Shown here one piece after another: positions 1 through 64,000 of a stretch of 64,000 bases of DNA. This stretch comes from a virus, in the IMG/VR virus record IMGVR_UViG_3300013132_000047, positions 1 to 64,000 of that record. One strand, 5' to 3'. The notes under the pieces are model-generated. The model had not been told where the DNA came from. It ran no database searches and was given only the letters and a program-made list of their open reading frames with translations. Position numbers and translations under genes: made by a program. Positions within the stretch are counted from its first letter, which is position 1. Each line of letters opens with the position of its first letter.

Positions 1-109
1 AGACTTCGCGGTTGGCAAATTGAGAAATTAGTTCGATGGTCCGATCGGGCTCAACAGTGTTGACCCATATCAGTGGCGAACCAATACGGAGGTGTTGGAT
101 GAGTTCCAT
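1..109 (-). CDS. 5' end of a probable AAA+ ATPase (partial)
   Basis: The first 36 codons of a leftward gene that runs off the left edge of the window. The peptide begins MELIQHLRIGSPLIWVNTVE and continues with PDR and an FANREV segment. The pattern of a hydrophobic strand followed by a charged EPDR turn resembles the N-terminus of phage AAA-family ATPases of the Cdc48-like type, but no Walker motif lies inside the window. The ATG at 107-109 is preceded by a short gap after the next gene upstream. The family assignment is a guess; that this is the start of a real gene is likely from the reading frame and spacing. Confidence 0.45.
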   Translation of the reverse strand, partial: MELIQHLRIGSPLIWVNTVEPDRTIELISQFANREV

Positions 110-117
110 TTTTAGTC

Positions 118-348
118 CTAAAAGGTAAGAGTGACGCCTGTTTCAATGTTTGATTCTTGAGCCCACTGCTCAAGATTGTCTATTTGAGACGGTGTTGAAG
201 CACGGTAATACCTTACAAATCGCCAACCGGCGTCTTTATAGAAGATCCCTGGAGGGAATTTTGTTGTGTCTTGCGGCTTGCTGAGCAACGACAAGGAAAC
301 GGCACCTACCATTGTGGTGTACATGCCGTAATAGTTGACTTTACCCAT
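118..348 (-). CDS. hypothetical protein, 76 aa
   Basis: Unrecognised small protein beginning MGKVNYYGMYTTM. The open frame extends further upstream, but that part overlaps the preceding gene by about 120 nt. The ATG at 348 gives only an 8-nt overlap with the stop of 341-868, which fits the coupling style of this genome. It contains a mid-protein segment rich in Phe, Tyr and Arg (GWRFVRYYRAS) and no cysteine cluster or membrane segment. Probably co-translated with 341-868. Confidence 0.6.
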   Translation of the reverse strand: MGKVNYYGMYTTMVGAVSLSLLSKPQDTTKFPPGIFYKDAGWRFVRYYRASTPSQIDNLEQWAQESNIETGVTLTF

Positions 349-868
349 ATGTGTAGTCACTTTCTTTATGCCATCCTTTTTCTTCTCGGGAAGAGGCAAC
401 TTGTATTGCTTGAACTTTGTCAAGAAGTTTCCTAGATGATTCTGAAGCAATGCGCGCAGCAACTTCTTGTGCCTCCGCTAATTCTATTATTGCTTCCAGG
501 ATAGACATTTCTATAAATTCTTTTTCTGCTGCAGCTATAGCATTTGCTTCACGCTCTTGAGCGTTTTTTGCTGCGCCACCTAATGCCGTTTTGAATTTAC
601 GCTTGTATCTTCCTTCGGCAAGTTTATAGTGCGCGCGGGCTATGCCGGCAAATCTGGCAATACGACCATAGTTGTTTGAAGTCCTAGCCACAAGTGACAT
701 TAGATCTTCTACCGTTAGGTCTATATCGTCTGACGTCGGCATTTCTATAAAAGATGAGCCCGCGCTACCCGGGTCGGAAGTTATAAGAGAAATTATTTGT
801 TCTAATTCTGGACCCAGAACATCAATTAAAAGATTTTCTGCTCTGAGTATAGAATTGTTATTATCCAT
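341..868 (-). CDS. hypothetical helical protein, 175 aa
   Basis: Unrecognised. The middle and C-terminal parts are rich in Ala, Glu and Arg with heptad-like spacing (about residues 65-160), suggesting a largely helical, possibly coiled-coil protein. The ATG at 868 is preceded by a good ribosome binding site (AAAGGGAGAA). A strong hairpin (888-929) lies just before that site, separating it from the GC-rich gene upstream. No catalytic motif is visible. Confidence 0.7.
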   Translation of the reverse strand: MDNNNSILRAENLLIDVLGPELEQIISLITSDPGSAGSSFIEMPTSDDIDLTVEDLMSLVARTSNNYGRIARFAGIARAHYKLAEGRYKRKFKTALGGAAKNAQEREANAIAAAEKEFIEMSILEAIIELAEAQEVAARIASESSRKLLDKVQAIQVASSREEKGWHKESDYTYG

Positions 869-887
869 TTCTCCCTTTCTAGCCTGG

Positions 888-929
888 GCCCCAGTTTACA
901 CTTTACGGAGCATAAGTGCAAACTGGGGC
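888..929 (-). other. strong intergenic hairpin
   Basis: A 16-nt inverted repeat (arms 888-903 and 914-929, one A-C mismatch) around a 10-nt loop. It sits between the stop of the GC-rich gene 952-1260 and the ribosome binding site of 341-868. There is no U-tract on the leftward strand, so it is more likely an mRNA-stabilising or processing hairpin, or an attenuator, than a classical intrinsic terminator. Confidence 0.65.
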
Positions 930-951
930 GTACAGACTAACTATCTACTCT

Positions 952-1260
952 TCAGACGAAAAGCTCGTCAACCTCATCGGCGGAGAGCTTGTGTACGCTC
1001 TCGGTCTCGACGTCGAGGATGCGGTTTCCGTTGACGCTCTTGGGACGGAAGGACTGAATCGCGGATTCGCGGTTCGGAGCCTCTACCCAGAAGGTACCGG
1101 TGATCTCGTAGATGCTGGGCTCAGCATTACGGGTCCAGTTGGCCTTCATAGCGGCGGCGGAAGCAACGCTGATCTTGAGGGTCTTAGCGACATCCTGGCT
1201 GGTCTTGCCCTTGGAAAACATGTCGTAAGCCTTGTCGCGCTTTGCATCAGTCAGTGTCAT
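952..1260 (-). CDS. small HTH-like protein, 102 aa
   Basis: Begins MTLTDAKRDKAYDMFSKGKT. The ATG at 1260 is chosen over an in-frame upstream ATG because a clear AAGGAG lies 8-9 nt before it. Residues about 8-40 (KAYDMFSKGKTSQDVAKTL, then a second helix ISVASAAAMKANW) look like a helix-turn-helix of the sigma-region-4/resolvase kind, so DNA binding is plausible. The C-terminal half carries WVEAPNRESAIQSF, a small alpha/beta segment. Its G+C content is clearly higher than that of its neighbours and it is followed by a strong hairpin, which suggests high expression. Function not known. Confidence 0.7.
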   Translation of the reverse strand: MTLTDAKRDKAYDMFSKGKTSQDVAKTLKISVASAAAMKANWTRNAEPSIYEITGTFWVEAPNRESAIQSFRPKSVNGNRILDVETESVHKLSADEVDELFV

Positions 1261-1279
1261 TATTGTTTCTCCTTGAATT

Positions 1280-2338
1280 TTATTCATTAATCTGTATATT
1301 CTGGTTATCGTAGAAGTTAGAGTTAGCGTTATTCAAAAGCCTTACTATCTCAGCCAATGAATTTTTGACCCACTCTTTAGTATTATTATTCGGATAAATA
1401 CTATACCAGTGAGATTCCATTGGAGTTGATGCTTTATTACCCTTATAATGGATAATGCCTTTTGGAACAACGGCCATATCTGATTCGATATGTGTTTTGA
1501 CCAAACATGACCAACTCATCCACGCGCTGTGCAATAAATCATTATTTGAATAAAGCAAATAGTGTCGTAGTTGGTCATAGTTTAGCAAGCCCATATCATG
1601 CAAGTCTAATAGATTTTCTGCAACTACGTTCCATAGAAGTTGTCTGGAGTTCCAGTTATCTCTAAAAGACATTGCGGTGTTAGTGAGTCTAAACCAGCAT
1701 CCGTTATGGGTCAATTTATTCTTGGTTGATGAAATTAATTTAATTGTTTCTTCGCCGAATATTGACATAAAGTCAGCATGGATGTAACTCACTGAGCCAG
1801 CAGACAAAGATCTTATGGCGTCTGTTAAGTCGCCACTCCAAACCTTTGCTTCTGGCCATTTTCTCTCAATTTGCTCAAAAGTCGAACGATTTCGTTCAAC
1901 TAAAAACAATTGAGATTTATTGACAGAACAGGCGTCTATCAATTCTTTGGGCTCAACGGATAGTTCTGGTAGCATAACGCAGTATCCGGAGCTAAGATCT
2001 ATATTTATAGAAGATTTCTCTGCTACAGAAATTTGTCTCTTCACAGATATATCATAAAGAGATTCTTCTATATAGCTAGAAGGTATTTCTATACCAAGAT
2101 ATTCTAAACCGTATCTTGTCGGAACCCAAATGTCTGCTCTTCTGCCTCGTTTAGTCCGAGGGTGAAGGTCTTGTTTGCGTTTTATTAAACGATTGTGCAA
2201 TAATTCTTTGCGTGATGAGAGAAAACTTTTTTGGGTAACAAGTTTTGCTCCACGTAACTCCATGGAGGTAACGGCTTTATTGGCAGCAATGTAGTCAAGT
2301 AGCATTACTGCTTCGTCTGAAATTTTTATAGTAACCAC
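1280..2338 (-). CDS. winged-helix N-terminus plus Rossmann-like domain, about 352 aa
   Basis: Unrecognised. The open frame runs further upstream, but that part is antisense-like sequence overlapping the Ubl gene, so a GTG near 2338 (or the ATG at 2305) is the likely start. Residues about 1-75 look like a winged helix (AVMLLDYIAANKAVTSMEL, then a basic RTKRGRRAD wing). A later segment (LFLVERNRSTFEQI, EAKVWSGDLTDAIRSL, YIHADFMS) has the alternating strand/helix look of a Rossmann fold, perhaps methyltransferase-like, but no clear SAM-binding glycine motif is seen. It directly follows the Ubl cassette and the hairpin at 2351-2390. Confidence 0.6.
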   Translation of the reverse strand: MVTIKISDEAVMLLDYIAANKAVTSMELRGAKLVTQKSFLSSRKELLHNRLIKRKQDLHPRTKRGRRADIWVPTRYGLEYLGIEIPSSYIEESLYDISVKRQISVAEKSSINIDLSSGYCVMLPELSVEPKELIDACSVNKSQLFLVERNRSTFEQIERKWPEAKVWSGDLTDAIRSLSAGSVSYIHADFMSIFGEETIKLISSTKNKLTHNGCWFRLTNTAMSFRDNWNSRQLLWNVVAENLLDLHDMGLLNYDQLRHYLLYSNNDLLHSAWMSWSCLVKTHIESDMAVVPKGIIHYKGNKASTPMESHWYSIYPNNNTKEWVKNSLAEIVRLLNNANSNFYDNQNIQINE

Positions 2339-2350
2339 CCCTTTGGTAGC

Positions 2351-2390
2351 CCCTGCGGTAGAGAGATTTGTTATTCCCCCTACCGCAGGG
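2351..2390 (-). other. 11-bp hairpin after the Ubl gene
   Basis: Perfect inverted repeat CCCTGCGGTAG (2351-2361) and its complement (2380-2390) with an 18-nt loop. It lies downstream of the Ubl stop codon on the leftward strand, with no U-tract. It closely parallels the hairpin after the other GC-rich short gene (888-929), so it may protect or punctuate an abundant transcript. Confidence 0.65.
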
Positions 2391-2405
2391 AAACCGAAGT
2401 GACTA

Positions 2406-2651
2406 TCAGCCCTTCTCGCCAGCGCGGCGATGGAACTCGATGTTGTCACCAGGCTGAATGACGTAGGTGTCATCCAACTTCTCTTTGCCCTTGTAAGCGC
2501 TGGCATCGGTGGGAATGCCCCACATCGAACCAAACTGATTACGAAGGTCAGAAACACTCTTGCCTACGTGGTTACCTGGGTTGTTGTAAACACCGTAGCG
2601 TATCTGAGCGGCGCCGCCACTCTGTGCGCCTGAAGATGATGCCTGCTGCAT
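2406..2651 (-). CDS. ubiquitin-like (beta-grasp) protein, PRTRC protein C-like, 81 aa
   Basis: Short protein with a Ser/Gly-rich N-tail (residues 1-15), then an alternating beta-grasp-like core with LRNQFG (helix) and the strand YVIQPGDNIEF (63-73), ending RRAGEKG. A terminal Gly after a flexible tail is what an E1-type enzyme adenylates, and the G-x-KG ending matches what I recall for PRTRC protein C, a ubiquitin-like family. The ATG at 2651 has AAGGAG 6-7 nt upstream, inside the last codons of the E1-like gene, so the two are coupled. It is GC-richer than its neighbours and followed by a strong hairpin, both suggesting that it is the most abundant product of the cassette, as expected for a modifier. 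Assignment is from motif and context, without a structure search. Confidence 0.72.
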   Translation of the reverse strand: MQQASSSGAQSGGAAQIRYGVYNNPGNHVGKSVSDLRNQFGSMWGIPTDASAYKGKEKLDDTYVIQPGDNIEFHRRAGEKG

Positions 2652-2652
2652 G

Positions 2653-3435
2653 TTATGCTCCTTGGTAAACTAACTCGTTAACGTTAACGCTGCGATCAAA
2701 ACTTTGGGCCAAACCGGCTTCCAAATCAAAGAAATACTCCGAGTTAGAAGCCGGATCTTTGCCCTCAACAATGACCATATTAAACCGTGCCAGCAGGGCT
2801 GCAGTCACGGCCATATTCGTAGCAAGAAGTTGCGTTCCTCCATCGAGTTGCGCTCGTTCTTGACACGACATTTCCCCAGGGTTACGGTCAGGAGGGTCTA
2901 CATATTCCTCGTGCCATACCGATGGGTGATCTACTAGTTCAATTCCGTCACGTTTTGCATAGTGATAGGTTGAACCAAAATATCTTTCGTCGTTACCACC
3001 TAGAAAAACATCTACGTTGTTTAATTCGGTGGCAGCATCGATAAGTTGTTTGCGCGCTTTGAAGTTATCAACAACGGCAAAAACAACATCATTTTCAACA
3101 AGAAGATCACCAGCAGCAATTTTACCCGCTACTGGTGAACCATCATCTTCTTGCTCTTCATCTTTACTTACCCCAACTTTATCTACAACCCAATACGGCA
3201 TTGGGATAATAAATGTTCGCTCAAATTGCGGGGTCAATTCAGCGGCTAGAACTTCGGCTTTGTTACCAACACCATTGAAGAATTGACGTTGTTTGTTTTT
3301 AGCCTCAAAGTTATCGCCGTCTACGATGATTAACGCAGAACCTGGCATGCGCCATTCAAGTGTCATAGCAATAGACCTTGAAAGTAGCGAACCTATGCCT
3401 CCTGCGCCAACAATGATGACGCGTTTTTCTTCCAT
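2653..3435 (-). CDS. ThiF/E1-like Ubl-activating enzyme, 260 aa
   Basis: Adenylates the C-terminal Gly of a ubiquitin-like protein (family knowledge). Seen here: the nucleotide-binding loop GAGGIG (10-15), the acidic strand end IIVDGDNFEAKNKQRQFF (36-53) with the Asp/Arg that contact ATP, Lys59, Asp123 in VVDNFKAR, and a single candidate catalytic cysteine, Cys191 (GEMSCQERAQL), followed by a TQLLATNMAV helix typical of PRTRC ThiF proteins. No CxxC zinc pairs are present, unlike MoeB/ThiF. The ATG at 3435 overlaps the preceding stop as TGATG. It lies between the zinc protein and the Ubl gene in the PRTRC-like cassette. Confident as ThiF-fold; the PRTRC subtype is likely. Confidence 0.85.
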   Translation of the reverse strand: MEEKRVIIVGAGGIGSLLSRSIAMTLEWRMPGSALIIVDGDNFEAKNKQRQFFNGVGNKAEVLAAELTPQFERTFIIPMPYWVVDKVGVSKDEEQEDDGSPVAGKIAAGDLLVENDVVFAVVDNFKARKQLIDAATELNNVDVFLGGNDERYFGSTYHYAKRDGIELVDHPSVWHEEYVDPPDRNPGEMSCQERAQLDGGTQLLATNMAVTAALLARFNMVIVEGKDPASNSEYFFDLEAGLAQSFDRSVNVNELVYQGA

Positions 3436-3983
3436 CAAAAATCTCCATAGTTAATTGACATTAAAGATTCTGCTACGTATCTATCGTCTTCAAAGTCAGA
3501 ACATATAGTTACAGGTTCACCGATGACACCGTTTTTAATAAAGTTGACAACATAACCCGTCAAAGGTAAACACTCTTCTGAATATTGATACATGCAGTTA
3601 CTACAACCACCTGGGCTGTGATCCCCATATATTTGATTCCAAATATCAACTGGAATTTTATCGGTATCATCCCAATCAATAGGGACTTCGCAGAAGCAGT
3701 CAGACCAATTCTTATGACAACAAATCATTAATGGTTCGTTATTAGCAGAAGAGCGGTTTATTGCTTCAATATCTTCAAAAGATGCTTGCTGAAGATACAG
3801 GTCCCAATCTGTTTCGGTGAATTCAACACCACATTTCATGCAGTCATTATCTCCGTACTCAACAAACCCACTACAATTGGGGTTGAGACAGTTAATGAGA
3901 AATATTTCATCTGTGGTTTGAATTGCGTCATAGGCAACAGAACAATATGGGCAGGATGAAAAAGTTTCTTCATGGTCGTTCAA
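3435..3983 (-). CDS. zinc-cluster protein inside the Ubl cassette, at least 182 aa
   Basis: Unrecognised protein with many cysteine pairs: SCPYC, then CLNPNC, CMKC, CCHKNWSDCFC and GCSNCMYQ, which look like successive zinc ribbons. The only standard start in frame is the TTG at 3983, which has no ribosome binding site. Upstream the frame stays open and encodes another pair (GYCKNC), and it reaches an ATA at 4052 that overlaps the st JAMM stop as ATAA. Translation may therefore begin at a non-standard AUA. It sits between the JAMM and E1-like genes, where standard PRTRC cassettes have no equivalent I know of. It could be an adaptor or a ligase-like partner; that is speculation. Confidence 0.7.
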   Translation of the reverse strand: MNDHEETFSSCPYCSVAYDAIQTTDEIFLINCLNPNCSGFVEYGDNDCMKCGVEFTETDWDLYLQQASFEDIEAINRSSANNEPLMICCHKNWSDCFCEVPIDWDDTDKIPVDIWNQIYGDHSPGGCSNCMYQYSEECLPLTGYVVNFIKNGVIGEPVTICSDFEDDRYVAESLMSINYGDF

Positions 3984-4048
3984 TTGGGCAAAACAGTTTT
4001 TGCAGTAACCAAGCCAATCATTATGATTGACATGCCCATTTGAACGAC

Positions 4049-5302
4049 TTATGCTTTTCCCGAAGCTGTAGACCCCTTTGGGGATCCGTAAACAAGTTCT
4101 ATCTTTTCTTGTCCCGACCTAGTCCAGACGTAAATGTTTTTGTCTGGACTTTTGTCGATATCAATTTCATTAGAAAATATACCTTGAGTATTGCGAATCT
4201 TGAGTATATCTTCGAGGCAGTCACCATCTTTTTCGAACATTAAGAAAGAATGGCAACTTAAACAACGACGCTTATCAATATCGGATTTGATAAGACGGGT
4301 TTCGCAGAACGGGCACTTATCTTCCCCAATTATTACTTCACCAACTATCGTGTTTTCTTTTGGGTCGGGGAAATGAGCAGGAACTTTAACCGTCTTTGAC
4401 CTAAACGAGGCAGAACTGGAAGAGTACTGCCTGCCACTGCTGTAGTTGTCGTAACCATAGTTTGAATACGCGTAGCCCGAACTTGGTGTGCCGACAGTGG
4501 CTGTCTTTTTCGTTACCTTCTTAAGCCAGTTATCAATTTCTGGCGAAGGCTGCCCTTTTGGGAGCGATTCAAAAACCTGATCGGGATCCATTGTGAAAGC
4601 GCCGCCAGGAGTCTGCAGCTCAATATAGTACTGAGTTGCATTATTGTTGACGCTTTTCTGCCAGCCATAAGTGATATGGATTCCGGGGAAATCAGCTTGG
4701 TCTTTATGATCTGTGCCACTTGCAAAGGCAGCCATATTTGGATGCGAATGCGCAGAACCAACTAGATAAACATTTTCATCTTTTTCAGAAACAATTGACT
4801 CATGATCGTAACGGCAATCGCCCGCAGTATTTTCCTGATCTGGGACCAAAACACCCCAACCATCGCTGGGATGTTCTGACTCGGCAAACCTGGGATCATA
4901 TGTCAACAGCACAATTGACTCGGTATTGTAGATATTTTCTACTTCCCGAAAGAAATCGTCCATCATCTGCACTAAAGAAAACGGAATTAAAGGCAAAGAG
5001 TACCACGCCTGACTACGCATAGTGTCAAGACCAAGTTCGTCAGGATTAGCTACGGTTACAGACCTAGAAACTATAGTGGAAACAACTTTGAATATTGATG
5101 GCCTAACAGAAGTCTTGGTAGTTTTATTTTCTGTTATGTTGTACTGCTCGACACCAATGACGTAATAGAAAGTGTATCCGTGCGCTTCAACATGCTGGCA
5201 TATATCTGCGACATCGCCAATAAAGCATGGCATACCGTTTGGCAGATCAAACTGCTTTAGTTCCTCTAGTGGAATTAGTTGAAATTCTTCAGTAGTGGTC
5301 AT
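4049..5302 (-). CDS. JAMM/MPN metalloprotease, PRTRC protein A-like, 417 aa
   Basis: Zinc isopeptidase/protease of the JAB family, which trims Ubl precursors or removes Ubls from targets. The JAMM signature is clear: H185-x-H187-P188 followed by S195 and D198 (SAHSHPNMAAFASGTDHKD). The N-terminal part (1-125) is a separate domain. After a Tyr/Ser-rich linker (277-300) comes a zinc ribbon with C330/C333 and C347/C350. The gene follows the E2-like gene by 9 nt and precedes the zinc protein. It may mature the second Ubl (12341-12610), which carries residues after its Gly-Gly. Strong family call; the substrate is inferred. Confidence 0.87.
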   Translation of the reverse strand: MTTTEEFQLIPLEELKQFDLPNGMPCFIGDVADICQHVEAHGYTFYYVIGVEQYNITENKTTKTSVRPSIFKVVSTIVSRSVTVANPDELGLDTMRSQAWYSLPLIPFSLVQMMDDFFREVENIYNTESIVLLTYDPRFAESEHPSDGWGVLVPDQENTAGDCRYDHESIVSEKDENVYLVGSAHSHPNMAAFASGTDHKDQADFPGIHITYGWQKSVNNNATQYYIELQTPGGAFTMDPDQVFESLPKGQPSPEIDNWLKKVTKKTATVGTPSSGYAYSNYGYDNYSSGRQYSSSSASFRSKTVKVPAHFPDPKENTIVGEVIIGEDKCPFCETRLIKSDIDKRRCLSCHSFLMFEKDGDCLEDILKIRNTQGIFSNEIDIDKSPDKNIYVWTRSGQEKIELVYGSPKGSTASGKA

Positions 5303-5311
5303 TACTTTCCT

Positions 5312-6673
5312 TTAAGGAGTAGAAAATACATCAGCGATCATTTGTGTCAAAGTTGAAAAATCTTCTTCTGACACAAAATTGCATTGAGGACAACGATTTT
5401 TTTCTTCAATATCAATTGATGGCATAAGCAAAGAACATTCAGGACAATGTATTAATTCGAGACATTTTTGACAGTGGAAATTATCTTTATAATAATAAAG
5501 TTGACTATAGTGGTGATGAATATCGCATGACAGACAAAGTTCGTAATAGTCATGTAAACAAATTTCGCATACAACGCCATCTGATGACTCTACATGAAAA
5601 GATTTTTCATCGTAGTTCTTTTTACACTCTATGCAGTAAAAACCAGTGTTGATTGGGATAATAGGGTTTGATACCGGTTTTTCTGTAGACACTTGCAGTG
5701 GGACGGCAGCATTAAATGCTTTTGTTAACCCAGCGGTTATATCTTTGGAATCTGGGTTTTCTAAGTCTGGACGACTGATTTTTTGATAAGCTTTAGGAAA
5801 CATTGCATCGTGATAGTACGCACGATATTTCCCGTCCATAGCCATACCTACGGTTAAAAAGTCAGCGTCAGGCGCATCACAGTGCCTATCTTGACTGTCA
5901 ATGCCTTTTACCCTTACGGGAATCCACAGACTTGGATCGAGTGTCCACCCAAAACCATCTGAAGAAGATTTTTCTTCCCAAGCGCTTGGATCCCAAAGAT
6001 ATTCAAAATCATATATATTTAAAGACGGATCAGAAGTTATTTCTTTAAAGTATTGCTCTTCATAAAATCGTGGTCCGTCTGTTTCGTTCATGTTGGCATC
6101 GTTGTAGGCTTCACCACCACCAGCGCGGTCAATGAGGTTAGCAATTTTTTGGCCAACATTTAAATCTTTGATAGAAGGTTTGTTGTGGTAAAGGCATATC
6201 CAGCCTACACCGTTGCCAATTCCATTTACTTTTGCGCCGTAACCTTTACAGTTTAGATTTGGAAGGTTAACGTGAAAAAGTATTTGTTCCTTGCTTGTTA
6301 TTGGTTCTACAGAGTAAAAATGACGAGCGCCATAAAATTCCCCGTCTACAAAATCACCAATAACAATACGGTAAGGCATTGCAAGGTCGTATGTGTGGGC
6401 TTCTGGATCACCTTCAGAATTACCCCAGATGACCCTGTAGAGACCAGGGGCATGCTGGAACACTACCTGCATATGCCCAAGGGCTTGACGGATCGAAAGA
6501 GTGCCCGATCCGTCAAGGGGCAGCAACCCAGTTTCAAAGTAAACTTGATCTTTCAACGCTACAAAAAAATCAATAAGAGACTTTTCTTTTGCGTTAGCCG
6601 TAGGCATATTTGCAATGCTTTGAACTACGTTATCTGAATTTAGGGTATATTCAAAATTCATGCCTAAAGACAT
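5312..6673 (-). CDS. E2-like protein (PRTRC protein B-like) with C-terminal zinc array, 453 aa
   Basis: Residues about 35-175 resemble the E2-like PRTRC B family: a helix, strands, a long HVNLPNLNCKG segment (134-144) and GVGWICLYHNK (155-165), where Cys160 is the best candidate for the thioester cysteine (Cys142 is the alternative). The middle (180-330) is acidic and unrecognised. The C-terminus (347-431) has six CxxC pairs (CIEC, CEIC, CLSC, CQKC, CPEC, CPQC) plus HHH at 386-388, similar to LIM/RING-type zinc arrangements. An E2 joined to a zinc module could combine conjugation with ligase or target binding. It is the first gene of the cassette. The E2 call depends on fold-level similarity only. 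Confidence 0.66.
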   Translation of the reverse strand: MSLGMNFEYTLNSDNVVQSIANMPTANAKEKSLIDFFVALKDQVYFETGLLPLDGSGTLSIRQALGHMQVVFQHAPGLYRVIWGNSEGDPEAHTYDLAMPYRIVIGDFVDGEFYGARHFYSVEPITSKEQILFHVNLPNLNCKGYGAKVNGIGNGVGWICLYHNKPSIKDLNVGQKIANLIDRAGGGEAYNDANMNETDGPRFYEEQYFKEITSDPSLNIYDFEYLWDPSAWEEKSSSDGFGWTLDPSLWIPVRVKGIDSQDRHCDAPDADFLTVGMAMDGKYRAYYHDAMFPKAYQKISRPDLENPDSKDITAGLTKAFNAAVPLQVSTEKPVSNPIIPINTGFYCIECKKNYDEKSFHVESSDGVVCEICLHDYYELCLSCDIHHHYSQLYYYKDNFHCQKCLELIHCPECSLLMPSIDIEEKNRCPQCNFVSEEDFSTLTQMIADVFSTP

Positions 6674-6678
6674 TTTAG

Positions 6679-7077
6679 TTAACTTTCGTCTACGCTAAAA
6701 AACTTTTTGATAGTTTCATTTATTTCTTCATCAAAATCACCAAAAGCCCAAGCAAGCCAGTTGGGGTCTTTTTCGGCGATATCAAGAAGTTGTTTTCTTT
6801 GTTGAAGTTCGTCGTAGGGACCAATAAGATCAGCAAGTCTTCCTAATCCTTTTGCCAAACCTGCTAGCTCTTCCTGATCATGAGTTAACTGAAGGATGAG
6901 ACCGAGTATAGGGTTGCCTTCGATGGTAAATTTCTTTACAATATTTTCAATTCGGATTTCTAGCGCTTCAAGTTGAAGCTCTACTTCTGCTCTGGCAAAA
7001 GAAGCGCTAGAGGAATTGAATCTGAAAGAATTTATTGGACTGTTAGGCAACCTTTCATGCGAAGGTTGTACTGTCAA
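6679..7077 (-). CDS. hypothetical protein, 132 aa
   Basis: Unrecognised. A TTG at 7077 with AGGG about 9 nt upstream is the likely start, giving a 23-nt overlap with the preceding gene; no ATG lies early in the frame. The middle is helical and Glu/Leu-rich (ARAEVELQLEALEIRI), the end acidic. It stops 5 nt before the E2-like gene and may be the first cistron of the same transcript. Confidence 0.6.
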   Translation of the reverse strand: MTVQPSHERLPNSPINSFRFNSSSASFARAEVELQLEALEIRIENIVKKFTIEGNPILGLILQLTHDQEELAGLAKGLGRLADLIGPYDELQQRKQLLDIAEKDPNWLAWAFGDFDEEINETIKKFFSVDES

Positions 7078-7300
7078 AGTTGAATCCCTTGTTAGAGGTT
7101 TGACGTTTTTGGATGTAGTCGAGTAATTCTCTTACCGACCACCAAGCAGTGCAGAGTGCTACAATGCTACGAGTAATAAGTCTTATTATATATTCTTCCT
7201 TTGTTCCCGAAAATGGGCTTGCGCCACCCATTTGGACATCAAAATAAATACTGTCAAAAAATAACTGTATATCTTTTATCGTTTTGTGTGTCTGATCCAT
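7055..7300 (-). CDS. hypothetical protein, 81 aa
   Basis: Unrecognised. The ATG at 7300 (MDQTHKTIKDIQ) is preferred over a TTG 21 nt upstream because it has an AAGCGAG purine stretch before it. It contains a hydrophobic helix (SIVALCTAWWSVRELLDYI) that could be membrane-associated or buried. Overlaps the next gene. Confidence 0.55.
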   Translation of the reverse strand: MDQTHKTIKDIQLFFDSIYFDVQMGGASPFSGTKEEYIIRLITRSIVALCTAWWSVRELLDYIQKRQTSNKGFNFDSTTFA

Positions 7301-7403
7301 AACTCGCTTTATGTCTTTCAATTAAATTTGTTTTATTTATTTTTTGATCTAAACGCAGATTTAAGAGTTTAGATATTGCTCCGATTAAAATAAATACAGT
7401 CAT
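7254..7403 (-). CDS. possible small membrane peptide, 49 aa
   Basis: Short frame starting MTVFILIGAISKLLNLRL, one hydrophobic helix followed by a charged tail. It fills the gap after the whiB-like gene but has no visible ribosome binding site and overlaps 7055-7300. Could be chance. Confidence 0.25.
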   Translation of the reverse strand: MTVFILIGAISKLLNLRLDQKINKTNLIERHKASYGSDTQNDKRYTVIF

Positions 7404-7409
7404 TGTTGT

Positions 7410-7919
7410 TTATAACTTTAATTCTGATAAACGTAAATCTATTTTGTCTAAACGTTCAGCAAAAATTTCTGCTAGAACGTCTTCATCTATTCCATTTTCT
7501 TTGATGAAACGTTCATGCATTTGTGCAACTATAGAATCAATTATAAATTCTGATTCCATATCCCAAGAAATCCAGATATTTCCATAAGACTCTTTTATGT
7601 GCCTTATGGTGTTTTGAATTTCTTTAGAACTATACCCCCCCCAAATACCGTAGTCTTCTTGGTTGACTAACGCTAGTTTTAGGCATTGTCGAGTCACTGG
7701 GCAAGTAGTGCAGATTTCTTCTGCTACAGATTTTTCTTGTGCGTGGCTGCGCGGAAACATTGTTCCAACATCAACCGCCCAGCAACTCGACAATGGAGCC
7801 CAATTTTTCTTACTTGTTTGAAGATGCCGGTAAAAATGCTCTAAAGCTTTATATGGTGGTAATGGAAGTTCTTCTTCATCGTCTTCGGTTTTTGCATCAA
7901 TCTTTAAAATCTGATTCAT
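7410..7919 (-). CDS. WhiB-like iron-sulfur transcription factor, 169 aa
   Basis: Actinobacteria and their phages use WhiB-like proteins, which bind a 4Fe-4S cluster and the primary sigma factor to alter transcription. Four ligand cysteines are visible: C46, C70, C73 and C79 (SSCW, ICTTCPVTRQC), followed by the family glycine turn GIWGG (91-95). The C-terminal 70 residues are longer than in most WhiB proteins and helical, ending in an acidic/basic region (AERLDKIDLRLSEL). The N-terminal 40 residues are acidic. The start overlaps the preceding gene by 23 nt. Likely reprogrammes host or phage transcription. Confidence 0.9.
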   Translation of the reverse strand: MNQILKIDAKTEDDEEELPLPPYKALEHFYRHLQTSKKNWAPLSSCWAVDVGTMFPRSHAQEKSVAEEICTTCPVTRQCLKLALVNQEDYGIWGGYSSKEIQNTIRHIKESYGNIWISWDMESEFIIDSIVAQMHERFIKENGIDEDVLAEIFAERLDKIDLRLSELKL

Positions 7920-8574
7920 TTTGATTTGCGTTTTCTGGAGATAGTCTATTTTTAATAATTAAAGTAGAATAAGATGCAACATATAATTGTTTGGAAATTT
8001 TATCATCAAACTTCCCAAACTCTAAGAGACTATTATCTACGTCTATTCCAAGGTCTTCACAAGAAATGAGATAAGAGTTTTGTAGTTTGTTTAGCTTCCA
8101 ATCAAGATAATCATTATAGTTACGTAGATAAAAATCGACTTTAGCGTGTTCTTCTTCTGATTTAGAACGCTCACTCATTTCAAGCAAAGTATTAGAGTAA
8201 AATTTGATTGTATGAATAAAAATGATTTTTTGACGAATCTCATAATACGACAGGTACTTATCTAAAACACCTTCGCTCATATGGTTTACGACATCATACA
8301 AGGCAAGAAGTAGTGGCGATTCATAATTGCTGTTAAGTATATTTGAAAAGAAACTTTGCATTTCAGAAACAGCAAAAACTACGTAAGGTATGGAAGATGA
8401 TGTAACTACTACATCATCTCCCATATACTTTTTTAGGGCTTCAGCAAGTTCGTCTGGGATTTGTCTCCCATCGGGACCGATAAAGCCAACAACTTTCTGA
8501 CCACTTTGAGGATTTGAATCTTCAAAAAGATCTGAGTCTTCATCACCGGTTAGGTACGGGTTTTGGGTACTCAA
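7897..8574 (-). CDS. hypothetical protein, 225 aa
   Basis: Unrecognised. The TTG at 8574 is chosen because of AAGGA 7 nt upstream. N-terminus acidic and probably disordered (GDEDSDLFEDS), followed by a compact motif VGFIGPDGRQIPDELAEALKKYM and a long helical region (about 70-200) rich in Tyr, Asn and Lys. No catalytic motif. It overlaps the whiB-like gene at its 3' end. Confidence 0.7.
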   Translation of the reverse strand: MSTQNPYLTGDEDSDLFEDSNPQSGQKVVGFIGPDGRQIPDELAEALKKYMGDDVVVTSSSIPYVVFAVSEMQSFFSNILNSNYESPLLLALYDVVNHMSEGVLDKYLSYYEIRQKIIFIHTIKFYSNTLLEMSERSKSEEEHAKVDFYLRNYNDYLDWKLNKLQNSYLISCEDLGIDVDNSLLEFGKFDDKISKQLYVASYSTLIIKNRLSPENANQNESDFKD

Positions 8575-8583
8575 AAGAGATCC

Positions 8584-9018
8584 TTAGGTTATGGAGTTGG
8601 CAATTTTGTCTTTCGCTAGTTCATTCAAAAAAACGTTAGCGAGCTTATCTGCTTCGCTAACATATGATCGAGCGACATGTTGGATTCTAAACCGAAATTC
8701 TTCTTGAATAATTCTAATCGATTTTAAAAGAGTGTAAAGATTTTCATTCCTACACTGCCATTTCCCATTTACTTGGTTTACCACAACGGCAGAATCAGAA
8801 TATATTATTGGGTCGTTAAGTTGCGCCATAGAACAGATCAAAAGACTAGTTATCACTGCTTCGTACTCAGCCTCATTATTGGTTCGCTTACCAAGTCCGC
8901 GAGCATATCTAGCTATTTCTTTTTTGTTCTTGTAAACAACCACGCCACATGCGGCTTCACCGGTCTTTTTTTGACCTTGTCCGCGTGCTGCGCCATCACA
9001 CACAACTTCTATCAACAT
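8584..9018 (-). CDS. ribonuclease HI-like protein, 144 aa
   Basis: Degrades the RNA strand of RNA-DNA hybrids, for example primers and R-loops. The acidic catalytic set is in place: Asp8 (VVCDGAARGQG), Glu49 in the NNEAEYEAV helix, Asp75 (IYSDSAVVV) and Asp124 near the C-terminus (SEADKLAN). Length is normal for the single-domain type, which resembles the Rv2228c/plant-type RNase H subgroup. The ATG at 9018 has AGGA 6-7 nt upstream. With RecA and SSB elsewhere in the window it points to phage-encoded replication. Confidence 0.9.
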   Translation of the reverse strand: MLIEVVCDGAARGQGQKKTGEAACGVVVYKNKKEIARYARGLGKRTNNEAEYEAVITSLLICSMAQLNDPIIYSDSAVVVNQVNGKWQCRNENLYTLLKSIRIIQEEFRFRIQHVARSYVSEADKLANVFLNELAKDKIANSIT

Positions 9019-9025
9019 AATAGTC

Positions 9026-9361
9026 CTATTGAGGTGGACCGAAAATTTCTTCTTTTAATTCTTCCATAAGTAATTCTATTTTAGACTGAATAAAATCTGG
9101 CGCACGGTCGTAAAATGCTAGTATATTATCTAATTCTTTTTCCGAATAAACGGTTTTACCATTCCAAATTTTATGGCCAGTTAAAAGATAGAAAAAGATC
9201 TTTATAAGTTTTACTTCTGGAATTTTAACATCATAGCCTTGAACTATGGAAGCTGCACATTCTGTCGCAATAAATTCTAGCATTGCAACTTTTTCTTCCG
9301 AAGTTAAAAAGACTATATCGTTTAAAACCTCATTGCTTATGCTATCTAATGTCTGTAACAT
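9026..9361 (-). CDS. hypothetical protein, 111 aa
   Basis: Unrecognised, helical and acidic, with a hydrophobic middle (LIKIFFYLLTGHKIW) and a C-terminal helix ending in GPPQ. Spaced 7 nt from the RNase H gene. No cysteine cluster. Confidence 0.65.
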   Translation of the reverse strand: MLQTLDSISNEVLNDIVFLTSEEKVAMLEFIATECAASIVQGYDVKIPEVKLIKIFFYLLTGHKIWNGKTVYSEKELDNILAFYDRAPDFIQSKIELLMEELKEEIFGPPQ

Positions 9362-9374
9362 TTTGACCTTTAGT

Positions 9375-9536
9375 TTAATTTAGTTTTTCGTCGGATAAAC
9401 TAACAAGATTCCTGATATCTAAAAGAATATCTGTTACCTTGTCGGAATCGCAAAGTTTTTGGTTCTTAAACTCAGAAACACCAAAATCTATAAGATCAAG
9501 TATCTCTTCTACTGTCGGCGTAGCTGACGATACCAT
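9375..9536 (-). CDS. hypothetical protein, 53 aa
   Basis: Small acidic helical protein beginning MVSSATPTVEEILDLIDFG. Its ATG overlaps the stop of the previous gene as TAATG, typical of translational coupling, which supports it being real. Confidence 0.6.
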   Translation of the reverse strand: MVSSATPTVEEILDLIDFGVSEFKNQKLCDSDKVTDILLDIRNLVSLSDEKLN

Positions 9537-10057
9537 TACAGTTCCTCAACATTAAAAGTTTTATTTGCGATGTCAAAAATAATTACTGTATTCACATGAT
9601 CGCTTTGATAATGCATAAGCGAGGAAACGATAGCGTCACCAACTTGTTGTACTAACGTTTTAATTTCGTAAAGTGCCTCAAAGAAATCGTCATCAATAAA
9701 AATCTTATTATTATCTTTATCCACTTTTTTGAGGCCAAAGATACTCGGGAACATAAACAAATTATTTGCTTGCATTTCTACGTAAAGCCAAGGGCGATGT
9801 AGAGAAGTATCCACAAAAGCAGACAAGTCAACCTTATAGTTTATTGTGCTTATAAATGGAGTTGCATAGCTATCTGTATCTTCATCGTAGTAGGTCTCCA
9901 CAAAGAAACCAAACGATTCAAAGTACGGAAAACCTTTTCTTAGTTCGTATAAATGCTCGCAAAAAGCTTGCGGAAAGGTGGTCTTAAATTCATATCTAAT
10001 GTTTACGTATGATTTTACAAGCTGATGTAAATCTTTTTTTAACAACAGAACACTCAT
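9536..10057 (-). CDS. hypothetical protein, 173 aa
   Basis: Unrecognised, mixed alpha/beta, rich in Phe and Tyr, with an acidic central segment (KVDKDNNKIFIDDDFFE). The start overlaps the upstream stop (ATGA) and the end overlaps the next start (TAATG), so it lies within a coupled run of genes. Confidence 0.7.
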   Translation of the reverse strand: MSVLLLKKDLHQLVKSYVNIRYEFKTTFPQAFCEHLYELRKGFPYFESFGFFVETYYDEDTDSYATPFISTINYKVDLSAFVDTSLHRPWLYVEMQANNLFMFPSIFGLKKVDKDNNKIFIDDDFFEALYEIKTLVQQVGDAIVSSLMHYQSDHVNTVIIFDIANKTFNVEEL

Positions 10058-10407
10058 CAGTCAACTAACTCCATTTTTTTGAAAGTTTTAGAAAAACCCA
10101 ACATCCAGGGTGCAGTTTCTAAGCCATCTAGCCATTGCGCAACTGTGGGAATACATCCTAAGTCTTCTAGAATATGGTTTTCGCATATGTCTCGTATGCT
10201 GTATTCTTTTTTGTTGGAGTTTATTCGGTAAACACCAAATAATTCTTGCGCAATGTATATACCAAAACTAGAATGCAATATTGCACGATGACGCATGTCT
10301 GGAATGTGCGCTTTAGAACTGTCTAAGAATTCGTGAATATCAATGTAATCATCGATAGTCCCGCCAAATTTAATAACTGAAAGCTTAGAGTGAACCAGCG
10401 GTTTCAT
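10057..10407 (-). CDS. conserved phage-type protein (DUF6915-like), 116 aa
   Basis: Contains IDIHEFLDSSKAHIPDMRH followed by RAILHSSFGIYIAQELFG, a His-rich helical signature I associate with the DUF6915 phage family. The ATG at 10407 is chosen because of AAAGGACG just upstream; the longer frame only overlaps the preceding gene. No function is known for the family. Confidence 0.65.
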   Translation of the reverse strand: MKPLVHSKLSVIKFGGTIDDYIDIHEFLDSSKAHIPDMRHRAILHSSFGIYIAQELFGVYRINSNKKEYSIRDICENHILEDLGCIPTVAQWLDGLETAPWMLGFSKTFKKMELVD

Positions 10408-11017
10408 TTTCGTCCTTTGGTATAACACTGTAGGGCTGAAACACAACCTCTAAAGGTGAAACGTAATGAATTTTGTCTTTAATCTTTACAACAAAATTAT
10501 TATCACCGCTTACGGGATCTCCATTGACAACTACAATTTCCATGTTATCGTCAGTAGAGATTTTTGCTCCATTCAAAAAAGTTTTTGGAAGCCTCACTTT
10601 TTCAAATGAATCCACATTAGGCCCATTTGCCGATGGCTCTACACACGAAATCCAGTAACAAAGAATTTGTGTTTGTAAAATAGGGGAAGATTTATGAAAG
10701 ACTTGATTTAGGAGATCAATTGTTGCAGGATTAATAATTATATGTGAAGGAAGAAGGTATTCGTATGACGAATTTTGTTCTCCAAGAAAAAAACTTTCAA
10801 TATCTAGCATTGTTAAATCACTGAGTAAAGATGCGTTTTCGCTATTTTTTGTGTTGTTTGATTCTGATTTATATTTCTTGGAAAGAATTTCAACATCTTT
10901 TTGCAGACATGCAAAGTCGCAATACTTTCCGAGATGAAAATTATTTGAATCAATAATTACTAAATCAAAACTTTTATGCTCATTTGCGACTAAACATTCT
11001 CCACAATCAAAATTCAT
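10385..11017 (-). CDS. hypothetical protein with N-terminal cysteines, 210 aa
   Basis: The ATG at 11017 (MNFDCGECLVANEH) has AAAGG 8 nt upstream; the upstream part of the open frame reads through a tRNA-like element and is not coding. Cysteines in DCGEC and YCDFAC (residues 5-55) could bind one zinc. The rest is mixed alpha/beta with no known motif. Overlaps the next gene by 23 nt. Confidence 0.65.
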   Translation of the reverse strand: MNFDCGECLVANEHKSFDLVIIDSNNFHLGKYCDFACLQKDVEILSKKYKSESNNTKNSENASLLSDLTMLDIESFFLGEQNSSYEYLLPSHIIINPATIDLLNQVFHKSSPILQTQILCYWISCVEPSANGPNVDSFEKVRLPKTFLNGAKISTDDNMEIVVVNGDPVSGDNNFVVKIKDKIHYVSPLEVVFQPYSVIPKDENETAGSL

Positions 11018-11104
11018 AATATGCCTTTCAGATGGATAATGCTTCCCCCCTTTTCCGGTTAGATGGGGGTTTTGATATTCGTAGCTTATACATCGGCCTC
11101 CGGC

Positions 11105-11149
11105 GCAGATAAAGGGATTCGAACCCTTTAATACCACCTAGGTATCTGC
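11105..11149 (-). ncRNA. tRNA-like minihelix (acceptor + T-arm, no anticodon arm)
   Basis: On the leftward strand: a 7-bp acceptor-like stem (GCAGATA at 11149-11143 with TATCTGC at 11111-11105), then a 14-nt connector containing GGTGGTA, then a perfect T-arm (AAGGG, loop TTCGAAT, CCCTT). No anticodon arm is present. The connector's GG could dock with the T-loop as G18/G19 do in a tRNA elbow. It lies in the leader of 10385-11017. Either a deleted tRNA gene or a mimic recognised by tRNA enzymes such as RNase P. Confidence 0.6.
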
Positions 11150-11157
11150 CGTTTGCG

Positions 11158-11859
11158 TTAAACGCAAACTATTTCATTAAGATCATGTTTAGAGCATACA
11201 GATTCAATTGTATTGTTAGCTTTATAATTGCTGTCAATTTCTGTGTTTGAACTTGGCCAAAAATCTATTGGAATTTCTCCACGTCTTTGCCAAGTAAGAA
11301 AGTACTGAGGCCAATTTTTAATCTTGCGATTTAATTGCGTATAAAACCACAGTAAAACTGGATTACAAGATAATTGTTCTATAAAGCGAAAATCATTATT
11401 GCCTTTATCATTCATGAATACACTATACAGGTCATTGAAAGTTTTTATAGGGTCAAAATCTATTGAGGCATTTTGCAGAAACTCTGATCTTGCAAACTCT
11501 GGTTCTTGCTCTATTCGCCTGTAATCTGAGGTTCCAGAGAAACAAAGGTAGCTGATTGAATAATTGCTTAAAGGCGCATTAAATAAAAACGGATCGTCTT
11601 TTAGATTAGAACTAAAGTATATATCTAAAAAGCTACTTCTACCTGTTTCCCCTAACTGCCCTACGTTACATAATGTTTTAGTGGAATATACTACAAAATA
11701 TGTCCACGGAACAGAAATATAGTATTCTTTTGAAGCATAGCTATATTTCATTATTTGGGGCTCTAATCGTATCAACGATTTGCATGATTTTGTTTCACGC
11801 CACTTTTCCCCATACATTGTCGTGAACGTTTCGTATTTTGATTTGATAATTTCTATCAT
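11158..11859 (-). CDS. hypothetical protein, 233 aa
   Basis: Unrecognised. Begins MIEIIKSKYETFTTMYGEKW; the ATG at 11859 is 2 nt past the mature 3' end of the tmRNA and has no ribosome binding site, so translation may depend on tmRNA processing, or a later start may be used. Rich in aromatic residues (PWTYFVVYS, PVLLWFYTQL). Its last codons form a GTTTGCG/CGCAAAC hairpin just before the tRNA-like element. Confidence 0.6.
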   Translation of the reverse strand: MIEIIKSKYETFTTMYGEKWRETKSCKSLIRLEPQIMKYSYASKEYYISVPWTYFVVYSTKTLCNVGQLGETGRSSFLDIYFSSNLKDDPFLFNAPLSNYSISYLCFSGTSDYRRIEQEPEFARSEFLQNASIDFDPIKTFNDLYSVFMNDKGNNDFRFIEQLSCNPVLLWFYTQLNRKIKNWPQYFLTWQRRGEIPIDFWPSSNTEIDSNYKANNTIESVCSKHDLNEIVCV

Positions 11860-11861
11860 AG

Positions 11862-12251
11862 TGGAGCTGGGGGGAATCGAACCCCCGTCTTTCGGGTGAA
11901 ACTTTATTGTGATACAACCATTCCCGTTTTAGCGACGGGTCGCTAGGGCCGATCGGCTCTGTGGGAGCTTCACGATTCCACCATCCGCGCTTTCTCGGAA
12001 GTCAAACAGTCTTTCCTGTTGGTCTATTTGTCTTTCCAAATTGTCCCTCTAGTTTCCGTTGACAGGCACTAGATAAGCCCCGGGCACTAGTCAGACTAGT
12101 GCACCCTCCTCAACGAGGAGAGTGGCCAGTTCGGCATCCCAATCGCAGACGTAATCATCGGCGTTTATTTTTGTGCCCCGTTTAACGTCTCTGAGCAAGA
12201 CGGGTTGCACGCAAAAGTTTCCTGGACCCAAAATCGAAACCAGTCAGCCCC
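11862..12251 (-). ncRNA. ssrA: tmRNA (transfer-messenger RNA)
   Basis: About 390 nt. The 5' end GGGGCTGACTGGTTTCGA pairs its first 7 nt with CAGCTCC near the 3' end (7 bp with one G-U); the T-arm GGGGG-TTCGATT-CCCCC precedes it. CCA is not encoded. The tag frame runs from about 12162 to the TGA at 12093-12091, which lies in the loop of a GCACTAGT/ACTAGTGC hairpin as is usual. Read from the GCC at 12162 the tag would be 23 residues, starting ADDYVCDWD and ending EEGALV, much longer than the usual 10-15 and without the LAA/ALA ending. The exact resume codon is inferred. Rescues stalled ribosomes. Confidence 0.92.
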
Positions 12252-12265
12252 GCTGTTGTAGTAAG

Positions 12266-12337
12266 AGCCTCCTCAGAGAATCGAACTCTGATCTCGGCTT
12301 TACAAGAGCCGTGTAATAGCCGTTATACTAAAGAGGC
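12266..12337 (-). tRNA. tRNA-Thr (anticodon TGT)
   Basis: Cloverleaf with acceptor GCCTCTT, anticodon stem-loop CGGCT-CTTGTAA-AGCCG giving anticodon TGT (reads ACA), and T-arm with TTCGATT. 72 nt, CCA not encoded. It lies 14 nt upstream of the tmRNA 5' end, so both may be processed from one precursor. Confidence 0.93.
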
Positions 12338-12340
12338 ATT

Positions 12341-12610
12341 TTAAAGAGAGGCTTGTCTTTCTAATTCCACAATACCTCCCGGAGTGAAAAACTCAATTTC
12401 ATCATCGTCTTGCAAAACGTAATCCCATGAAACTTGAATACAACTTGTGATCATGCTAGTCACGGGATTACGCTTCAAAACCTTCATTGGGGAGTGGTTT
12501 AGGGAAATCCCAGTAAAATACTGTTTATTAGACACAACAGTTTGCTGTATTGTTGTTCCTGCAGCACTTTGGAATTTTAATCTTGTATCGCCCCAAATAA
12601 TTTTAACCAT
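12341..12610 (-). CDS. second ubiquitin-like (beta-grasp) protein, 89 aa
   Basis: Starts with strand MVKIIWGDTRLKF and ends in YVLQDDDEIEFFTPGG (64-79) plus a 10-residue tail IVELERQASL. The segment YVLQDDDEIEF closely matches YVIQPGDNIEF of the cassette Ubl at 2406-2651, so the two look like paralogous beta-grasp proteins. The Gly-Gly followed by a tail resembles a Ubl precursor that a JAMM protease would trim. The ATG at 12610 has a strong GGAGGAGG. It sits 9.7 kb from the E1/JAMM/E2 genes, between a tRNA and small unknown genes. The Ubl call is by motif and is tentative. Confidence 0.6.
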   Translation of the reverse strand: MVKIIWGDTRLKFQSAAGTTIQQTVVSNKQYFTGISLNHSPMKVLKRNPVTSMITSCIQVSWDYVLQDDDEIEFFTPGGIVELERQASL

Positions 12611-12764
12611 GTTTTTCCTCCTCCCCTTTTCTTTTTAGATTATCGTAAATATCTTGTATTTTATCTTCAGCTTTTTTAAGCTCTGATTTCTTGTTTTTCT
12701 TTGTTATGCGTTTTGGCACTATCTTTCCAAACACTAAATCCACTGACATGAGATTTCTGATCAT
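12603..12764 (-). CDS. hypothetical basic protein, about 53 aa
   Basis: Lys-rich helical protein ending KRKGEEEKHG, overlapping the Ubl start by 8 nt. The start is uncertain (ATG at 12764 or 12749); a longer version would overlap almost all of 12676-12834. No known motif. Confidence 0.45.
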   Translation of the reverse strand: MIRNLMSVDLVFGKIVPKRITKKNKKSELKKAEDKIQDIYDNLKRKGEEEKHG

Positions 12765-12834
12765 GTCCCCACGGAAGAAGGCATTGTTCATACATGTTAT
12801 TTGGATTTTTTTCAAGGCATCGACATAATTTCAT
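12676..12834 (-). CDS. small zinc-motif protein, 52 aa
   Basis: Reads MKLCRCLEKNPNNMYEQC followed by LLPWGHDQKSH. The CxC ... C-x5-H-x4-H arrangement is the pattern of small actinophage zinc proteins (C-x-LP-GH---H type). The ATG overlaps the previous stop as ATGA. Function unknown. Confidence 0.6.
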   Translation of the reverse strand: MKLCRCLEKNPNNMYEQCLLPWGHDQKSHVSGFSVWKDSAKTHNKEKQEIRA

Positions 12835-12998
12835 TCTGCATCCCAGTATTCAACGTAATAATTTTCGTTTGACCAATTTGGAGAATAAGAATATTTCTCT
12901 TCTTCAAGAAGATAATATTCTTCAAAAAGATCATCTTCTGAAGGCTCGTAGAGCTCCTCAATAATATCCTCATACTCCAATTCGAGATAATCTTGCAT
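12831..12998 (-). CDS. small acidic protein, 55 aa
   Basis: Very acidic, Tyr-rich (MQDYLELEYEDIIEELYEP), possibly a DNA mimic or an interaction peptide, though that is speculation. AGGAG lies 6 nt before the ATG. Its stop overlaps the next start (ATGA). Confidence 0.6.
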   Translation of the reverse strand: MQDYLELEYEDIIEELYEPSEDDLFEEYYLLEEEKYSYSPNWSNENYYVEYWDAE

Positions 12999-13118
12999 CT
13001 ATGCTCCTGTAATCACCTTTATGCTTATGTATAAAGAAGTTACCACTAAAAAATAGTAACCCATTTTCTTTTTTGGGGATTGACTTTTCCACCAATAAAC
13101 TAAAAAATCTGGGTCCAT
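12999..13118 (-). CDS. small membrane peptide, 39 aa
   Basis: The ATG overlaps the preceding stop (TGATG) and the TAG abuts the next ATG. The sequence has a basic middle (SQSPKKKMG) then a hydrophobic helix (YYFLVVTSLYISIKVI), consistent with a one-pass membrane protein. The exact tiling with both neighbours argues that it is real. Confidence 0.5.
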   Translation of the reverse strand: MDPDFLVYWWKSQSPKKKMGYYFLVVTSLYISIKVITGA

Positions 13119-13531
13119 CAAAAATATTCCGCTCTATAAACCATATTTTTGGCAACCCACAAATTTACCCGATTTTTTATAAATCCAGGCCCTATCAGTT
13201 CACTAGTTCCATCACGCATAACAACTCGACATTGATTGCCTCCCTGGATAGCTAAATCAAAAGCAAGTTGTTCAGTTTTGTCAATGTACTCTGGTGCATG
13301 ATCAAATGCAGGTGCTAGCATAACTGAAACAATTCGGCTATTAGGCCTATTGTAAAACCAGTCTTTATACTCGATCACCACTGAACTTTTTGTCAAAAGC
13401 TCTAATGGCCACATATCCTCATCAACAAAAGGAATGTAACTTCTATCATAGATTGGGAATTCTTTTTCAAAATCTTCTATAAAAACTAGACCTTCTCCGG
13501 TGCTAGTTTCAATATTTACAACGTATTTCAT
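13118..13531 (-). CDS. hypothetical protein, 137 aa
   Basis: Unrecognised mixed alpha/beta protein, beginning MKYVVNIETSTGEGLVF. ATG at 13531 overlaps the previous stop. No membrane segment or cysteine cluster. Confidence 0.7.
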   Translation of the reverse strand: MKYVVNIETSTGEGLVFIEDFEKEFPIYDRSYIPFVDEDMWPLELLTKSSVVIEYKDWFYNRPNSRIVSVMLAPAFDHAPEYIDKTEQLAFDLAIQGGNQCRVVMRDGTSELIGPGFIKNRVNLWVAKNMVYRAEYF

Positions 13532-13950
13532 TATTTCTCTAGTTTCACTATTTTTAAAAAGTTATTAAAAACGCTATAAATTAATTCACTATCTGCCGAA
13601 TAGTATTCTTCTAAAACCATAATTGCATCAGATACAGTCATTTCGTTTTCGTCGTAGCTAATTGAACCTTCAGAGGTTAAAGCGCTATGGACAATTTGAT
13701 GGTTCGTATTGTTCATGAGATCATACACTTCGTAAATGCGCATATCACCATAGGTGCTTTTTATTGTATCAGAATAGTTTTTTAAAGCTTCTTTTTTGCT
13801 TGTGTAATATTGATTTGTGTGCAAATATTCGCCCAAATAATCGTAGGTACAATCATTGTACTGCCGTCCTAGAGTTCCACCAAGTAAAACGTAGAGCTCA
13901 TTTGGCAATTCGACAGAATCTTTGCCGCCGTCAATGCTTAAAGTTCTCAC
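13531..13950 (-). CDS. hypothetical protein, 139 aa
   Basis: Unrecognised. The start is GTG at 13950 (no ATG nearby); it overlaps the upstream gene by 20 nt. Helical C-terminus (AIMVLEEYYSADSELIY). Tyr-rich. Confidence 0.65.
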   Translation of the reverse strand: MRTLSIDGGKDSVELPNELYVLLGGTLGRQYNDCTYDYLGEYLHTNQYYTSKKEALKNYSDTIKSTYGDMRIYEVYDLMNNTNHQIVHSALTSEGSISYDENEMTVSDAIMVLEEYYSADSELIYSVFNNFLKIVKLEK

Positions 13951-14149
13951 TATTGTCCATTTCCTCTATTTCCCTAATGTATTTAAACATAGAGAATTCT
14001 TGTTCGTTGATCATAGCTTTTTTGTAGTTTTTTACTAAAGCTAAAAAAGTTGATCCTATAAGAAATGAGTATAAAACATTTTTACTGCAATAAGATAGAA
14101 AACGTTTTACATCTTTGTTTGATAAATTTTTATAGTCTATTTTTTGCAT
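13931..14149 (-). CDS. hypothetical protein, 72 aa
   Basis: Small helical protein with a hydrophobic central segment (VLYSFLIGSTFLALV, about 25-40), possibly one membrane helix, between basic and acidic ends. Overlaps both neighbours by about 20 nt. Confidence 0.6.
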   Translation of the reverse strand: MQKIDYKNLSNKDVKRFLSYCSKNVLYSFLIGSTFLALVKNYKKAMINEQEFSMFKYIREIEEMDNSENFKH

Positions 14150-14288
14150 TTAAATATTCCTTGATCATTGAGAAAGTGTTAGTATGTATTTCTACCAAAC
14201 TTATTATCTCATTTTGGTCAAGTATAAATCTAACTTTTTTAGATTCATTTATTGAAAAGTAGCGGTCGCTAACATTTTGATTGGACAT
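14130..14288 (-). CDS. hypothetical protein, 52 aa
   Basis: The ATG at 14288 (MSNQNVSDRYFSI) is preferred to one 24 nt upstream because AGAGG lies before it. Alpha/beta, charged. Its 5' end overlaps the end of 14249-14719. Confidence 0.55.
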   Translation of the reverse strand: MSNQNVSDRYFSINESKKVRFILDQNEIISLVEIHTNTFSMIKEYLNAKNRL

Positions 14289-14719
14289 TCTGGTACCTCT
14301 TTTGTTGGCCACCAGTATTCTATATCATTTCGAACACTCCATCCGAATTGGCTGTAGTGTTCGAAATTTTTACGCAAAAGATTGCTTTGATGAGATTGAT
14401 GTAAGTTATGGTTACCAAGCCACCAAGGTTCTTTAAAGGGACCATTCAAACATTCAAAGGCTGCAATAGTTTTGTCTAAGCAGACATTGTCTTTGTAGCC
14501 TCTGGCTGTCCATTCAGCTATGGTGACAAATTGATATTCAAGAAGTTTTTCTTCATAATTTTCCCACATAAGGACTGCCGGGTGGTTTGCCCAACCAGAA
14601 CTTAGGCCGCAAAGTACGTTCATAATTTGCATTGTTTCGACACGTTGCTTGCCTAAGCGTTTGTAATCTAAACATTCTACGGTTTTTTGAAAGTCTTTAT
14701 ATGGAAGAAACGTTTGCAT
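14249..14719 (-). CDS. pyrimidine-dimer DNA glycosylase-like (Pyr_excise family), 156 aa
   Basis: The N-terminus MQTFLPYKDF followed by VECLDYKRLGKQRVETMQIM is the typical start of the Pyr_excise family, which includes T4 endonuclease V; later GWANHPAVLMWENY and HQSHQSNLLRK also fit. The family excises UV-induced dimers, but many phage members are untested. The gene abuts the deaminase (TAGATG junction), so both may serve DNA or nucleotide upkeep. Confidence 0.75.
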   Translation of the reverse strand: MQTFLPYKDFQKTVECLDYKRLGKQRVETMQIMNVLCGLSSGWANHPAVLMWENYEEKLLEYQFVTIAEWTARGYKDNVCLDKTIAAFECLNGPFKEPWWLGNHNLHQSHQSNLLRKNFEHYSQFGWSVRNDIEYWWPTKEVPECPIKMLATATFQ

Positions 14720-15178
14720 CTAAAGTATTGTCCATTTGATGAGAGGCATTTTAATTGGAATGTCATTATTATAAAAAACGATATAGCGAACGTATGTTTC
14801 GGCTAGGATTGTTTTACAGTAAATACACGGTGAAGTGTTAGGCATGTAGGTTAAGCTGCGCGCACGAGATCCGGCAACATAAACAGTGCCCCCTTTTACT
14901 GGAGGAAGTTTATAGAATAAATCTAATTCCGCGTGAACACCACATATATCTGGGTAAGCATCATTTATGGTGGTAGCTCTTCTATCGAGTTTGTTGTAAC
15001 CTAAGGCAGACCGTGATCCTTTTACCCATTTGGCGACCATGTTATAACTTCCACCCGAAACATGTTCCAAAGACTGTTCTCTTAGTTTATCTAAGGTTAA
15101 AATTTCTGCCTTAGAAACTTTAAGGCCAATATTATCTTTGGCAGATGTTTCGTCATATTTCAAGACGTTAAAACTCAT
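14720..15178 (-). CDS. cytidine/dCMP deaminase-like protein, 152 aa
   Basis: Zinc deaminase motif: H82-A83-E84 (GVHAELDLFY) and P117-C118-x2-C121 (SPCIYCKTILA). Members deaminate free cytidine, dCMP or other substrates; the substrate cannot be told from sequence. N-terminal 40 residues are an extra segment, with an SGGSYNMVAKWVKGSRSALG stretch typical of deaminase entry strands. ATG 15178; its stop touches the next ATG. Confidence 0.85.
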   Translation of the reverse strand: MSFNVLKYDETSAKDNIGLKVSKAEILTLDKLREQSLEHVSGGSYNMVAKWVKGSRSALGYNKLDRRATTINDAYPDICGVHAELDLFYKLPPVKGGTVYVAGSRARSLTYMPNTSPCIYCKTILAETYVRYIVFYNNDIPIKMPLIKWTIL

Positions 15179-15346
15179 TTAAACCACTTCAAAAGCTTTC
15201 ATAAGGAAATCTAGTGTCTGTACGTTTGTAAAACCGTTTTCTACAATGTCTTCTATTATAGAATAAGGAAGTTTGACGTATGTAGAGTTTATAATTGTGG
15301 CTTTGCACCAACATTCATGTTTGTCGCACAGAATTGGATCATCCAT
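15179..15346 (-). CDS. hypothetical protein, 55 aa
   Basis: Begins MDDPILCDKHECWCKATI, a Cys/His cluster (CDKHECWC) that could bind metal. The ATG at 15346 has AAGGAG 7 nt upstream; the upstream open frame is the tRNA-Leu gene and is not coding. Confidence 0.65.
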   Translation of the reverse strand: MDDPILCDKHECWCKATIINSTYVKLPYSIIEDIVENGFTNVQTLDFLMKAFEVV

Positions 15347-15359
15347 TTTTGCTCCTTTG

Positions 15360-15441
15360 TGCGGGTAGTGGGACTCGAACCCACAAGCCCTAGGGCGAAG
15401 GATTTTAAGTCCTCTGCGTTTGCCGATTTCGCCATACCCGC
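15360..15441 (-). tRNA. tRNA-Leu (anticodon TAA)
   Basis: Class II tRNA with long variable arm. Acceptor GCGGGTA/TACCCGC, anticodon loop CTTAAAA (anticodon TAA, reads TTA), T-loop TTCGAGT. 82 nt. A TTA-reading tRNA is useful to an AT-rich phage in an actinobacterial host. Confidence 0.93.
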
Positions 15442-15446
15442 TTGAT

Positions 15447-16157
15447 TTACGACGCTGCAAAAGATTGATCGTACTTTGGCATGCTATTCAATTCATCTAA
15501 AAGATTGTTTTGAACTACACTATGCTTGTAGCATTGATCGCCTAATCCTTCTGTATGCATCAGGCATTCTGATTCTAGCCCAGAGATTATAAACATTTTC
15601 CTTGACTCAAACCATGTATCGCCAAGCACAACACTTTCTTGTTTCATGCATTCTATTGTTTCACGATAAACATCTGTTTCAGAATGAAGCCAGTAAAAGC
15701 AGGAATCTCTGAACACGTGATACGAAAAATTCTTGTTCTCATCGTAATCAAATGGAATATTTAAACTGACAATGTGTGAAAATATAATCTTTATGTCATC
15801 TGAAGGTAAACCTAGTTTATCTAAGATATCTAAAGATTCATAAGCAGATTTCTCAAAACCTGTGCATGAATATGCATCAAAATGAGTAAAAGCTAACAAT
15901 GTAGAAAGGATAAGTAGGTCTTTATTTTTAATGGAAAATTTGCTTTGAGATAGTTGCATTAGGCAATCTAAAGCGTTTTGTATTAAATTCCAGTTAGAAA
16001 AAGTTCTGCGTGGATTTGAATAATATTCATTTAAAAGATTAAAATACTTATCTGTTATATCCATATTGCTAGGATAACACGCGTACCTAACCATTTCTTC
16101 CCAAACGCTATACATTTCATCTATATCGTGGGAAGATTTTAAACTTTTGTATTCCAT
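15447..16157 (-). CDS. hypothetical helical protein, 236 aa
   Basis: All-helical protein. The order of segments (FNLLNEYYSNPRRTFSNWNL, then LSTLLAFTHFDAY, then a YWLHSETDVYRETIECM region) faintly recalls predicted HD-superfamily hydrolases (COG4339-like), but the His-Asp motif is displaced (THFDAY), so it would be degenerate. Ends 5 nt before tRNA-Leu. Weak family hint only. Confidence 0.65.
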   Translation of the reverse strand: MEYKSLKSSHDIDEMYSVWEEMVRYACYPSNMDITDKYFNLLNEYYSNPRRTFSNWNLIQNALDCLMQLSQSKFSIKNKDLLILSTLLAFTHFDAYSCTGFEKSAYESLDILDKLGLPSDDIKIIFSHIVSLNIPFDYDENKNFSYHVFRDSCFYWLHSETDVYRETIECMKQESVVLGDTWFESRKMFIISGLESECLMHTEGLGDQCYKHSVVQNNLLDELNSMPKYDQSFAAS

Positions 16158-16172
16158 GTTTTATCCTAGCGG

Positions 16173-16751
16173 TTAAATCTTGAAACCAAGAGCTGTTTCA
16201 TCAATTTTGTCTATATGATACTCGCCAAAAAATTGAACATTGAAGTTATTTTCGGCTAAATACATCAAAACGTTAGAAGGGAGATCAGGACCCCTGGTCA
16301 ATTTCATGCCCATAGCTACAATCTCATTCAATTCTTCTGAATAACATGGTTTCTCAGAGATGAGGATTTCTTCATCAAAGATAACTTCGTTATCTACCAC
16401 GTTGAACGGGAAAGGTTCTGCAACAAAACCTGCTTCGTTTGCGCTAACAGTTACGAGGGAATCTTTTACGGTTCCGTCAGCATACTCAACAGCATAACCA
16501 AAAACTATAAGAACATGAGAAGGCACAATTGTACTCGGCACCAGCATGATTGAAGCAAGCTGCTTGTAAAACTCTTGCTCACTTTCAAAGTTTGGTGCTT
16601 CTATACGAACAACTTTGTCATCCGCCCAATAGACAAAGCAAGAAAGTACTATTTGCCGCCCGTTTAGAATATAATCTTTATAATATTCTAAAGCTTTTAG
16701 CTTTTCTTCCTTATTGTTAGAAGGAATTTCTTCCTCAGGTTGTATAAACAT
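16173..16751 (-). CDS. hypothetical protein, 192 aa
   Basis: ATG 16751 (MFIQPEEEIPSNNKEEKL) with GGAGGG 5-6 nt upstream. Mixed alpha/beta; one hydrophobic strand group (VLIVFGYAVEYADGTVKD). Unrecognised. A small hairpin (16770-16793) precedes its ribosome binding site. Confidence 0.7.
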   Translation of the reverse strand: MFIQPEEEIPSNNKEEKLKALEYYKDYILNGRQIVLSCFVYWADDKVVRIEAPNFESEQEFYKQLASIMLVPSTIVPSHVLIVFGYAVEYADGTVKDSLVTVSANEAGFVAEPFPFNVVDNEVIFDEEILISEKPCYSEELNEIVAMGMKLTRGPDLPSNVLMYLAENNFNVQFFGEYHIDKIDETALGFKI

Positions 16752-16769
16752 AAGCCCTCCATAAAGGAT

Positions 16770-16793
16770 AAGGGGAACCATATGATTCCCCTT
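16770..16793 (-). other. 8-bp hairpin in mRNA leader
   Basis: AAGGGGAA/TTCCCCTT inverted repeat with an 8-nt loop, about 15 nt upstream of the ribosome binding site of 16173-16751 and downstream of the Rpf-like gene. Could attenuate or stabilise the transcript; no U-tract. Confidence 0.5.
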
Positions 16794-16855
16794 AGTCCAT
16801 CTTTTGTTTTTATCAATTACAATTAAAACTTTTTAACTTTGATGTGCGGTTTTCA

Positions 16856-17419
16856 TTATAGCCATCCAAATTTTCGGGAACAACCAGGCCAAGCATTCCA
16901 CCCGGAACGGGAAAGGACTTTTTCGGCCACTACAATTTGTTGCTCTCTGGATGCTTCCCAGGGGTGAGGCGCAAATTCGCCACCACCAAATGATAACCAT
17001 GTTGAATAACTTGATTGATGCATAAACTGCAAACCTCCACCGAAACCATTTCCGGTATTAGCAGACCAATTACCGCCAGCTTCACACTGAGCTAATTGAT
17101 CCCAACGAGATCCATTTCCGGGATCATAGTTAGGTGCAGTCGCAAGTCTTTGAACGCGGGCTTTCTCTGCAGCCTCTTGTTTCTGACGTTCAGTTTCTTC
17201 AACATATTTAACGATCTTCTCTATTTCAGCGGCAACAGTTGCGTTCACATCGTAACTTACTGAGTCGCTGATGGTCATATGGTAGCTAATGCTTTCTGCA
17301 GAAGCTGAGGGATTTCCGGTACTCTGAGAGTTACCAAATATCATTAATAGGGAAGATACTATAAATATAACTACAAATACAACAATTAAAATGTTTTTAT
17401 TATACGTTAATATAGACAA
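16856..17419 (-). CDS. Rpf-like / transglycosylase-like secreted cell-wall protein, 187 aa
   Basis: Membrane anchor or signal at residues about 9-29 (ILIVVFVVIFIVSSLLMIF), a helical linker (60-95), then a transglycosylase-like (resuscitation-promoting factor) domain from about 103: WDQLAQCEAGGNWSANTGNG with the catalytic Glu, GGGLQF, and a terminal WPGCSRKFGW with the partner Cys. Such domains cleave peptidoglycan and are typical of Actinobacteria. Start is TTG with AAGGAG upstream. It could aid cell-wall opening at lysis or alter the host wall during infection. Confidence 0.85.
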   Translation of the reverse strand: MSILTYNKNILIVVFVVIFIVSSLLMIFGNSQSTGNPSASAESISYHMTISDSVSYDVNATVAAEIEKIVKYVEETERQKQEAAEKARVQRLATAPNYDPGNGSRWDQLAQCEAGGNWSANTGNGFGGGLQFMHQSSYSTWLSFGGGEFAPHPWEASREQQIVVAEKVLSRSGWNAWPGCSRKFGWL

Positions 17420-17486
17420 AATAATTCTCCTTGTTAGGGGGACGGAACTATTAGCCTCCTTTCTTCAGGGTTATAAGAGATTTTCG

Positions 17487-17843
17487 CTAATTTATAGCGT
17501 TTGACATTGGCTTGGTGAAGAGTTCAAACAATTCATCGTTAAATAATTTATCTAAAAGCAACGCTTCATTAGAGGAAATGAGTCCTTCTGCTTTATGAAC
17601 AGCTATTTTATGGTTAATGCTTGAATTTTCATCATCGCAAATGTAAACTTTTTTTAGAACATCTTGCAGTGCAAGACTAGTTTCTAGCAAACCTTTACAC
17701 ACGTTTACTAAATCTATGATAGTTAAATGAATTTCTTGGGGAACCAAATCTGCTAATTGTACAAGCCAGATTTTATCTATTGCTTCCAGCCAAGTCATCT
17801 GTTCAAGAAGATTTTGTAACTCTTCTTTTGTCGTGTTATTCAT
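17487..17843 (-). CDS. hypothetical helical protein, 118 aa
   Basis: Leu- and Glu-rich all-helical protein beginning MNNTTKEELQNLLEQM. No motif. Standalone spacing (67 nt to the Rpf-like gene). Confidence 0.65.
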   Translation of the reverse strand: MNNTTKEELQNLLEQMTWLEAIDKIWLVQLADLVPQEIHLTIIDLVNVCKGLLETSLALQDVLKKVYICDDENSSINHKIAVHKAEGLISSNEALLLDKLFNDELFELFTKPMSNAIN

Positions 17844-17880
17844 TTAACCAATATAGCGCATTAGCGACCGACATATCAAA

Positions 17881-18225
17881 TTAGTCGTCTGAGCCATCAT
17901 CGTTGCTGGGCGAATTTACTATTCCGTCAGGAATTGCAGCTAAACGACAATAGCCATTAGGTTCAATTGAGCGAGCAACAATTTTGCAAACATTTTCACT
18001 TTCGTAAAAGTAACAATTGCTGCACTTAACGCCAATTTCTAAATTGTCATTGTCTTCGGATTCTACGTAACCCACCCAAATACCTTTGCCGTCTCTATCG
18101 GCAAGTTTACCGTATTTGGCAACAATTGCTAACATTGAATTGGCATACATTAGTTCTGGTTCTGGAAGACTGGCTTCGTAAAGTTTCATGAACTCGGCAA
18201 GCCAAATACTATGATTGGGATTCAT
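17881..18225 (-). CDS. hypothetical protein with Cys motif, 114 aa
   Basis: The C-terminal half holds CSNCYFYESENVCKIVA and GYCRLAA, a four-Cys pattern like small phage iron-sulfur or zinc proteins (CxxC-x(n)-C-x(n)-C). N-terminus helical, C-terminus acidic (SNDDGSDD). Unrecognised beyond that. Confidence 0.65.
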   Translation of the reverse strand: MNPNHSIWLAEFMKLYEASLPEPELMYANSMLAIVAKYGKLADRDGKGIWVGYVESEDNDNLEIGVKCSNCYFYESENVCKIVARSIEPNGYCRLAAIPDGIVNSPSNDDGSDD

Positions 18226-18233
18226 AATTGCTC

Positions 18234-18419
18234 CTACGCTGGGTAACTTATATCCATGTCAATACATTGGTAGTAACCTAAAAAGCTTGTAGAATTCTCA
18301 TTTGATGGTTTAAAATCATCAAAAATATATAACTTTTTAATACCTTTTTTTACTAAATCTGGATATTTGGCACAAAAGCTACAATGATACAAAACATTTT
18401 CTATCTTCCGCACCAACAT
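18234..18419 (-). CDS. hypothetical protein, 61 aa
   Basis: ATG 18419 after GGAG. Contains HCSFCAKYPDLVKKGIKKLY, one CxxC. Short alpha/beta protein, unrecognised. Confidence 0.55.
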   Translation of the reverse strand: MLVRKIENVLYHCSFCAKYPDLVKKGIKKLYIFDDFKPSNENSTSFLGYYQCIDMDISYPA

Positions 18420-18490
18420 CTTCTCCAAGGTTTACACTCGCGGTGAAAATAGTCAAAAAATGATAAATACCACCAATAAGTTTTGCTCAT
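18401..18490 (-). CDS. possible micropeptide, 29 aa
   Basis: Reads MSKTYWWYLSFFDYF, then a basic Cys-rich end (CKPWRRCWCGR). Its ATG is 2 nt past the tRNA-Arg 3' end, and GAGG of the tRNA acceptor strand is at ribosome-binding-site distance. Plausible but short. Confidence 0.35.
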   Translation of the reverse strand: MSKTYWWYLSFFDYFHRECKPWRRCWCGR

Positions 18491-18492
18491 AG

Positions 18493-18564
18493 CGCCCTCG
18501 CCAAGATTTGAACTTGGGCACATGGTTTAGGAAACCAATGCTCTATCCCCTGAGCTACGAGGGC
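18493..18564 (-). tRNA. tRNA-Arg (anticodon CCT)
   Basis: Acceptor GCCCTCG/CGAGGGC, anticodon loop TTCCTAA (anticodon CCT, reads AGG), T-loop TTCAAAT, 72 nt, CCA not encoded. One T-T mismatch closes the anticodon stem. Confidence 0.9.
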
Positions 18565-18731
18565 TCTGAAAACTCTTTGAATCTAGTCCATGCAGCACGG
18601 CATGCTGCGTTAAGAGTTCTAAGATCTTCTTGCACTAATTCGTGACTACCTGTTACTTCGCGTTCCACCATTTCTAGTGGAAGAAAAACTGCTATATTTT
18701 GAATTTTAGTCTCGTACCGGTCTGTTTCCAC
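18555..18731 (-). CDS. hypothetical protein, 58 aa
   Basis: Begins with GTG (VETDRYETKIQNIAVFLPLE) with AAGG upstream and ends inside the first 10 nt of tRNA-Arg. Helical with an Ala/Arg-rich end (NAACRAAWTRFKEF). The protein-like composition supports it; the overlap with the tRNA means that message and tRNA compete in processing. Confidence 0.5.
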   Translation of the reverse strand: METDRYETKIQNIAVFLPLEMVEREVTGSHELVQEDLRTLNAACRAAWTRFKEFSEPS

Positions 18732-18858
18732 AGATCTTACACCTTCCCCAAGAATTGATAGACAAAATCAACCATTCTCTACAGCAATAAACCTTCAGCA
18801 GTAGTTCTTCTGGTATTGATTCATCTGGATGAACATGTTTTGAAATTATCCTACCCAT
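18706..18858 (-). CDS. hypothetical zinc-motif protein, 50 aa
   Basis: Contains VYCCREWLIL and GRCKICGNR (CC ... CxxC), a minimal zinc knuckle. Start ATG 18858 overlaps the preceding stop by 8 nt. Unrecognised. Confidence 0.55.
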   Translation of the reverse strand: MGRIISKHVHPDESIPEELLLKVYCCREWLILSINSWGRCKICGNRPVRD

Positions 18859-19204
18859 TGATTACTCGACTAGACCCATCTGCATAAATAATTTCGTTTG
18901 TATTGTCGTTAAAAGTCCAAGAGTAATTACAACAAAAATCTTCATTGGGCTTTAAAGGATGTAGGCCTTTATTTTTGTGGTTGCGAAGTTTAGGAATTTG
19001 CGACCAAAAATCAACAGAACATTCATGACATAGACGGAGCTTTATTGCTGGCTCATTGTAATCGTCGATAAAACCTTCGTAATAACCATCAACAATAACA
19101 ATAAGGCCATTTTCTGCCAGCCAATCGTCACTATTTTCGTAGTGTGCGTTAAATCCTTCAGAAACAAGGATTTCTTTTTCGCATTTATCGCATTGAGCTT
19201 TCAT
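18851..19204 (-). CDS. zinc-finger protein, 117 aa
   Basis: ATG 19204 (MKAQCDKCEKEILVSEG) with GGAG about 10 nt upstream. CDKC near the N-terminus and CHEC at about 68-71 form a zinc-ribbon-like pair of knuckles; a later FCCNY adds two cysteines. Acidic between. Function unknown. Confidence 0.68.
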   Translation of the reverse strand: MKAQCDKCEKEILVSEGFNAHYENSDDWLAENGLIVIVDGYYEGFIDDYNEPAIKLRLCHECSVDFWSQIPKLRNHKNKGLHPLKPNEDFCCNYSWTFNDNTNEIIYADGSSRVING

Positions 19205-19250
19205 GATTGATTGCTCCAATCGAAACGGTGTCTTTCATTGACCTATTACT

Positions 19251-19556
19251 TTAATCTTCAATAACATCTAGATAGTCAAGCGCGCTACGAAAAACTTCTC
19301 GATCTACAGCAAACTGACTGATAGTTCTATAATTCCTGTCGTTACCGGTCTCAGTGTACTTTGCTATAGTTATGAAGAGAATATCTTTTATGATTTCTAA
19401 ACCTATTACTTCATCGCTGTTGGTATCTACGTCTTGAATCCAGACTGTAGAATACTTGTTGTTATTTGGGCTTATAATTTGCTGCATAAGTTTGTTTATT
19501 TGACTATCAGCAATTCTTCTTGCTGATTCTATATCGTTCAAAGAAATTGAAGACAT
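19251..19556 (-). CDS. hypothetical protein, 101 aa
   Basis: Alpha/beta protein beginning MSSISLNDIESARRIADSQI; no known motif. Gap of 46 nt to the next gene. Confidence 0.65.
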   Translation of the reverse strand: MSSISLNDIESARRIADSQINKLMQQIISPNNNKYSTVWIQDVDTNSDEVIGLEIIKDILFITIAKYTETGNDRNYRTISQFAVDREVFRSALDYLDVIED

Positions 19557-19565
19557 TGTTACCCC

Positions 19566-19934
19566 TTACTTTTTTCCTTTTTGGAAATTTCCAATAAGAT
19601 GTCTTGTAATTTTTGACATAACGGCCGCTAATTCTTGTGATTCAACAATTTCGTCGTCATATTGACGATCGGGGTAATTGTTAAAATAATCTTCTTTAGC
19701 AAACCAGTATAGAAATTCACACGCTTTTTGCGCTTTAATCAAATCAGTAACGGTTACTGATTTAGATTTAAGACTTTCGATTTCGTTTGCTGCATCTTCA
19801 AAAATTCTACCAGATAGCATAGTGACAACTAAAGCGGCACTATCTGCTGCTTCTGCAAAAAAACGTAGTTCTTCAACAATATCTAGTTCTTTATCATTTA
19901 AATCTATTTTAGTGTTTTTTATTTCATTTTGCAT
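19566..19934 (-). CDS. hypothetical helical protein, 122 aa
   Basis: Helical, Glu/Ala-rich (LRFFAEAADSAALVVTMLSG). Abuts its upstream neighbour. No motif recognised. Confidence 0.65.
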   Translation of the reverse strand: MQNEIKNTKIDLNDKELDIVEELRFFAEAADSAALVVTMLSGRIFEDAANEIESLKSKSVTVTDLIKAQKACEFLYWFAKEDYFNNYPDRQYDDEIVESQELAAVMSKITRHLIGNFQKGKK

Positions 19935-19935
19935 A

Positions 19936-20151
19936 TTAAAACGAATCTATTTTCATTAAAATTATTTTATTTGAGCCGTTAGGATTTTTAAGTTCACCCA
20001 GTTGATTCGGGCAGTTCCATCCGCTAAATCTTGTATAAGAATCATGCTTGTCTGCGTCAAAAGCTTCATTGCAACACACAAGCCATGGACGATTATCGTC
20101 TGTCCACCCATCTTGACGGTGTATTGTATAAAATTGTTCTAAAGTCTTCAT
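19936..20151 (-). CDS. hypothetical protein, 71 aa
   Basis: ATG 20151 (MKTLEQFYTIHRQDGWTDDN) with AAGGGAG 6-7 nt upstream; the longer frame runs into the tRNA-like element. Contains VCCNEAFDADKHDSYTRFSG. Unrecognised. Confidence 0.65.
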   Translation of the reverse strand: MKTLEQFYTIHRQDGWTDDNRPWLVCCNEAFDADKHDSYTRFSGWNCPNQLGELKNPNGSNKIILMKIDSF

Positions 20152-20166
20152 CGTTTGCTCCCTTGT

Positions 20167-20241
20167 CCGGGCGGCTGGGATTGAACCAGCGTGTACCAAC
20201 TACCCTTTCGACTGTATATAAGACAGAGGGGATACGCCCGG
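20167..20241 (-). ncRNA. non-canonical tRNA-like element with displaced arms
   Basis: Leftward strand: perfect 7-bp acceptor CCGGGCG/CGCCCGG, perfect T-arm GCTGG-TTCAATC-CCAGC, discriminator A; with the discriminator its length is 76 nt as in a normal tRNA. Between acceptor and T-arm, however, an anticodon-like hairpin (CTGT-CTTATAT-ACAG, possible anticodon TAT) comes first and a D-loop-like TAGTTGGTA comes second, next to the T-arm. No standard D-arm can be formed. Either a degenerate tRNA or a tRNA mimic in the leader of 19936-20151. Confidence 0.55.
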
Positions 20242-20247
20242 CTATTT

Positions 20248-20472
20248 TTAGATAAATTCACGCGTAAAATATATTACGAATTTATCATAACCAGGTATTA
20301 CCCCAAGTCTACTGCCATTGAGCCATTTTACAAAAATGGTTCCAGTATCGTCGATATAGTCTATAGTACCAGTATCTCCGGTTTTAAGGTTTGTGTATGG
20401 ATCGTCTGTTTTAACTAAAACAATTTTTTGACCAATTAAAACATCTTTAATATCTCGACTTTTTATTTGCAT
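20248..20472 (-). CDS. DUF4314-like protein, 74 aa
   Basis: Contains NLKTGDTGTIDYIDDTGTIF and a following WLNGSRLGVIPG, the signature of DUF4314, a small SH3-like beta-barrel family common in phages and actinobacterial plasmids. ATG with AAAAGGAG upstream. Two copies of a recurring hairpin (20491-20515, 20569-20593) lie in its leader. No function established for the family. Confidence 0.78.
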   Translation of the reverse strand: MQIKSRDIKDVLIGQKIVLVKTDDPYTNLKTGDTGTIDYIDDTGTIFVKWLNGSRLGVIPGYDKFVIYFTREFI

Positions 20473-20490
20473 TATGCTCCTTTTGATGGG

Positions 20491-20515
20491 TGGGCAGTTT
20501 TGAAAGACATACCCA
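20491..20515 (-). promoter_or_regulatory. recurring leader hairpin, copy 1
   Basis: Stem TGGGCA/TACCCA (one C-A mismatch) with a 13-nt loop. The leftward RNA reads ACCTGGGTATGTC..AAAACTGCCCA. Same loop and flanking sequence as copies at 20569, 29603 and 37955. Confidence 0.5.
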
Positions 20516-20568
20516 GGTCTTACGTGTTCAGCCTGGAGTTTCTATGTCCTGGCATTTATTTAGTTGTG

Positions 20569-20593
20569 TGGAGTAGTTTTATGACATACCCCA
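20569..20593 (-). promoter_or_regulatory. recurring leader hairpin, copy 2
   Basis: Stem TGGAGTA/TACCCCA (one A-C mismatch) with an 11-nt loop GTTTTATGACA on the plus strand; flank AGGTCA conserved. In the 130-nt gap between 20603-23209 and the DUF4314-like gene. Confidence 0.5.
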
Positions 20594-20602
20594 GGTCAAT
20601 TT

Positions 20603-23209
20603 TTATACCCCGCCCATTTTTGCTAGCGAACCAGCAGCTTTTTCCACGTAGATTACACCATAAGGCAAAGGGAATTTTGATTCTAACTCAGCAATAGTGG
20701 TTTCAGGAAATTGCTCTTTGTATGTTTCGCGTTCAGCAAAAACGTTTTGACGAAGTTGTTCGTATTGTTCGTTTGCTGCAATGTGTTCGGGACGTAAAAA
20801 TCCGCCAATTTTATTCACTACAGGACCACTAGGTGGTTTAATAGAAACAGAAACTTCTTTAACGGCAGAATTGCCACGCAAATCCTCAAGTCGAATGATT
20901 GCACCATTTGTGTTTAAACGCCACTTCGGGCACAAGGTTGCGTACAACATTTGACGTTGCCTTGTGGAATCGTTGTCCATAGCCAACGCATTTCCAATGC
21001 CTCCAGTTGCGCGTGCATTGTAGCTAACTCTACTGGTATGATTTTTGTAAAGCGCATGACCACATTCGCAAGTTGGTGAAAACCAGTTTTCAATCTGCGA
21101 CGTATCATAGGTTCTGTTGCAGTGCACACACCGCCAAGCGTCATGCACATCTATTTGATCTGGTTCACCATGATCGTTAAAAATCACAACATCAGTATCA
21201 AACGAAGGCAGCTGTGTTTTATCAAAACCTTTGCGCTTACCGTAATAACCCCGAGCTAGTTGGTAGCCGTACAGTTGTTGGCGTACTGTTATTGTTCTAT
21301 CGGCATCGCCGGAGTTGCCAATAACAATTTCTTCATCAAGACGTGCAACAAAATCTTCAGGATTAACAACAGGTTCACCGTTTTCATAGTACATGCCGCC
21401 AATAGCATCAATCTTTGTTGTCGTCATTTCTTCCGGCCAAACAACATCAGAAGAAACAATACCACCAATTGTTTCACGATATTTGGGGTGCGAAGTTATT
21501 GTGGCAAGAATTTCTTCATGTAGTCTTTGAACCGTTTGAGAATGCTGACGTTTACCGACACGCATCTCTTCTTCAACAATAGCAGTATTGTATGCGCCAA
21601 GGTCGAAATCGATGTCGGTGCGTTCAGAACCAAAAGAATCCATGAAAACTTTACGAAGATTTAACCCATTAGGGTTAGTGCAACGAGGCTTTGAAGGTTC
21701 TACCCCACTAGTGCGCAGCCAAGAGGGACGAACCTTAATTGGCCTTGTCTTATGGAGCATTGACGTGACTTTAGAGTACTGAGTCTTAATGTCGTTTACG
21801 GCTTTATTTCCGTAACGAGCTTTTGCTAGACGCAAAAGTTCTGGTAAATAAAGCCGAAAAACTGAAGCATTTGCTTTCGTTTCACTATAAGTTTCTGGCA
21901 AATTACCATTGCCATCAACAGCTAAATATTCACCAAGACGAAACTCGACATGCAAAACACCATGCGGAGGAAAAACTTCTTGGTATTTTGTTTGTCGACC
22001 GGTAGTAAACTCGACAATACCAGACGCAAGATTATATCTTGGCGCTTTAGCATGATAGTAGCATGGCTTGTTACGTTTATGGTCACACCTGGGACAATTA
22101 GGATTTACCAGAGAATTCCAGTCGGAATTAGAAATTTTGATCTTTTCGGGCAAAGAAGGCCAACGACTTTTGACAATTTTGAGATTATCTGGCAAAGAAA
22201 AGATCTTATGAAAAGGATACATTATTTCAGCAACGCCATAGCTTAAGCCAGGAAAACTACTGTCCCTTACGTCGTAACCCATAACCGTGTCTTCATTGAC
22301 ATAGATACGGTAGTCATCCGCCGAAACAATTGCAGTTACACTATTGGCAAGAAAACGAATTTTATATTTTAATTCTCCGTAGTGAAAATCTTTACGGAGA
22401 ATTTGAACACCAAACGACAGTATTCTTCCATGACCTTCGGTTTGCTTTTTCCAAAGGGCCAAGCCAAGAGCCTGACCAACTTCCATAGAAGAATACTCAG
22501 GGTTTAGCAAAACTTGTTCACGTTCCCATGGGGTTAGACTTGCATTATCGTTCATCTCCAGGTAATTGAACTGCCAGTTTTCGCCTGCGTAATCTACGTA
22601 ATAGCAGTTGGCACAAGAAGGTGATTCTACTCGTTTACCTTTTGGTTTGAAATCGCAGTAAACTACAGAACCATTTACTTTTATACCTTCAACCGGCAGT
22701 GAACAAGAACCACCAACAGAAACATTCCACCTATTTAGACGGCTTCCGTCTGAAGTTGACGGTTCAAGAACAACTTTACCGTTTTTCTTTATTGGACGGT
22801 AAATTATTGCAGAACCAGAAGCAGAGCTGACAACGTCAACTTCTATTGGAACAAAATGCTCACAAACAAGACATTGTTTACGCAAGTTTTGCCCACAAGT
22901 TGAAAGAAACGCTCTAGTTGTAGACGAAGACGTTTCTTGCAAATCAACAATTCGATTGTTATGGTCAGTTGTGTTTAGTACCTTTACTTCGTTCCAGATT
23001 TTGTTAGGCGCACAAGCAAAATCACTTTCGTTGTACAAAGGATCTTGCTGCGCTTTTAAAAGATCAATCTTATTGTGAGCCCAAAACTTGTCGTTGGTTC
23101 TTGTGCATGTTCGGCACACAAGTTCACGGGGACGATCTTCGTATTGTTCGCACAAAGAAATTTCTTCAATAGAAATTCCCTCACCAGTCATTATTTGTCT
23201 CACTTTCAA
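20603..23209 (-). CDS. large multi-zinc-ribbon protein, 868 aa
   Basis: Unrecognised and one of the largest proteins here. Several cysteine clusters: VCRTCTRTND near the N-terminus, CGQNLRKQCLVC, SCANCYYVDY, NCPRCDHKRNKPCYYH in the middle and WRCVHCNRTYD ... CECGH near the C-terminus. The remainder is mixed alpha/beta with no catalytic motif that I can name. It overlaps 23181-23603 by 29 nt. Size and repeated zinc ribbons suggest a nucleic-acid-binding or scaffold protein; it could be a divergent replication or transcription factor. Function open. Confidence 0.8.
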   Translation of the reverse strand: MKVRQIMTGEGISIEEISLCEQYEDRPRELVCRTCTRTNDKFWAHNKIDLLKAQQDPLYNESDFACAPNKIWNEVKVLNTTDHNNRIVDLQETSSSTTRAFLSTCGQNLRKQCLVCEHFVPIEVDVVSSASGSAIIYRPIKKNGKVVLEPSTSDGSRLNRWNVSVGGSCSLPVEGIKVNGSVVYCDFKPKGKRVESPSCANCYYVDYAGENWQFNYLEMNDNASLTPWEREQVLLNPEYSSMEVGQALGLALWKKQTEGHGRILSFGVQILRKDFHYGELKYKIRFLANSVTAIVSADDYRIYVNEDTVMGYDVRDSSFPGLSYGVAEIMYPFHKIFSLPDNLKIVKSRWPSLPEKIKISNSDWNSLVNPNCPRCDHKRNKPCYYHAKAPRYNLASGIVEFTTGRQTKYQEVFPPHGVLHVEFRLGEYLAVDGNGNLPETYSETKANASVFRLYLPELLRLAKARYGNKAVNDIKTQYSKVTSMLHKTRPIKVRPSWLRTSGVEPSKPRCTNPNGLNLRKVFMDSFGSERTDIDFDLGAYNTAIVEEEMRVGKRQHSQTVQRLHEEILATITSHPKYRETIGGIVSSDVVWPEEMTTTKIDAIGGMYYENGEPVVNPEDFVARLDEEIVIGNSGDADRTITVRQQLYGYQLARGYYGKRKGFDKTQLPSFDTDVVIFNDHGEPDQIDVHDAWRCVHCNRTYDTSQIENWFSPTCECGHALYKNHTSRVSYNARATGGIGNALAMDNDSTRQRQMLYATLCPKWRLNTNGAIIRLEDLRGNSAVKEVSVSIKPPSGPVVNKIGGFLRPEHIAANEQYEQLRQNVFAERETYKEQFPETTIAELESKFPLPYGVIYVEKAAGSLAKMGGV

Positions 23210-23603
23210 TTGAGCGTTGGTAAGATAATAAAGTTTCTATAGAGTCTGCAAGAAACTTTATTTGATCTTGTGGAGACATAGCCCGTATAGTTGACAAAAT
23301 CATGTCGACAGGGCTTTTTCGGCAACTAAGTGCAACAACAAGAATATTCATCCTTATTGTTTCACTTAATTCAGACACTAAAGCGTCAGCATCGCCGAGT
23401 GTATTTCTTAATTGCGTTGCGGCATTGTACGCTTCAAGAAGAAATTCATCTGTAGTTAAAGATTGAATTTTATCTTTAGCGTTTTGCAAAGACAAAGCAT
23501 TTTGAGTTGTTATTTCACTTGATGAAGTATTCGCGTACATCAAGTTTGGCTCAAAAATGCTTTCAAACATGTCGTCATTGACAACATCTGAATCGTCAAA
23601 CAA
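23181..23603 (-). CDS. hypothetical helical protein, 140 aa
   Basis: Start TTG 23603 with AGGGGG 6-7 nt upstream. Helical (NALSLQNAKDKIQSL; NILVVALSCRKSPVDMI). Directly follows the whiB-like gene and precedes the 868-aa gene, with which it overlaps. Unrecognised. Confidence 0.65.
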   Translation of the reverse strand: MFDDSDVVNDDMFESIFEPNLMYANTSSSEITTQNALSLQNAKDKIQSLTTDEFLLEAYNAATQLRNTLGDADALVSELSETIRMNILVVALSCRKSPVDMILSTIRAMSPQDQIKFLADSIETLLSYQRSIESETNNDW

Positions 23604-23619
23604 GACAACCCCCTAAGGT

Positions 23620-23886
23620 TTAATACCACTGGAATTTGATCAAACCATCTGTTCTGCTTTTGGATCGAAGATATCTTTCCGAGAAAGGTTTACCTCTCGT
23701 CAAGATTTTACCTCCCCAAACCCCACAATTTTTCCAACCCGAAATGCCCAACTCAAAACATTCTGTTTTAACAGGGCATGTTTCGCAAATCTCAACTGCT
23801 TTTTTTAATTCATCAAGCCTTGAAGAAAAAAACCAATTCTTCAATTCTTGTGGCAGGTCTTTGCAGACCGCCTTTGAGTAATCCAT
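23620..23886 (-). CDS. second WhiB-like iron-sulfur protein, 88 aa
   Basis: Compact WhiB-like protein: cysteines at 8, 34, 37 and 43 (AVCK, ICETCPVKTEC) and the glycine turn GVWGG (55-59), followed by a basic tail (RYLRSKSRTDG) as in DNA-binding WhiB proteins. The second of two adjacent ATGs is preferred for AAGGAG spacing. Its about 230-nt untranslated leader is highly structured (23913-24098), unusual in this otherwise tightly packed region, so its translation or transcription is probably controlled by RNA structure. Confidence 0.88.
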   Translation of the reverse strand: MDYSKAVCKDLPQELKNWFFSSRLDELKKAVEICETCPVKTECFELGISGWKNCGVWGGKILTRGKPFSERYLRSKSRTDGLIKFQWY

Positions 23887-23912
23887 CATTCTCCTTAGAT
23901 TTAGTTCCGATA

Positions 23913-24098
23913 GGCCCCTGGCAAGTGCGTGGAAAGGAGGGGAACACGCAACTCTAGTTAAACTAGTTGCCAGAGGGGCCCATCGACCTGATTGGGGGAT
24001 ATCAGGTGTTTAGGATTCCAATAGTTAGACCATGGCCCTCACAGGAGACCTTAATGGTCACAGTCTGCACTGCTATTGTTTGCGCAACCGTAAACGGT
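23913..24098 (-). ncRNA. structured RNA leader or ncRNA upstream of whiB-like gene
   Basis: The 228-bp gap 23890-24117 contains no open frame but many helices: a closing stem GGCCCC-TGGCAA (23913-23924) with its complement at 23967-23980 enclosing TGCGTG/CACGCA (23926-23931/23945-23950) and CTAGTT/AACTAG, i.e. a three-way junction; ACCTGAT/ATCAGGT (23986-23992/24001-24007); CAATAG/CTATTG (24019/24073) enclosing GACCAT/ATGGTC; and ACCGT/ACGGT (24087-24098). Strand is taken from the neighbouring genes. Could be a riboswitch-like leader or a separate small RNA; no known class recognised. Confidence 0.5.
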
Positions 24099-24116
24099 AC
24101 CTAAATCTTCTAGCGT

Positions 24117-24431
24117 TTAAACAGAGATAGTTTTACGAATTTGTTTAACCTTTGATTTAGAAAGATTTTCGTATTTGTAGTAGGTCACTACAATGTCAAA
24201 GTTTTTCGACAACACAAAAACATCATTTTCATACTTAAAATGTTTACGATCATGGGTGCCTTTAGACAAAGGAACTTGAGTGTAAACCAAGAAAAGAGTA
24301 TCTCTTATCTTTTGCTCAACAGAAACAAAATCATCTTTTTTACAGTTATATTTGTTATCGTGGCGTTCAAGATAACGTTTTTTAGCGTGATGAGAAATTT
24401 TTACAGTAAAAGGATTGAACTGTGCTGTCAT
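24117..24431 (-). CDS. hypothetical protein, 104 aa
   Basis: Begins MTAQFNPFTVKISHHAKKRY, basic, with HHAKKRYLERHD that recalls DUF4258/RelE-like folds, followed by strands (FVLSKNFDIVVTYYKY). Could be a small RNase-like or toxin-like fold; weak. Last gene before the structured region. Confidence 0.6.
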   Translation of the reverse strand: MTAQFNPFTVKISHHAKKRYLERHDNKYNCKKDDFVSVEQKIRDTLFLVYTQVPLSKGTHDRKHFKYENDVFVLSKNFDIVVTYYKYENLSKSKVKQIRKTISV

Positions 24432-24432
24432 T

Positions 24433-24636
24433 TTAAGAATTCCATTTGTTTACATAAAGTTCAAGAGTTCTTGTTTCCATGCGCGCAAACCAAATATCAT
24501 CACAACAATTTAAACAAACACTTTCAAAAGTTTCAATATCACAAAACATTGCTACGTCACTTTTGCAGACATCGCAAGATACTTCAAAAGAAGGATGATG
24601 ATCAATAAATCCGGCCCAATACCTTGTTTGTTTCAT
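24433..24636 (-). CDS. zinc-knuckle protein, 67 aa
   Basis: ATG 24636 (MKQTRYWAGFIDHHPSFEVS). SCDVCKSD and later VCLNCCDD form two CxxC knuckles (zinc ribbon). Overlaps the preceding gene by 35 nt and ends 1 nt before the next start. Confidence 0.62.
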   Translation of the reverse strand: MKQTRYWAGFIDHHPSFEVSCDVCKSDVAMFCDIETFESVCLNCCDDIWFARMETRTLELYVNKWNS

Positions 24637-24922
24637 ACGAAGACCACTCTCCATTTTCGGGAACGTGCACAAAATCCCCCCTGCTTTCTCCCCAATAATC
24701 ATGGACTAGCCCAGAAGGAGGAAAACGCAGGTAAGCTATTTCATCAAAATTGATAAGCCAACTAGCAGATTGACTAAAAACTGAAATAGTTGATTCGTTG
24801 CTGTTTATTTTAGCATCGCCAACTATAATCTGACCAGATTCTTTTAAACAAACAATAACTTTTGTATTATGGAAACGTTCTATAGGAATTTCTTTTGTAA
24901 AACTTAAAACAAAAGCATTCAT
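24602..24922 (-). CDS. hypothetical protein, 106 aa
   Basis: Beta-rich small protein (MNAFVLSFTKEIPIERFHNT; VIVCLKESGQIIVGDAKI). ATG with AAAGGAG 6 nt upstream. Unrecognised. Preceded by the structured region 24961-25171. Confidence 0.66.
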   Translation of the reverse strand: MNAFVLSFTKEIPIERFHNTKVIVCLKESGQIIVGDAKINSNESTISVFSQSASWLINFDEIAYLRFPPSGLVHDYWGESRGDFVHVPENGEWSSYETNKVLGRIY

Positions 24923-24960
24923 TTTCGCTCCTTTGTTAAATTTAGACCGACTAAAACGTG

Positions 24961-25171
24961 TGATCTAGGCATCGACGTTAAAAAAAGTCTAGGCCTTTAG
25001 ATCACCTTATGGCCTTGAATATACAACACGTCTTAAAAGACGTGCAAGTCATAAGAAAAGAATTGTACTCCATTGAAACCCCCAATGTAGTTGAATGAAC
25101 TATTGCAAACATCACCTTCCCGAAGCAGCAGGCAACGCTCAAACCTGCTGCTTCGGGTCGGCAATGGAGTA
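24961..25171 (-). ncRNA. second structured non-coding region
   Basis: The gap 24923-25180 holds nested perfect helices: TACTCCATTG (25066-25075) pairs with CAATGGAGTA (25162-25171), enclosing a 14-bp perfect stem CCCGAAGCAGCAGG/CCTGCTGCTTCGGG (25119-25132/25144-25157); then CACGTCTT/AAGACGTG (25027-25034/25037-25044) and TGATCTA/TAGATCA (24961-24967/24998-25004). A 57-codon frame crosses it but lacks a ribosome binding site and looks random. Likely a structured RNA in the leader of 24602-24922 or an independent small RNA. Confidence 0.5.
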
Positions 25172-25180
25172 TCATTCACG

Positions 25181-25816
25181 CTAAGGAATGTCTAGGGCTA
25201 GGGCAGACTCAAACCCTTCGACTTCCCTCTCCTTTCTTAGTGCCGCAATTTCCAGCATTGCAGCCCAAGAATCTATAAATCCATTATTGCCTGATTCATT
25301 GTATGTCATAATGTCATCGATTTCGTTATTCGTTAAAAACGTTAGACGTTTATTTTGCAAGATTATATCTAGCAAAGTCATGTCGATTTTAGATTTGTGA
25401 GATCCAGCGATTTTATCGGCTAGATACAAAGAACCTTCGCGATCTTCATAACGGTGAACAATTTCAGGAAAGTTTTCAGTAAGCCAACTGTAGTAGTACA
25501 ATACTTCGTCGTCAGTGAGTTCATCGTTATCGTGTTTGCTGACTGGCACAAACTTATCAACAAAGTTGACTATCTTTACTCTTTGGTCAGCAACGTCACA
25601 CTGTGCTTGTTTTTTGGTCGCGCGGTATTTACAAACGTCGCAGTGACATCCAGATTCGTGCTCAGGTTCTCCAGTAATTTTAGCTATGATAGCAGCAACA
25701 AGAGTTTTGGGAGAAACCATCATTGCTGCACCAGCTACCCGTGGAGTAAGAATTGGGATTGTTGTTGTAAAGCATTCGTTTCTGAATTCTTTGAATTTGT
25801 TTACATAAACGCCCAT
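25181..25816 (-). CDS. hypothetical protein, 211 aa
   Basis: Unrecognised. Contains a cysteine group HESGCHCDVCKYRATKK (about 54-70), and an acidic C-terminal half. A short hydrophobic patch (RVAGAAMMVSPKTLVAAII) precedes the Cys group. ATG 25816 overlaps the previous gene. Confidence 0.65.
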   Translation of the reverse strand: MGVYVNKFKEFRNECFTTTIPILTPRVAGAAMMVSPKTLVAAIIAKITGEPEHESGCHCDVCKYRATKKQAQCDVADQRVKIVNFVDKFVPVSKHDNDELTDDEVLYYYSWLTENFPEIVHRYEDREGSLYLADKIAGSHKSKIDMTLLDIILQNKRLTFLTNNEIDDIMTYNESGNNGFIDSWAAMLEIAALRKEREVEGFESALALDIP

Positions 25817-26199
25817 GCATGATCCTTTTCGTTAAGAGGATCTTTTACATAGCCACTGAATAAAGCGGAAAGTCCGTCAGTAAAATCTTTATCAAAGAAC
25901 GGATCACCTTCAGGTTTCCAGTCGTAGATTACGAAATCAAATCGTTCATCTTGATAAAGATAAAATTCTTGTTGAGCGTCTGGTGGGCGATTTACTTTAC
26001 GTTGAGAGGTAGTTGGTTCGTTAGTTTCTTTGCTATTTCTATCAAGTAGTGAACTGAGCACTGCTAGCGGACCCACTTGCATAATGTCGCCACCAGATCC
26101 TGCACCAAAAATTGGCGCAACAGAAAGATAGGTGGATTTACGCCAGTTGTTAAACCTAACAAATGGATTACGCAATTGGGAGGTCTGCTGTAGGGTCAA
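25801..26199 (-). CDS. hypothetical protein, 132 aa
   Basis: Start TTG 26199 (no good ribosome binding site; the first ATG is 117 nt later but the segment before it looks coding). Acidic aromatic C-terminus (FDFVIYDWKPEGDPFFD). Unrecognised. Confidence 0.55.
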   Translation of the reverse strand: MTLQQTSQLRNPFVRFNNWRKSTYLSVAPIFGAGSGGDIMQVGPLAVLSSLLDRNSKETNEPTTSQRKVNRPPDAQQEFYLYQDERFDFVIYDWKPEGDPFFDKDFTDGLSALFSGYVKDPLNEKDHAWAFM

Positions 26200-26548
26200 T
26201 CATCGGAGGCATAGGCAATGCGTGCATTGGCTGCATCGGTTGCATTACTGGCGTATAATGCGACTGATAGTAGCTAGCTTGCGGATTGTATGCGAATGGC
26301 GACGATGATCGTTTGAACATGTCATCAACCGGTTTACAAACACTGCGCGCACAATCACATGCTGTGACAGCACCTTTCTTGAGCGCATTAGTGCTAAGTT
26401 GCATTGTTTTCAATGACCCCGCCAACGTGTTGAGCGAAGCCATTGGACCAACAATGCCCGGAATTCCAGTCGTAATGAAGAAAGTTTCAGACCGGAACTG
26501 GCGAAGCCTGGTACGTAGTGACTTTAGTTTGCCAACTGTTTGACTCAT
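26168..26548 (-). CDS. hypothetical protein with Met/Pro-rich tail, 126 aa
   Basis: ATG 26548 (MSQTVGKLKSLRTRLRQF) with GGAGG 8 nt upstream. A hydrophobic/Gly stretch (FFITTGIPGIVGPMASL) may be membrane-associated; the C-terminus is low complexity with PMQPMQPMHALPMPPM repeats. Adjacent to the M50-type proteases; may be their partner, by context only. Confidence 0.6.
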   Translation of the reverse strand: MSQTVGKLKSLRTRLRQFRSETFFITTGIPGIVGPMASLNTLAGSLKTMQLSTNALKKGAVTACDCARSVCKPVDDMFKRSSSPFAYNPQASYYQSHYTPVMQPMQPMHALPMPPMIDPTADLPIA

Positions 26549-27002
26549 CTTTGTGCCTCCGATAGCGGCGCCCATCGGCACCGAATGTACCTGACCAAAC
26601 CTGAAACAGCAACATCCAAAACGATGCCCAAGCCATTGGCGTAAACTTAATTGCAATGGCAATGAACATGGTGATGATGGAAACAATAGAACCAATCATC
26701 GGCCCCGCCAAGGCGACCGATTGTAGATGATTGGGATCTTTGCCTTTTACTGTTGTACCCCCTAGTACACCATAGATCAGAGGGATAAAAAATGGCAGCA
26801 ATGGCATTTGACCAGTTTTTGCCGCGGCAAAATAATGACCAAATTCATGAGCAGCAACAATCAAAAAGATGATTGCACCGAGCCACAAAGGCAACATTGC
26901 GTACAATACAGCAGCAGTGGCTGCTGCGGTACCGACACAATAGGTTGCTTGCCAAGCAGCACGTTTTACTTTCTTAAAGTTGATCTTCTTATGCCATGTC
27001 AT
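26487..27002 (-). CDS. M50-type (site-2 protease-like) membrane metalloprotease, 171 aa
   Basis: Zinc motif HEFGH at 52-56 inside a membrane helix (GAIIFLIVAAHEFGHYFAA), further hydrophobic helices at about 20-40, 68-82 and 95-135, and GADGRR (141-146) as the likely third-ligand Asp motif. About 170 residues is a minimal M50 core lacking PDZ or CBS domains. Starts inside the end of 26989-27174. Such enzymes cut membrane-embedded proteins, often anti-sigma factors; the target here is unknown. Confidence 0.82.
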   Translation of the reverse strand: MTWHKKINFKKVKRAAWQATYCVGTAAATAAVLYAMLPLWLGAIIFLIVAAHEFGHYFAAAKTGQMPLLPFFIPLIYGVLGGTTVKGKDPNHLQSVALAGPMIGSIVSIITMFIAIAIKFTPMAWASFWMLLFQVWSGTFGADGRRYRRHKDESNSWQTKVTTYQASPVPV

Positions 27003-27174
27003 ATGCGAGCCCCATCTCGGTAGCGAGCACACGGCTACGACGATTTACGTTGCTCAACCATTTCTCAGCAAACGGGCTGACAAGCGCATCAAACGTTTGC
27101 TTGAAAAGCCAGCCAAGAAAACTTAAAACAAACCACTTAGTCACTCCTTTGAGAATAAAGGATGCAACTTTCAT
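26989..27174 (-). CDS. small amphipathic/membrane protein, 61 aa
   Basis: MKVASFILKGVTKWFVLSFL begins an amphipathic or single membrane helix, followed by a basic region (VNRRSRVLATE). It lies between the two M50-type protease genes and overlaps both (ATGA start), so it may be a regulator or substrate; that is inference from position. Confidence 0.65.
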   Translation of the reverse strand: MKVASFILKGVTKWFVLSFLGWLFKQTFDALVSPFAEKWLSNVNRRSRVLATEMGLAYDMA

Positions 27175-27686
27175 AGCGCTACCTTCCAGTCTGTTTCGGC
27201 GTGAATGTCACAGGGTACTGAAATGTGCGAGACATTTGTAACTACTTTTGTCCCCTCCTTTGCTTTTCTGAATTTGCGGCCATCAGAACCAAACGTTGCT
27301 GCAAAGATTTCACGGACGGCCATGCCGCCAGCGAACAATGCACCTAGCGTTGAGCCAACTAGCATGAAAGCGATGAGCATAGCCGCACTTACTAAAGTGC
27401 CGGCCAGCGGTCCTGCCATTGCGATCGCACGGATCTTCGAAAAATCCTTGGTAGGTATCCATGTCGCTCCTATTGCTAACGGTCCTAATGGAATAAACAT
27501 TGGCAATGCTGTTTTTGTGTTGAGTAGTTTGGCCGCACCAAAATGACCAAGTTCATGTGCTATCAACACAGCCAACATTATAATCAAAATCCAATAAGGA
27601 TAGAACACTAGCATGATTGCGGCAGAAGCTGCAATGCTGCCCATGAACCATCCTATTTGTATAACTGACCAAGTAATTTTTTTCAT
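27171..27686 (-). CDS. second M50-type membrane metalloprotease, 171 aa
   Basis: Paralogue of 26487-27002 with the same length and layout: HELGH at 44-48 (VLIAHELGHFGAAKLL), PLGPLAIGATW, an AGPLAGTLVS helix and GSDGRKFRK (133-141) matching GADGRR of its neighbour. Four or so hydrophobic helices. The C-terminus (KVVTNVSHISVPCD) is soluble. Sequence similarity and adjacency indicate tandem duplication. Confidence 0.83.
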   Translation of the reverse strand: MKKITWSVIQIGWFMGSIAASAAIMLVFYPYWILIIMLAVLIAHELGHFGAAKLLNTKTALPMFIPLGPLAIGATWIPTKDFSKIRAIAMAGPLAGTLVSAAMLIAFMLVGSTLGALFAGGMAVREIFAATFGSDGRKFRKAKEGTKVVTNVSHISVPCDIHAETDWKVAL

Positions 27687-28048
27687 TAGATCTCAAATGT
27701 TTGGTTGATGAGCTCGTGAGTTTTGTTTCGAGGATACATGCGCAACACTTGAATGTGAAGTTTTCTATCGTCTTGATGGGTGAGAATTTTTCCGTGGAAT
27801 CCACCGTACTTGATGTGGTGCAGCCACGAGATTTGACGTGTCTCTGGTGAGTCAAGAACCCATCGCGTGTTAGGAGAATCTTTTCTAAGGTTTTGGGTGG
27901 CAATCACGAAGATGCCGTGAACTGTTCTGCGAAGCAGATGTTCGCTGTCATCTATTGTTTCAACGACAAGCGTTTCACGCCCTACACGTGCTATGCGTGT
28001 GGGGCTGTGAAGAGCGTTGTGGATTGATACCATTACATCAGCGTTCAT
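27686..28048 (-). CDS. hypothetical protein, 120 aa
   Basis: ATG 28048 (MNADVMVSIHNALHSPTRIA) with AAGGAG 10 nt upstream. Beta-rich, many His and Arg; C-terminus WVLDSPETRQISWLHHIKYG. First gene of the leftward M50 run. A perfect ACCCATAT/ATATGGGT hairpin (28075-28092) lies in its leader. Confidence 0.62.
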   Translation of the reverse strand: MNADVMVSIHNALHSPTRIARVGRETLVVETIDDSEHLLRRTVHGIFVIATQNLRKDSPNTRWVLDSPETRQISWLHHIKYGGFHGKILTHQDDRKLHIQVLRMYPRNKTHELINQTFEI

Positions 28049-28226
28049 ACTTTGATACTCCTTTGTTGGTATAAACCCATATAAATATGGGTACAAGTAT
28101 GGATGTGAAAGTATCGTTTTGTGTGTTTTAAGAAATGTTGAGTTACATTATTGGATTTTGTTTCATTTAAGCGCATACATATACAAATTGAACTCATTAA
28201 CATTTCTGTGATTTAAAAAACGACAG

Positions 28227-28276
28227 AAAAAAGCGTGTTGGGGGTCGACCCGAAGGCCGACCCCCGTAGCACACGC
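28227..28276 (-). terminator. intrinsic terminator
   Basis: On the leftward strand, GCGTGT (outer) and GGGGGTCG/CGACCCCC (inner) form a strong GC hairpin followed by TTTTTT (the A-run at 28227-28232 on the plus strand). It lies 6 nt after the stop of 28282-29340, a textbook terminator and the clearest one in the window. Confidence 0.88.
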
Positions 28277-28281
28277 AGTGG

Positions 28282-29340
28282 TCAGAAAGGATCTTCGCCA
28301 TCAGCGACGACAACGCCTGCGGTAGTGTCGATGACACTGTTTCCAGCAGGAGTGTCGGAGCGGGTGGTCCAGAAGTCCAGTTCGACTCCGCCGGCCAACT
28401 GAACGCGGCCGCACGGAACGTTGGTGGTGTACCATTCACCGTTGTTCTCCACCTTACCGTCAGGCTGGATGGTGACGCCAGGCTGGACGCCACCCCAGTT
28501 GCCAAGAGAACGGGTGAAGTTGTTGATCTCACGAGTGATGGTCTCGCGGCGGCTCTTGAGGTCCTCAAGGCCTTTGCCGGAAGCGACGCTCATTTGCTTG
28601 TCGGTGGCCTTGACCAAACCAGCGAACTTCAGGTAGTTCAGCAGGCTGGACATTGACGAGTCGACGAGGTCCACGAAACCGGTGTTCGCTCGGTTGAGCG
28701 TACGGTCCTGACGGTTCATCTCGAAACCTTCGACAGGAATGCCTTCGGAATGCTTGAATTGGGAGACGACTCGCAGATTGCGGTCGTCTTTCACTGCGCC
28801 AAGTTCCACGAATTGCTGGGCGGCGAGGTTGAACTGCTCTTCGCTGGTGCCCTGCTGCTCGAAGAACAGGCTCATTCCACGGTAGGAATCGGCCTGCTCA
28901 TCGTTGATGGCAGCGAACTTCATGTTCTTGTTGGCGAGATTCTGAAGGAACTCTTCACGCGAGTAGACCTTACCAGAATTTGCGATGGACACGTTGACCA
29001 GTTCTACCATCTTATCAACCAGGTTGATTTTGGTGTCGCCGTCCTTGATGAAGATGTCGAGTTTGACGTTGCTCATCGCACCGCGAGCGGTGTAGATGGT
29101 GCGGTCGTCGCCCTGGCGCTTGCGGCTGATCAAGGTGAGGCTGGTGAGTCGACCTTCGCGGAAGATGACTTCAGCGGGGAACTCCTGGCCAGCGATAGTG
29201 CCGACAAACTGCGTCGGGATATCGCGCTTGACAACCGTACGGGTACGGTTGATGAAACCGACCTCATCGGTCAAGACGTCGGCGAGAAGATCGCCAGTCA
29301 AGCCGAAATCGGCGAAGATGGATTCATTGGATAGGGACAT
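28282..29340 (-). CDS. abundant hypothetical protein, 352 aa
   Basis: Unrecognised but GC-rich, with a strong terminator, which suggests a highly expressed product. N-terminus LSNESIFADFGLTGDLLADV; beta-rich central part with KRQGDDRTIYTARGAMSNVK; helical region 215-275 (SLLNYLKFAGLVKATDKQ); C-terminus acidic with a possible DPF end, reminiscent of acidic tails on single-strand-binding or recombination proteins. A nucleic-acid role is speculative. First of the GC-rich block. Confidence 0.78.
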   Translation of the reverse strand: MSLSNESIFADFGLTGDLLADVLTDEVGFINRTRTVVKRDIPTQFVGTIAGQEFPAEVIFREGRLTSLTLISRKRQGDDRTIYTARGAMSNVKLDIFIKDGDTKINLVDKMVELVNVSIANSGKVYSREEFLQNLANKNMKFAAINDEQADSYRGMSLFFEQQGTSEEQFNLAAQQFVELGAVKDDRNLRVVSQFKHSEGIPVEGFEMNRQDRTLNRANTGFVDLVDSSMSSLLNYLKFAGLVKATDKQMSVASGKGLEDLKSRRETITREINNFTRSLGNWGGVQPGVTIQPDGKVENNGEWYTTNVPCGRVQLAGGVELDFWTTRSDTPAGNSVIDTTAGVVVADGEDPF

Positions 29341-29400
29341 AGTGGCTATTACCTCATTGTTTGTGTGGTTGTGTTGGATAGGGAAATCAGGAGACAGTTG

Positions 29401-29562
29401 CTATTGCGTGTCTCCCTCTTCCCCTTCTTCCCCTTCATAGGGATCTGTGTTTGTGGGATCGTCATAAGCAATGACAAGCCAGCACAAAAGAACTATTGGA
29501 ATGATGATGATTATGAACGGCGAAATCACAAATTTCATGAGTAACACGAATAGGATTTCCAT
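29401..29562 (-). CDS. small membrane protein, 53 aa
   Basis: One long hydrophobic helix (ISPFIIIIIPIVLLCWLVIA) followed by an acidic tail (PYEGEEGEEGD). ATG after GGAGGTG. Topology and acidic tail suggest a holin-accessory-like or other single-pass protein, not assignable. Confidence 0.65.
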   Translation of the reverse strand: MEILFVLLMKFVISPFIIIIIPIVLLCWLVIAYDDPTNTDPYEGEEGEEGDTQ

Positions 29563-29602
29563 GACACCTCCAGTAAGGATTGAACTTACTTGTTGGAATG
29601 GG

Positions 29603-29625
29603 TGAGCAGTTTTACAACATGCTCA
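29603..29625 (-). promoter_or_regulatory. recurring leader hairpin, copy 3
   Basis: Perfect stem TGAGCA/TGCTCA with loop GTTTTACAACA and AGGTT flank. Differs from the 37955 copy by a compensated G-C to A-T pair. Next to it (29573-29589) is a T-arm-like GTAAG-TTCAATC-CTTAC on the leftward strand. Confidence 0.55.
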
Positions 29626-29635
29626 GGTTTGGCGA

Positions 29636-29905
29636 TCAGTGGTTTCGGTCGCTGAGGTCGCTCAGTTCAAGAGCTCGACACATCACTGCGAACATTGAGG
29701 GGTTCTCGATGAATTCGTCAATCGAGATGTGCGGTTTGAACCAGTTTGGAACTTTGTCAAAGTTCCAACCATCCTTGGCGTACCAAGCAAACCGACAATC
29801 TTTACACCAGCAGAGATCGTAGTCTCCGTGGAGGTTTGTGCTTGGTATTGCTTGACGGTCAAGATTTCGGTCGGAAACCCAACAGTCAACGTGATAGCGG
29901 ATCAT
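29636..29905 (-). CDS. zinc-motif protein, 89 aa
   Basis: Contains DCWVSDRN and DLCWCKDCRFAWYAK, a CxCxxC cluster. Aromatic-rich. ATG with AAAGGATG upstream. Unrecognised. Confidence 0.65.
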   Translation of the reverse strand: MIRYHVDCWVSDRNLDRQAIPSTNLHGDYDLCWCKDCRFAWYAKDGWNFDKVPNWFKPHISIDEFIENPSMFAVMCRALELSDLSDRNH

Positions 29906-29939
29906 CCTGCATCCTTTCTGTTGTTGGTTGAAACATGTG

Positions 29940-30012
<73 letters not shown>

Positions 30013-30016
30013 AAGC

Positions 30017-30062
30017 GGGGTGGGAGACGACACCCGACGTGTCTTATGAGGTCTCCCACCCC
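30017..30062 (-). other. strong 12-bp hairpin upstream of tRNA-Lys
   Basis: Perfect GGGGTGGGAGAC/GTCTCCCACCCC (30017-30028/30051-30062) with an inner GACAC/GTGTC stem. It lies between the end of 30076-30339 and tRNA-Lys on the leftward strand; no U-tract, so a processing or protective hairpin is likely. Confidence 0.65.
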
Positions 30063-30075
30063 ACATCTTTTACAC

Positions 30076-30339
30076 CTAGCTGCCCGACAATGCTTGAAGA
30101 AACGTTTCTTGCAGTTCGGTTAGGAACAAGGTAATTTCATCTTTGTTACCATGAAATACCAACGTGTAAGGAACGTTGAATACATCTGTAGAGATGTTAG
30201 TGATTCGAAGTTCGTAGAACCATCCTTCAATTGGATCTGGTGTTTTTTCAGGTCGATGAACAGTGATCTCTGTTCTTTGAGAGGTTTCTAGCAGTCCGAA
30301 GGCATGAAGGTTGATCACTGTGACGTTTTGAATTAACAC
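30076..30339 (-). CDS. hypothetical protein, 87 aa
   Basis: Start GTG 30339 with AAGGAG 9 nt upstream. Beta-rich (VTVINLHAFGLLETSQRTEI; YELRITNISTDVFNV). Unrecognised. Confidence 0.65.
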   Translation of the reverse strand: MLIQNVTVINLHAFGLLETSQRTEITVHRPEKTPDPIEGWFYELRITNISTDVFNVPYTLVFHGNKDEITLFLTELQETFLQALSGS

Positions 30340-30399
30340 AATTTTTACTCCTTGAGTGTAGGGTTAAAATTTGTGTAGTTACATGGTATTCTCCAAGTA

Positions 30400-30570
30400 T
30401 TAAGCCAGCAGCGATTGTGGATCGAGCAGCATGTCTAGGCAGAGTCTTGAACAGTACCAGTCAAGGCCTACAGAGTAGGTCCCTGCTGGCAGATTGAATG
30501 ATTCGTTTCGCGGGAAACTGACAGTGCTTCCACACGCTCTGCACTTAATAGTGATTTCACGTGGGTTCAC
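30400..30570 (-). CDS. small zinc protein, 56 aa
   Basis: GTG start overlapping the preceding stop (GTGA). Cysteines in IKCRACGS and WYCSRLCLD make a four-Cys zinc ribbon. Function unknown. Confidence 0.6.
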   Translation of the reverse strand: MNPREITIKCRACGSTVSFPRNESFNLPAGTYSVGLDWYCSRLCLDMLLDPQSLLA

Positions 30571-30764
30571 GAATCTCCTTCTAAATCAATTCTCATTGTG
30601 TGACCAGTTGAGTAGTTGATGGTCGCGCCAATGATCAATGGGTTGTGAAAGATCTTACGCAACAATGCTTCAGAAGGTAAACAGTCTGCAAGATCTTTAG
30701 TTTTGATGGAGATCTTTTCATTTTCAGTGTTGGTTCGTGTGATGGTAAACTTGCGAAGTTTCAT
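30567..30764 (-). CDS. hypothetical protein, 65 aa
   Basis: ATG 30764 (MKLRKFTITRTNTENEKISI) overlaps the previous stop as ATGA. Alpha/beta fold likely; ends MRIDLEGDS. The open frame continues upstream through the next small gene and is not coding there. Confidence 0.6.
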   Translation of the reverse strand: MKLRKFTITRTNTENEKISIKTKDLADCLPSEALLRKIFHNPLIIGATINYSTGHTMRIDLEGDS

Positions 30765-30841
30765 GTCCATACCAACTTTACTAGGAAGATGAGAGCCGAT
30801 GGAATGAAGAACAGGAATGCTACAATCAAGTCGGCAATCAT
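30761..30841 (-). CDS. membrane micropeptide, 26 aa
   Basis: A single hydrophobic helix (MIADLIVAFLFFIPSALIFL, then VKLVWT). Start overlaps the previous stop (TAATG) and stop overlaps the next start (ATGA), which argues for a real coupled gene despite its size. Confidence 0.48.
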   Translation of the reverse strand: MIADLIVAFLFFIPSALIFLVKLVWT

Positions 30842-31056
30842 TAGAACAACTCGCTTTTATCGCCGAAAACAATGTTCCAACAGGTTGGATGAAAACCAGT
30901 CTTGATGGTTTCACGTTGATCTTCATCGAGATCAGGGAAAGCGTCTTGAATGTATGCGCCGGCCTTCCATGACTTGAAGGCGGCTCCGTCTACAATCATT
31001 GTGGACGGAGTTTTGCAGTGCGGACACTTTGGTGTGGTAAAGAGTGTCTTTTCCAT
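30841..31056 (-). CDS. zinc-knuckle protein, 71 aa
   Basis: ATG 31056 (MEKTLFTTPKCPHCKTPSTM) with AAAGGA upstream. KCPHCK and a later HPTCW could form a zinc site; the middle is acidic/helical (DAFPDLDEDQRETI). Unrecognised. Confidence 0.65.
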   Translation of the reverse strand: MEKTLFTTPKCPHCKTPSTMIVDGAAFKSWKAGAYIQDAFPDLDEDQRETIKTGFHPTCWNIVFGDKSELF

Positions 31057-31077
31057 TGGGGTATCCTTTCCTGGTGG

Positions 31078-31097
31078 TGTGGGGCCCCTACCCCACA
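31078..31097 (-). other. 7-bp GC hairpin
   Basis: TGTGGGG/CCCCACA with a 6-nt loop, between two small genes on the leftward strand. No U-tract. Possibly transcript processing or stability. Confidence 0.45.
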
Positions 31098-31119
31098 TTT
31101 TATTGAATCACGCTATAGA

Positions 31120-31239
31120 TCAAAAGATTATAGCGAGAACAAAAATACCAAAGCCGATAGCGGCAATAAGGTATTGCTTCCAGAACATGTTGTAGTACTT
31201 ACGCTTGTATGATTGTACGAAGTGGTTTCGCGCAAACAT
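31120..31239 (-). CDS. small membrane protein, 39 aa
   Basis: Basic/aromatic N-terminus (MFARNHFVQSYKRKYYNMFW) then one membrane helix (LIAAIGFGIFVLAIIF). ATG with AAAGGA 8 nt upstream. Positive-inside rule puts the N-terminus in the cytoplasm. Confidence 0.6.
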   Translation of the reverse strand: MFARNHFVQSYKRKYYNMFWKQYLIAAIGFGIFVLAIIF

Positions 31240-31582
31240 GATTATCCTTTCTGTGTTTGAACATTTCGCGCCAAATAACAATCTACTATTGTCTGTAGAG
31301 AGATAATAATAGAGAGAGGAATAAATACTTTATCCTCTTTGCTCAGATCCTTTTGAGTGTCTTTGTATAGGGTCCACCCAAAATTGTTCTGATATCTATC
31401 ATTATCTTAACGTTAGTTGGCATGTTTATTCAGGTGTGTTGTATATATTCTCTCTCTCTGGAATATATATAGTTTTGATGTTGGGCGGGCCCCCAGCCAC
31501 GTTGGCGGGGGATGTGACTGGGGACCCTGCCCTAGCATAGGAGCATGGCCGGCGGATGGCCATATTGCTCAACTATGCTAAG
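31240..31582 (-). other. gene-free region with three hairpins
   Basis: No convincing gene (only a 26-codon frame). It contains an AT hairpin TATATATTC/GAATATATA (31442-31469), a large imperfect GC hairpin (31483-31532) and a long hairpin with outer arms TAGCATAG/CTATGCTA and inner GAGCA/TGCTC (31533-31580) starting directly at the 3' end of tRNA-Met. The last two may direct tRNA 3' processing or termination. The AT-rich part could hold a promoter, but no confident -35/-10 pair is seen. Confidence 0.5.
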
Positions 31583-31655
31583 TGCACTAGGTAGGGATTG
31601 AACCTACGACCAAGCGATTATGAGTCGCCCGCTCTGACCACTGAGCTACTAGTGC
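31583..31655 (-). tRNA. tRNA-Met (anticodon CAT)
   Basis: Acceptor GCACTAG/CTAGTGC, D-arm AGCTCAGTGGTCAGAGC, anticodon loop CTCATAA, T-arm GTAGG-TTCAATC-CCTAC. 73 nt. The fully paired acceptor argues for an elongator type (or Ile2 after lysidine modification) rather than an initiator. Confidence 0.94.
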
Positions 31656-31834
31656 TTGGTGAGGGTAAGTGGCGTCCCAACTTACCCCCCAGATCATATG
31701 ATCGGTATGATCCAGTTGCATGACTAATAGGGCTAGATGTTGGCCGGCATGCCAGCGACCAACATCGTTTAGAAGTCTTGAGGATCCATCTCTTACACGC
31801 CTTCGGTAAGAGCAAGAACTTCAACGCCACCCCC

Positions 31835-31860
31835 CTAGCCCCCCGCTTCGCGGGGGGTAG
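31835..31860. repeat. palindromic repeat, copy 1
   Basis: CCCCCCGC-TTC-GCGGGGGG with CTA/TAG flanks. First of three near-identical palindromes (also 32242-32261 and 32323-32340) in gene-free spaces within 500 bp. The preceding 31656-31834 holds only smaller inverted repeats (GGGTAAG/CTTACCC; ATGTTGG/CCAACAT) and no gene. Confidence 0.7.
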
Positions 31861-31894
31861 GAGACGCTCTAGGCTTAAGGCGGTTTATACTGGC

Positions 31895-32197
31895 CTAGTC
31901 CAGTTGAAGAATCTTTTCGATGCTTTCAGGTGTGTAGCCTGCGGCATTCAACCTTTCATCGAGTTTGTCTTCGTAAGTCTTGACAAGATCCTCTGATGCT
32001 TCGAGGATTGTTTCTCCGTAAAGAACGGCAGTGTTTTCAACTACTGCTTTGATGTGGGCGTTGAGGCGTCGCACACATTCGATCATCAGAAGATGATCTG
32101 TTGTGTCGATTGCGATTTCTACAATGCCATTCATTTCATGAAAGCGTGCTGCGGTTGCCTTAGTCAAGGCGTACTTTGCTGTTTCCAATGTGGTCAT
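31895..32197 (-). CDS. hypothetical helical protein, 100 aa
   Basis: ATG 32197 (MTTLETAKYALTKATAARFH) with GGAGGG 5 nt upstream. Ala/Glu-rich helices, ending SIEKILQLD. Bracketed by palindromic repeats. Unrecognised. Confidence 0.65.
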   Translation of the reverse strand: MTTLETAKYALTKATAARFHEMNGIVEIAIDTTDHLLMIECVRRLNAHIKAVVENTAVLYGETILEASEDLVKTYEDKLDERLNAAGYTPESIEKILQLD

Positions 32198-32241
32198 TGG
32201 TCCCTCCCTGCGGTCGGTGTTTTTGCCCCCCCCCTGTATCC

Positions 32242-32261
32242 CCCCCCGCTTTCGCGGGGGG
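32242..32261. repeat. palindromic repeat, copy 2
   Basis: CCCCCCGC-TTTC-GCGGGGGG, the loop one base longer than in copy 1. Intergenic, 45 nt upstream of 31895-32197. Confidence 0.65.
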
Positions 32262-32322
32262 AGATCAGTCACCAGGGAGGATGAACGATGTTCATCTCCT
32301 GTTGTTTTTTCTACCCCCCCAG

Positions 32323-32340
32323 CCCCCCGCTTCGCGGGGG
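32323..32340. repeat. palindromic repeat, copy 3
   Basis: CCCCCGC-TTC-GCGGGGG preceded by another C7 run and a T-run on the plus strand. Shares the surrounding CTACCCCCCCAGCC with copy 1. A mobile REP-like unit is possible. Confidence 0.65.
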
Positions 32341-32390
32341 TGGTATGAACAACAAATCTATGTTATTCACAGAGGAGTAGTATATACAAC

Positions 32391-32789
32391 TCAGGAGTTG
32401 AAGATTGGCAGTCCTTCCATCATCTTCTTCATTCGTGATGCGGCGATCGCATCCTGAGTGAATCCGATGGTGGACAGCAGAAGCAACATGGCGGGGAAGA
32501 TAGCAACCCACCATGCTGAGATGAACGACATCGAGAACACGGCCATGAGACCGGCTGCGATGACGTACTGGGCGAGCAGCGCTGCAGAGATGATAAGCGC
32601 TGCGACGGTGATGACCTTGCCGGCGTGAACCATCTTGTGTCCACGGTTGGCGACGAAACGTCGGGTCTTACGTCCGGCGTTCTTGGTCACGTTCCAGGCA
32701 GCACGAAATGCTTCTCGTGCTTGGGACTGTTTGTCTGGAGCGATTTGCTCCAGTTCGATTTCGTGGATTGAATCGACGGGAATAGCCAC
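32391..32789 (-). CDS. membrane protein, 132 aa
   Basis: GTG 32789 is chosen (GGAGG at 9 nt). Basic N-terminal half (RKTRRFVANRGHKMVHAG) then two or three membrane helices (VITVAALIISAALLAQYVIA; LMAVFSMSFISAWWVAIFPA). Directly follows another membrane protein gene. No family recognised. Confidence 0.68.
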   Translation of the reverse strand: MAIPVDSIHEIELEQIAPDKQSQAREAFRAAWNVTKNAGRKTRRFVANRGHKMVHAGKVITVAALIISAALLAQYVIAAGLMAVFSMSFISAWWVAIFPAMLLLLSTIGFTQDAIAASRMKKMMEGLPIFNS

Positions 32790-32790
32790 T

Positions 32791-33240
32791 TTATACAACC
32801 TCCGGAGTTGGACGGTGGATTTTGCTTTTTACTGCTTCGAAGGTGCGGATGCACCAACGAAGAATGCGGAATGGCAATGTCAAGATCATGGCAATGCCAA
32901 CCACGATTTTTGCGAGATCAGACATGGTCTGGTGGATTTGCTCGCGGTTTCTGTCATATGTTGCTTTGGCAGCCTTAGCCTTGGGTTTGCCGTTTCGTTC
33001 CCACGAATCGACTACACCATACATTGGCTGGCTGAGCACAGTTGACAAGATACCCGCAGAAGCAACAACCATGCCTGCTGCTGGGAACAACATCATGGCA
33101 CCAATCGAGATGAGAATCGAGATGCCAAGATTCACCAAGACAAATCGCTTGGAGATTTCGGTGAGTCCAAGAGCCTTCACGATCTTGAACTCAAAGTACA
33201 ACTGACCTACGGTCAGGAGTACTAGGATGGTTAGGAACAT
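32791..33240 (-). CDS. membrane protein, 149 aa
   Basis: Three or four membrane helices: an N-terminal one (MFLTILVLLTVGQLYFEF), a pair at about 33-70 (LVNLGISILISIGAMMLF) and one near 115-130 (IVVGIAMILTLPF), with a basic C-terminus. Overlaps nothing, but ends 1 nt before the next start. Probably works with 32391-32789. Confidence 0.68.
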   Translation of the reverse strand: MFLTILVLLTVGQLYFEFKIVKALGLTEISKRFVLVNLGISILISIGAMMLFPAAGMVVASAGILSTVLSQPMYGVVDSWERNGKPKAKAAKATYDRNREQIHQTMSDLAKIVVGIAMILTLPFRILRWCIRTFEAVKSKIHRPTPEVV

Positions 33241-33277
33241 GTGTCCTCCTTAGTCATGGGGTTTCTCCCCCTCTTTT

Positions 33278-33451
33278 TTACTTCACGTCGCGCATTATCA
33301 AATCATAATGATATGCGCAATAGGACGTTTCTGTACCCATGTTGAACGGTTTGCATTCGCAGGGTTCACTCAACTGGAACGCGGACTTTTTAGAAGCAGT
33401 CCGCAGTTCCAGTTCCAGGAGTGTACACTCGGCACATTGACAGTCCGTCAT
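33278..33451 (-). CDS. small Cys-rich protein, 57 aa
   Basis: Begins MTDCQCAECTLLELELR and later has EPCECKPFN and YCAYHYD: about six cysteines and a His, likely metal-binding. Ends DVK. Found in the gap between two membrane-protein genes. Confidence 0.58.
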   Translation of the reverse strand: MTDCQCAECTLLELELRTASKKSAFQLSEPCECKPFNMGTETSYCAYHYDLIMRDVK

Positions 33452-33453
33452 TT

Positions 33454-33609
33454 TCATGACTTCTTTTTAGTGGCACGATGAATGACATAGGTCAACAACA
33501 ACTTTGTCGCAATGAAGCCAATCAAAGCAATGAACGCGACATGTCGCATTTCGTCGATTTGATTTTGGCGGTACTGAGGAAGACTGCTCGGGTATTCCTT
33601 GAGTTCCAT
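33454..33609 (-). CDS. small membrane protein, 51 aa
   Basis: ATG 33609 (MELKEYPSSLPQYRQNQIDE) with AAAGGAG upstream; one membrane helix (VAFIALIGFIATKLLLTYVI) and a basic tail (HRATKKKS). N-out or N-in not decidable. Confidence 0.62.
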   Translation of the reverse strand: MELKEYPSSLPQYRQNQIDEMRHVAFIALIGFIATKLLLTYVIHRATKKKS

Positions 33610-33619
33610 GACGACTCCT

Positions 33620-33817
33620 TTAGAAGCAAGAGTAGGATTCAAGCCACTCAAGAGCGGCATAATGATTAGGGAACTGCTCGACGAGAGTAGGTGACTGGGC
33701 CGCATGAAACACAATCACAGCAATCCAATCATCATGATGGCGAAACATGTAACCATCACTTTCACCAAGAGACGCACTGAACACTTTGTGTTCCTTCATC
33801 TGGAAATCAAGCATCAT
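33620..33817 (-). CDS. hypothetical protein, 65 aa
   Basis: ATG 33817 or 33814 after AAGGAGGAG. Alpha/beta with DGYMFRHHDDWIAVIVFHAA. Ends SCF; the stop codon lies in the recurring CTTCTAAAGG motif. Confidence 0.6.
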   Translation of the reverse strand: MMLDFQMKEHKVFSASLGESDGYMFRHHDDWIAVIVFHAAQSPTLVEQFPNHYAALEWLESYSCF

Positions 33818-34004
33818 TGGACTCCTCCTTGGGACAGAAATCCGGCAACACATAAGTGCTGTCTGGAATGGTGTCATCCAACATGTCAGCCAACCACTGA
33901 TTCCAAGACTTGGAACACATGTACAACATTTTACCACCATGCAAGATGGGGTAGATCTTGTCCTCATCAACAGCAAAGTGGCAGACACTACAGTTTTGCT
34001 TCAT
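33807..34004 (-). CDS. small zinc-motif protein, 65 aa
   Basis: Contains NCSVCHFAVDE near the start and MCSKSWNQW and FCPKEES later. Four Cys plus His suggest zinc binding. The start (ATG 34004 or GTG 34016) is uncertain. Confidence 0.58.
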   Translation of the reverse strand: MKQNCSVCHFAVDEDKIYPILHGGKMLYMCSKSWNQWLADMLDDTIPDSTYVLPDFCPKEESNDA

Positions 34005-34170
34005 GTTCTGCTTCACGAGATGATTCCTCCCAGGTGTGTTTGATGTAACGCGCGAAATCAGAAGATTTACGCACTACTTGTGATCCGGTTTCTGCGGCGA
34101 TCTCAATAGCCTTGATAACAAAGCCGACAATGACCGCAAAGATAAAGAACAACAATGCTAACGCAGTCAC
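33988..34170 (-). CDS. small membrane protein, 60 aa
   Basis: GTG 34170 with GGAGG 5-6 nt upstream, then a membrane helix (ALALLFFIFAVIVGFVIKAI) and a charged soluble tail (TWEESSREAEHEAKL). The upstream open frame is antisense-like and ignored. Confidence 0.58.
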   Translation of the reverse strand: MTALALLFFIFAVIVGFVIKAIEIAAETGSQVVRKSSDFARYIKHTWEESSREAEHEAKL

Positions 34171-34205
34171 TAAGGACCTCCGTGTGAGAGAAAGAAAGTT
34201 TTCCC

Positions 34206-34252
34206 GATAAATCGGGGGCAGGCACAAACTTCGTACCCACCCCCGACTTATC
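34206..34252 (-). terminator. possible terminator hairpin after ssb
   Basis: GATAAATCGGGGG/CCCCCGACTTATC (34206-34218/34240-34252), 12 bp with one mismatch, overlapping the ssb stop codon. Followed on the leftward strand by GGAAAACTTTC rather than a U-run, so termination is uncertain. Confidence 0.5.
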
Positions 34253-34610
34253 ACAGGTCGAACAGGGGATCCTGCTCGATCTTGTCCGACTTGCTGCGCT
34301 GAGCGAGGGGCTTCCACACTCCCGACGCACGGATGACATGACGAGTGCGCTTGGCACCGGTCTCCTTGTCGGTCCACGACTGCTGGACGAGACGACCCGA
34401 CACCGAGATGAACGAGCCCTTCTTGAGCGACTCGGCCACGATGGTAGCCAGATCATCCCAGACCTGGACGGTGACCCAGGTGGTGTTACCCTGGGAACCG
34501 TCACGCAGGCGTGGGGTGTTCGCGAGGCTGAACGAACAGACAGGCCCGTTCTCGGTGATCCGCAGTTCGGGGTCAGCCCCGAGGTTGCCGGTGATCTCGA
34601 TGGAGTTCAT
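34251..34610 (-). CDS. ssb: single-stranded DNA-binding protein, 119 aa
   Basis: OB-fold SSB: MNSIEITGNLGADPELRITE, then VCSFSLANTPR, WVTVQVWDDLATIVAESLKK and FISVSGRLVQQSWTD. Ends with an acidic/hydrophobic DPLFDL tip that resembles the SSB-partner tail in shortened form. It protects and organises ssDNA in replication and recombination. Start overlaps the previous stop (TGATG). Confidence 0.93.
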   Translation of the reverse strand: MNSIEITGNLGADPELRITENGPVCSFSLANTPRLRDGSQGNTTWVTVQVWDDLATIVAESLKKGSFISVSGRLVQQSWTDKETGAKRTRHVIRASGVWKPLAQRSKSDKIEQDPLFDL

Positions 34611-34801
34611 CACTCACCGTCCTTGTCGGCCGAGATCTCAGGGATCTTGTTGGCCTGATCCGCCACGAACTTCGTCGAGACCTTGGTGGCCTTGACCGTG
34701 GTGTTGACCGCCTTGACCGTGGTGGTCTTGGCGATACTGGTGGCGTCGGCCGCGAACTTACGACCGACCTTGACACTGACGGACAACTTGTCCTTCAGCA
34801 T
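34610..34801 (-). CDS. hypothetical Lys/Ala/Thr-rich protein, 63 aa
   Basis: ATG 34801 (MLKDKLSVSVKVGRKFAADA) with GGAGGTG 8 nt upstream. Repetitive Lys-Ala-Thr-Val composition (TTTVKAVNTTVKATKVSTKF), histone-like in character. Coupled to ssb, so a DNA-binding accessory is possible. The 247 nt upstream (34802-35048) show no convincing gene. Confidence 0.6.
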   Translation of the reverse strand: MLKDKLSVSVKVGRKFAADATSIAKTTTVKAVNTTVKATKVSTKFVADQANKIPEISADKDGE

Positions 34802-35048
34802 AATGATCACCTCCAATAGGTGAAGTGTTGGTGGGAAAGCCTTTTGCTTCCCCTTCTTTAGTACGCACATGACGTACTGGAGGACACACCGACTATCCGC
34901 AGGGGGATACAAATAATTGATGTGCCCACCAGTACGGGCCGACTTTAGAAGCCGACCAGTACCGGGGAGGATGAATTTTTTGGTGTGAGAGAAACAGGAA
35001 ACAGAAGAGAAATATGGGAGGCTGGGACATTCCCAACCCCCCATTTTC

Positions 35049-35444
35049 TCAGTACTTCGGAGGACGCGACCACTCCACCTTGGATGGCTCCAGGGTGATG
35101 GTACGACCGTTGCGCAACTTGAACGCGACACCGTCATGGGAGACGATGTGAGGCGTGTAGAGATGACCCCTGTAGTACAGCAGAGGCTCGTCATCCTGGT
35201 CATGATCGGCGCAGACGAACCGCTTGCCCTGACCTTTGGGCTGGAACTCGAAGTTCCGGCATTTGGTGCTGGCACACCAGACCTTCAGCATGCCGGCCGG
35301 CGTAGCGATCACCTCGGACACCACTCGCGGTTGGACAACCGGAGCAGGAATTGTGGGCTTGGAAGGAGCGACCAAACGATTGGCCGCAACCAACATGCCC
35401 TTGCTGATCAACTCAGCACGGTACTCCTCGATGGACTTACCCAT
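35049..35444 (-). CDS. hypothetical protein, 131 aa
   Basis: ATG 35444 with GGGAGG 7-9 nt upstream. Pro/Val-rich linker (PSKPTIPAPVVQPRVV) then a WCASTKC ... VCADHDQ cysteine/His set and a beta-rich end with KLRNGRTITLEPS. Possibly a zinc domain. Unrecognised. Confidence 0.65.
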   Translation of the reverse strand: MGKSIEEYRAELISKGMLVAANRLVAPSKPTIPAPVVQPRVVSEVIATPAGMLKVWCASTKCRNFEFQPKGQGKRFVCADHDQDDEPLLYYRGHLYTPHIVSHDGVAFKLRNGRTITLEPSKVEWSRPPKY

Positions 35445-35465
35445 CACACAACCTCCCTGGGTCGT

Positions 35466-35488
35466 GGGGCTCCGACCATCGGAACCCC
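35466..35488 (-). repeat. duplicated leader hairpin, copy 1
   Basis: GGGGCTCCGA-CCA-TCGGAACCCC; the same hairpin, flanked by AAAGGnGGGGG and GGGAGGTTGT, recurs at 35796-35816. Both lie just before the ribosome binding site of a gene. Confidence 0.6.
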
Positions 35489-35523
35489 CTCCTTTACTGC
35501 TGTACTACACGGGATCCGAATGA

Positions 35524-35775
35524 TCAGTCCCGCTTGGCCGGCACAAACCAACCGTCCAACTGACGACGCTCGTTTGCGTCGACCCACTCCTCGTACATTT
35601 TCACGAGGATCGACTGCGCTGCGCTGTTGCGACAGCGGCACGGCTGACTATCGTGGTGGCAGTAGTCAGCCGGAAGCCCGCAACCACCACACCAGTGGTC
35701 AACCGGAAGCCGGCAACGGACACAATAATACGTGCCGTCAACACCGACCTCAACCGGGAACTGATGATTGCCCAC
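35524..35775 (-). CDS. zinc-knuckle protein, 83 aa
   Basis: GTG 35775 with GGGGAGG 5-6 nt upstream. Has YCVRCRLPVDHWCGGCGLP and YCHHDSQPCRCRN: many Cys/His, probably two zinc sites, then a helical end. Unrecognised. Confidence 0.62.
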   Translation of the reverse strand: MGNHQFPVEVGVDGTYYCVRCRLPVDHWCGGCGLPADYCHHDSQPCRCRNSAAQSILVKMYEEWVDANERRQLDGWFVPAKRD

Positions 35776-35795
35776 AACAACCTCCCCTGTCAAGA

Positions 35796-35816
35796 GGGTC
35801 CCGACCATCGGAACCC
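35796..35816 (-). repeat. duplicated leader hairpin, copy 2
   Basis: GGGTCCCGA-CCA-TCGGAACCC with one mismatch; same flanks as copy 1. The adjoining 35817-35946 has no convincing gene. Confidence 0.55.
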
Positions 35817-35946
35817 CCACCTTTAGAAGCCCAACACACGACGACCATTGAGTCGCCGGCCTGTGAACTCGGAAGCCCGCAGTAGGCCCCGCCAGGAAGC
35901 GGCCGCGCCGAATCAGCCGCGAAAGCTGGGCTTGGGCAGGCCGCCT

Positions 35947-36366
35947 TTAGAAGTGGTGAAGGTCGCACCGGCATCGATCGCCGTAATGATCACGACGCTC
36001 CTCCAACTTGAGTTGCCAGTAACGAGTGATCTCATCAGGCGTCATACCGGACTCCACCTGGCCTGAGATCTCTGCCAGGATCTTGGCGTGGCATGTTCCG
36101 GTGCCATCCGGGTTGACACACCAGCACTTGAGTGTCTTGCCCACCAGCGCGCCGGCAAACAATTGTCGACGCAAACTCTCGGCACGGTCGTCTACACCGT
36201 TGATCAACCAATCGGTGTAGTGGAAGACTGCCTCCTTGGCTGAGGGAAGGTTCTTGTGGACACCTTTCCCCCAGCTCAAGTTGGACCAGTCGTTACCCCA
36301 TGGGCCACCTCGGCCCACGTTGACCCCGTTCGTGGGGTTACTGTGGTGCATGTTGACAACTCTCAT
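35947..36366 (-). CDS. DUF4326-like protein, 139 aa
   Basis: MRVVNMHHSNPTNGVNVGRG, PWGNDWSNL and KCWCVNPDGTGTCHAKILAE form the typical DUF4326 signature, including the WCxP Cys and CH pair. The family is widespread in phages and bacteria and of unproven function, with a suggested link to nucleotide or DNA-modification chemistry. Ends in the recurring TTCTAAAGG motif. Confidence 0.8.
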   Translation of the reverse strand: MRVVNMHHSNPTNGVNVGRGGPWGNDWSNLSWGKGVHKNLPSAKEAVFHYTDWLINGVDDRAESLRRQLFAGALVGKTLKCWCVNPDGTGTCHAKILAEISGQVESGMTPDEITRYWQLKLEERRDHYGDRCRCDLHHF

Positions 36367-36923
36367 GGGTTTGCCTCCTTGACGGCAGTGAATCCGGACA
36401 TGCCCTTCTTGGACACAGTCCAGAGGTTGATTGCCCAGCGATCAGCACTTGCATGCTTGACGCTGTGCGGGTTCTTGCAGTTGAAGAAGAACACCTCACC
36501 ACCAGTCAGGTGGTAGGTTTCTGTCGGGGCAGATTCATCCTGATTCCGAATCCATCGGAAACCCGGATGGCACCGCTGGTACTCCCACGTGCACTCACCC
36601 AGGTTGATGCCCATGGCCATTGCATTGGAGTACCCGGCGTCACGGTGGGGAAGGATATGTCCCCCCTTGGACACCAGGCCCAAATCTGGCGTGAACCCGT
36701 GCCGTGCAGACACCCTGGTCAGGTATGACCAAAGCCTCGGGTCGCGAACACCCGGCTGCCAGGCGTAGGACCCGAGCGGTGCTGCGTATTGCAGCCATGA
36801 ACGCATGCGTCCAACGGCGTACCTCGACACGTCTGGTGTCAAAGTTGGTTCAATCACCTCGTCCAGGTGATTCGTGATGGTCTTGATGGTCTCTTGCGAG
36901 ATCATCTGTACAATCTTGAACAT
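36363..36923 (-). CDS. 2OG-Fe(II) oxygenase-like protein, 186 aa
   Basis: A possible jelly-roll dioxygenase: H93-x-D95 (HILPHRDAGYSN), a distal His at 153 or 157 (NPHSVKHA) and R162 (DRWAINLW), in the order of iron and 2-oxoglutarate ligands. The GGEVFFFNCKNPHSV segment matches the strand before the distal His. Substrate unknown; base or protein hydroxylation is typical. Overlaps its neighbour by ATGA. Confidence 0.6.
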   Translation of the reverse strand: MFKIVQMISQETIKTITNHLDEVIEPTLTPDVSRYAVGRMRSWLQYAAPLGSYAWQPGVRDPRLWSYLTRVSARHGFTPDLGLVSKGGHILPHRDAGYSNAMAMGINLGECTWEYQRCHPGFRWIRNQDESAPTETYHLTGGEVFFFNCKNPHSVKHASADRWAINLWTVSKKGMSGFTAVKEANP

Positions 36924-36924
36924 G

Positions 36925-37449
36925 TTACGACTCCTTCTTGTTGTTGAGGATCTTGTAGGGCTTGCCGGAATCCTGCACCAGCTTGATGCAGTTGCGGGTT
37001 CCGGGTGAATCTGACTGCCAGATCAGGAATGCATTGGCCGTGAAGACCATGTACTCATTCCTGATGAAGTTGACATGCTTACCGTCTCGGTAAAGACCCT
37101 GCATGCCGGGTGTGACCTTGTCAACGTACGTGACGTACTTGGCTGCCTTGACCATCTCGTTAAATCTGGCGAGACGGTTCTGTCCGGTAGCAGACTTCTG
37201 GCCCCAGTAGTATGAGCCGTAGCTCTTACTGGGAATTGCACAGTATAGGGGGATCTCAAGATCCAGTGCAACTGTTGCCAGAAGATTGTCGAAACCTTCT
37301 GCCATGCCCGACATGATGAGCAGGTCTTCACCATAACTACCGCGAAGACGGATCAGCTCTTCAGCGACAATCGAATATGCCGCCTTCTTGTCATCGACGC
37401 TTGCGGTTTGCAAGGATCGAGGACCGGTTCCTGCTACAATGAAACTCAT
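36925..37449 (-). CDS. SLOG/YpsA-like nucleotide-binding protein, 174 aa
   Basis: ATG 37449 (MSFIVAGTGPRSLQTASVDD) overlapping the previous stop. The Rossmann-like order VAGTGPRSL, LLIMSGMAEGFDNLLATVAL, IPLYCAIP, AAKYVTYVDK, NAFLIWQSDSPGTRNCIKLV fits the SLOG superfamily (DprA/YpsA/LOG), which binds nucleotides or nucleic acid. Such proteins occur in phages and in defence systems; the role here is unknown. Confidence 0.76.
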   Translation of the reverse strand: MSFIVAGTGPRSLQTASVDDKKAAYSIVAEELIRLRGSYGEDLLIMSGMAEGFDNLLATVALDLEIPLYCAIPSKSYGSYYWGQKSATGQNRLARFNEMVKAAKYVTYVDKVTPGMQGLYRDGKHVNFIRNEYMVFTANAFLIWQSDSPGTRNCIKLVQDSGKPYKILNNKKES

Positions 37450-37925
37450 TGTTCCTCCTTGGTTGCACATTCGCACTCCGAAGTGAATCCGGAGTACCTC
37501 TTGAAGTCCTGAGCTGTGCGCTCTGAACCACACTTTCTACACTTCAGTGAAAACTTCTCGCGAAACGCAGACTCGTAGATCTCATCTGCGTAAGTGAGAT
37601 TGATTCCGCCCTCACTACCGAAGTTCACGTAGGGGTAGTACCGCACCGCTCGCATCATTATAGCGAACGAGTAAAGCTCGTACAATCCTTCGCGAACCTT
37701 GAAGTAATCACTTGAATAGTGAACACTCCACTCGAAGCTTTCGCAAGCCTCAGCTCCCTTCCCATTCAGAAGAAAGTAGTCGTCCCCGAACGTGTAGTCC
37801 AGGAGATTTGCGTCTTCCCTCCCCAGTGGGGAAGAAAAGATGGTCTTGACGTCACTCATGAGGAGATTGAAAGCAACCTGCTCATTGGCGACGGTGCCTC
37901 TGCTGTAGTGGGTATGAACGCCCAT
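37446..37925 (-). CDS. hypothetical protein with C-terminal zinc ribbon, 159 aa
   Basis: Mixed alpha/beta N-terminus (GVHTHYSRGTVANEQVAFNL), C-terminal LKCRKCGSER ... CECATK knuckles. ATG with TAGGAGG upstream; a copy of the recurring hairpin (37955-37977) lies in its leader. Unrecognised. Confidence 0.68.
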   Translation of the reverse strand: MGVHTHYSRGTVANEQVAFNLLMSDVKTIFSSPLGREDANLLDYTFGDDYFLLNGKGAEACESFEWSVHYSSDYFKVREGLYELYSFAIMMRAVRYYPYVNFGSEGGINLTYADEIYESAFREKFSLKCRKCGSERTAQDFKRYSGFTSECECATKEEQ

Positions 37926-37954
37926 TGGGCCTCCTAGGATAGTTGGGTTGGGGT

Positions 37955-37977
37955 TGGGCAGTTTAGTGACATGCCCA
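37955..37977 (-). promoter_or_regulatory. recurring leader hairpin, copy 4
   Basis: Perfect stem TGGGCA/TGCCCA, loop GTTTAGTGACA, flank AGGTC; best-formed of the four copies. In the 61-nt gap upstream of 37446-37925. Confidence 0.6.
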
Positions 37978-37986
37978 GGTCAGGTA

Positions 37987-40578
37987 CTACGAACGGCAGC
38001 GCTTGCAGACGCGACCGTTGATTCGGAACGCTTCCTTCTGGTCCCGGTTTGCCACGAGGTACGTGGTGTTGCAAGACGCACAGGTGAGGTTCCATGTACG
38101 CCGATCCATGTACACATGGCGAGCGTTTCCATCGTTGTCGATCGTCAGATCGGCCGCGATGTAGCCAAAGTTGGCCAACGCATCCATCAGGTACCGGAAC
38201 GGACCAACGTCACCACCGTTTCCATCGGCTTGGGAGACGGTGATGAAGTTGTCATTCATCAGGCCAGTTGTCTTCACCGGCATCTCTTGAGCGGCCACGT
38301 ACAGAGCCAGGACCAGCATGTCACGGTCGTCACCTTCACGAGCGAGGATGGCGTCCATGATGCCGGAACGGATCCGGATGTAGGCCTCCTTGGTGAGTGT
38401 TCGGGGCTTGACAGGAGGGCGTCCCACCCTACCACCTTCGGTCCACTCGTTCAAGGCATGCTGATGATCCTCGTTCATCTGCTCGTATTCCGGATGGAAC
38501 CGACGACGGAAGTCGAGGACCAATTGCCTGGCCTCCACCATGAACTCACTGCCCCTGGGGAACAACGCTCTGATGGATTCATCCACCAGACCGTGATTCT
38601 CCTCGGCGAAGACGTTGATCCTCTGATCATACTTCCCGATGGCATCTGTCATGGTCTTGGTCATCATGGACAGCTTGTCGTCGTCCACGAAGTTGACCTG
38701 ATGATCCGGGTTCTCTTCCAAGAACTCCTTGAGCACCTTCCCGAACCCGTAGATACGAGTGGTGTTCCAGTAGGCCTTGGAGATTGGAAGCCCAGACGCG
38801 AGGACTTCACGGACCAGATTGGCCGAGTAGTTCAACACGAACTGAACGTCATCCGGATCGGACGAATCTACCACATCGGACAGCATGCCCGGCATGGTAG
38901 ATGGAAGGGCCTTGAACACCCAGCGATACAAGAACAAGCTGTTCACGTATGCGCCGAGAGCAGCATTCTGCCCTGACAGTCCACGGATCTGTCCCATGAC
39001 ATGGTCACGAGTCAGTGCCTGGATGTCGGTATTCGCAGGCTTGCCCTGACTGGGGAGCCCGGTGAAGGTGACCAAACCCTCACGGATGAGCTGACCCAGT
39101 GGCTTGGGCATCCGACCCAGATCCGACTTGGCAGACATCTGGAACGCGAACGTTTCAGTGCCCTTCGAGTCGATGTGGCGGATACCCCTGTTGCTCGTAC
39201 GGAACATCCCATACGAGTCCATTGGCATGCGCCACACCAGGATCCGGTGGTTATTGTGTGAATCCCGCACGGACATCACGGTGAAATGGTCATCACCATC
39301 ATGACCGCCGAAATCGACTGAATGATCGATCCAGTCGGAATCGGACAGGAACCAGACATCAGCTCCCGGATGATACTCGATGAAACCCTTCTTGGGGGTC
39401 TTCACCTTGTATCCAGCCAGACGCAACATCGAGACCGACTTGACGGTCTTGAAGTGAGCATTCGGCAGAGGGAACCGAGGATGGTTATTGGCATCGACCA
39501 TGCTGGTACGGTGATTGGTTGCCACCGACTTGAGCATGGACGGTGATTTCCGGTAGTCGAAGCCACGTGCTGCCGCTTCGATCACGGAATGACGGTTGAG
39601 CACCGTGTTGCCAGGGATGCCCCAATCCTTCAGCTGCTTCCACAGGAGGGATTCGACATCCACGAAACGTTCGGTGAGTTCACCGTTGAGGACCTGCTGG
39701 TACGACTGCTCCAGATGGTCATCAAGCACCTTGCTCAGCATGTCTTGGGTGAACAGCTGAGTGGTACCCCGTTCGACGGCATGGAACCATGCGAGAGCCT
39801 GGATGTTGCTGTAGGCCTCGTTCTTGCCGCCATCTGGCTCTGCGATGATAAACCTCTTGCCGCCTTCAGTCACCTTGATGGCTGACTTGACATTGGCACG
39901 AGAGGTGTACACCATCACACCACCGGGGAGTTCACCACGAGCACGGATTGCATTGCCCTTGATGAACCCAATCTCGGTCCACAAGCGTACGTTCATCTCA
40001 CGCACGTTGTTGACCTTGCGGGTCCTGCGGTCCGTCTTGAAGGGATCCTTGTTCCCATCGACGGAGGCGGTGAGCATGTCCCAGATGTCGCCGGACAGCA
40101 CGAACATGCCATCCAGGATCATCTCGACCTCGTCATCGGTGTAGGACGACAGGTCTTCATGGGTGAATGCCCGCACATCATCAACCTCAAGAATATGAAC
40201 AGTGACGTCCATATCATCAGGAAGGTAGAGGCCGCAGGTGGTCGGACGGTAAGCCTGCTTCTCGTACTTACCGTGGTTCTTGCCATTCGTGACAGTGATT
40301 CCTGCCACGGTGAATGGTGCCAACCATCCATCTACTCCGGCGTAGCTGACATACACGATGTCAGACTTGTCGACGTAGACGTGGTTGACACGCTCGTCAG
40401 TGGCAAACTTGAGGGCCACATCGAGCTCCTCGGGAGTCCGAGGGTGAGGGAGCACACCAATGGTGTACCCCACGGCCCCGACGAGGTCCGAGATGAAATC
40501 AGCGACGACGCGCTTCATTCCTCCCAGATCAGGCCAGGTCCGGGTTGCCCGACGTTCGGGCTTTTCCGGAGAATCCAT
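37987..40578 (-). CDS. 863-aa protein with possible RNA-polymerase-like (double-psi barrel) active site
   Basis: Unrecognised by overall sequence. Residues 370-440 contain RFPLPNAH, KTPKKGFIEYHPGADVWFL and then SVDFGGHDGDDHFTVM (420-435). The Asp-rich loop with DGD resembles the metal-binding NADFDGDQM loop of RNA polymerase beta-prime and the DxDGD of QDE-1/YonO-type single-chain polymerases, with a short insertion; GELPGGVMVY (215-224) could belong to the partner barrel. A C-terminal zinc ribbon (CASC ... CKRC) ends the protein. ATG with GGGAGGATGA upstream. A polymerase role is a hypothesis only. Confidence 0.75.
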   Translation of the reverse strand: MDSPEKPERRATRTWPDLGGMKRVVADFISDLVGAVGYTIGVLPHPRTPEELDVALKFATDERVNHVYVDKSDIVYVSYAGVDGWLAPFTVAGITVTNGKNHGKYEKQAYRPTTCGLYLPDDMDVTVHILEVDDVRAFTHEDLSSYTDDEVEMILDGMFVLSGDIWDMLTASVDGNKDPFKTDRRTRKVNNVREMNVRLWTEIGFIKGNAIRARGELPGGVMVYTSRANVKSAIKVTEGGKRFIIAEPDGGKNEAYSNIQALAWFHAVERGTTQLFTQDMLSKVLDDHLEQSYQQVLNGELTERFVDVESLLWKQLKDWGIPGNTVLNRHSVIEAAARGFDYRKSPSMLKSVATNHRTSMVDANNHPRFPLPNAHFKTVKSVSMLRLAGYKVKTPKKGFIEYHPGADVWFLSDSDWIDHSVDFGGHDGDDHFTVMSVRDSHNNHRILVWRMPMDSYGMFRTSNRGIRHIDSKGTETFAFQMSAKSDLGRMPKPLGQLIREGLVTFTGLPSQGKPANTDIQALTRDHVMGQIRGLSGQNAALGAYVNSLFLYRWVFKALPSTMPGMLSDVVDSSDPDDVQFVLNYSANLVREVLASGLPISKAYWNTTRIYGFGKVLKEFLEENPDHQVNFVDDDKLSMMTKTMTDAIGKYDQRINVFAEENHGLVDESIRALFPRGSEFMVEARQLVLDFRRRFHPEYEQMNEDHQHALNEWTEGGRVGRPPVKPRTLTKEAYIRIRSGIMDAILAREGDDRDMLVLALYVAAQEMPVKTTGLMNDNFITVSQADGNGGDVGPFRYLMDALANFGYIAADLTIDNDGNARHVYMDRRTWNLTCASCNTTYLVANRDQKEAFRINGRVCKRCRS

Positions 40579-40648
40579 TTCATCCTCCCAGATGATGGAT
40601 TGGGTGAACTACTGTTTAATCGCGCGTAGTTCGTGACGCGGCTATGAA

Positions 40649-40684
40649 CAAATTTGTATACCGCATGTAACTCTGCGGTGTAAA
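40649..40684 (-). promoter_or_regulatory. possible promoter with operator, copy 1
   Basis: On the leftward strand TTTACA, 18 bp, TATACA, with the palindrome ACCGCA/TGCGGT filling the spacer. The element from ACCGCAGAG to TATACAAATTTG recurs at 41124-41159. Upstream of 37987-40578. Confidence 0.5.
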
Positions 40685-40688
40685 GCAC

Positions 40689-41081
40689 CTAGCTCAGGTC
40701 ACCAGGGTACGGGGTATTCCCCCGTGCAATGGTGTCCCATCCGATGGGTATGCACAGGTCCATGGACCAAGCGCCGTAGCACTCGGTCTGGATCTTGATG
40801 ATGACGTAGTCACCCGCCATCATGGACCTGAGCTCTTGTGGTGGCTGATGATCGGGGTTCATCCCGTTCATCAGGGTGAACGCGTATTCTCGGATGTCGA
40901 TCTCTCCCTCTTCGAGCGGGAAATCGAAGGTGTACACTTTCGTGTACGGGATTTCTTCGAGGTCAAAGGCAGTCATTTCGCCCGGTTTGAGTGTCATGGA
41001 ATGGAGGATCTGTTCCGCACAGAGAACGTCGACCTCCGAATACTGCCGATAGTATATATCGACGATGATGCGTGTAGACAT
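40689..41081 (-). CDS. hypothetical protein, 130 aa
   Basis: Alpha/beta protein (MSTRIIVDIYYRQYSEVDVL) with an acidic middle. ATG preceded by the shared leader ATCATCTAGGAGGATGA. Unrecognised. Confidence 0.68.
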   Translation of the reverse strand: MSTRIIVDIYYRQYSEVDVLCAEQILHSMTLKPGEMTAFDLEEIPYTKVYTFDFPLEEGEIDIREYAFTLMNGMNPDHQPPQELRSMMAGDYVIIKIQTECYGAWSMDLCIPIGWDTIARGNTPYPGDLS

Positions 41082-41123
41082 ATCATCCTCCTAGATGATA
41101 GTGTTGGATGTTGGCGCCACGAT

Positions 41124-41159
41124 CAAATTTGTATACCGCATGTGGCTCTGCGGTTGTGC
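41124..41159 (-). promoter_or_regulatory. possible promoter with operator, copy 2
   Basis: Same ACCGCA-palindrome and TATACAAATTTG as copy 1, but the -35 position reads GCACAA, so it may be weaker or activator-dependent. Upstream of 40689-41081. Confidence 0.42.
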
Positions 41160-41168
41160 TCGGAACTA

Positions 41169-41375
41169 TCAGTCGTAATCCCTCGGATCACGAGCGTGGT
41201 AGCCCGACTCCAGGGAGTCCCGGTAGTCGTGCAGTGCGTCCTGCTCCTCTTCGTGACGACGAAGAGCGATCTCCTCGTCATACGAGTGGTAGACGCAGTA
41301 CTTCTGACCTGCAGGGACTTCATCCCCACAGATTTCCTTGTAGGGTTCACTGAACCCGTACCCACAGATGCTCAT
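41169..41375 (-). CDS. small Cys-containing protein, 68 aa
   Basis: ATG 41375 (MSICGYGFSEPYKEICGDEV) with AAGGAGG 7-8 nt upstream. CGYGF, ICGDE and KYCVYHS supply Cys/His for one zinc site (the C-x(n)-CG-x(n)-YCxxH pattern of small actinophage proteins). Acidic helical tail. Confidence 0.63.
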   Translation of the reverse strand: MSICGYGFSEPYKEICGDEVPAGQKYCVYHSYDEEIALRRHEEEQDALHDYRDSLESGYHARDPRDYD

Positions 41376-41461
41376 TGCATCCTCCTTGCAGTGCAATGGT
41401 ATTTCCACGCACAAGGAAAGGGACCGATCAAAGGACCAATCCCAAACCTTCTGCCCAGAAA

Positions 41462-41677
41462 TCAGAAATCCTCAGTGAGCTCCGAGATTTCAGCCTTCCA
41501 AGCACGCTTCTCTCGCGTGCGCAACTGCTGCCGCTCTGCCTGGCGCTTGCGGGTCTGAGCCCTCCTGTTGTGGGGGCCGGAAGCTCCGCTGAGAGTCCAG
41601 CAGCAGGGACACGGCTTGTTGTTCTTGTACAGCATGTGACCATCCAGGGCCACCTGAGCCAACATCATCTTGGCCAT
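41462..41677 (-). CDS. hypothetical protein, 71 aa
   Basis: ATG 41677 (MAKMMLAQVALDGHMLYKNN) after GGGAGGATGA. KPCPCCWTLSG then a strongly basic helix (RRAQTRKRQAERQQLRTREK) suggest nucleic-acid binding. Its leader includes the tRNA-like element 41738-41782. Confidence 0.63.
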   Translation of the reverse strand: MAKMMLAQVALDGHMLYKNNKPCPCCWTLSGASGPHNRRAQTRKRQAERQQLRTREKRAWKAEISELTEDF

Positions 41678-41737
41678 ATAGTCATCCTCCCAGACGACAG
41701 TAAGTGGTTTTTTCCGGACCACTCTGAAACCGGAGTT

Positions 41738-41782
41738 CCCCGCGAAGGAATCGAACCTTCGAACTTCCACACCAGTGCGGGG
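41738..41782 (-). ncRNA. tRNA-like minihelix, duplicated cassette copy A
   Basis: Acceptor-like CCCCGC/GCGGGG, T-arm GAAGG-TTCGATT-CCTTC, and a 16-nt connector with TGGTGTGG; no anticodon arm. Its 3' flank is almost identical to that of the element at 42445-42483. In the leader of 41462-41677. Confidence 0.6.
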
Positions 41783-41788
41783 ATGAGA

Positions 41789-42040
41789 TCAGAAGTCGAA
41801 CTTCAATTGCTCGACTTCTTCATACGTATCAAGGTTGATGAGCGTGTCACCAACCTGGGCCCACCTGCCCGAAGCCTTTTGGCTCCTGGACTGGTCGAGT
41901 CCGGCCAACAAACCGGACAGACCAATCTTGTAGTGGACAGTACACAGGCGGTACACGAACCCATTGCGGGTAATGGTACGTCCTGAGGTCACTCCGTTCT
42001 TGCAGGAGTGACCCTTGTGTGTCTTGGCGGAGCACAGCAT
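41789..42040 (-). CDS. hypothetical protein, 83 aa
   Basis: ATG 42040 overlapping the previous stop (TGATG). MLCSAKTHKGHSCKNGVTSG then RLCTVHYKIG: a C-x(n)-C-x(n)-C-x2-H set as in small actinophage zinc proteins. C-terminus WAQVGDTLINLDTYEEV. Unrecognised. Confidence 0.63.
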   Translation of the reverse strand: MLCSAKTHKGHSCKNGVTSGRTITRNGFVYRLCTVHYKIGLSGLLAGLDQSRSQKASGRWAQVGDTLINLDTYEEVEQLKFDF

Positions 42041-42225
42041 CACAAGCCCCCGTTGCTACGGAGCCACTCGTTCACCTGCTCGGGATGATCTCGCATCCAC
42101 TCCAGGTGCTCGTGTGACCACTTGGTGGTGATGTCGTTCCACACGATTGCCAATGCAATCATGGTCACGATCATCAGTGCCACCCCAAAGACTTGCCATG
42201 GGGTGAACTTTCCGTTGTCTTCCAT
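42040..42225 (-). CDS. small membrane protein, 61 aa
   Basis: ATG 42225 (MEDNGKFTPWQVFGVALMIV) gives a single membrane helix (VFGVALMIVTMIALAIVW) then a charged tail. Start overlaps the previous stop as TGATG; AAGGAGG lies upstream. Confidence 0.65.
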   Translation of the reverse strand: MEDNGKFTPWQVFGVALMIVTMIALAIVWNDITTKWSHEHLEWMRDHPEQVNEWLRSNGGL

Positions 42226-42383
42226 CACTTCACCTCCTTTCTGTGCTCGGTGCGACGGCACTTTTCGCACGGATCATTCGCCATCTCAATGGCGATGAGT
42301 TGGTTCGACCCCGCGTACTGCTCCAGGGCCCTTAGCTCACCCCTGCTGAAGGGGTGCCCACACCTGTGCTGGTGTGTGATCAT
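42225..42383 (-). CDS. small zinc-motif protein, 52 aa
   Basis: MITHQHRCGHPFSRGELRAL ... NDPCEKCRRTEHRKE: Cys/His pairs at both ends consistent with one zinc. ATG 42383 after GGGAGGATGAC. Found between annotated membrane and tRNA-like elements. Confidence 0.62.
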   Translation of the reverse strand: MITHQHRCGHPFSRGELRALEQYAGSNQLIAIEMANDPCEKCRRTEHRKEVK

Positions 42384-42444
42384 GTCATCCTCCCAGATGC
42401 ATGAATTTGAGTGGTTTTATCCGGACCACTCTGTAACCGGAGTT

Positions 42445-42483
42445 CCCCGCAGAGGAATCGAACCTCTGTACAACCATTCGGGG
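42445..42483 (-). ncRNA. tRNA-like minihelix, duplicated cassette copy B
   Basis: Acceptor-like CCCCG/CGGGG, T-arm extended to 6 bp (CAGAGG-TTCGATT-CCTCTG), connector of 10 nt with TGGTTG. Its 3' flank GCGGGGAACTCCGGTT and CAGAGTGGTCCGGA matches copy A. In the leader of 42225-42383. Confidence 0.6.
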
Positions 42484-42562
42484 ATCCAGGTTTAACCCTT
42501 AGCCTGGATGGGTGGTTGGGTTGCTCAACGCTCGGTGAGTTAACCCCAGATTGCCCAGTACG

Positions 42563-42892
42563 TCATCGCAGCCACTTGCAGGCTTGCTTGTACTTCAGGG
42601 CGAACTCGGCGTACTTGCTCAAGTACCCGTTGCCAACGAACGTCATGACCTTCTCGTGCTTGTGGAACGGGCCCGGGCGCTCATCCGTCACGGTGACGAT
42701 GATCGGCTCATCAAGGGAGCCGTTCTCGAATCCCAGTTCCACCTCCCAGATGCGGCCCGACTCCCACCGCGTCTCGAAGTAGATCCCGTACCACTGCCCG
42801 TCCATCCTCTGGGGGAATCCCTCGATCTGGATGTTGACCGCTGGGATCATGAGGTTGAGCACCTTCACGTACCTACCAACCTGTTCGAACAC
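42563..42892 (-). CDS. hypothetical protein, 109 aa
   Basis: GTG 42892 with AAGGAG 6-7 nt upstream. Beta-rich, aromatic (GFPQRMDGQWYGIYFETRWE). First gene of the leftward GC-rich block, so its promoter should be in the region 42893-43574. Unrecognised. Confidence 0.65.
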   Translation of the reverse strand: MFEQVGRYVKVLNLMIPAVNIQIEGFPQRMDGQWYGIYFETRWESGRIWEVELGFENGSLDEPIIVTVTDERPGPFHKHEKVMTFVGNGYLSKYAEFALKYKQACKWLR

Positions 42893-43574
42893 TGCATTCT
42901 CCTTAATGTTTCTTGTGCCCCAGTTAGGACACTCTTCAGCCTGTTAATTCAGGGACAGTGAGGGAGAGCACTGGTAAGTGGATACCCCAGGGTGGGGGGT
43001 GGGCTCGATATTTGTCTCAAGCACACAACAATATCCAATAGATACCCCTAAAATTTTTTTCTTTTTATATACCTCTATGAGTTTTATATATGTTTATACA
43101 TCAAACGTACAGTGTGTTGTCTGTAAAATATTTTTCTCCCTATTTTTATCTCTATAAGGTATATAAACGTCTATACCCATGGTGCGTGAATGGGTAAGGC
43201 CGGCGAAATAAACACTCAAAGTCACTTCCTCACACACTAAAGTGCCAAGAAAGACGAAAAACATACAAGGAAAGTTGAATAAGTCCTTAAAATGTCATAG
43301 AATAGCCCGCAGAAAAGACAAATAGAGACAAAACTATCTAAACAAACACTAAAAACTACTCTAAGAAAACAAAAGTCCCCAGAAGAGCACAAAGAAGCTC
43401 TTCATACAGTGCCTACAATCATCTAGAAAGATTGAAGATTGTAAAAAGACATCTCTTCTCAGGGTTGGGCTGACCATTTTTTCAAAAATAGATTCCTCAT
43501 ACCTTCTGTGAAGTTGTTGGCATGACAAAAAAAACATAAAAATTCAATATTGTATCTTAAATTTAAGGGAAAAT
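42893..43574. other. 682-bp intergenic switch region
   Basis: No gene seen. It separates leftward genes from a rightward gene, and GC-rich from AT-rich sequence, so divergent promoters are expected. AT-rich tracts (TTTTATATA-type) lie at about 43045-43165; inverted repeats include GAAGAGC/GCTCTTC (43382-43403) and TACAATC/GATTGTA near 43425-43442. I cannot name a -35/-10 pair with confidence. It could also hold a replication or packaging signal. Confidence 0.5.
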
Positions 43575-44219
43575 ATGTCTAAATCTGTGAGAAATATTAT
43601 TTTTTGCTCTGATTTGTGGAAACCAGGTCATTTTTCGGTTTCTATGGAAAGAAAATTTCAACGTAGTGGTTTCAAAGTGTCGCATTTGGCTTATCCAACC
43701 TATGAGAAGGATCTTTCTATAGCAAAAATCGCTTCGATGTCGATGAAATGGGCTGAACAGATCCGCGATAGGTCGTCTCATTGCACCTTTATTGGTCATG
43801 GTGTTGGTGGCAGGATCGGTTTGGAAATGTTGGCGCTAAATCCGGTCATTTTTGACTCTTTCGTGTCGATAGCTACACCTTATGGGCCGAGTCCTCTCGT
43901 CGCGTCTCTGAGCGAAATAGGGGCCATTCGTGACATTCTAGCGGCAGTGAGTCCATTGTCGACTGAACTAGCAAAATCTGCGGTTGTACCAGACTTCATC
44001 GCTATACCGGCGCTGTCAATTTCGGCTCAATTTGATTCGATGATCGCCAAAGAAGCCACCGCTTCGGTCATAGAAAATCACACGACAATCTATCATTCAA
44101 CTCACAGCTCAATCCTGTTGAAAGAACGAACATTCCTTGAAATCTTGGGTTGGCTTAATTACGCCGTATTTGGCCCGTACAGCTTCGGCGGCCACGATAT
44201 AGATGACGTGGTAGCCTGA
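43575..44219 (+). CDS. alpha/beta-hydrolase-like protein lacking the nucleophile Ser, 214 aa
   Basis: Has the hydrolase nucleophile elbow as FIGHGVGGR: G74-H75-G76-V77-G78, where the normal catalytic serine is Gly76. The rest of the triad seems present: D154 (SISAQFDSMIA) and H177 (YHSTHSSILL). So it is probably a pseudoenzyme derived from a lipase/esterase, or uses another residue. It is the only rightward gene between 1 and 51 kb, and ends in a bidirectional hairpin terminator. ATG with AAGGGAAAAT upstream. Confidence 0.72.
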   Translation: MSKSVRNIIFCSDLWKPGHFSVSMERKFQRSGFKVSHLAYPTYEKDLSIAKIASMSMKWAEQIRDRSSHCTFIGHGVGGRIGLEMLALNPVIFDSFVSIATPYGPSPLVASLSEIGAIRDILAAVSPLSTELAKSAVVPDFIAIPALSISAQFDSMIAKEATASVIENHTTIYHSTHSSILLKERTFLEILGWLNYAVFGPYSFGGHDIDDVVA

Positions 44220-44251
44220 GCACTACAAGGCTCTTAGAACGCAAATAAAAA

Positions 44252-44277
44252 GCCCCTCACACCAAAATGTGGGGGGC
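44252..44277. terminator. bidirectional terminator hairpin
   Basis: GCCCCTCACA/TGTGGGGGGC, 10 bp with one G-T pair and a 6-nt loop, between convergent genes 43575-44219 (+) and 44305-44634 (-). On the leftward strand it is followed by TTTTTATTT, a good U-tract; on the rightward strand the T-tract is weak. Confidence 0.78.
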
Positions 44278-44304
44278 TTCCTACTTGTAGACACACAACT
44301 GGAC

Positions 44305-44634
44305 TTACAGGCTGTAACGATCCTTTGTCACATCAACAATGACATCTTCAACACTACAACCACTCATAGTCGCCACTTCATGGACCATCTTCCACTGTTC
44401 TTCTGTAAAAATCACAGGCAGGGCATAACCACCAGGAGTAGTCACCCAAATGAAATACACCTGAGGATCGGAACTTGTCTCATTCCAGGTACCCAGCTCA
44501 TCATCCAACGTTTTAAAAATATTGGGCGCCGTAAAATCGGTCGAACTACCACTAAAAAGCGAACTTCGACCGAAACCCTTCAAAAAAGGAGGCTCAAAAT
44601 TAAAAAAAAGTAAAACGAGGTCGATGAAATTCAT
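44305..44634 (-). CDS. hypothetical protein, 109 aa
   Basis: ATG 44634 (MNFIDLVLLFFNFEPPFLKG) with AAGG 6-7 nt upstream. Hydrophobic N-terminus, then a soluble domain with a C-terminal helix-rich segment (TEEQWKMVHEVATMSGCSVE). Last gene of the leftward run. Unrecognised. Confidence 0.62.
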   Translation of the reverse strand: MNFIDLVLLFFNFEPPFLKGFGRSSLFSGSSTDFTAPNIFKTLDDELGTWNETSSDPQVYFIWVTTPGGYALPVIFTEEQWKMVHEVATMSGCSVEDVIVDVTKDRYSL

Positions 44635-44681
44635 AAACACCTTCAGTGTCAAATACTCCAACGAAAACAACAACTACAAAA

Positions 44682-44897
44682 TCAGCCCTCAGTAGCCTTA
44701 GGCCTACCTGGCCCCTTCTTCGCGGGGTCCTTCGCAACCCCAGCAGTGGTCTTCTTCGCAGCAGTCTTCTTAGGCGCAGCTTTCGGAGCGGCACTAGGAG
44801 CCTCAGCAACAGGCGCTGGCTCAGCAGCAACCTCAACCTTAGCAGTAGTGTCACCAGAAACACCTACACCAAGAAGCCTCTTCAATCTATTAAACAT
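44682..44897 (-). CDS. Lys/Ala/Pro-rich histone-H1-like protein with AT-hook-like end, 71 aa
   Basis: Residues 20-60 are low complexity (PAPVAEAPSAAPKAAPKKTA, then more KK repeats), like histone-H1-type tails of actinobacterial HupB and of phage DNA-packing proteins. It ends KKGPGRPKATEG, containing the AT-hook core GRP. Likely binds DNA without sequence specificity. Downstream of two tiny basic genes. Confidence 0.62.
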   Translation of the reverse strand: MFNRLKRLLGVGVSGDTTAKVEVAAEPAPVAEAPSAAPKAAPKKTAAKKTTAGVAKDPAKKGPGRPKATEG

Positions 44898-44907
44898 GTA
44901 TAACCTT

Positions 44908-45000
44908 TCAGTATGTGCGTTTCTTTTTAGGTTTCCTCTTAGGAGTCATAGACACCGTTTTAGGAGGCGAAACCCTAATGACCTTCTTGATAGGATTCAT
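44908..45000 (-). CDS. basic micropeptide, 30 aa
   Basis: MNPIKKVIRVSPPKTVSM followed by a Lys/Arg tail (RKPKKKRTY). Start overlaps the previous stop as ATGA, third in a chain of coupled genes after peptide deformylase. Confidence 0.5.
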   Translation of the reverse strand: MNPIKKVIRVSPPKTVSMTPKRKPKKKRTY

Positions 45001-45119
45001 TTACCTTTAGGTTTCCTTTTCTTCATAGGCCGGAACGACATCGAACCAGCCGGTTTACCGTAACCTACGGAAGAACTCTTACCGTAGCCTACAGACCTTT
45101 TACCACCAGACTTCTTCAT
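44997..45119 (-). CDS. basic Gly/Ser-rich micropeptide, 40 aa
   Basis: Contains a repeat SVGYGKSSSVGYGK and a basic end (MKKRKPKGK). Start and stop both overlap neighbours as ATGA. The basic C-terminus resembles those of the deformylase and of the next micropeptide. Confidence 0.52.
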   Translation of the reverse strand: MKKSGGKRSVGYGKSSSVGYGKPAGSMSFRPMKKRKPKGK

Positions 45120-45661
45120 CGCTTCTTCTTCGGCTTAGGTTTTGACTTACCCGAAGAAACTTTTCTATACGTAGCTAAAGCCATCTGTTGCACCTCGAAA
45201 TATTCTAGTTGTTCTTTAGATAGTAAATCAATTACAAGCTTTCCCTCCAAATGGTCAACTTCATGTTGGAAGATGCGGCCAAGCAGACCAGAAGCCTCCA
45301 ACTCAAAACTCTCACCATTCTTATCCAAAGCTTCAATCAATATAGTATTGGGTCTTTCCACCGGAAAGTAAAAACCCGGAATAGATAAACAACCCTCATC
45401 ATACAAGAACATGTCATCTGAGTACTCTTTGATAACTGGATTTATAAAAAATTTGTGACGCCTGTTTTTAAGATCTATATAACCAAAAATTGGCAGTTCA
45501 AAACCAAGCTGATTTGCCGCCAACGCAAAACCATTACAAATAGGAAGCCTAATTGACATTTTCCATATAGCATCCAAAACGTCCTGATCGATAGTGTCGA
45601 TAGAATCAATCTTCTTTCTCAAAAATTCGTTAGGATACCTAATTAGCCGTATCTTATCCAT
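45116..45661 (-). CDS. def: peptide deformylase, 181 aa
   Basis: Removes the formyl group from new N-terminal Met. All three motifs are present: GFALAANQ (44-51, usual GxGLAAxQ), EGCLS (89-93) with Cys91 as metal ligand, and QHEVDH (132-137) with His133, Glu134 and His137. A basic C-terminal tail (KSKPKPKKKR) extends past the catalytic domain. Phage deformylases are known and are thought to speed maturation of phage proteins. Overlaps the GDPD-like gene by 8 nt. Confidence 0.93.
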   Translation of the reverse strand: MDKIRLIRYPNEFLRKKIDSIDTIDQDVLDAIWKMSIRLPICNGFALAANQLGFELPIFGYIDLKNRRHKFFINPVIKEYSDDMFLYDEGCLSIPGFYFPVERPNTILIEALDKNGESFELEASGLLGRIFQHEVDHLEGKLVIDLLSKEQLEYFEVQQMALATYRKVSSGKSKPKPKKKR

Positions 45662-46100
45662 GGTGACGCTTAAAAAATCCTACCATATCGCTACAAACAC
45701 CCGCAGCTTGGCTAACATCGTCATCTAGGATCTCAGGCAACACAGCTATACTGTCATGAATCGGTTGCATGCCGGGATATGCCCACAGAAACCCCTTGCT
45801 TGTTAAAGTGACATCATCTTTTTGATGCCAAAAGCAATTGAGCATCCTATATTTTTTAAGTGCAACTAAAGCCTCATAGTTTTTGCAATGAAGCCATAAA
45901 TGTTTAGAGTGATGCATTATCCATGCAAAAGGAATCTTATATTGCGCCTCATAATGTCCAAGATAAAATTTGCTATCAATTAAACGTATATCGACCTCCG
46001 CATCAAAGCCCGACTCTATAGCGGCATTTATGTACTCAGGTCTATTTTCATCTTTTTGATTGGGGCCGTCAATATTGCCCCTATGTGAAATAAAAATCAT
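45654..46100 (-). CDS. GDPD-like (PI-PLC/phosphodiesterase fold) protein, 148 aa
   Basis: N-terminus FISHRGNIDGPN then AEVDIRLIDSKFYLGHYEAQ recalls the HRG ... ExDxxxxxD ... H pattern of glycerophosphodiester phosphodiesterases, in the short form found in capsule and surface-polysaccharide loci. Later LWLHCKNYEALVALK fits the fold. Substrate unknown; context is a sugar cassette. Confidence 0.68.
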   Translation of the reverse strand: MIFISHRGNIDGPNQKDENRPEYINAAIESGFDAEVDIRLIDSKFYLGHYEAQYKIPFAWIMHHSKHLWLHCKNYEALVALKKYRMLNCFWHQKDDVTLTSKGFLWAYPGMQPIHDSIAVLPEILDDDVSQAAGVCSDMVGFFKRHHG

Positions 46101-46110
46101 TTACACCCTT

Positions 46111-46818
46111 TCAAATTTTTTGGGCTTTTACATAAATCCATTGAAAAGAATCGTCACAATAATTTCTAGAATTAGCATCCCACTCGGTAGCTATGGAATA
46201 GTTTATGTTGGAGAAACCAATTTCTTCAAGATCGGTAATTAAATCATTGGGATTTGATACGGCAACATCGTACGCACCGTTAGCCCCTTCGATAGAAAGA
46301 TCTTCATCATGATATTTTGCCGCACCATAACAAGACATTTGAAAAGAAAAAAGTGAACCCCTAGACATCACGCGGTAAATGTCGGACAGAATCGAATATC
46401 TTATAGAATAAACCGCGATATGTTGCAAAACAATAGTTGACATAACAAAATCATATTCATCGGAAAGTAACGGCTGAAGATCTACGCCAGTTGTTGTATG
46501 AAAAGCATACTTACTCTTTTCATGTTTTGTTTCGCCCATGAATTGTTCAGCTCTTTTAATATTTTCCGAGCTTATATCACAACCATCTACTCTTGACCAG
46601 CCAGCTAAATTCAACAGGTTATCTACATTGCGGCCAATTCCACATCCAAAGTCAAGTGCCTTCTTATTATCAAAAGAAGCGTTTACGTCAGATAGTAAAA
46701 GACCATAATAATCAGGGTTAGAGTCATGCCCCCGATGATTTTCAACTGCCATAATATCGGCGGTAGAGTCATAGAAATGTTTTTGCATTTGTGTGTACTG
46801 ATTATTGCTTTTTAACAC
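46111..46818 (-). CDS. SAM-dependent methyltransferase, 235 aa
   Basis: Class I methyltransferase motif I LDFGCGIGRNVDNLLN (about 55-70), motif II DGCDISSENIKRAEQF, and motif IV-like FVMSTIVLQHIA. Start GTG 46818 with AAAGG upstream. In a cassette with glycosyltransferase-like genes it probably methylates a sugar or lipid intermediate; target not determinable. Confidence 0.82.
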   Translation of the reverse strand: MLKSNNQYTQMQKHFYDSTADIMAVENHRGHDSNPDYYGLLLSDVNASFDNKKALDFGCGIGRNVDNLLNLAGWSRVDGCDISSENIKRAEQFMGETKHEKSKYAFHTTTGVDLQPLLSDEYDFVMSTIVLQHIAVYSIRYSILSDIYRVMSRGSLFSFQMSCYGAAKYHDEDLSIEGANGAYDVAVSNPNDLITDLEEIGFSNINYSIATEWDANSRNYCDDSFQWIYVKAQKI

Positions 46819-46827
46819 ATTGAACCT

Positions 46828-47595
46828 TTAAAAATTGTAGGAGCAAATTTCATTTATAGAGATATTGTAATCAGGCAGTTGTTCTTCTCTTAAATATTTT
46901 AAGTCTATGCTATTTCGCAATTTTCGTACAACTTCCTGAAAAACACCTGCTTGTATATTATCGCATACTATTTCTGTTTTAAGAAAATTTCTTACATGGT
47001 TAGATATGAATTGATGCTCAAATGGGGGGTTATCTGCTGATAAAAAATCATATATCAAATAAAATCTTTGCGCATTTTGCGCTGACATTACAAAATGAAA
47101 ATCGCCTTGACCATTACCGTATCCATTGCAATAGATAGTGTCAAGATCATAAGACTCTAAATCTAGATTTTTCCACAAAAGAACATCAGGCCGATAAAAA
47201 ATAACGTATTTATAATTATTTATATTATTTTTGACTAACTCAAATGATTTCTTTATAGCTAAAGCTTGAGAAACCTGATTGTAATATTGTTCAGATACAT
47301 TGCAGTTATTTAGAACCTTGTTTATTTGGTTTCTGTAAATTTCGTTATCCTCAAATAAACTAAGTTTAGGAGAATACAGTAAGTTAAGCTCTTCTTGTAA
47401 GTCTATATTCCATGAATGAATAAAAATATCAAAGTCATATTGCTCATTGCATGAAAAAAGATGTTTTTCCAAACCTGCTTTAACACATTTGAAATTTACA
47501 TAACTTTTATTTTTTATATCATCTTTTAAGACTAATTTTCCATAAGTATTGGAAATACCGCCCCTAAGTAATAAGGCTACCTTTTCACGTTTCAT
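46828..47595 (-). CDS. glycosyltransferase-like protein, 255 aa
   Basis: KVALLLRGGISNTYGK at the start, then DIFIHSWNIDL, a YVIFYRPDVLLWKNL region and GDFHFVMSAQNAQRFYLIYD: the order of segments found in polysaccharide-locus glycosyltransferase-like families (IHSW ... RxDxL ... ). The RPDVL may stand for the DxD-type metal site. Overlaps the HAD/nucleotidyltransferase gene by 11 nt. Confidence 0.62.
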   Translation of the reverse strand: MKREKVALLLRGGISNTYGKLVLKDDIKNKSYVNFKCVKAGLEKHLFSCNEQYDFDIFIHSWNIDLQEELNLLYSPKLSLFEDNEIYRNQINKVLNNCNVSEQYYNQVSQALAIKKSFELVKNNINNYKYVIFYRPDVLLWKNLDLESYDLDTIYCNGYGNGQGDFHFVMSAQNAQRFYLIYDFLSADNPPFEHQFISNHVRNFLKTEIVCDNIQAGVFQEVVRKLRNSIDLKYLREEQLPDYNISINEICSYNF

Positions 47596-48958
47596 ATTCT
47601 CTTAAAAAATGATTTAGATCTTCTGGCGTACCTAGTCCCCACATTGCATCTATATTGTAGGTTTTAATCTTTTTCCCATCAGATATAGCCTCATTGAAGA
47701 CCGGACATACGTAGTATTCGTTATTGACTCTTAGTTCTTTATCGATCATTTGCTGCGCGTATCGAACAAAGTCTGAACCTTTTCTCCAATAGTAAAATCC
47801 AACGGTTGCTAAATTTGAAATAGGATTCTTTTCGGCAACTTGTGTGACAAAACCGTTTTCATCGATTTTGGCAAAAGACCATTTTGGGTGGGTTGAGTTA
47901 AACGTTACAATGCCGCCGTCAACCTTCGTTTCTTGCATATGGTAAAAGAATTCGTTTGAATCCCACTCAGCAAACTGATCGGAGTTCGCAAAAAATAACG
48001 GATCGTCGTTATCTATAAAATCTTTAGCCAATAACGCAGTACATGCTGCGCCCTGGGTCATTCCGTCAACTTCTACAACCTTGCAGTTTGGTGCAATCAC
48101 ATTTAAAAGTGTATCTAAATTATATTTTTCTCTATGAGATTTTTGAACTATAAAAATATAGTTTGCGTCTATGTTGAGATTATCGACAACCACCTGGATC
48201 ATTGGTTTTCCATTTACCTCTATTAAAGGTTTTGGAAATGTATAGCCCGCTTTTTCGAAGCGACTACCAGCGCCAGCCATTGGAATAAGTACATTCATTT
48301 TTTTATCAACCCATTTAAAATTTGTTTTTGTCTTTTTCTTTTCAAGACTATTTATACAATTGGATAAATTTTCTATTGTCACATCTTTTGGTGAAACGAC
48401 ACGCAAAATATTTGCCCCACTTCTCTCCGCTGCTAAAAGACCATATGGGGAATCTTCAACTATCAAAGTTTCTTCAGCAAGGAAGTTTAATTTAGATATA
48501 GCTTTCCAATACATTTCGGGGTGAGGTTTTGCATTGAAAGCATCTTCATTTGAGAGAATTAAATCAAACAACTCAATTATTTTTAACCTTGACAAAACTG
48601 TATTAACAGTTTTTCTAATAGAATTCGAACAACAAGCTATTGAATAACCCTGTTTTGACAATTCGGACACGCATTGAAATATTGACTCATCAAAAGACAA
48701 GTTTTTCAATTTTTCGATAGTCAACTGCTGCTTTTTATCCCAGACTATTTGGTGTTTCGATAGTGGTAAGCTTTTTTCTTCCGAAAGCATATTTAATTTT
48801 GTCTTAGTTTTTAGTCCATCATATTTATTTAAATGTTCTGTCCAACTTATAGTGTATTTGTTATCTATTACGGCAAGCGATTCATTAAGTGCATCGAAAT
48901 GTATTTTTTTTGCTTCGACTAGAACACCATCAAGGTCAAATATAATTAATCCAATCAT
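47585..48958 (-). CDS. HAD phosphatase / nucleotidyltransferase fusion, 457 aa
   Basis: Residues 1-215: HAD hydrolase with nucleophile DLDG (8-11, FDLDGVLVEAKKIHFDAL), CCSNS motif II, and K/ED motifs (AKPHPEMYW; VEDSPYGLLAAERSG). Residues about 221-457: sugar-nucleotidyltransferase with MNVLIPMAGAGSRFEKAGYT, FPKPLIEVNGKPMIQVVV, and a FFANSDQF motif near the catalytic Asp. One chain could dephosphorylate a sugar phosphate and form an NDP-sugar, or link two steps of an NDP-sugar pathway. Central gene of the glycan cassette. Confidence 0.85.
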   Translation of the reverse strand: MIGLIIFDLDGVLVEAKKIHFDALNESLAVIDNKYTISWTEHLNKYDGLKTKTKLNMLSEEKSLPLSKHQIVWDKKQQLTIEKLKNLSFDESIFQCVSELSKQGYSIACCSNSIRKTVNTVLSRLKIIELFDLILSNEDAFNAKPHPEMYWKAISKLNFLAEETLIVEDSPYGLLAAERSGANILRVVSPKDVTIENLSNCINSLEKKKTKTNFKWVDKKMNVLIPMAGAGSRFEKAGYTFPKPLIEVNGKPMIQVVVDNLNIDANYIFIVQKSHREKYNLDTLLNVIAPNCKVVEVDGMTQGAACTALLAKDFIDNDDPLFFANSDQFAEWDSNEFFYHMQETKVDGGIVTFNSTHPKWSFAKIDENGFVTQVAEKNPISNLATVGFYYWRKGSDFVRYAQQMIDKELRVNNEYYVCPVFNEAISDGKKIKTYNIDAMWGLGTPEDLNHFLREYET

Positions 48959-49626
48959 TAAAACCTCGACAAATGTATCTTTTTTACGTTAGTTTCATCA
49001 TACTGGCCAAAGACTTCCCCACCGTAACCCTGTATCGAGTTGGTTACATCATATCCCAACTTGCCAAGAACAATTCCGCATATACGCTCTGTAGCACAAG
49101 AATGAAACTTGGTTATTGGCTTTATATTAAAAAAGCCAGATGCAATAAGTCGCTTCATAACACTATTTCTACACATAAACATTGGACCAAAAACACCATA
49201 GTATTCGCCGGGGATACTGTAACCAAGGTGTAGATTCATTTCGAAATTAGCCCACTCTGCGAGGCTAGATCCGTCGTAATCAAAACCGATACCGACAGGT
49301 GGGTCCGACCAGTATCTTACTGTGGTTAAGTCGTTTTGCTCTACAAAAGAAATATTTTTTTGCAGGATAAGTGAGTCATGTATATTATAAAAGAATTTTG
49401 TTTCGGGAAAAGTTTCAAAAGCAACTTTGTATGCCTCTAAACAAAAGTGTTTATTATTAGCGTCAATAACAATAACAGATTTATCTAAATCTGCAAAGTA
49501 AGACTTATCTTCGGATCCACTATCGACCACGCAAATAGAGTCATATGGATGATACCTTTTAATGGCATCAACGCACTCAAAAATTATAGGATTTTCCTTA
49601 GAAAACTTACACGCTATTACAAACAT
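48958..49626 (-). CDS. GT-A-type glycosyltransferase-like protein, 222 aa
   Basis: N-terminal strand MFVIACKFSKENPIIFECVD and ICVVDSGSEDKSYF give a GT-A nucleotide-binding start; ETKFFYNIHDSLILQKNI has the position of the DxD region; later GVFGPMFMCRNSVMKRLIAS matches the acceptor-side segment of such families. Abuts the fusion gene (shared position 48958). Substrate unknown. Confidence 0.68.
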   Translation of the reverse strand: MFVIACKFSKENPIIFECVDAIKRYHPYDSICVVDSGSEDKSYFADLDKSVIVIDANNKHFCLEAYKVAFETFPETKFFYNIHDSLILQKNISFVEQNDLTTVRYWSDPPVGIGFDYDGSSLAEWANFEMNLHLGYSIPGEYYGVFGPMFMCRNSVMKRLIASGFFNIKPITKFHSCATERICGIVLGKLGYDVTNSIQGYGGEVFGQYDETNVKKIHLSRF

Positions 49627-49660
49627 TGATATCTAAAGTTATTTTTAACAAAATACAAAA

Positions 49661-49819
49661 TCAAAGCCAGTCTTCCCATGCTTCTCCGCAGTCTAGGCAG
49701 CAGACTTCAATTTCTGGCAATGACTTATCGTTTTCGTCACCGATCCAAATAATGTCCAACTTTAAAGAATAGCAAGTTGGACACGCTTCGTTATATCTAA
49801 GAATCTTTTCTTCTGACAT
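49661..49819 (-). CDS. small zinc-ribbon protein, 52 aa
   Basis: MSEEKILRYNEACPTCYSLK and VCCLDCGEAWEDWL: two CxxC pairs 24 residues apart, a minimal zinc ribbon. Overlaps the 3' end of recA by 23 nt. May bind nucleic acid or a RecA partner; context only. Confidence 0.62.
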   Translation of the reverse strand: MSEEKILRYNEACPTCYSLKLDIIWIGDENDKSLPEIEVCCLDCGEAWEDWL

Positions 49820-50798
49820 TATGTATTTCTTGCGTGATGTGTTCTAGCAGATTCAAATCACTTGCTAGAGCAGCTATCGTTGCATTCCTACCTTGCTCTT
49901 TGAGTTCTTCCTTGTAAGAGTACCAGGCACCACTCTTGTTGAGAATCGCCAGTTCTACTGCCATGTCGACGATGCAACCAACCTTATCTATTCCTCGACC
50001 ATAAATGATGTCAAATTCACACTTCTTTAACGCTGGGGCCATTTTATTCTTTGGAACTTTTACTACAGCCCGAATGCCTAGTATCTCTCCAGTTTTTGTA
50101 TCTTTAATATCTTCTTTTCTTCTCATGTCTATTCTGACGGAAGAGTAAAATCGCAGTGCACGACCGCCAGGAGTTGTTTCCGGATTGCCGAACATAATAC
50201 CGATCTTTTCTCTTAACTGATTAGTAAAGATAACAAGAGTTTTTGTCTCATTTGCCGCAGCCACTATTCTAGATATGCCGCGAGACATCATCCTAGGAAG
50301 TAAACCCATATGGTTGTCTTCCATGGTCCCTTCTATTTCGGCCTTTGGTGTTAAGGCGGCGACAGAATCGACCACTATAACACCTATTTCGCCTGTGCGA
50401 ATAAGTGTTGTTAGCACATCTAAGGCTTGCTCACCATAATCTGGCTGAGAAAAAATCAAATTATCCATGTTGACACCAAGTTGGCCGGCATAAATGGGGT
50501 CAATAGAATGTTCGGCGTCGATAAATGCGCACAACTTGCCCATTCTCTGAGCTTCGGCGACCACGGAAAGACAAAGTGTAGATTTCCCAGATGACTCTGG
50601 ACCAAAAATCTCAACAATTCTTCCCTCAGGAAGGCCGCCAATTCCCAGGGATATATCCAGCGGTAAAGCGCCAGTAGAAATGGCAGGCCACGGCTTTATG
50701 TTCTTGGTTCCAATGCGCATAACGGTATTATCGCCAAATTGTTTATCAAGCTGAGCAATTGCCAACTGCACGGCTTTGGGTAGATCGTTATCTTCCAT
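49797..50798 (-). CDS. recA: RecA recombinase, 333 aa
   Basis: ATP-dependent strand-exchange protein. Walker A GPESSGKST (66-74), Walker B VIVVDSVAAL, loop L1 GLLPRMMSRG and L2 NQLREKIGIMFGNPETTPGG, all as in bacterial RecA. N-terminal helix and C-terminal domain are present and the length is typical, lacking only the long acidic tail. Phage RecA supports recombination-dependent replication and repair. Strongly supported. Confidence 0.97.
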   Translation of the reverse strand: MEDNDLPKAVQLAIAQLDKQFGDNTVMRIGTKNIKPWPAISTGALPLDISLGIGGLPEGRIVEIFGPESSGKSTLCLSVVAEAQRMGKLCAFIDAEHSIDPIYAGQLGVNMDNLIFSQPDYGEQALDVLTTLIRTGEIGVIVVDSVAALTPKAEIEGTMEDNHMGLLPRMMSRGISRIVAAANETKTLVIFTNQLREKIGIMFGNPETTPGGRALRFYSSVRIDMRRKEDIKDTKTGEILGIRAVVKVPKNKMAPALKKCEFDIIYGRGIDKVGCIVDMAVELAILNKSGAWYSYKEELKEQGRNATIAALASDLNLLEHITQEIHNVRRKDS

Positions 50799-50825
50799 AG
50801 CTCTTTTCTTTATTAAGACTATGTG

Positions 50826-50999
50826 TTATAGTCTATCTTGTTCTTTATGGACTTCTTTAATTTTATCATTAGTTCTTTGTAAAAGAAACTCTAACTCTGC
50901 GCGATATTCCTTATCATCTTCGCCCAGAATCTCTCGTTTTACTCGATCTCTGAATTTATATAATTCTTTTAACGTTGGTTGCTTCTTCTGTCTGTTCAT
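50826..50999 (-). CDS. small charged helical protein, 57 aa
   Basis: MNRQKKQPTLKELYKFRDRV, then REILGEDDKEYRAELEFLLQ; highly charged coiled-coil-like helices. First gene of the leftward run from the 51.0-kb divergent point. Unrecognised. Confidence 0.6.
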   Translation of the reverse strand: MNRQKKQPTLKELYKFRDRVKREILGEDDKEYRAELEFLLQRTNDKIKEVHKEQDRL

Positions 51000-51052
51000 G
51001 TGCTACACTATAGTCACTTCATATACATCGATTCAAATTTAAAGGGGTTTTT

Positions 51053-51223
51053 TTGAGTATTTCACTTGACCGAGCACTGTTTCTCCTTGAAACACAGATT
51101 GATGATCCATCGTATCTTGTGAATTTATGGAAGTTTAGTGGCAGATGTCATAATCAGGTCCCCTATATCGAGTGCTGCAACCCGTGGTACGCTGGATTGG
51201 AATCTTTAATAATTAATCGTTAA
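51053..51223 (+). CDS. small protein, 56 aa
   Basis: TTG start with AAAGGGG 6-8 nt upstream. SISLDRALFLLETQIDDPSY, then SGRCHNQVPYIECCNPWYAG. First gene of the rightward structural block. Unrecognised. Confidence 0.55.
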   Translation: MSISLDRALFLLETQIDDPSYLVNLWKFSGRCHNQVPYIECCNPWYAGLESLIINR

Positions 51224-51283
51224 TTTTATTTCAAACTTTAGATGTCGTAAAAGTGGGATTAGCGCCAGAACGGTAGGATCTGG

Positions 51284-51427
51284 TTGAGGAAACCTCAGGA
51301 TGAGGCTGAAGTGACGTTCAGACGAAGGCGCCCGCAGAATGTAGACCCTAAAGACATATATAAAGATGATAAGCCCTGTAAGCTTGTCTACCTCAGTGCT
51401 GTTCAAAAATATTTTTCAAAAGACTGA
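51284..51427 (+). CDS. small basic protein, 47 aa
   Basis: TTG start with AGG at distance 8. Basic start (RKPQDEAEVTFRRRRPQNVD) and a C-terminal VYLSAVQKYFSKD helix. No ATG start in frame; moderate support from composition and spacing. Confidence 0.45.
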   Translation: MRKPQDEAEVTFRRRRPQNVDPKDIYKDDKPCKLVYLSAVQKYFSKD

Positions 51428-51437
51428 GAGTTACTAA

Positions 51438-52874
51438 ATGATTAATTATCAAAATGGAAAGCGGGTTAGCGGTTTGCGAGTATATGACATTTATATCCCC
51501 GAATTAAACCGCTACGTAAAATTCAAAGTCCTACCACCAGAAGAGATCAAGAAAATAATGGATGAAATATCCAGTTATGATTCCTCTGAGCATATGAAAA
51601 CAGTGGTAGAGAATTTTGTCTTCAATATGCGTAGTGAAATAGTTGACGCACTCAAATTGCTTAGCGAAGACGCCGGAGAATTAGCAATAGAAGCCCTTTT
51701 TAACGGCTGTGTTATGCTTAACCCTGGTCTAGATATAGATTCTTGGGTAAGAATTGCTTATTCTGCCGTGAAACCACTGCCGTCGAACAAGGTTGATAAA
51801 CGACTGCCAAGAGTTGACCCTTCTAGTTTCCCACCCGGTTTCATGGAGAAAGCAAACAAGGCTTTTGAGGCTAAAAACGAAAAAACTAAGAAACAAATTA
51901 AATTAACTAAAGCAAAAATAAACAACTTGCCAAGGGCTTTAAAAACAAAGGTCATCGGCCAAGATGAAGCAGTAGATACTGTGTCTAACGCACTTAAAAG
52001 GTCGATAACGGGTTTGAATGATGAAAATAGACCATTGGGTGTTTTTCTTTTTGCGGGTAGTTCTGGTACGGGTAAAACACTTTTGGCAAAAGAGCTTCAT
52101 AATTATCTTTTTGGAAAAGATTATGACTTAGTTCGCGTTGATTGCGGCGAATTCCAGCAAAAACATGAAAATCAAAAACTTATAGGTGCACCTCCCGGCT
52201 ACATTGGTCACGATGATGGCGGTTTTTTAACCGCAAGGTTAAAAGAGCAACCACAAACGGTAGTTTTGCTAGATGAAGTTGAAAAAGCGCACCCTGATAT
52301 GTGGAATACGTTTTTGCGCGTTTTTGATGAAGGATTGTTAACCGACAATAAGGGTAAAGAAGTTTCTTTTCGTGATGCAATTATAATAATGACAACAAAC
52401 CTTGGTAATGACAAGGTTGTGGATTCTTTGACTGGTAAAGGCACTGGCTTCGCAGCTAAAATCAATTTTGATTTTGAGTCAAAAGAGACGCCCGTTAAGG
52501 AATATGTAGAAAAAACTGCTAATGAAGCAATAAGAAAATCTTTTAAATCTGAATTTTTAAATAGGATTGACAAAATTATTGTTTTTAATTATTTAACCTA
52601 TCAAAATTATTTAGATATCGCTCAGTTAGAAATTGATATTGTTGATCAAAAATTAATGAAAAAGGGTTTTATACTTAATTCAGATGAAACGGTACTAAAA
52701 GGGTTAGTCGATAAGGGTGTAAATACTATTTTTGGCGCCAGAGGAATGTCTCGTGTTCGTAGGGAACAAATCGAAGATAAGATAGCTGAACTAATTATGG
52801 AAAACACTTTTAAACGAGGAACTATTTTCGAACTGCATTTTGATACAACTTTTGTAATATCCCATTTGGAGTAG
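51438..52874 (+). CDS. Clp-type AAA+ ATPase (ClpA/ClpB D2-like), 478 aa
   Basis: Residues about 170-478 are a Clp/Hsp100 D2 module: KVIGQDEAVDTVSNALK, Walker A GSSGTGKT (207-214), pore-region APPGYIGHDDGG, Walker B VVLLDEVEKAHPD, MTTNLG sensor 1 and the C-terminal small domain (FGARGMSRVRREQIEDKIAE). The first about 160 residues are a distinct helical domain with no AAA module, followed by a Lys-rich linker. No IGL/LGF-type ClpP-binding loop is obvious, so it may remodel rather than degrade proteins, perhaps during virion assembly. It opens the structural gene block. Confidence 0.88.
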   Translation: MINYQNGKRVSGLRVYDIYIPELNRYVKFKVLPPEEIKKIMDEISSYDSSEHMKTVVENFVFNMRSEIVDALKLLSEDAGELAIEALFNGCVMLNPGLDIDSWVRIAYSAVKPLPSNKVDKRLPRVDPSSFPPGFMEKANKAFEAKNEKTKKQIKLTKAKINNLPRALKTKVIGQDEAVDTVSNALKRSITGLNDENRPLGVFLFAGSSGTGKTLLAKELHNYLFGKDYDLVRVDCGEFQQKHENQKLIGAPPGYIGHDDGGFLTARLKEQPQTVVLLDEVEKAHPDMWNTFLRVFDEGLLTDNKGKEVSFRDAIIIMTTNLGNDKVVDSLTGKGTGFAAKINFDFESKETPVKEYVEKTANEAIRKSFKSEFLNRIDKIIVFNYLTYQNYLDIAQLEIDIVDQKLMKKGFILNSDETVLKGLVDKGVNTIFGARGMSRVRREQIEDKIAELIMENTFKRGTIFELHFDTTFVISHLE

Positions 52875-52878
52875 CGCC

Positions 52879-53235
52879 ATGCTCAAACCTAAACCGATAA
52901 TAAAGGCTGCCGGAGGAACTAGCAAGGCTGTACCAAAAATTATACAAGGTGGAGCCAGATCTCCGGTCGGCGGAAATGTCGCCTTCGACCCAAGACTGGG
53001 TCGTTCGGGTGGTTTTAGGTATATTAATGGACCAAACCGAGGTAGAGTTGCTCCAATGGGGTCTCTAAATGCAATGGCTGCACCACCATCATCTCCAAGA
53101 TTAATGGCTGGCCACGGTAAGAAAGTAGCGGCAGGTTTGGTTGTTGGTGGCGCCACTTTTGGTATGTTGGCCAACAAAACGGGCAAGGCAGTTGATCCAT
53201 CTAGTGGCTTACCTAAAGGTATTTATAATTACTAG
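52879..53235 (+). CDS. Gly-rich small protein, 118 aa
   Basis: Gly/Ala/Pro-rich, basic, probably disordered N-terminus, then a short hydrophobic helix (VAAGLVVGGATFGMLANK) and a C-terminus VDPSSGLPKGIYNY. The VDPxxGLP motif recurs in two other products of this block (53626-53820 end, 58941-60446 start). Likely a virion component. Starts 4 nt after the Clp-like gene. Confidence 0.65.
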   Translation: MLKPKPIIKAAGGTSKAVPKIIQGGARSPVGGNVAFDPRLGRSGGFRYINGPNRGRVAPMGSLNAMAAPPSSPRLMAGHGKKVAAGLVVGGATFGMLANKTGKAVDPSSGLPKGIYNY

Positions 53236-53243
53236 GATTTCTA

Positions 53244-53612
53244 ATGATTAAAAAAGCAATGGGTTCAATTATTCCCACAATAAGAAAACTGGAAAACGTT
53301 GGAACAAGAACGATGAGTACAGCGAGAACAATGTCTACAACAGGCGGAAGAGCAAAGAAGATGGCTGCGCCATTTGTCGGTTCTGCTGGGAGGACGATGA
53401 ACTATATGGGAAGGAACCCATATACGGCAGTGGCATTAGGTGCTGCAGCGGCTGGAGGTGCCGTTTTAAAAAATCGTCAAAATACACCAGTTATGGGTTT
53501 AAGGACCTCCGATATGACGCGGCAAAATACCATGTATAATAGAAAAATGCGTGCAGGTCAATCCTCGGCTGTTGACGGACTAATCCCGAAATCTATGGGC
53601 GGATACGCGTAG
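53244..53612 (+). CDS. basic Thr/Met/Gly-rich protein, 122 aa
   Basis: Repeated TMSTARTMSTTGG, then a hydrophobic segment (PYTAVALGAAAAGGAVL) and a basic end. Same style as its neighbours; probable membrane-associated or internal virion protein. Unrecognised. Confidence 0.62.
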   Translation: MIKKAMGSIIPTIRKLENVGTRTMSTARTMSTTGGRAKKMAAPFVGSAGRTMNYMGRNPYTAVALGAAAAGGAVLKNRQNTPVMGLRTSDMTRQNTMYNRKMRAGQSSAVDGLIPKSMGGYA

Positions 53613-53625
53613 GTAGTGTGATCCT

Positions 53626-53820
53626 ATGATTAAACGTATAGGTAAGGCAATTGAATCTCTTGGCGAAGGCCTAATAGCCAGGAGTGGCGGTTCCGCCGTT
53701 AGGTCTTCTGCCGTCAATTCCGCCGTTACAATGAGTGGCACATACGGTGGAGCAAGAAAGCCTATTAGGCAGGCAGCAAAATTAGTGAATCCGAGAACGG
53801 GTTTGCCCGTAGGTTCCTGA
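53626..53820 (+). CDS. small basic protein, 64 aa
   Basis: MIKRIGKAIESLGEGLIARS, Ser/Ala-rich middle, end VNPRTGLPVGS, matching the VDPxxGLP motif of 52879-53235. Unrecognised. Confidence 0.6.
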   Translation: MIKRIGKAIESLGEGLIARSGGSAVRSSAVNSAVTMSGTYGGARKPIRQAAKLVNPRTGLPVGS

Positions 53821-53836
53821 AGAAGTTTGGAGAATT

Positions 53837-54277
53837 ATGTCTAGATCTTTAGACTGGAGAAATTATGTTAATGAATTTGGAGACTTTGAGTTACCAAACT
53901 ATCTATACCAAGTAAATAAAGAATTGATGAAACAAAGTCTTGATTTGGGAACGCTACTATCCGATGATAGGGCTAAATTGCGCGCCTATAAAGAGCAAAT
54001 CAAAGGTGTATTTAAGCGTCGCTGGATAGAAGTTGCTCAAGCACTTGAGTTCTTTGATATTATAGTCCCATGTCAGTGCACTATGGATGAATTTTGTGAA
54101 CTTTGTGGTGGAAGCAGATATGTGTTGAATGCGTTGCTTTCGCCCGAGCAAATGCGAGAAATTGGAGTCGTGTTTAGTGCTGACGCTGACGCAGAATTGG
54201 CTGAAAAACTGCAAGCTGGACTAATAAAAGCGTTGCATGAAATTAGGCAAGATTATAGTGATTTGTCCGAGATGTGA
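53837..54277 (+). CDS. zinc-motif protein, 146 aa
   Basis: Helical with a central VPCQCTMDEFCELCGGSRYV cluster (four Cys, one zinc or iron-sulfur site likely). Its gene overlaps the next by 41 nt. In a phage structural block this could be a portal- or terminase-associated factor; not assignable. Confidence 0.68.
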   Translation: MSRSLDWRNYVNEFGDFELPNYLYQVNKELMKQSLDLGTLLSDDRAKLRAYKEQIKGVFKRRWIEVAQALEFFDIIVPCQCTMDEFCELCGGSRYVLNALLSPEQMREIGVVFSADADAELAEKLQAGLIKALHEIRQDYSDLSEM

Positions 54278-54434
54278 GTTTGAGTTAAGTTTTCTCTGTC
54301 ATGAAGACAGGCCTAATGGTACCACTTTATTTGAGTACCTATGTGAAAGGTGTTTGAGTTTTTTGCAAGAAACTTATAAGTATGGCATTTTAGAAAAGTC
54401 TACTTGGGGAGATTTGTATCATGGGAGAAATTGA
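54237..54434 (+). CDS. zinc-ribbon protein, 65 aa
   Basis: MKLGKIIVICPRCEFELSFL and a later LCERCLSFLQE: two CxxC pairs in a ribbon arrangement. ATG at 54237 lies inside the previous gene; a GTG at 54258 is an alternative start. Function unknown. Confidence 0.62.
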   Translation: MKLGKIIVICPRCEFELSFLCHEDRPNGTTLFEYLCERCLSFLQETYKYGILEKSTWGDLYHGRN

Positions 54435-55176
54435 AAAGGTAGATAAAGAAAATTTCCTAAAAGACTTTGAAACACTAAGGCCTGATTTTTTTCTTCCTGA
54501 TCTTTACGCTGACGAAAAGCAGCTTTCTTTGGCGGCTGAGGCTATAAGGCCGGCAAAAACTAAAACCTCCTTGTTCTCATCTATTCCAATGAGATGTGCG
54601 GCAGAAAAATGCCCTTTTGCCGACACTTGCCCCTTGGAGCAGCAAAACGTTGCACCCAAAGGTAAGCCTTGCCCAATTGAAATGGCTTTAGTTTCTCAAT
54701 TTATGGAGAGCATAATGTCGGAATTGCGTGTTAACCCAGAAAACTTGATTGAAGTTTCTATGGTTAGAGACCTTGTAGATCAAGAAGTTCAACAATTACG
54801 CGCGACAAAAATATTAGCAAAAGAAAGTTTTATACAGGAAAATATCATCGGAATAGATGATCAGGGTAGACCAATTATCAAGAAAGAAATGCATCTTGCT
54901 GTTGAGTTGAGCGATAAGCTTTTAAAACGCAAAAAAGAAATTCGTAATCAAATGATGGCTACTCGCGAACAGAGGGCAAAAGCCGGCCAAATACAACTAG
55001 ACAGCGCTCAACTAATATCTAACTGGATGGATACAATTCGTGATGTAGAGCAGCAAAAGGAAAAACTACTCAAACAAAGACTTGGCATTGAAGATATAGA
55101 TGAATATGTCGAAAATGATAAAGAATTGTTTAAAAATAAAATGGACATTATAGACGCAGAAGTAGTAGAAGGCTAA
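54421..55176 (+). CDS. Cys-cluster helical protein, 251 aa (terminase-small-subunit candidate)
   Basis: Residues about 58-86 have MRCAAEKCPFADTCPLEQQN and a fourth Cys in GKPCPIE, a metal-cluster pattern. The remainder is long helices (VRDLVDQEVQQLRATKILAK; ELSDKLLKRKKEIRNQM) ending acidic. Position five genes before TerL and helical make-up allow a small-terminase or scaffold-type role, but nothing specific supports it. Confidence 0.68.
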   Translation: MGEIEKVDKENFLKDFETLRPDFFLPDLYADEKQLSLAAEAIRPAKTKTSLFSSIPMRCAAEKCPFADTCPLEQQNVAPKGKPCPIEMALVSQFMESIMSELRVNPENLIEVSMVRDLVDQEVQQLRATKILAKESFIQENIIGIDDQGRPIIKKEMHLAVELSDKLLKRKKEIRNQMMATREQRAKAGQIQLDSAQLISNWMDTIRDVEQQKEKLLKQRLGIEDIDEYVENDKELFKNKMDIIDAEVVEG

Positions 55177-55177
55177 A

Positions 55178-58100
55178 ATGCCTCCAATTAAGGTCGAAGG
55201 AGTTACCCAAGAAGGGGTCGAAGATTTTTTCGCCAGGTATGTAAGAATACAAGATTATGTGCTTGAAAGAGCCTACGCTCGCGCGGGAGATGATGCTGTC
55301 ACCGTTTTGGGGACTATGGCTGAAACAAATATTAATTTGCAAAGTTTGATCGCCGGTCTTTCTATAGAAGAAAAAGAGCGAGTCATGGCAAATTTTCGTG
55401 ATTTGTTTCAGTTCAACACCATGCTGGGAGATAGGCAGGAATTAATTTCAATTCTTGGGGGTCAGGCACCATCGAGTAATTCTTCGCTTTTAGAAATTGG
55501 GGAGGATTTAAAGACGGGCAGATTATTGAGGTTTAGGGTTGAGGCGGGAAATATAAATCCCCCATCACAAAGAAATCCTTTAGCGACAATATTAAACACT
55601 TTGAATATTCAAGTTGATGAGGTTCAGGCGAAAAAGGTCTTGATGGCACTTGAGGGGACAGGAGATGTTTCCGACGAAGAGATTTACAAGGCTTTTAAAT
55701 TTGGCACCAATATAATGAAAGCTGACTATATGCGCGGAGTAGATAGATTAGCTTCTGGCGCGATGGCAATACCAGATGGTAGTAATATATTGGTTTTTGA
55801 TACAGAAACACTTGGTCTGTCATTGGGTAGAGGCAATATTAGGCAGGTTTCTGCTTCGACATTGATGGTTGGTGGTCAAGCTGGTGTCGATGAAATTGTG
55901 GATCCGTTTAATAAGTTTTTTACGACCGCATCAGCCCAAGTTGGCATGATTAGAAATCCTCTTCTGGGTCAGAATAACAGGCTTTTTGAATATTTTGACG
56001 ATATAGCAAGAAGATCTGCCCAGCCGGAAGATATTATCGATGATGTAGGATCCGGTAAACAATTTGCGGAAGCGTTAAAACCTCTTTTGCTTAGAATGAG
56101 GGACTCTGACTACGTTATGGGTCATAATGTTCAGTTCGATATCGATCAAATTTTAGTGGGATCAAGATTAACTAGCGTTTATCTTAACAACCTTGATCCA
56201 GAATTCGTTGAGCTAGTAGATCAGGTTGCTGCTAAAATTGGAAAAGGTGATTCCGTTATTGATACCCTGGCAATCGCTAGGAATAGGCTGCCAGATGTTC
56301 AGATAGCTCCCGAATTAGCTTTTGCCGGCAAAAAAACGACTCATTCCCTAGAAAATCTTATACTACAAACCAATCTGATTGACAGAATGGTGGAGGATGC
56401 AGGGGGCGGACAAGCTGGGCGAAATGAGGTAATGAGACTTCTGGGGATGACACAATCTGGCGCAATGCACCAATCTGATATTGACACTCTTTTGACGGCA
56501 AAATTGTTTAAATACATGAATGAAGAGTCTTTAGTAGAAAAAGGTTTAGGTTTAGCAGAACCGGGCGTTTCGTTAACTGCAGACGAAAAAACTTTTTATT
56601 CTAGATTAAGAACATTTGTTAGACGCTCTTACGCGCCGACACCCATTTCAAACATAGCTGACGTAAGAAACATAGACGAAAACATGTTTGAAGCCTTAAT
56701 GAAAGAGCAAGATGATAATAGGATTCGTTTCGGAATGCTTGATTCCCAAACGGGCGTAATGGAAAGACTCCAAAGAACTTCGCAAGAAACCCCGACCGGA
56801 TTAATACATACAATAACTAGTGGTAAAGGCGTAGAGTTTTCCGGTACTGCTAAAGAACTTCAGAGTTTTTTGTCTGATGACATAGAAAAATTCTCAATTT
56901 TCCCCCAACTTACACCAGTTGAGCAAGAAGTTTTTTTAACGAGGAATTTAGTTGCGCCACAAAATGTTGGTCCAGTAACGGATGAAACATTTTTTAATCT
57001 AGGTAATTTTCGCAAGATGACTGGTAGGGATAACCCTTACTCCGGACTTTTAAATAGGGTTGGAACCTTCTTTAAGCGAAATGTTTCTGCTGGAGAATTT
57101 TCGGCTGTACAAACCGCAATGGAAAGAAATGGAGTCCCATTTGCCGGCCTAAGTTTGCCTGAAGCCGTTGTGACAAATGTTATGGCTAGGGCTACATCCA
57201 CACAAGCCGTTGCGTTTGGCGGTGCCGATTATGGGGCGGTGTCTAAGTTGGCAGACGATATTGGGATCAGTCACTTCGGTCTGTGGGATGACGCAATGCT
57301 GACTCGGGGCGGTAAAGTTCAGCTTCCGGTCGAAATATTAAAGGCGGCAGGAGTTATGGGCGAGTCTGGAGATTTGCTGTCTTTAAGTACTTTCGAATAC
57401 CTTGACGATTCAGTTGGGGAGTTCCAAAGCGGAATAAGCTTAACTAGGTCTCTGGCTGAGGAAGAACTGCAAACATTAATTGACTATATAGATAATTTAG
57501 ATGAAGATGATTTAATTGAGGGTACTAATAAAACTTTTCGTGATTTCTTCACAACTAAGGGAAGTGGTGCAACAAAGGCCGATTTGTTAGAGGGCTTGGC
57601 TACATCGGGAAAGCAGTTTGGCGTTAGTGTTGGCGGTTTTCGTGGTGAGGTAGCTCAACAGATAGGGGACGTACTCAAAGAAAGTGTCCTATTCGAGTCG
57701 ATGCTAAGAGATACCGAGCAAATACCTTTTAAGGTTAGGCTTTTGGATATGGTTACGCCAACTGGTGGCGATAGAGTTGCCAGGGTTGGTCCATTTGTGC
57801 TCGATAGGTTTATGACAGATGAGGAGAAAGTTAATTACGCAAAGTCGTCAGAGCGAGCAAAAAATCTTTTGGATGAAATGGTTGAATATGCGCGTCTTCC
57901 AGGCAAGGGTGGACTCGTAACTGCTGCACAGTTTGCTGATGCTTCTGGCAGGAGCGATATTGCTAGGAAAGTATTTGAAAATTATGCCAGAGTTAAAAAA
58001 TCTACCCCATTTGCACTTGGTGTTGCAGCCATTGGTGTTGGTGGTTATCTTTTTGCTAAGAAAAAACGTGAATCAGAATTTTATGATGAAACAATGGAGC

Positions 58101-58282
58101 AACAACCGATAGAAACATCTTCTGATTATATAAACTACAGAAGAGAAATGGGAATGCAACCAGCACCTGCGAGAAGACTAATGGACCCATTACTAACATC
58201 TTATGTAGTTGGAGATCTTGATGCCAACAAAATAGGTCACACCCAAATGGGGCATCAAAAATATTCTCATCTTTATCGATAG
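55178..58282 (+). CDS. 1034-aa virion-block protein with embedded DEDDh exonuclease domain
   Basis: Residues about 203-445 carry a DnaQ-like 3'-5' exonuclease: FDTETLGLS (D208, E210), MGHNVQFDIDQIL (D321), and a later HQSDIDTLLTAKL (H431, D436), i.e. all five DEDDh residues in order. The flanking 200 and 550 residues are unrecognised, mixed helical. Near the C-terminus a membrane-like helix (FALGVAAIGVGGYLFAKKK) is followed by a tail ending KYSHLYR. A nuclease in such a large protein among head and packaging genes is unusual; it may be an injected or internal virion nuclease or a DNA-processing factor. ATG starts 1 nt after the previous stop. Confidence 0.85.
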   Translation: MPPIKVEGVTQEGVEDFFARYVRIQDYVLERAYARAGDDAVTVLGTMAETNINLQSLIAGLSIEEKERVMANFRDLFQFNTMLGDRQELISILGGQAPSSNSSLLEIGEDLKTGRLLRFRVEAGNINPPSQRNPLATILNTLNIQVDEVQAKKVLMALEGTGDVSDEEIYKAFKFGTNIMKADYMRGVDRLASGAMAIPDGSNILVFDTETLGLSLGRGNIRQVSASTLMVGGQAGVDEIVDPFNKFFTTASAQVGMIRNPLLGQNNRLFEYFDDIARRSAQPEDIIDDVGSGKQFAEALKPLLLRMRDSDYVMGHNVQFDIDQILVGSRLTSVYLNNLDPEFVELVDQVAAKIGKGDSVIDTLAIARNRLPDVQIAPELAFAGKKTTHSLENLILQTNLIDRMVEDAGGGQAGRNEVMRLLGMTQSGAMHQSDIDTLLTAKLFKYMNEESLVEKGLGLAEPGVSLTADEKTFYSRLRTFVRRSYAPTPISNIADVRNIDENMFEALMKEQDDNRIRFGMLDSQTGVMERLQRTSQETPTGLIHTITSGKGVEFSGTAKELQSFLSDDIEKFSIFPQLTPVEQEVFLTRNLVAPQNVGPVTDETFFNLGNFRKMTGRDNPYSGLLNRVGTFFKRNVSAGEFSAVQTAMERNGVPFAGLSLPEAVVTNVMARATSTQAVAFGGADYGAVSKLADDIGISHFGLWDDAMLTRGGKVQLPVEILKAAGVMGESGDLLSLSTFEYLDDSVGEFQSGISLTRSLAEEELQTLIDYIDNLDEDDLIEGTNKTFRDFFTTKGSGATKADLLEGLATSGKQFGVSVGGFRGEVAQQIGDVLKESVLFESMLRDTEQIPFKVRLLDMVTPTGGDRVARVGPFVLDRFMTDEEKVNYAKSSERAKNLLDEMVEYARLPGKGGLVTAAQFADASGRSDIARKVFENYARVKKSTPFALGVAAIGVGGYLFAKKKRESEFYDETMEQQPIETSSDYINYRREMGMQPAPARRLMDPLLTSYVVGDLDANKIGHTQMGHQKYSHLYR

Positions 58283-58290
58283 GTTGAGTT

Positions 58291-58941
58291 ATGGCTAGTA
58301 CTTTAAAAGTAGGCGCAAAAGTTGCATCCAGTTCTAAGCTCAAAAAGTTTGGTGTTGCAGCTGGACTTATTGCCGCAGCAGGGTACGGCGCAGCCCGCCA
58401 AGATCCAATCCAATACACGATGAATGCTACCCAAGAAGCAGTGTTTGGCACGGATCAAATAGACAACATGGTACTAGGTACTGATCTTTCGGCACGTAAT
58501 TTTGTAGGCCTTCCATTCGGTATGGAGTTTACTCCTGGGTCATCAGCTGCTGGTGGCGCAGTATTTGGCGGTGGGATTGGGGCCGTGCTTGGAAGGGGTA
58601 AGATTGGTGCTTTAGCTGGTGGGGCTATTGGCGCAGGAATTGGCGCCATTGCAGGAGCTGCATCTGGTGCTTTAAATTCAAACGCTGGAAGAGTATTATT
58701 TCCTAGAGAAAATGTCGCAAATATGTTCTCAAGGAAAAGTCTAAATACAACAGCGTTCGAATTTAGGCGAGCAGATAGGATGCAAGCTGAAGGAATCCTT
58801 GAAAATGCCGCAGAATACTCAACAACGCGGGGGTATTCTGAATACGAAAATTCAATATTTCCACAGAGAATGACTACAAGGAGATGGAATTCGGCAACAG
58901 GCGATATAGTTCTTGGTTCCTATAACTTAAGGCGCGGATAA
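58291..58941 (+). CDS. Gly/Ala-rich membrane-active protein, 216 aa
   Basis: N-terminal helix (FGVAAGLIAAAGYGAARQ) and a long glycine-zipper-like stretch (GGGIGAVLGRGKIGALAGGA, then more GxxxG), typical of proteins that insert in membranes, such as phage ejection or pore proteins. The C-terminal half is polar. Stop overlaps the next start (TAATG). Likely a virion protein. Confidence 0.66.
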   Translation: MASTLKVGAKVASSSKLKKFGVAAGLIAAAGYGAARQDPIQYTMNATQEAVFGTDQIDNMVLGTDLSARNFVGLPFGMEFTPGSSAAGGAVFGGGIGAVLGRGKIGALAGGAIGAGIGAIAGAASGALNSNAGRVLFPRENVANMFSRKSLNTTAFEFRRADRMQAEGILENAAEYSTTRGYSEYENSIFPQRMTTRRWNSATGDIVLGSYNLRRG

Positions 58942-60446
58942 TGCTAGTCGATCCAAACACTGGTATGCCAATTGATCAGGGCGGTTCTGTCGACGGTCTT
59001 TCTGTGATGATGGGTGCACAAAATAGAACTGTTGGTGCAGTGAGCGGGTTTGCGGAGGAGGCCGGTTTAGTGGCTCCTAGCCCTATTCTTGATCAATTGA
59101 ACAAAACTGTACCTGGACCCGTAAAGTCTACGTTTTGGAATACATATAGGGGCTCAAGAACGATAGGGTATGGCGCACCTGGTATTAATCAGATATCGGG
59201 TTTTAGGGCAACGTTTAGCCCACGTTTTTTGCGTAATTTGCCGTCTCAATCGGCATTGGGGGGTAGAAGCACCAAAACCGCAAATTACGCCTTTAGGGCC
59301 AGCAAGTATAGGCCTGCTCCACCTGGTGGTTTAGTGGCGTCCGAAAGTTACACGCCTTTTAACATGTTAACTAAGTTTGTTGGAAATCCTATCGTTAACG
59401 GAAGATTTGGTCTTGGAACAATGTCTCAAAAAGGCATTGAAAAAATGGCTAACGCTAAAAGTATTTCAATGCAAGAAGCAAGAGATATGGCAAATAAGTC
59501 TAAGTTGGGTAGATTTCAGCTTAGGATGGCAGATTACACTAATGAAGGACCGGCGTTTAGTATCGGAACTTTATCTAGGGTAACTGCCGCAGACAAAATG
59601 GCCAGGGGCAAGATGCCTGGTAGTAATGTGATGAATTTTCTTGGAGAAACAGATAAAGGCTTACTAGATTCATTCCGTAGTATGTCTTCTGGTGTTCAAT
59701 TTAATGAAAAAGCACTTCGTTTTCAAGAGTTAAAAACCGGAAAAATGATCAAAACCGATGATGCTTTAGCTAGAATATCCGCAGTTAATCCAACATCAGA
59801 CGAAGCTGCAAGGTTAACCTATGCAAGTGTTGATGGGGCCATATCTGGTAGGGTATCGGGTTTTATGGGTCAATTACGATTAGGTTCCGAAGGCATGGGG
59901 ATTGTAGATGAAGCCGCATCAAGATCCGGCAATAAAGCCTATACAGCGGGAAGAGAAGCTGCAGAAAGATTTATGAAATCTGGCGGTTTTGAAAAAAAGG
60001 CTGGTCAATTTGTTGTAAGGGAAGGTAGTGAACAACTTTTTCAAAAAGCAGGTTTAAAAGTTGGAGAAAAAGTAACGTTTAATGCCGCTCGAAAAATTGG
60101 CGGTAAAGCTGGATTAAAAGTTGGAGCTAGGCTAGCTACTGCTGCAGCCCTTCAAGCTGTGCCTGTTGTAGGTCAAATTGTGGGTGCAGTTATGTTGGCA
60201 GATTTAGCTATGGATGTAGGTAAACTTGGTGTAGAAGTCTTTAAGAGCGGCGTAGATTTTGCAAAAGAAGCGGCAATATCTTATAAGGGTAGCATAAATA
60301 AGGGCGTTATGGGTATGGGCTATAGGGATAATACGGTAGCCGCAACTTCAAGGGCACGAGGTGTTCAGGCAATTCAAAATTCTAGACTCAATGCAAGAAG
60401 CGTATTGGGTTCCGAGGCTGGCGCAATGCATGCGCATTTTGGTTAA
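58941..60446 (+). CDS. probable virion protein, 501 aa
   Basis: Starts MLVDPNTGMPIDQGG, sharing the VDPxTGxP motif with upstream small proteins. Basic Gly/Ser-rich N-terminal 150 residues, helical middle, then a glycine-zipper membrane segment (ALQAVPVVGQIVGAVMLADL, about 410-430) and an HFG C-terminus. Together with 58291-58941 it resembles an ejection/membrane-active set. Function inferred from position and composition. Confidence 0.66.
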   Translation: MLVDPNTGMPIDQGGSVDGLSVMMGAQNRTVGAVSGFAEEAGLVAPSPILDQLNKTVPGPVKSTFWNTYRGSRTIGYGAPGINQISGFRATFSPRFLRNLPSQSALGGRSTKTANYAFRASKYRPAPPGGLVASESYTPFNMLTKFVGNPIVNGRFGLGTMSQKGIEKMANAKSISMQEARDMANKSKLGRFQLRMADYTNEGPAFSIGTLSRVTAADKMARGKMPGSNVMNFLGETDKGLLDSFRSMSSGVQFNEKALRFQELKTGKMIKTDDALARISAVNPTSDEAARLTYASVDGAISGRVSGFMGQLRLGSEGMGIVDEAASRSGNKAYTAGREAAERFMKSGGFEKKAGQFVVREGSEQLFQKAGLKVGEKVTFNAARKIGGKAGLKVGARLATAAALQAVPVVGQIVGAVMLADLAMDVGKLGVEVFKSGVDFAKEAAISYKGSINKGVMGMGYRDNTVAATSRARGVQAIQNSRLNARSVLGSEAGAMHAHFG

Positions 60447-62338
60447 TGTTAAACGAAAAAACAAAAGAGTTTAGGGAAAAATTAGTAGAACTTGAACGGG
60501 AAGAGCTGTTAGATATAATCGGGGATCAAAATCCGGAGTATATAAAGCAGATTAATCGTATTGAATACGTTTTTGCTAATAAGTTAAAGCATCTCACATG
60601 GAGTGACGGTACACCTATTGATGGCCGGCAACTCACAAAAGAAGAGTTAAGCTTACTAATTGATGAGCCTTTTGTCTTTAGTCAAGAGTTAAGCGACATC
60701 GGCTTAACGACACCCCAGCAAAGGGAGCTTCATGTCGCAAAGGATGTAATCACTTGGTCAAGAGCTTTCCTCGATATTCAGCCAAGAGTTTATCAGACCT
60801 TAATATTACGTCATCCATCTTTAAGAAAAGTGTTGAGGGCTGGAAGGCGTTTGGGTAAAACGGTCAGTATGTCTCTACTGCTTTTGCATTATTCGTACAC
60901 AAATAAAAATGCAAAGTCCATTGTTATTGCGCCAATGAAGGCGCAGGTTGAAGTTATTTACAAAGAAATCCTTAAGTATGCATCAAATAGTGAACTGGTT
61001 AAACAATCGATAATCAGAAGCGTAACAAGTCCACAGTTTGTGATTGAATTTTCGAATGGTAGTCAAATATCGTTCTTTACATCGGGCATGAGAAGTGGCG
61101 GAAGAAGCGATGTTGTCCGCGGTCAGGAGGCGCACCTCATAGTGCTTGACGAGTTAGACTACATGCACCCAGATGACCTTATAGCAGTAATGGCTATGCT
61201 ACAGAAAACAGATGAAAATCAGCCAGATAAAATTTTAATTGGAGCTTCAACACCAACCGGTAAAAGAGAAATATTTTACGCTTGGTGTACGGATATAGAT
61301 AATACAGGAATTTTTAAAGAATTTTGGTTTCCTTCGTACGTAAACCCAATGATGACAAATGACACAGAAAGAGAACTTCGCCTTCAGTATACTTCGGAGA
61401 TGGCTTATCGCCACGAGGTTGAGGCAGACTGGGGAGAAAACGCTGAAGGTGTCTATCCAAGGAGATTTATTGACGCAGCGTTTGTAGATCCTGGTTGGGA
61501 TTATCATCCGAGGCGCGAAGAGCAAAAAGCTAAATATGTATTTGGTGTTGATTGGGATAAATATGGTGCTGGTGTTAACATAGTTGTTTTGGAGGTTAAC
61601 GAAAAAGCCTCTAAACCAGAGTTCAGCGGTAGAGTCCGACTCGCTTATCGCGAGGAGACTTTGCGCGAGGAATACACCCTTACAAAAGCTGTTGAAAGAA
61701 TAATTCAATTAAATGAAATATTTTTACCAGAGCATATTTATGTTGATAGAGGTTTTGGGGAAGTCCAAATTGAACTTCTTCACAAGTATGGCGCAGAAAA
61801 TAGGTTATCGGGTTTGGCGACAAAGGTTAAAGGTATTTCTTCAGCAGAAAATATAGAAATAAGAGATCCTTTTACTCAACAAAAAATGAAAAAAGAAATT
61901 AAACCTTTCATGGTTGACAGTGTAAGACAAATGCTAGAAAAAAACGAGCTTATTTTTCCAACGCAAGATACAGAACTTTATAAACAATTAAGCGCCTATG
62001 TAGTTGCCCGCAAAACTGCTTCCGGTCGTCCCGTTTATGAGGCATCTGGCACGGCACAGGACCACGCACACGATGCACTGATGCTTGCCTGCCACGCGAT
62101 CAACGAAAACTATGGTGAACTAATGAAATCAAGAGTTTCAACTAAAGTGGTGGCGATAGGCAACGATGTGTTTTTGCCTACGTTTACTTTATCTTCGAAT
62201 AGTTCAGACAGGACAGCAGAAGAGGAATTTATAGAAGATAGGTGGGGCGATAAAGGGGCTGCTCCGGTTATGTTTAGGCGTTCAATGTCTTATTCAGGTA
62301 AAAGAGGAAATAAGAATTTTAGAAGAAAGTCTTTTTAA
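60446..62338 (+). CDS. terL: terminase large subunit (DNA-packaging motor), 630 aa
   Basis: Packages DNA into the prohead. ATPase: AGRRLGKT (132-139, Walker A variant), LIVLDELDY (232-239, Walker B with D235/E236) and a GASTPTGK coupling motif (267-273). Nuclease: VFGVDWDKYGAG (D369), IYVDRGFGEVQIE and a C-terminal DHAHDALMLA, the usual three acidic positions. Both start and stop overlap neighbours (TAATG). The anchor for the phage assignment of the window. Confidence 0.95.
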   Translation: MLNEKTKEFREKLVELEREELLDIIGDQNPEYIKQINRIEYVFANKLKHLTWSDGTPIDGRQLTKEELSLLIDEPFVFSQELSDIGLTTPQQRELHVAKDVITWSRAFLDIQPRVYQTLILRHPSLRKVLRAGRRLGKTVSMSLLLLHYSYTNKNAKSIVIAPMKAQVEVIYKEILKYASNSELVKQSIIRSVTSPQFVIEFSNGSQISFFTSGMRSGGRSDVVRGQEAHLIVLDELDYMHPDDLIAVMAMLQKTDENQPDKILIGASTPTGKREIFYAWCTDIDNTGIFKEFWFPSYVNPMMTNDTERELRLQYTSEMAYRHEVEADWGENAEGVYPRRFIDAAFVDPGWDYHPRREEQKAKYVFGVDWDKYGAGVNIVVLEVNEKASKPEFSGRVRLAYREETLREEYTLTKAVERIIQLNEIFLPEHIYVDRGFGEVQIELLHKYGAENRLSGLATKVKGISSAENIEIRDPFTQQKMKKEIKPFMVDSVRQMLEKNELIFPTQDTELYKQLSAYVVARKTASGRPVYEASGTAQDHAHDALMLACHAINENYGELMKSRVSTKVVAIGNDVFLPTFTLSSNSSDRTAEEEFIEDRWGDKGAAPVMFRRSMSYSGKRGNKNFRRKSF

Positions 62339-63906
62339 TGAGTAACAACGATCTTTCTTATTCCGGTCCACAAAAAGAATATAAACCCCAGCCTGGCTCC
62401 GAAACTTCTCAAAGGGAAATCCCATCACTTGGTGTTGATTTCGCGCCAGATTCACTTGGTACACTAAAAGATGCAATTATCCACATAATAAATAGAAGCA
62501 ATATCATATTAAGCAAATGTGACGATGAATTATCTACATTTGTTTTTGACGCTGGGCAAAATGAGAAAATTAAAGAAGCGGCAAGTAATATTTGGTTAAA
62601 TTTCAATGATTTTAAGAGTGATTTAATTTCTTATGATCAAATAAAACAACTAGACCTATCAAATAGGTCTTCTAAATTTTTATTTAATTCATATAAAAAA
62701 GATTTAAGAAAACCTAATGGTTCTTCAGCTTTTGATATTAAAGATTTAGTGGAGATAATACTTTTAGAAGCTCAAGAAATTGAAACAATTATTAATTTGG
62801 ATTTTTTTGGAAGTAATAGTTCAATTGAGATTAGATTAATTGAATTATTAGTTGGGTTTACTTCATTAATTAAATCTCATCTTAATAAAATTGATTCATT
62901 TTTTGCCTTACCTCAAGAGCAAAGAAATCGATCACTGCCTAAAGAAGAAATAGATAAACTTTCTAAAGAAGACGCCATAAAGCATCAATCTCTCTTTTTG
63001 CTTTCTGTTAACGGGTTAAATGATGAGATAGATAAAGATATGGATCATTTGCGCCGTTTTTTTACTGATTCTTCTAATTATTTTTATAGCAAAGTTGTCG
63101 CACCACTTGTCCAGCTCAAAAATAAGTCTCCAAATAGTTACTCTCCAGGCTCTAGTCTTACTGACTTGGGCCTTTGGACTAAAGACGTCGACGATGCATT
63201 CAATAGAAACGTTGTGACTAGCCTTTATGACGTTTCTGACAGAACATATAAATTGGACCAAATGATTGCAACTTTAGAAGAAAAAATTTCTTTACGAGAA
63301 AACTATCTTGGATATATAAGGCAACTACAGTCAAGTGGCGTAACGCCAGTTACCTACTTGTCTAAGGGTGATCAAACTTCGGCTTTAATACAAGCCGAAA
63401 AAAATGTTGCACTAACAAGTGACCATAACTCTTTGTCTGGGCGTTTAGATAAAAAAGCTCATGAACAGTATTTACTTAAGTCTAATGATTATTTAAGTGG
63501 AGATTTGCTACTTGATAAAAGTATTAAATTTGGCGATATAGATATTTCGGATCATTTGCATAACGATTCCGATAATTCCCATAAGATAAACGGCAAAGAC
63601 ATTGAAGATAGTTCAATTACTACGGATTTAATCAGTAAAAATTATGATTATAAACCAAGTAGTTTGAGGGTAATTGATTTTAATTCTTATGGCAATTTCT
63701 TAGACGCTAAGCTATTTTGGGTAAATAAAAATCAAGATACAATTAATGAGGTTCAGGTTTCTAAAATAGAAGATGCCGTTTTTGTTGAGCCTCAACCAGA
63801 AGAGCCAGATGTTCCACGTATACCGGGTTATATTCCTCCGTTTGAGTCTTATGATCCCCTTTATATAGAATGGATTACGCAAATTGATTACGAGTTGTTT
63901 TTTTAA
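62338..63906 (+). CDS. probable structural protein with shared N-terminal motif, 522 aa
   Basis: Begins MSNNDLSYSGPQKEYKPQPG; the next gene begins with DLSYKGPNKEYKPQDG at the same place. The body is helical and polar, Asn/Ser/Asp/Lys-rich, with predicted coiled regions (about 50-260) and a C-terminus DPLYIEWITQIDYELFF. Directly downstream of terL, so a portal-, neck- or tail-associated protein is possible, but no known domain is recognised. Confidence 0.72.
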   Translation: MSNNDLSYSGPQKEYKPQPGSETSQREIPSLGVDFAPDSLGTLKDAIIHIINRSNIILSKCDDELSTFVFDAGQNEKIKEAASNIWLNFNDFKSDLISYDQIKQLDLSNRSSKFLFNSYKKDLRKPNGSSAFDIKDLVEIILLEAQEIETIINLDFFGSNSSIEIRLIELLVGFTSLIKSHLNKIDSFFALPQEQRNRSLPKEEIDKLSKEDAIKHQSLFLLSVNGLNDEIDKDMDHLRRFFTDSSNYFYSKVVAPLVQLKNKSPNSYSPGSSLTDLGLWTKDVDDAFNRNVVTSLYDVSDRTYKLDQMIATLEEKISLRENYLGYIRQLQSSGVTPVTYLSKGDQTSALIQAEKNVALTSDHNSLSGRLDKKAHEQYLLKSNDYLSGDLLLDKSIKFGDIDISDHLHNDSDNSHKINGKDIEDSSITTDLISKNYDYKPSSLRVIDFNSYGNFLDAKLFWVNKNQDTINEVQVSKIEDAVFVEPQPEEPDVPRIPGYIPPFESYDPLYIEWITQIDYELFF

Positions 63907-63918
63907 TGAAGGATTGAT

Positions 63919-64000
63919 ATGACACAAGAACGTGATGACTTAAGTTACAAGGGACCAAATAAAGAATACAAACCGCAAGACGGCACGAATGCTTCTCAGG
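63919..64000 (+). CDS. 5' end of a paralogous structural gene (partial)
   Basis: 27 codons, MTQERDDLSYKGPNKEYKPQ then DGTNASQ, cut by the right edge. The shared N-terminus with 62338-63906 shows that both belong to one family. GAAGGA lies 8-10 nt before the ATG. Confidence 0.75.
   Translation, partial: MTQERDDLSYKGPNKEYKPQDGTNASQ

Follow-up and report, generated by a model that had tools for sequence, protein, structure and literature searches.

A large freshwater bacterial virus, IMG/VR record IMGVR_UViG_3300013132_000047, and some 30 relatives carry a compact set of genes resembling the ubiquitin tagging machinery of cells: a ubiquitin-like protein (Ubl), a ThiF/E1-like and an E2-like enzyme that should attach it, and a JAMM protease that should remove it. 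This suggests that these viruses label proteins during infection. The sequence analyzed here, referred to as the window, comprises the first 64,000 nucleotides of the record. The viral origin of the record, which is 68,180 bp long, is supported by the presence of genes for a terminase large subunit, a UvsX-like recombinase, WhiB, and tmRNA. The initial annotation described five consecutive leftward genes encoding an E2-like protein, a JAMM protease, a zinc protein, a ThiF/E1-like enzyme, and a glycine-ending Ubl, and this observation is confirmed, including the positions of the catalytic motifs. Its interpretation, that the genes form a PRTRC-type conjugation cassette with which the phage modifies host or phage proteins or counters host defence, is only partly supported.

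Table 1. Genes of the putative Ubl conjugation cassette and the adjacent upstream gene; positions refer to the window.
Position	Strand	Product	Length (aa)	Features
5312..6673	-	E2-like protein	453	N-terminal domain with LPN(L)NC...GWIC160LYH; C-terminal LIM/treble-clef-like zinc region (Cys 347-431)
4049..5302	-	JAMM/JAB metalloprotease	417	H185-S-H187-P-x6-S195-x2-D198; C-terminal zinc ribbon (C330, C333, C347, C350)
3435..3983	-	Cys-rich putative zinc protein	182	Separated C-terminal domain of the JAMM protein
2653..3438	-	ThiF/E1-like adenylating enzyme	260 (from the ATG at 3435)	GxGGxG (G10-G15); C191 in SCQE
2406..2651	-	Ubiquitin-like protein	81	C-terminus HRRAGEKG
6679..7077	-	Conserved neighbour upstream of the E2-like gene		132 aa; may be co-transcribed

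The spacing of the genes is operon-like. The E2-like and JAMM genes are separated by 9 nt, the JAMM and Cys-rich genes by 65 nt, and the ThiF and Ubl genes by 1 nt, whereas the Cys-rich and ThiF genes overlap. The same order of the four core genes was found in all 67 fetched loci in which all four genes were present, 29 of which are non-redundant IMG/VR loci, many of them on contigs of 190-216 kb. The gene upstream of the E2-like gene occupies the same position in 23 of 23 compared phages. The cysteine-rich gene is not a fifth component, in contrast to the initial annotation. Its profile matches the fused 540-590 aa JAMM proteins of other phages, whose additional C-terminal part carries the same cysteine pattern. 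It is separate only in the window and in two related loci, L001 and L002.

The named residues of the cassette proteins are (nearly) invariant in the 29 relatives. These include C191 of the ThiF protein, P138, N139, C142, and C160 of the E2-like protein, and the JAMM motif HSHPNMAAFASGTD, which has the canonical spacing HxH-x7-S-x2-D. The glycine tail of the Ubl is conserved in 29 of 29 relatives, and in two of them (loci L071 and L074) it is followed by a removable-looking SL extension, which fits a need for processing by the JAMM protease. Synonymous divergence is near saturation, whereas dN is 0.06-0.12 for ThiF and Ubl (dN/dS 0.03-0.07), indicating strong purifying selection on these two proteins.

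The ThiF protein matches the Pfam ThiF family with 43.9 bits against a gathering cut-off of 28.1 (E 2e-11), and its profile identifies UBA5 as its relatives in the PDB. UBA5 is a minimal E1 that forms a thioester and hands on to an E2 (PMC12355090). The JAMM protein matches Prok-JAB with an E-value of 2e-4, which is below the gathering score. The E2-like, Cys-rich, and Ubl proteins have no hit to any family, and PDB sequence searches with the Ubl and E2-like proteins gave no credible hit. An NF040525 (sortase) hit to nine Ubls, with a best E-value of 1e-3, is taken as chance.

The AlphaFold model of the Ubl has a beta-beta-alpha-beta-beta-beta topology with a mean pLDDT of 80. The 50 listed Foldseek hits of the model in the PDB are ubiquitin-family folds with a probability of 1.00 and a best E-value of 1.3e-3, and include ubiquitin, NEDD8, SUMO, ISG15, and archaeal ubiquitin. 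The assignment of the E2-like protein is weaker. Its AlphaFold model has a mean pLDDT of 78.6, but the Foldseek search of the PDB identified only LIM domains, which match the zinc part, and no E2. A search of viral models returned an uncharacterised homologue from an uncultured Caudovirales phage (A0A6J5P0Y8) and an unnamed 241 aa protein (A0A7R7G2H5). A profile comparison connects the protein to PRTRC_B/Prok-E2_D, with the LPN...C region aligned, but the link is weak (best P 0.003), although the score of 26.3 is above the maximum of 23.9 obtained with 148 shuffled controls. Furthermore, a second invariant cysteine, C142, is positioned close to C160, and the Asn-to-Cys spacing of 15-21 residues is longer than the 8 residues usual in PRTRC_B. 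The assignment of either cysteine as the catalytic one is therefore only putative.

PRTRC (ParB-related, ThiF-related cassette) systems are encoded on plasmids, and operon type 6d of Iyer et al. 2006 (PMC1779556) matches their description. They contain a Ubl usually with a KG tail (C), an E2-like protein (B), a JAMM protein (A), and ThiF. The gene order B-A-ThiF of the window is the same in five plasmid cassettes (L090, L091, L092, L094, and L095). Profile-profile comparison (hhalign) links the ThiF protein to PRTRC_ThiF with a P-value of 4e-14 against plasmid members alone, and C191 aligns with the conserved SC cysteine of PRTRC ThiF. The JAMM protein is linked to PRTRC_A with a P-value of 7e-4 against plasmid members alone and 1e-15 once phage members are added, and PRTRC_A contains the related motif HSHxxxxAFxSxxD. 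A profile comparison that included window sequences on both sides was excluded. The score of the Ubl against PRTRC_C was not reached by any of 150 shuffles; however, an unrelated control profile scored 19.5 against 22.2, so this result is support and not proof.

Membership of the cassette in PRTRC, as proposed in the initial annotation, is not supported. None of the NCBIfam cut-offs (TIGR03736, 03735, 03737, and 03738 for ThiF, A, B, and C) is reached: ThiF scores 21.9 bits against 144.75 and A 15.7 against 101.8, and there is no hit for B or C. The PRTRC ParB family (TIGR03734) has no match in ten lineage members of 190-216 kb, although it is not known whether these contigs are complete. In the ThiF tree the window family and PRTRC form separate monophyletic clades (support 100/98 and 100/99), with the deeper order unresolved. 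No PRTRC E or F gene was recognised in the compared neighbourhood of the cassette, a comparison that did not extend to family searches of whole genomes. The Ubl gene follows ThiF instead of being upstream, and the E2-like and JAMM proteins have zinc tails.

Searches of 50,697 phage records for close named relatives of the cassette by tblastn with the window ThiF, the E2-like protein, and the L001 Ubl, and by blastn with positions 1-7400, returned nothing, and a scan of about 85,000 species genomes found no cellular relatives. However, more distant B-A-ThiF cassettes, with only about 25% ThiF identity, are present in cultured or named DNA phages: Bacillus phage KLEB27-3, Salmonella phage Arash, Vibrio phages D69/D148/D181, and faecal phage MT835919. 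In these phages, genes for E2-like (Prok-E2_D-like), JAMM, and ThiF proteins are close together, but there are no zinc tails like those described here. The cultured phage KLEB27-3 has four tandem Ubl units in a single fusion (Prok_Ub, four stretches, 94 bits) near the E2-like, JAMM, and ThiF homologues, which is the layout of a polyubiquitin precursor. No Ubl was recognised next to the enzymes in Arash or D69. We found no paper describing such a system in phages.

The best explanation, which we consider more likely than not, is that the cassette is a phage-encoded Ubl conjugation and deconjugation system and a divergent relative of plasmid PRTRC systems. In the proposed route, the ThiF protein would adenylate the C-terminal Gly81 of the Ubl and hold it as a thioester on C191, as a UBA5/Uba4-like single-domain E1. 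The Ubl would then pass to C160 of the E2-like protein, whose LIM-like zinc tail would place it on substrates, and the JAMM protease would trim extended Ubl precursors and remove the Ubl from substrates. The gene set and order, the conservation of the catalytic residues, the predicted ubiquitin fold of the Ubl, and the homology of ThiF and JAMM to PRTRC proteins are established by the present analysis. In contrast, each enzymatic step, including adenylation, thioester transfer, and formation of isopeptide conjugates, the role of the E2-like protein, the existence of phage or host protein substrates, and any purpose in infection, including use against host defence, are inferred. Reversible tagging of proteins during infection is the most likely use. 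The UFM1 system, with UBA5 as E1 and UFC1 as E2, similarly employs a single-domain E1 with the catalytic cysteine in the adenylation fold, but it is eukaryotic, has no JAMM protein in the pathway, and UFM1 ends in Val-Gly.

It is possible, but unlikely, that the ThiF protein produces a Ubl thiocarboxylate that donates sulphur to a cofactor, nucleobase, or tRNA, as ThiS, MoaD, or Urm1 do, with the JAMM protein only trimming the carrier. ThiF-type E1s and beta-grasp carriers are used in this way, the generic thiamine ThiF model is the best NCBIfam hit of the protein, and large phages modify bases and tRNAs. However, a conserved E2-like partner with a (nearly) invariant cysteine and a zinc tail has no role in sulphur transfer, and no rhodanese domain was found in eleven records of 190-217 kb. 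The Ubl tail is EKG, not the GG of ThiS and MoaD, although the single terminal glycine instead of Gly-Gly also counts against the conjugation model.

Similarly unlikely is a counter-defence use of the same chemistry, in which the Ubl or JAMM protein competes with or strips host Ubl conjugation used in Bil or CBASS defence. Bacteria use Ubl conjugation against phages (PMC10097602, and the work on Bil cited in PMC13373217), and a JAMM protease could reverse it. However, a whole, self-consistent conjugation set is more than a decoy or a protease needs, and its strong conservation and constant neighbourhood look like a core function rather than a fast-evolving anti-defence gene. Bil, Bub, and type II CBASS loci share with the cassette Ubl or Ubl-like conjugation with E1-like, E2-like, and JAB proteins, but they are cellular loci with a defence or putative defence role. 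Type II CBASS fuses E2 and E1 in Cap2, beside a CD-NTase, whereas here the two enzymes are separate. A PADLOC scan returned only weak generic E1-E2 and JAB hits, and the E1-E2 models align only to the first 50-90 residues of the ThiF protein.

A role in virion maturation or delivery, in which the enzymes modify phage proteins or are carried in the particle and act on the host at once, somewhat like the Ubl/JAB pair of lambda tail assembly, appears least likely. Homologous E1, JAMM, and E2-like proteins of Salmonella phage Arash (Gp246, Gp247, and Gp248) were reported by mass spectrometry in purified particles (PMC10585845). However, Arash particles held 116 proteins, and carry-over is possible. 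Lambda-type tail clusters pair a Ubl (protein I) with a JAB peptidase (protein K) (PMC1779556), but they have no E1 or E2 and are located in the tail gene cluster. In the lineage studied here, the cassette lies beside an AAA+ ATPase gene and other genes with no sign of tail function, some of which look SSB-like by eye.

A more far-reaching possibility, which remains tentative, is that a lineage of about 200 kb freshwater phages runs its own complete, reversible Ubl tagging pathway as a core infection function, comprising the Ubl, a minimal E1, an E2 with a built-in LIM-like ligase module, and a JAMM deconjugase, perhaps feeding tagged proteins to the AAA+ ATPase encoded just downstream. The proximity of the AAA+ gene is not proof of a partnership, because AAA+ and the cassette are inherited together in the lineage, and L001 and L002 have genes between them.

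Ubl conjugation in bacteria is known so far mainly as cellular machinery, much of it aimed against phages. A phage lineage that keeps a whole conjugation and deconjugation set, with E1 and Ubl the most constrained of the genes compared, would mean that phages also tag proteins for their own ends. The cassette makes the question of what PRTRC-like cassettes do testable in a simple system of four genes, with clear catalytic residues and a defined Ubl tail. Phage KLEB27-3 offers an experimental entry and shows a polyubiquitin-like precursor in a virus of bacteria.

The studied sequence is part of an IMG/VR virus record of 68,180 bp, which encodes a terminase large subunit, a UvsX-like recombinase, a WhiB protein, a tmRNA, and five tRNAs. 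Near its left end, five tightly spaced genes are located on the minus strand. The initial annotation described these genes as a phage-borne, PRTRC-type ubiquitin-like conjugation cassette. The observation itself is confirmed. Every sequence motif that it named is present at the residues to which it was assigned. The WhiB-family regulator was identified with a Pfam E-value of 3.5e-16, similar proteins are encoded upstream of the cassette in related phages, and its presence points to actinobacterial hosts. The tmRNA carries the unusual tag ADDYVCDWDAELATLLVEEGALV, and its gene is next to that of a tRNA-Thr. A part of the sequence differs in composition from the rest, with the G+C content rising to 0.45–0.58, in comparison to 0.34–0.44 elsewhere.

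Coordinates of the cassette and of other features in the studied sequence and in related phages
Sequence	Position	Strand	Feature
Window	2406-6673	-	Five-gene cassette
Window	1280 to about 2336	-	Protein after the Ubl gene, conserved in the window, L001, and L002; the listed GTG start at 2557 overlaps the Ubl gene and is probably wrong
Window	7410-7919	-	WhiB-family regulator
Window	11859-12251	-	tmRNA
Window	26001-44000		Stretch of elevated G+C content
Window	31825-31904	-	Pistol ribozyme, 56.7 bits against gathering score 34.5
L006 (locus of a related phage)	11199-12803 and equivalents		AAA+ ATPase
L082 (OM634661.1, Bacillus phage vB_BauM_KLEB27-3)	688-1437		Four tandem Prok_Ub/PRTRC_C units

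Of the five proteins, ThiF passes the Pfam gathering score, and JAMM is recognizable but scores below it, whereas searches of the protein family databases with the other three returned no hit. The NCBIfam models PRTRC_ThiF and PRTRC_A are matched with only 21.9 and 15.7 bits, compared to cut-offs of 144.75 and 101.8, respectively.

Searches of IMG/VR first identified two contigs (L001 and L002, the closest relatives) with 88% identical ThiF and 85–89% identical Ubl, and subsequently some 40 contigs at about 55–70%. Of the 67 loci that contain all four genes, 29 have distinct ThiF sequences, and the order E2-JAMM-ThiF-Ubl never changes. In contrast, a scan of about 85,000 bacterial and archaeal species genomes did not find any relatives, and the collection of named phages does not contain close ones. 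Therefore, the cassette appears to be a phage lineage's own. In most members, the cysteine-rich protein is the C-terminal domain of a JAMM protein of 540–590 residues, whereas in the window and its two closest relatives it is encoded by a separate gene. One contig of 267,766 bp (3300042868_009074) contains two different copies of the cassette (loci L029/L080 and L024/L061), which are about 215 kb apart and share 188 of 254 residues of ThiF. This may be a phage with two cassettes or a chimeric assembly.

The residues conserved across the 29 loci include C191 and the GxGGxG/DxD/RQ motifs of ThiF; H185, H187, S195, and D198 of JAMM; and P138, N139, C142, and C160 of the E2-like protein. The Ubl has HRR(A/S)GEKG at its end in every case. 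Two of the Ubls, from loci L071 and L074, have the residues SL after the glycine, which would need to be removed before activation. In comparisons of the window, L001, and L002, synonymous sites are near saturation, whereas ThiF and Ubl have dN of 0.06–0.12 and dN/dS of 0.03–0.07. The E2-like, JAMM, and cysteine-rich proteins change faster.

The predicted model of the Ubl, calculated from an alignment of 29 sequences, has a mean pLDDT of 80 and contains the strand and helix order of the beta-grasp. Its 50 best matches in the PDB are ubiquitin, NEDD8, SUMO, ISG15, other ubiquitin-family domains, Caldiarchaeum ubiquitin, and designed ubiquitin variants, all with a probability of 1.00. The best E-value of 1.3e-3 is modest, as expected for such a small domain. 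The model of the E2-like protein (pLDDT 79) does not match any E2 in the PDB, and its cysteine-rich tail weakly resembles LIM domains. The initial annotation had proposed the predicted folds of these two proteins as a test of its reading; the Ubl model passes it, whereas the model of the E2-like protein does not decide the matter.

Operons of plasmid PRTRC systems are organized in the order E-C-F-B-A-ThiF. Profile-profile comparison to the plasmid members alone gave P-values of 4e-14 for ThiF, 7e-4 for JAMM, and 0.03 for Ubl, whereas that for the E2-like protein was not significant. After phage-borne members of the same families were added, the values were 3e-28 for ThiF, 1e-15 for JAMM, 0.001 for Ubl, and 0.003–0.02 for the E2-like protein, with its LPN...GWIC stretch positioned opposite the PFPN...MC stretch of the Prok-E2_D proteins. 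The real scores exceed those of all column shuffles for both Ubl (0 of 150) and the E2-like protein (0 of 148), although one unrelated control profile came close for the Ubl. In the ThiF tree, the window family and PRTRC form two separate, well-supported clades with the deeper order unresolved. Neither a PRTRC_parB nor a rhodanese gene was found in ten members of the lineage of 190–216 kb. An alternative function of the cassette in sulphur transfer is considered unlikely. The interpretation given in the initial annotation is partly supported: the cassette is related to PRTRC, and may work as PRTRC is predicted to work, but it is not PRTRC.

Related genes are present in other phages. Bacillus phage KLEB27-3, which has been cultured, encodes E2-like, JAMM, and ThiF proteins and, a few genes upstream of the E2-like gene, a protein formed of four tandem ubiquitin-like units, each ending AGVKG, followed by a short tail. 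This organization is that of a polyubiquitin-like precursor. Salmonella phage Arash and Vibrio phage D69 have B-A-ThiF cassettes without a recognized Ubl nearby, and Vibrio phages D148 and D181 contain matching E2-like and ThiF stretches. Burkholderia phage BgVeeders33 has C-, B-, A-, and ThiF-type PRTRC proteins. The E1-like, JAMM, and E2-like homologues of Arash (Gp246-248; locus L099), annotated as structural or hypothetical proteins, were reported by mass spectrometry in purified particles (PMC10585845). However, a role of the cassette in the virion is considered the least likely of the explanations.

A protein of 132 residues precedes the cassette and, in relatives, an AAA+ ATPase of 530 residues follows it, with further conserved genes beyond. 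The ATPase gene is directly downstream of the Ubl gene in relatives, but several genes further on in L001 and L002, and the record of the window ends before it. All 18 AAA+ loci with upstream sequence carry the cassette. This is linkage within one lineage and does not prove a joint function.

Literature searches did not identify any description of such a system in phages, although earlier notice cannot be excluded, since preprints and most subscription papers were outside their scope. A survey of 224 jumbo phages does not contain the terms JAB, ThiF, or E2 ligase (PMC7824862). In the proposed mechanism, ThiF would adenylate Gly81 of the Ubl and bind it as a thioester on C191, from which the Ubl would be transferred to C160 of the E2-like protein. 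The ligation would be aided by the zinc tail, and JAMM would process the Ubl and reverse the modification. The relay follows from the established chemistry of UBA5-type E1s, E2s, and JAMM proteases, but in contrast to the sequence observations, each of its steps is inferred. It is unlikely that counter-defence is the main purpose of the cassette. On present evidence, it is more likely than not that the cassette is a true protein-conjugation system.
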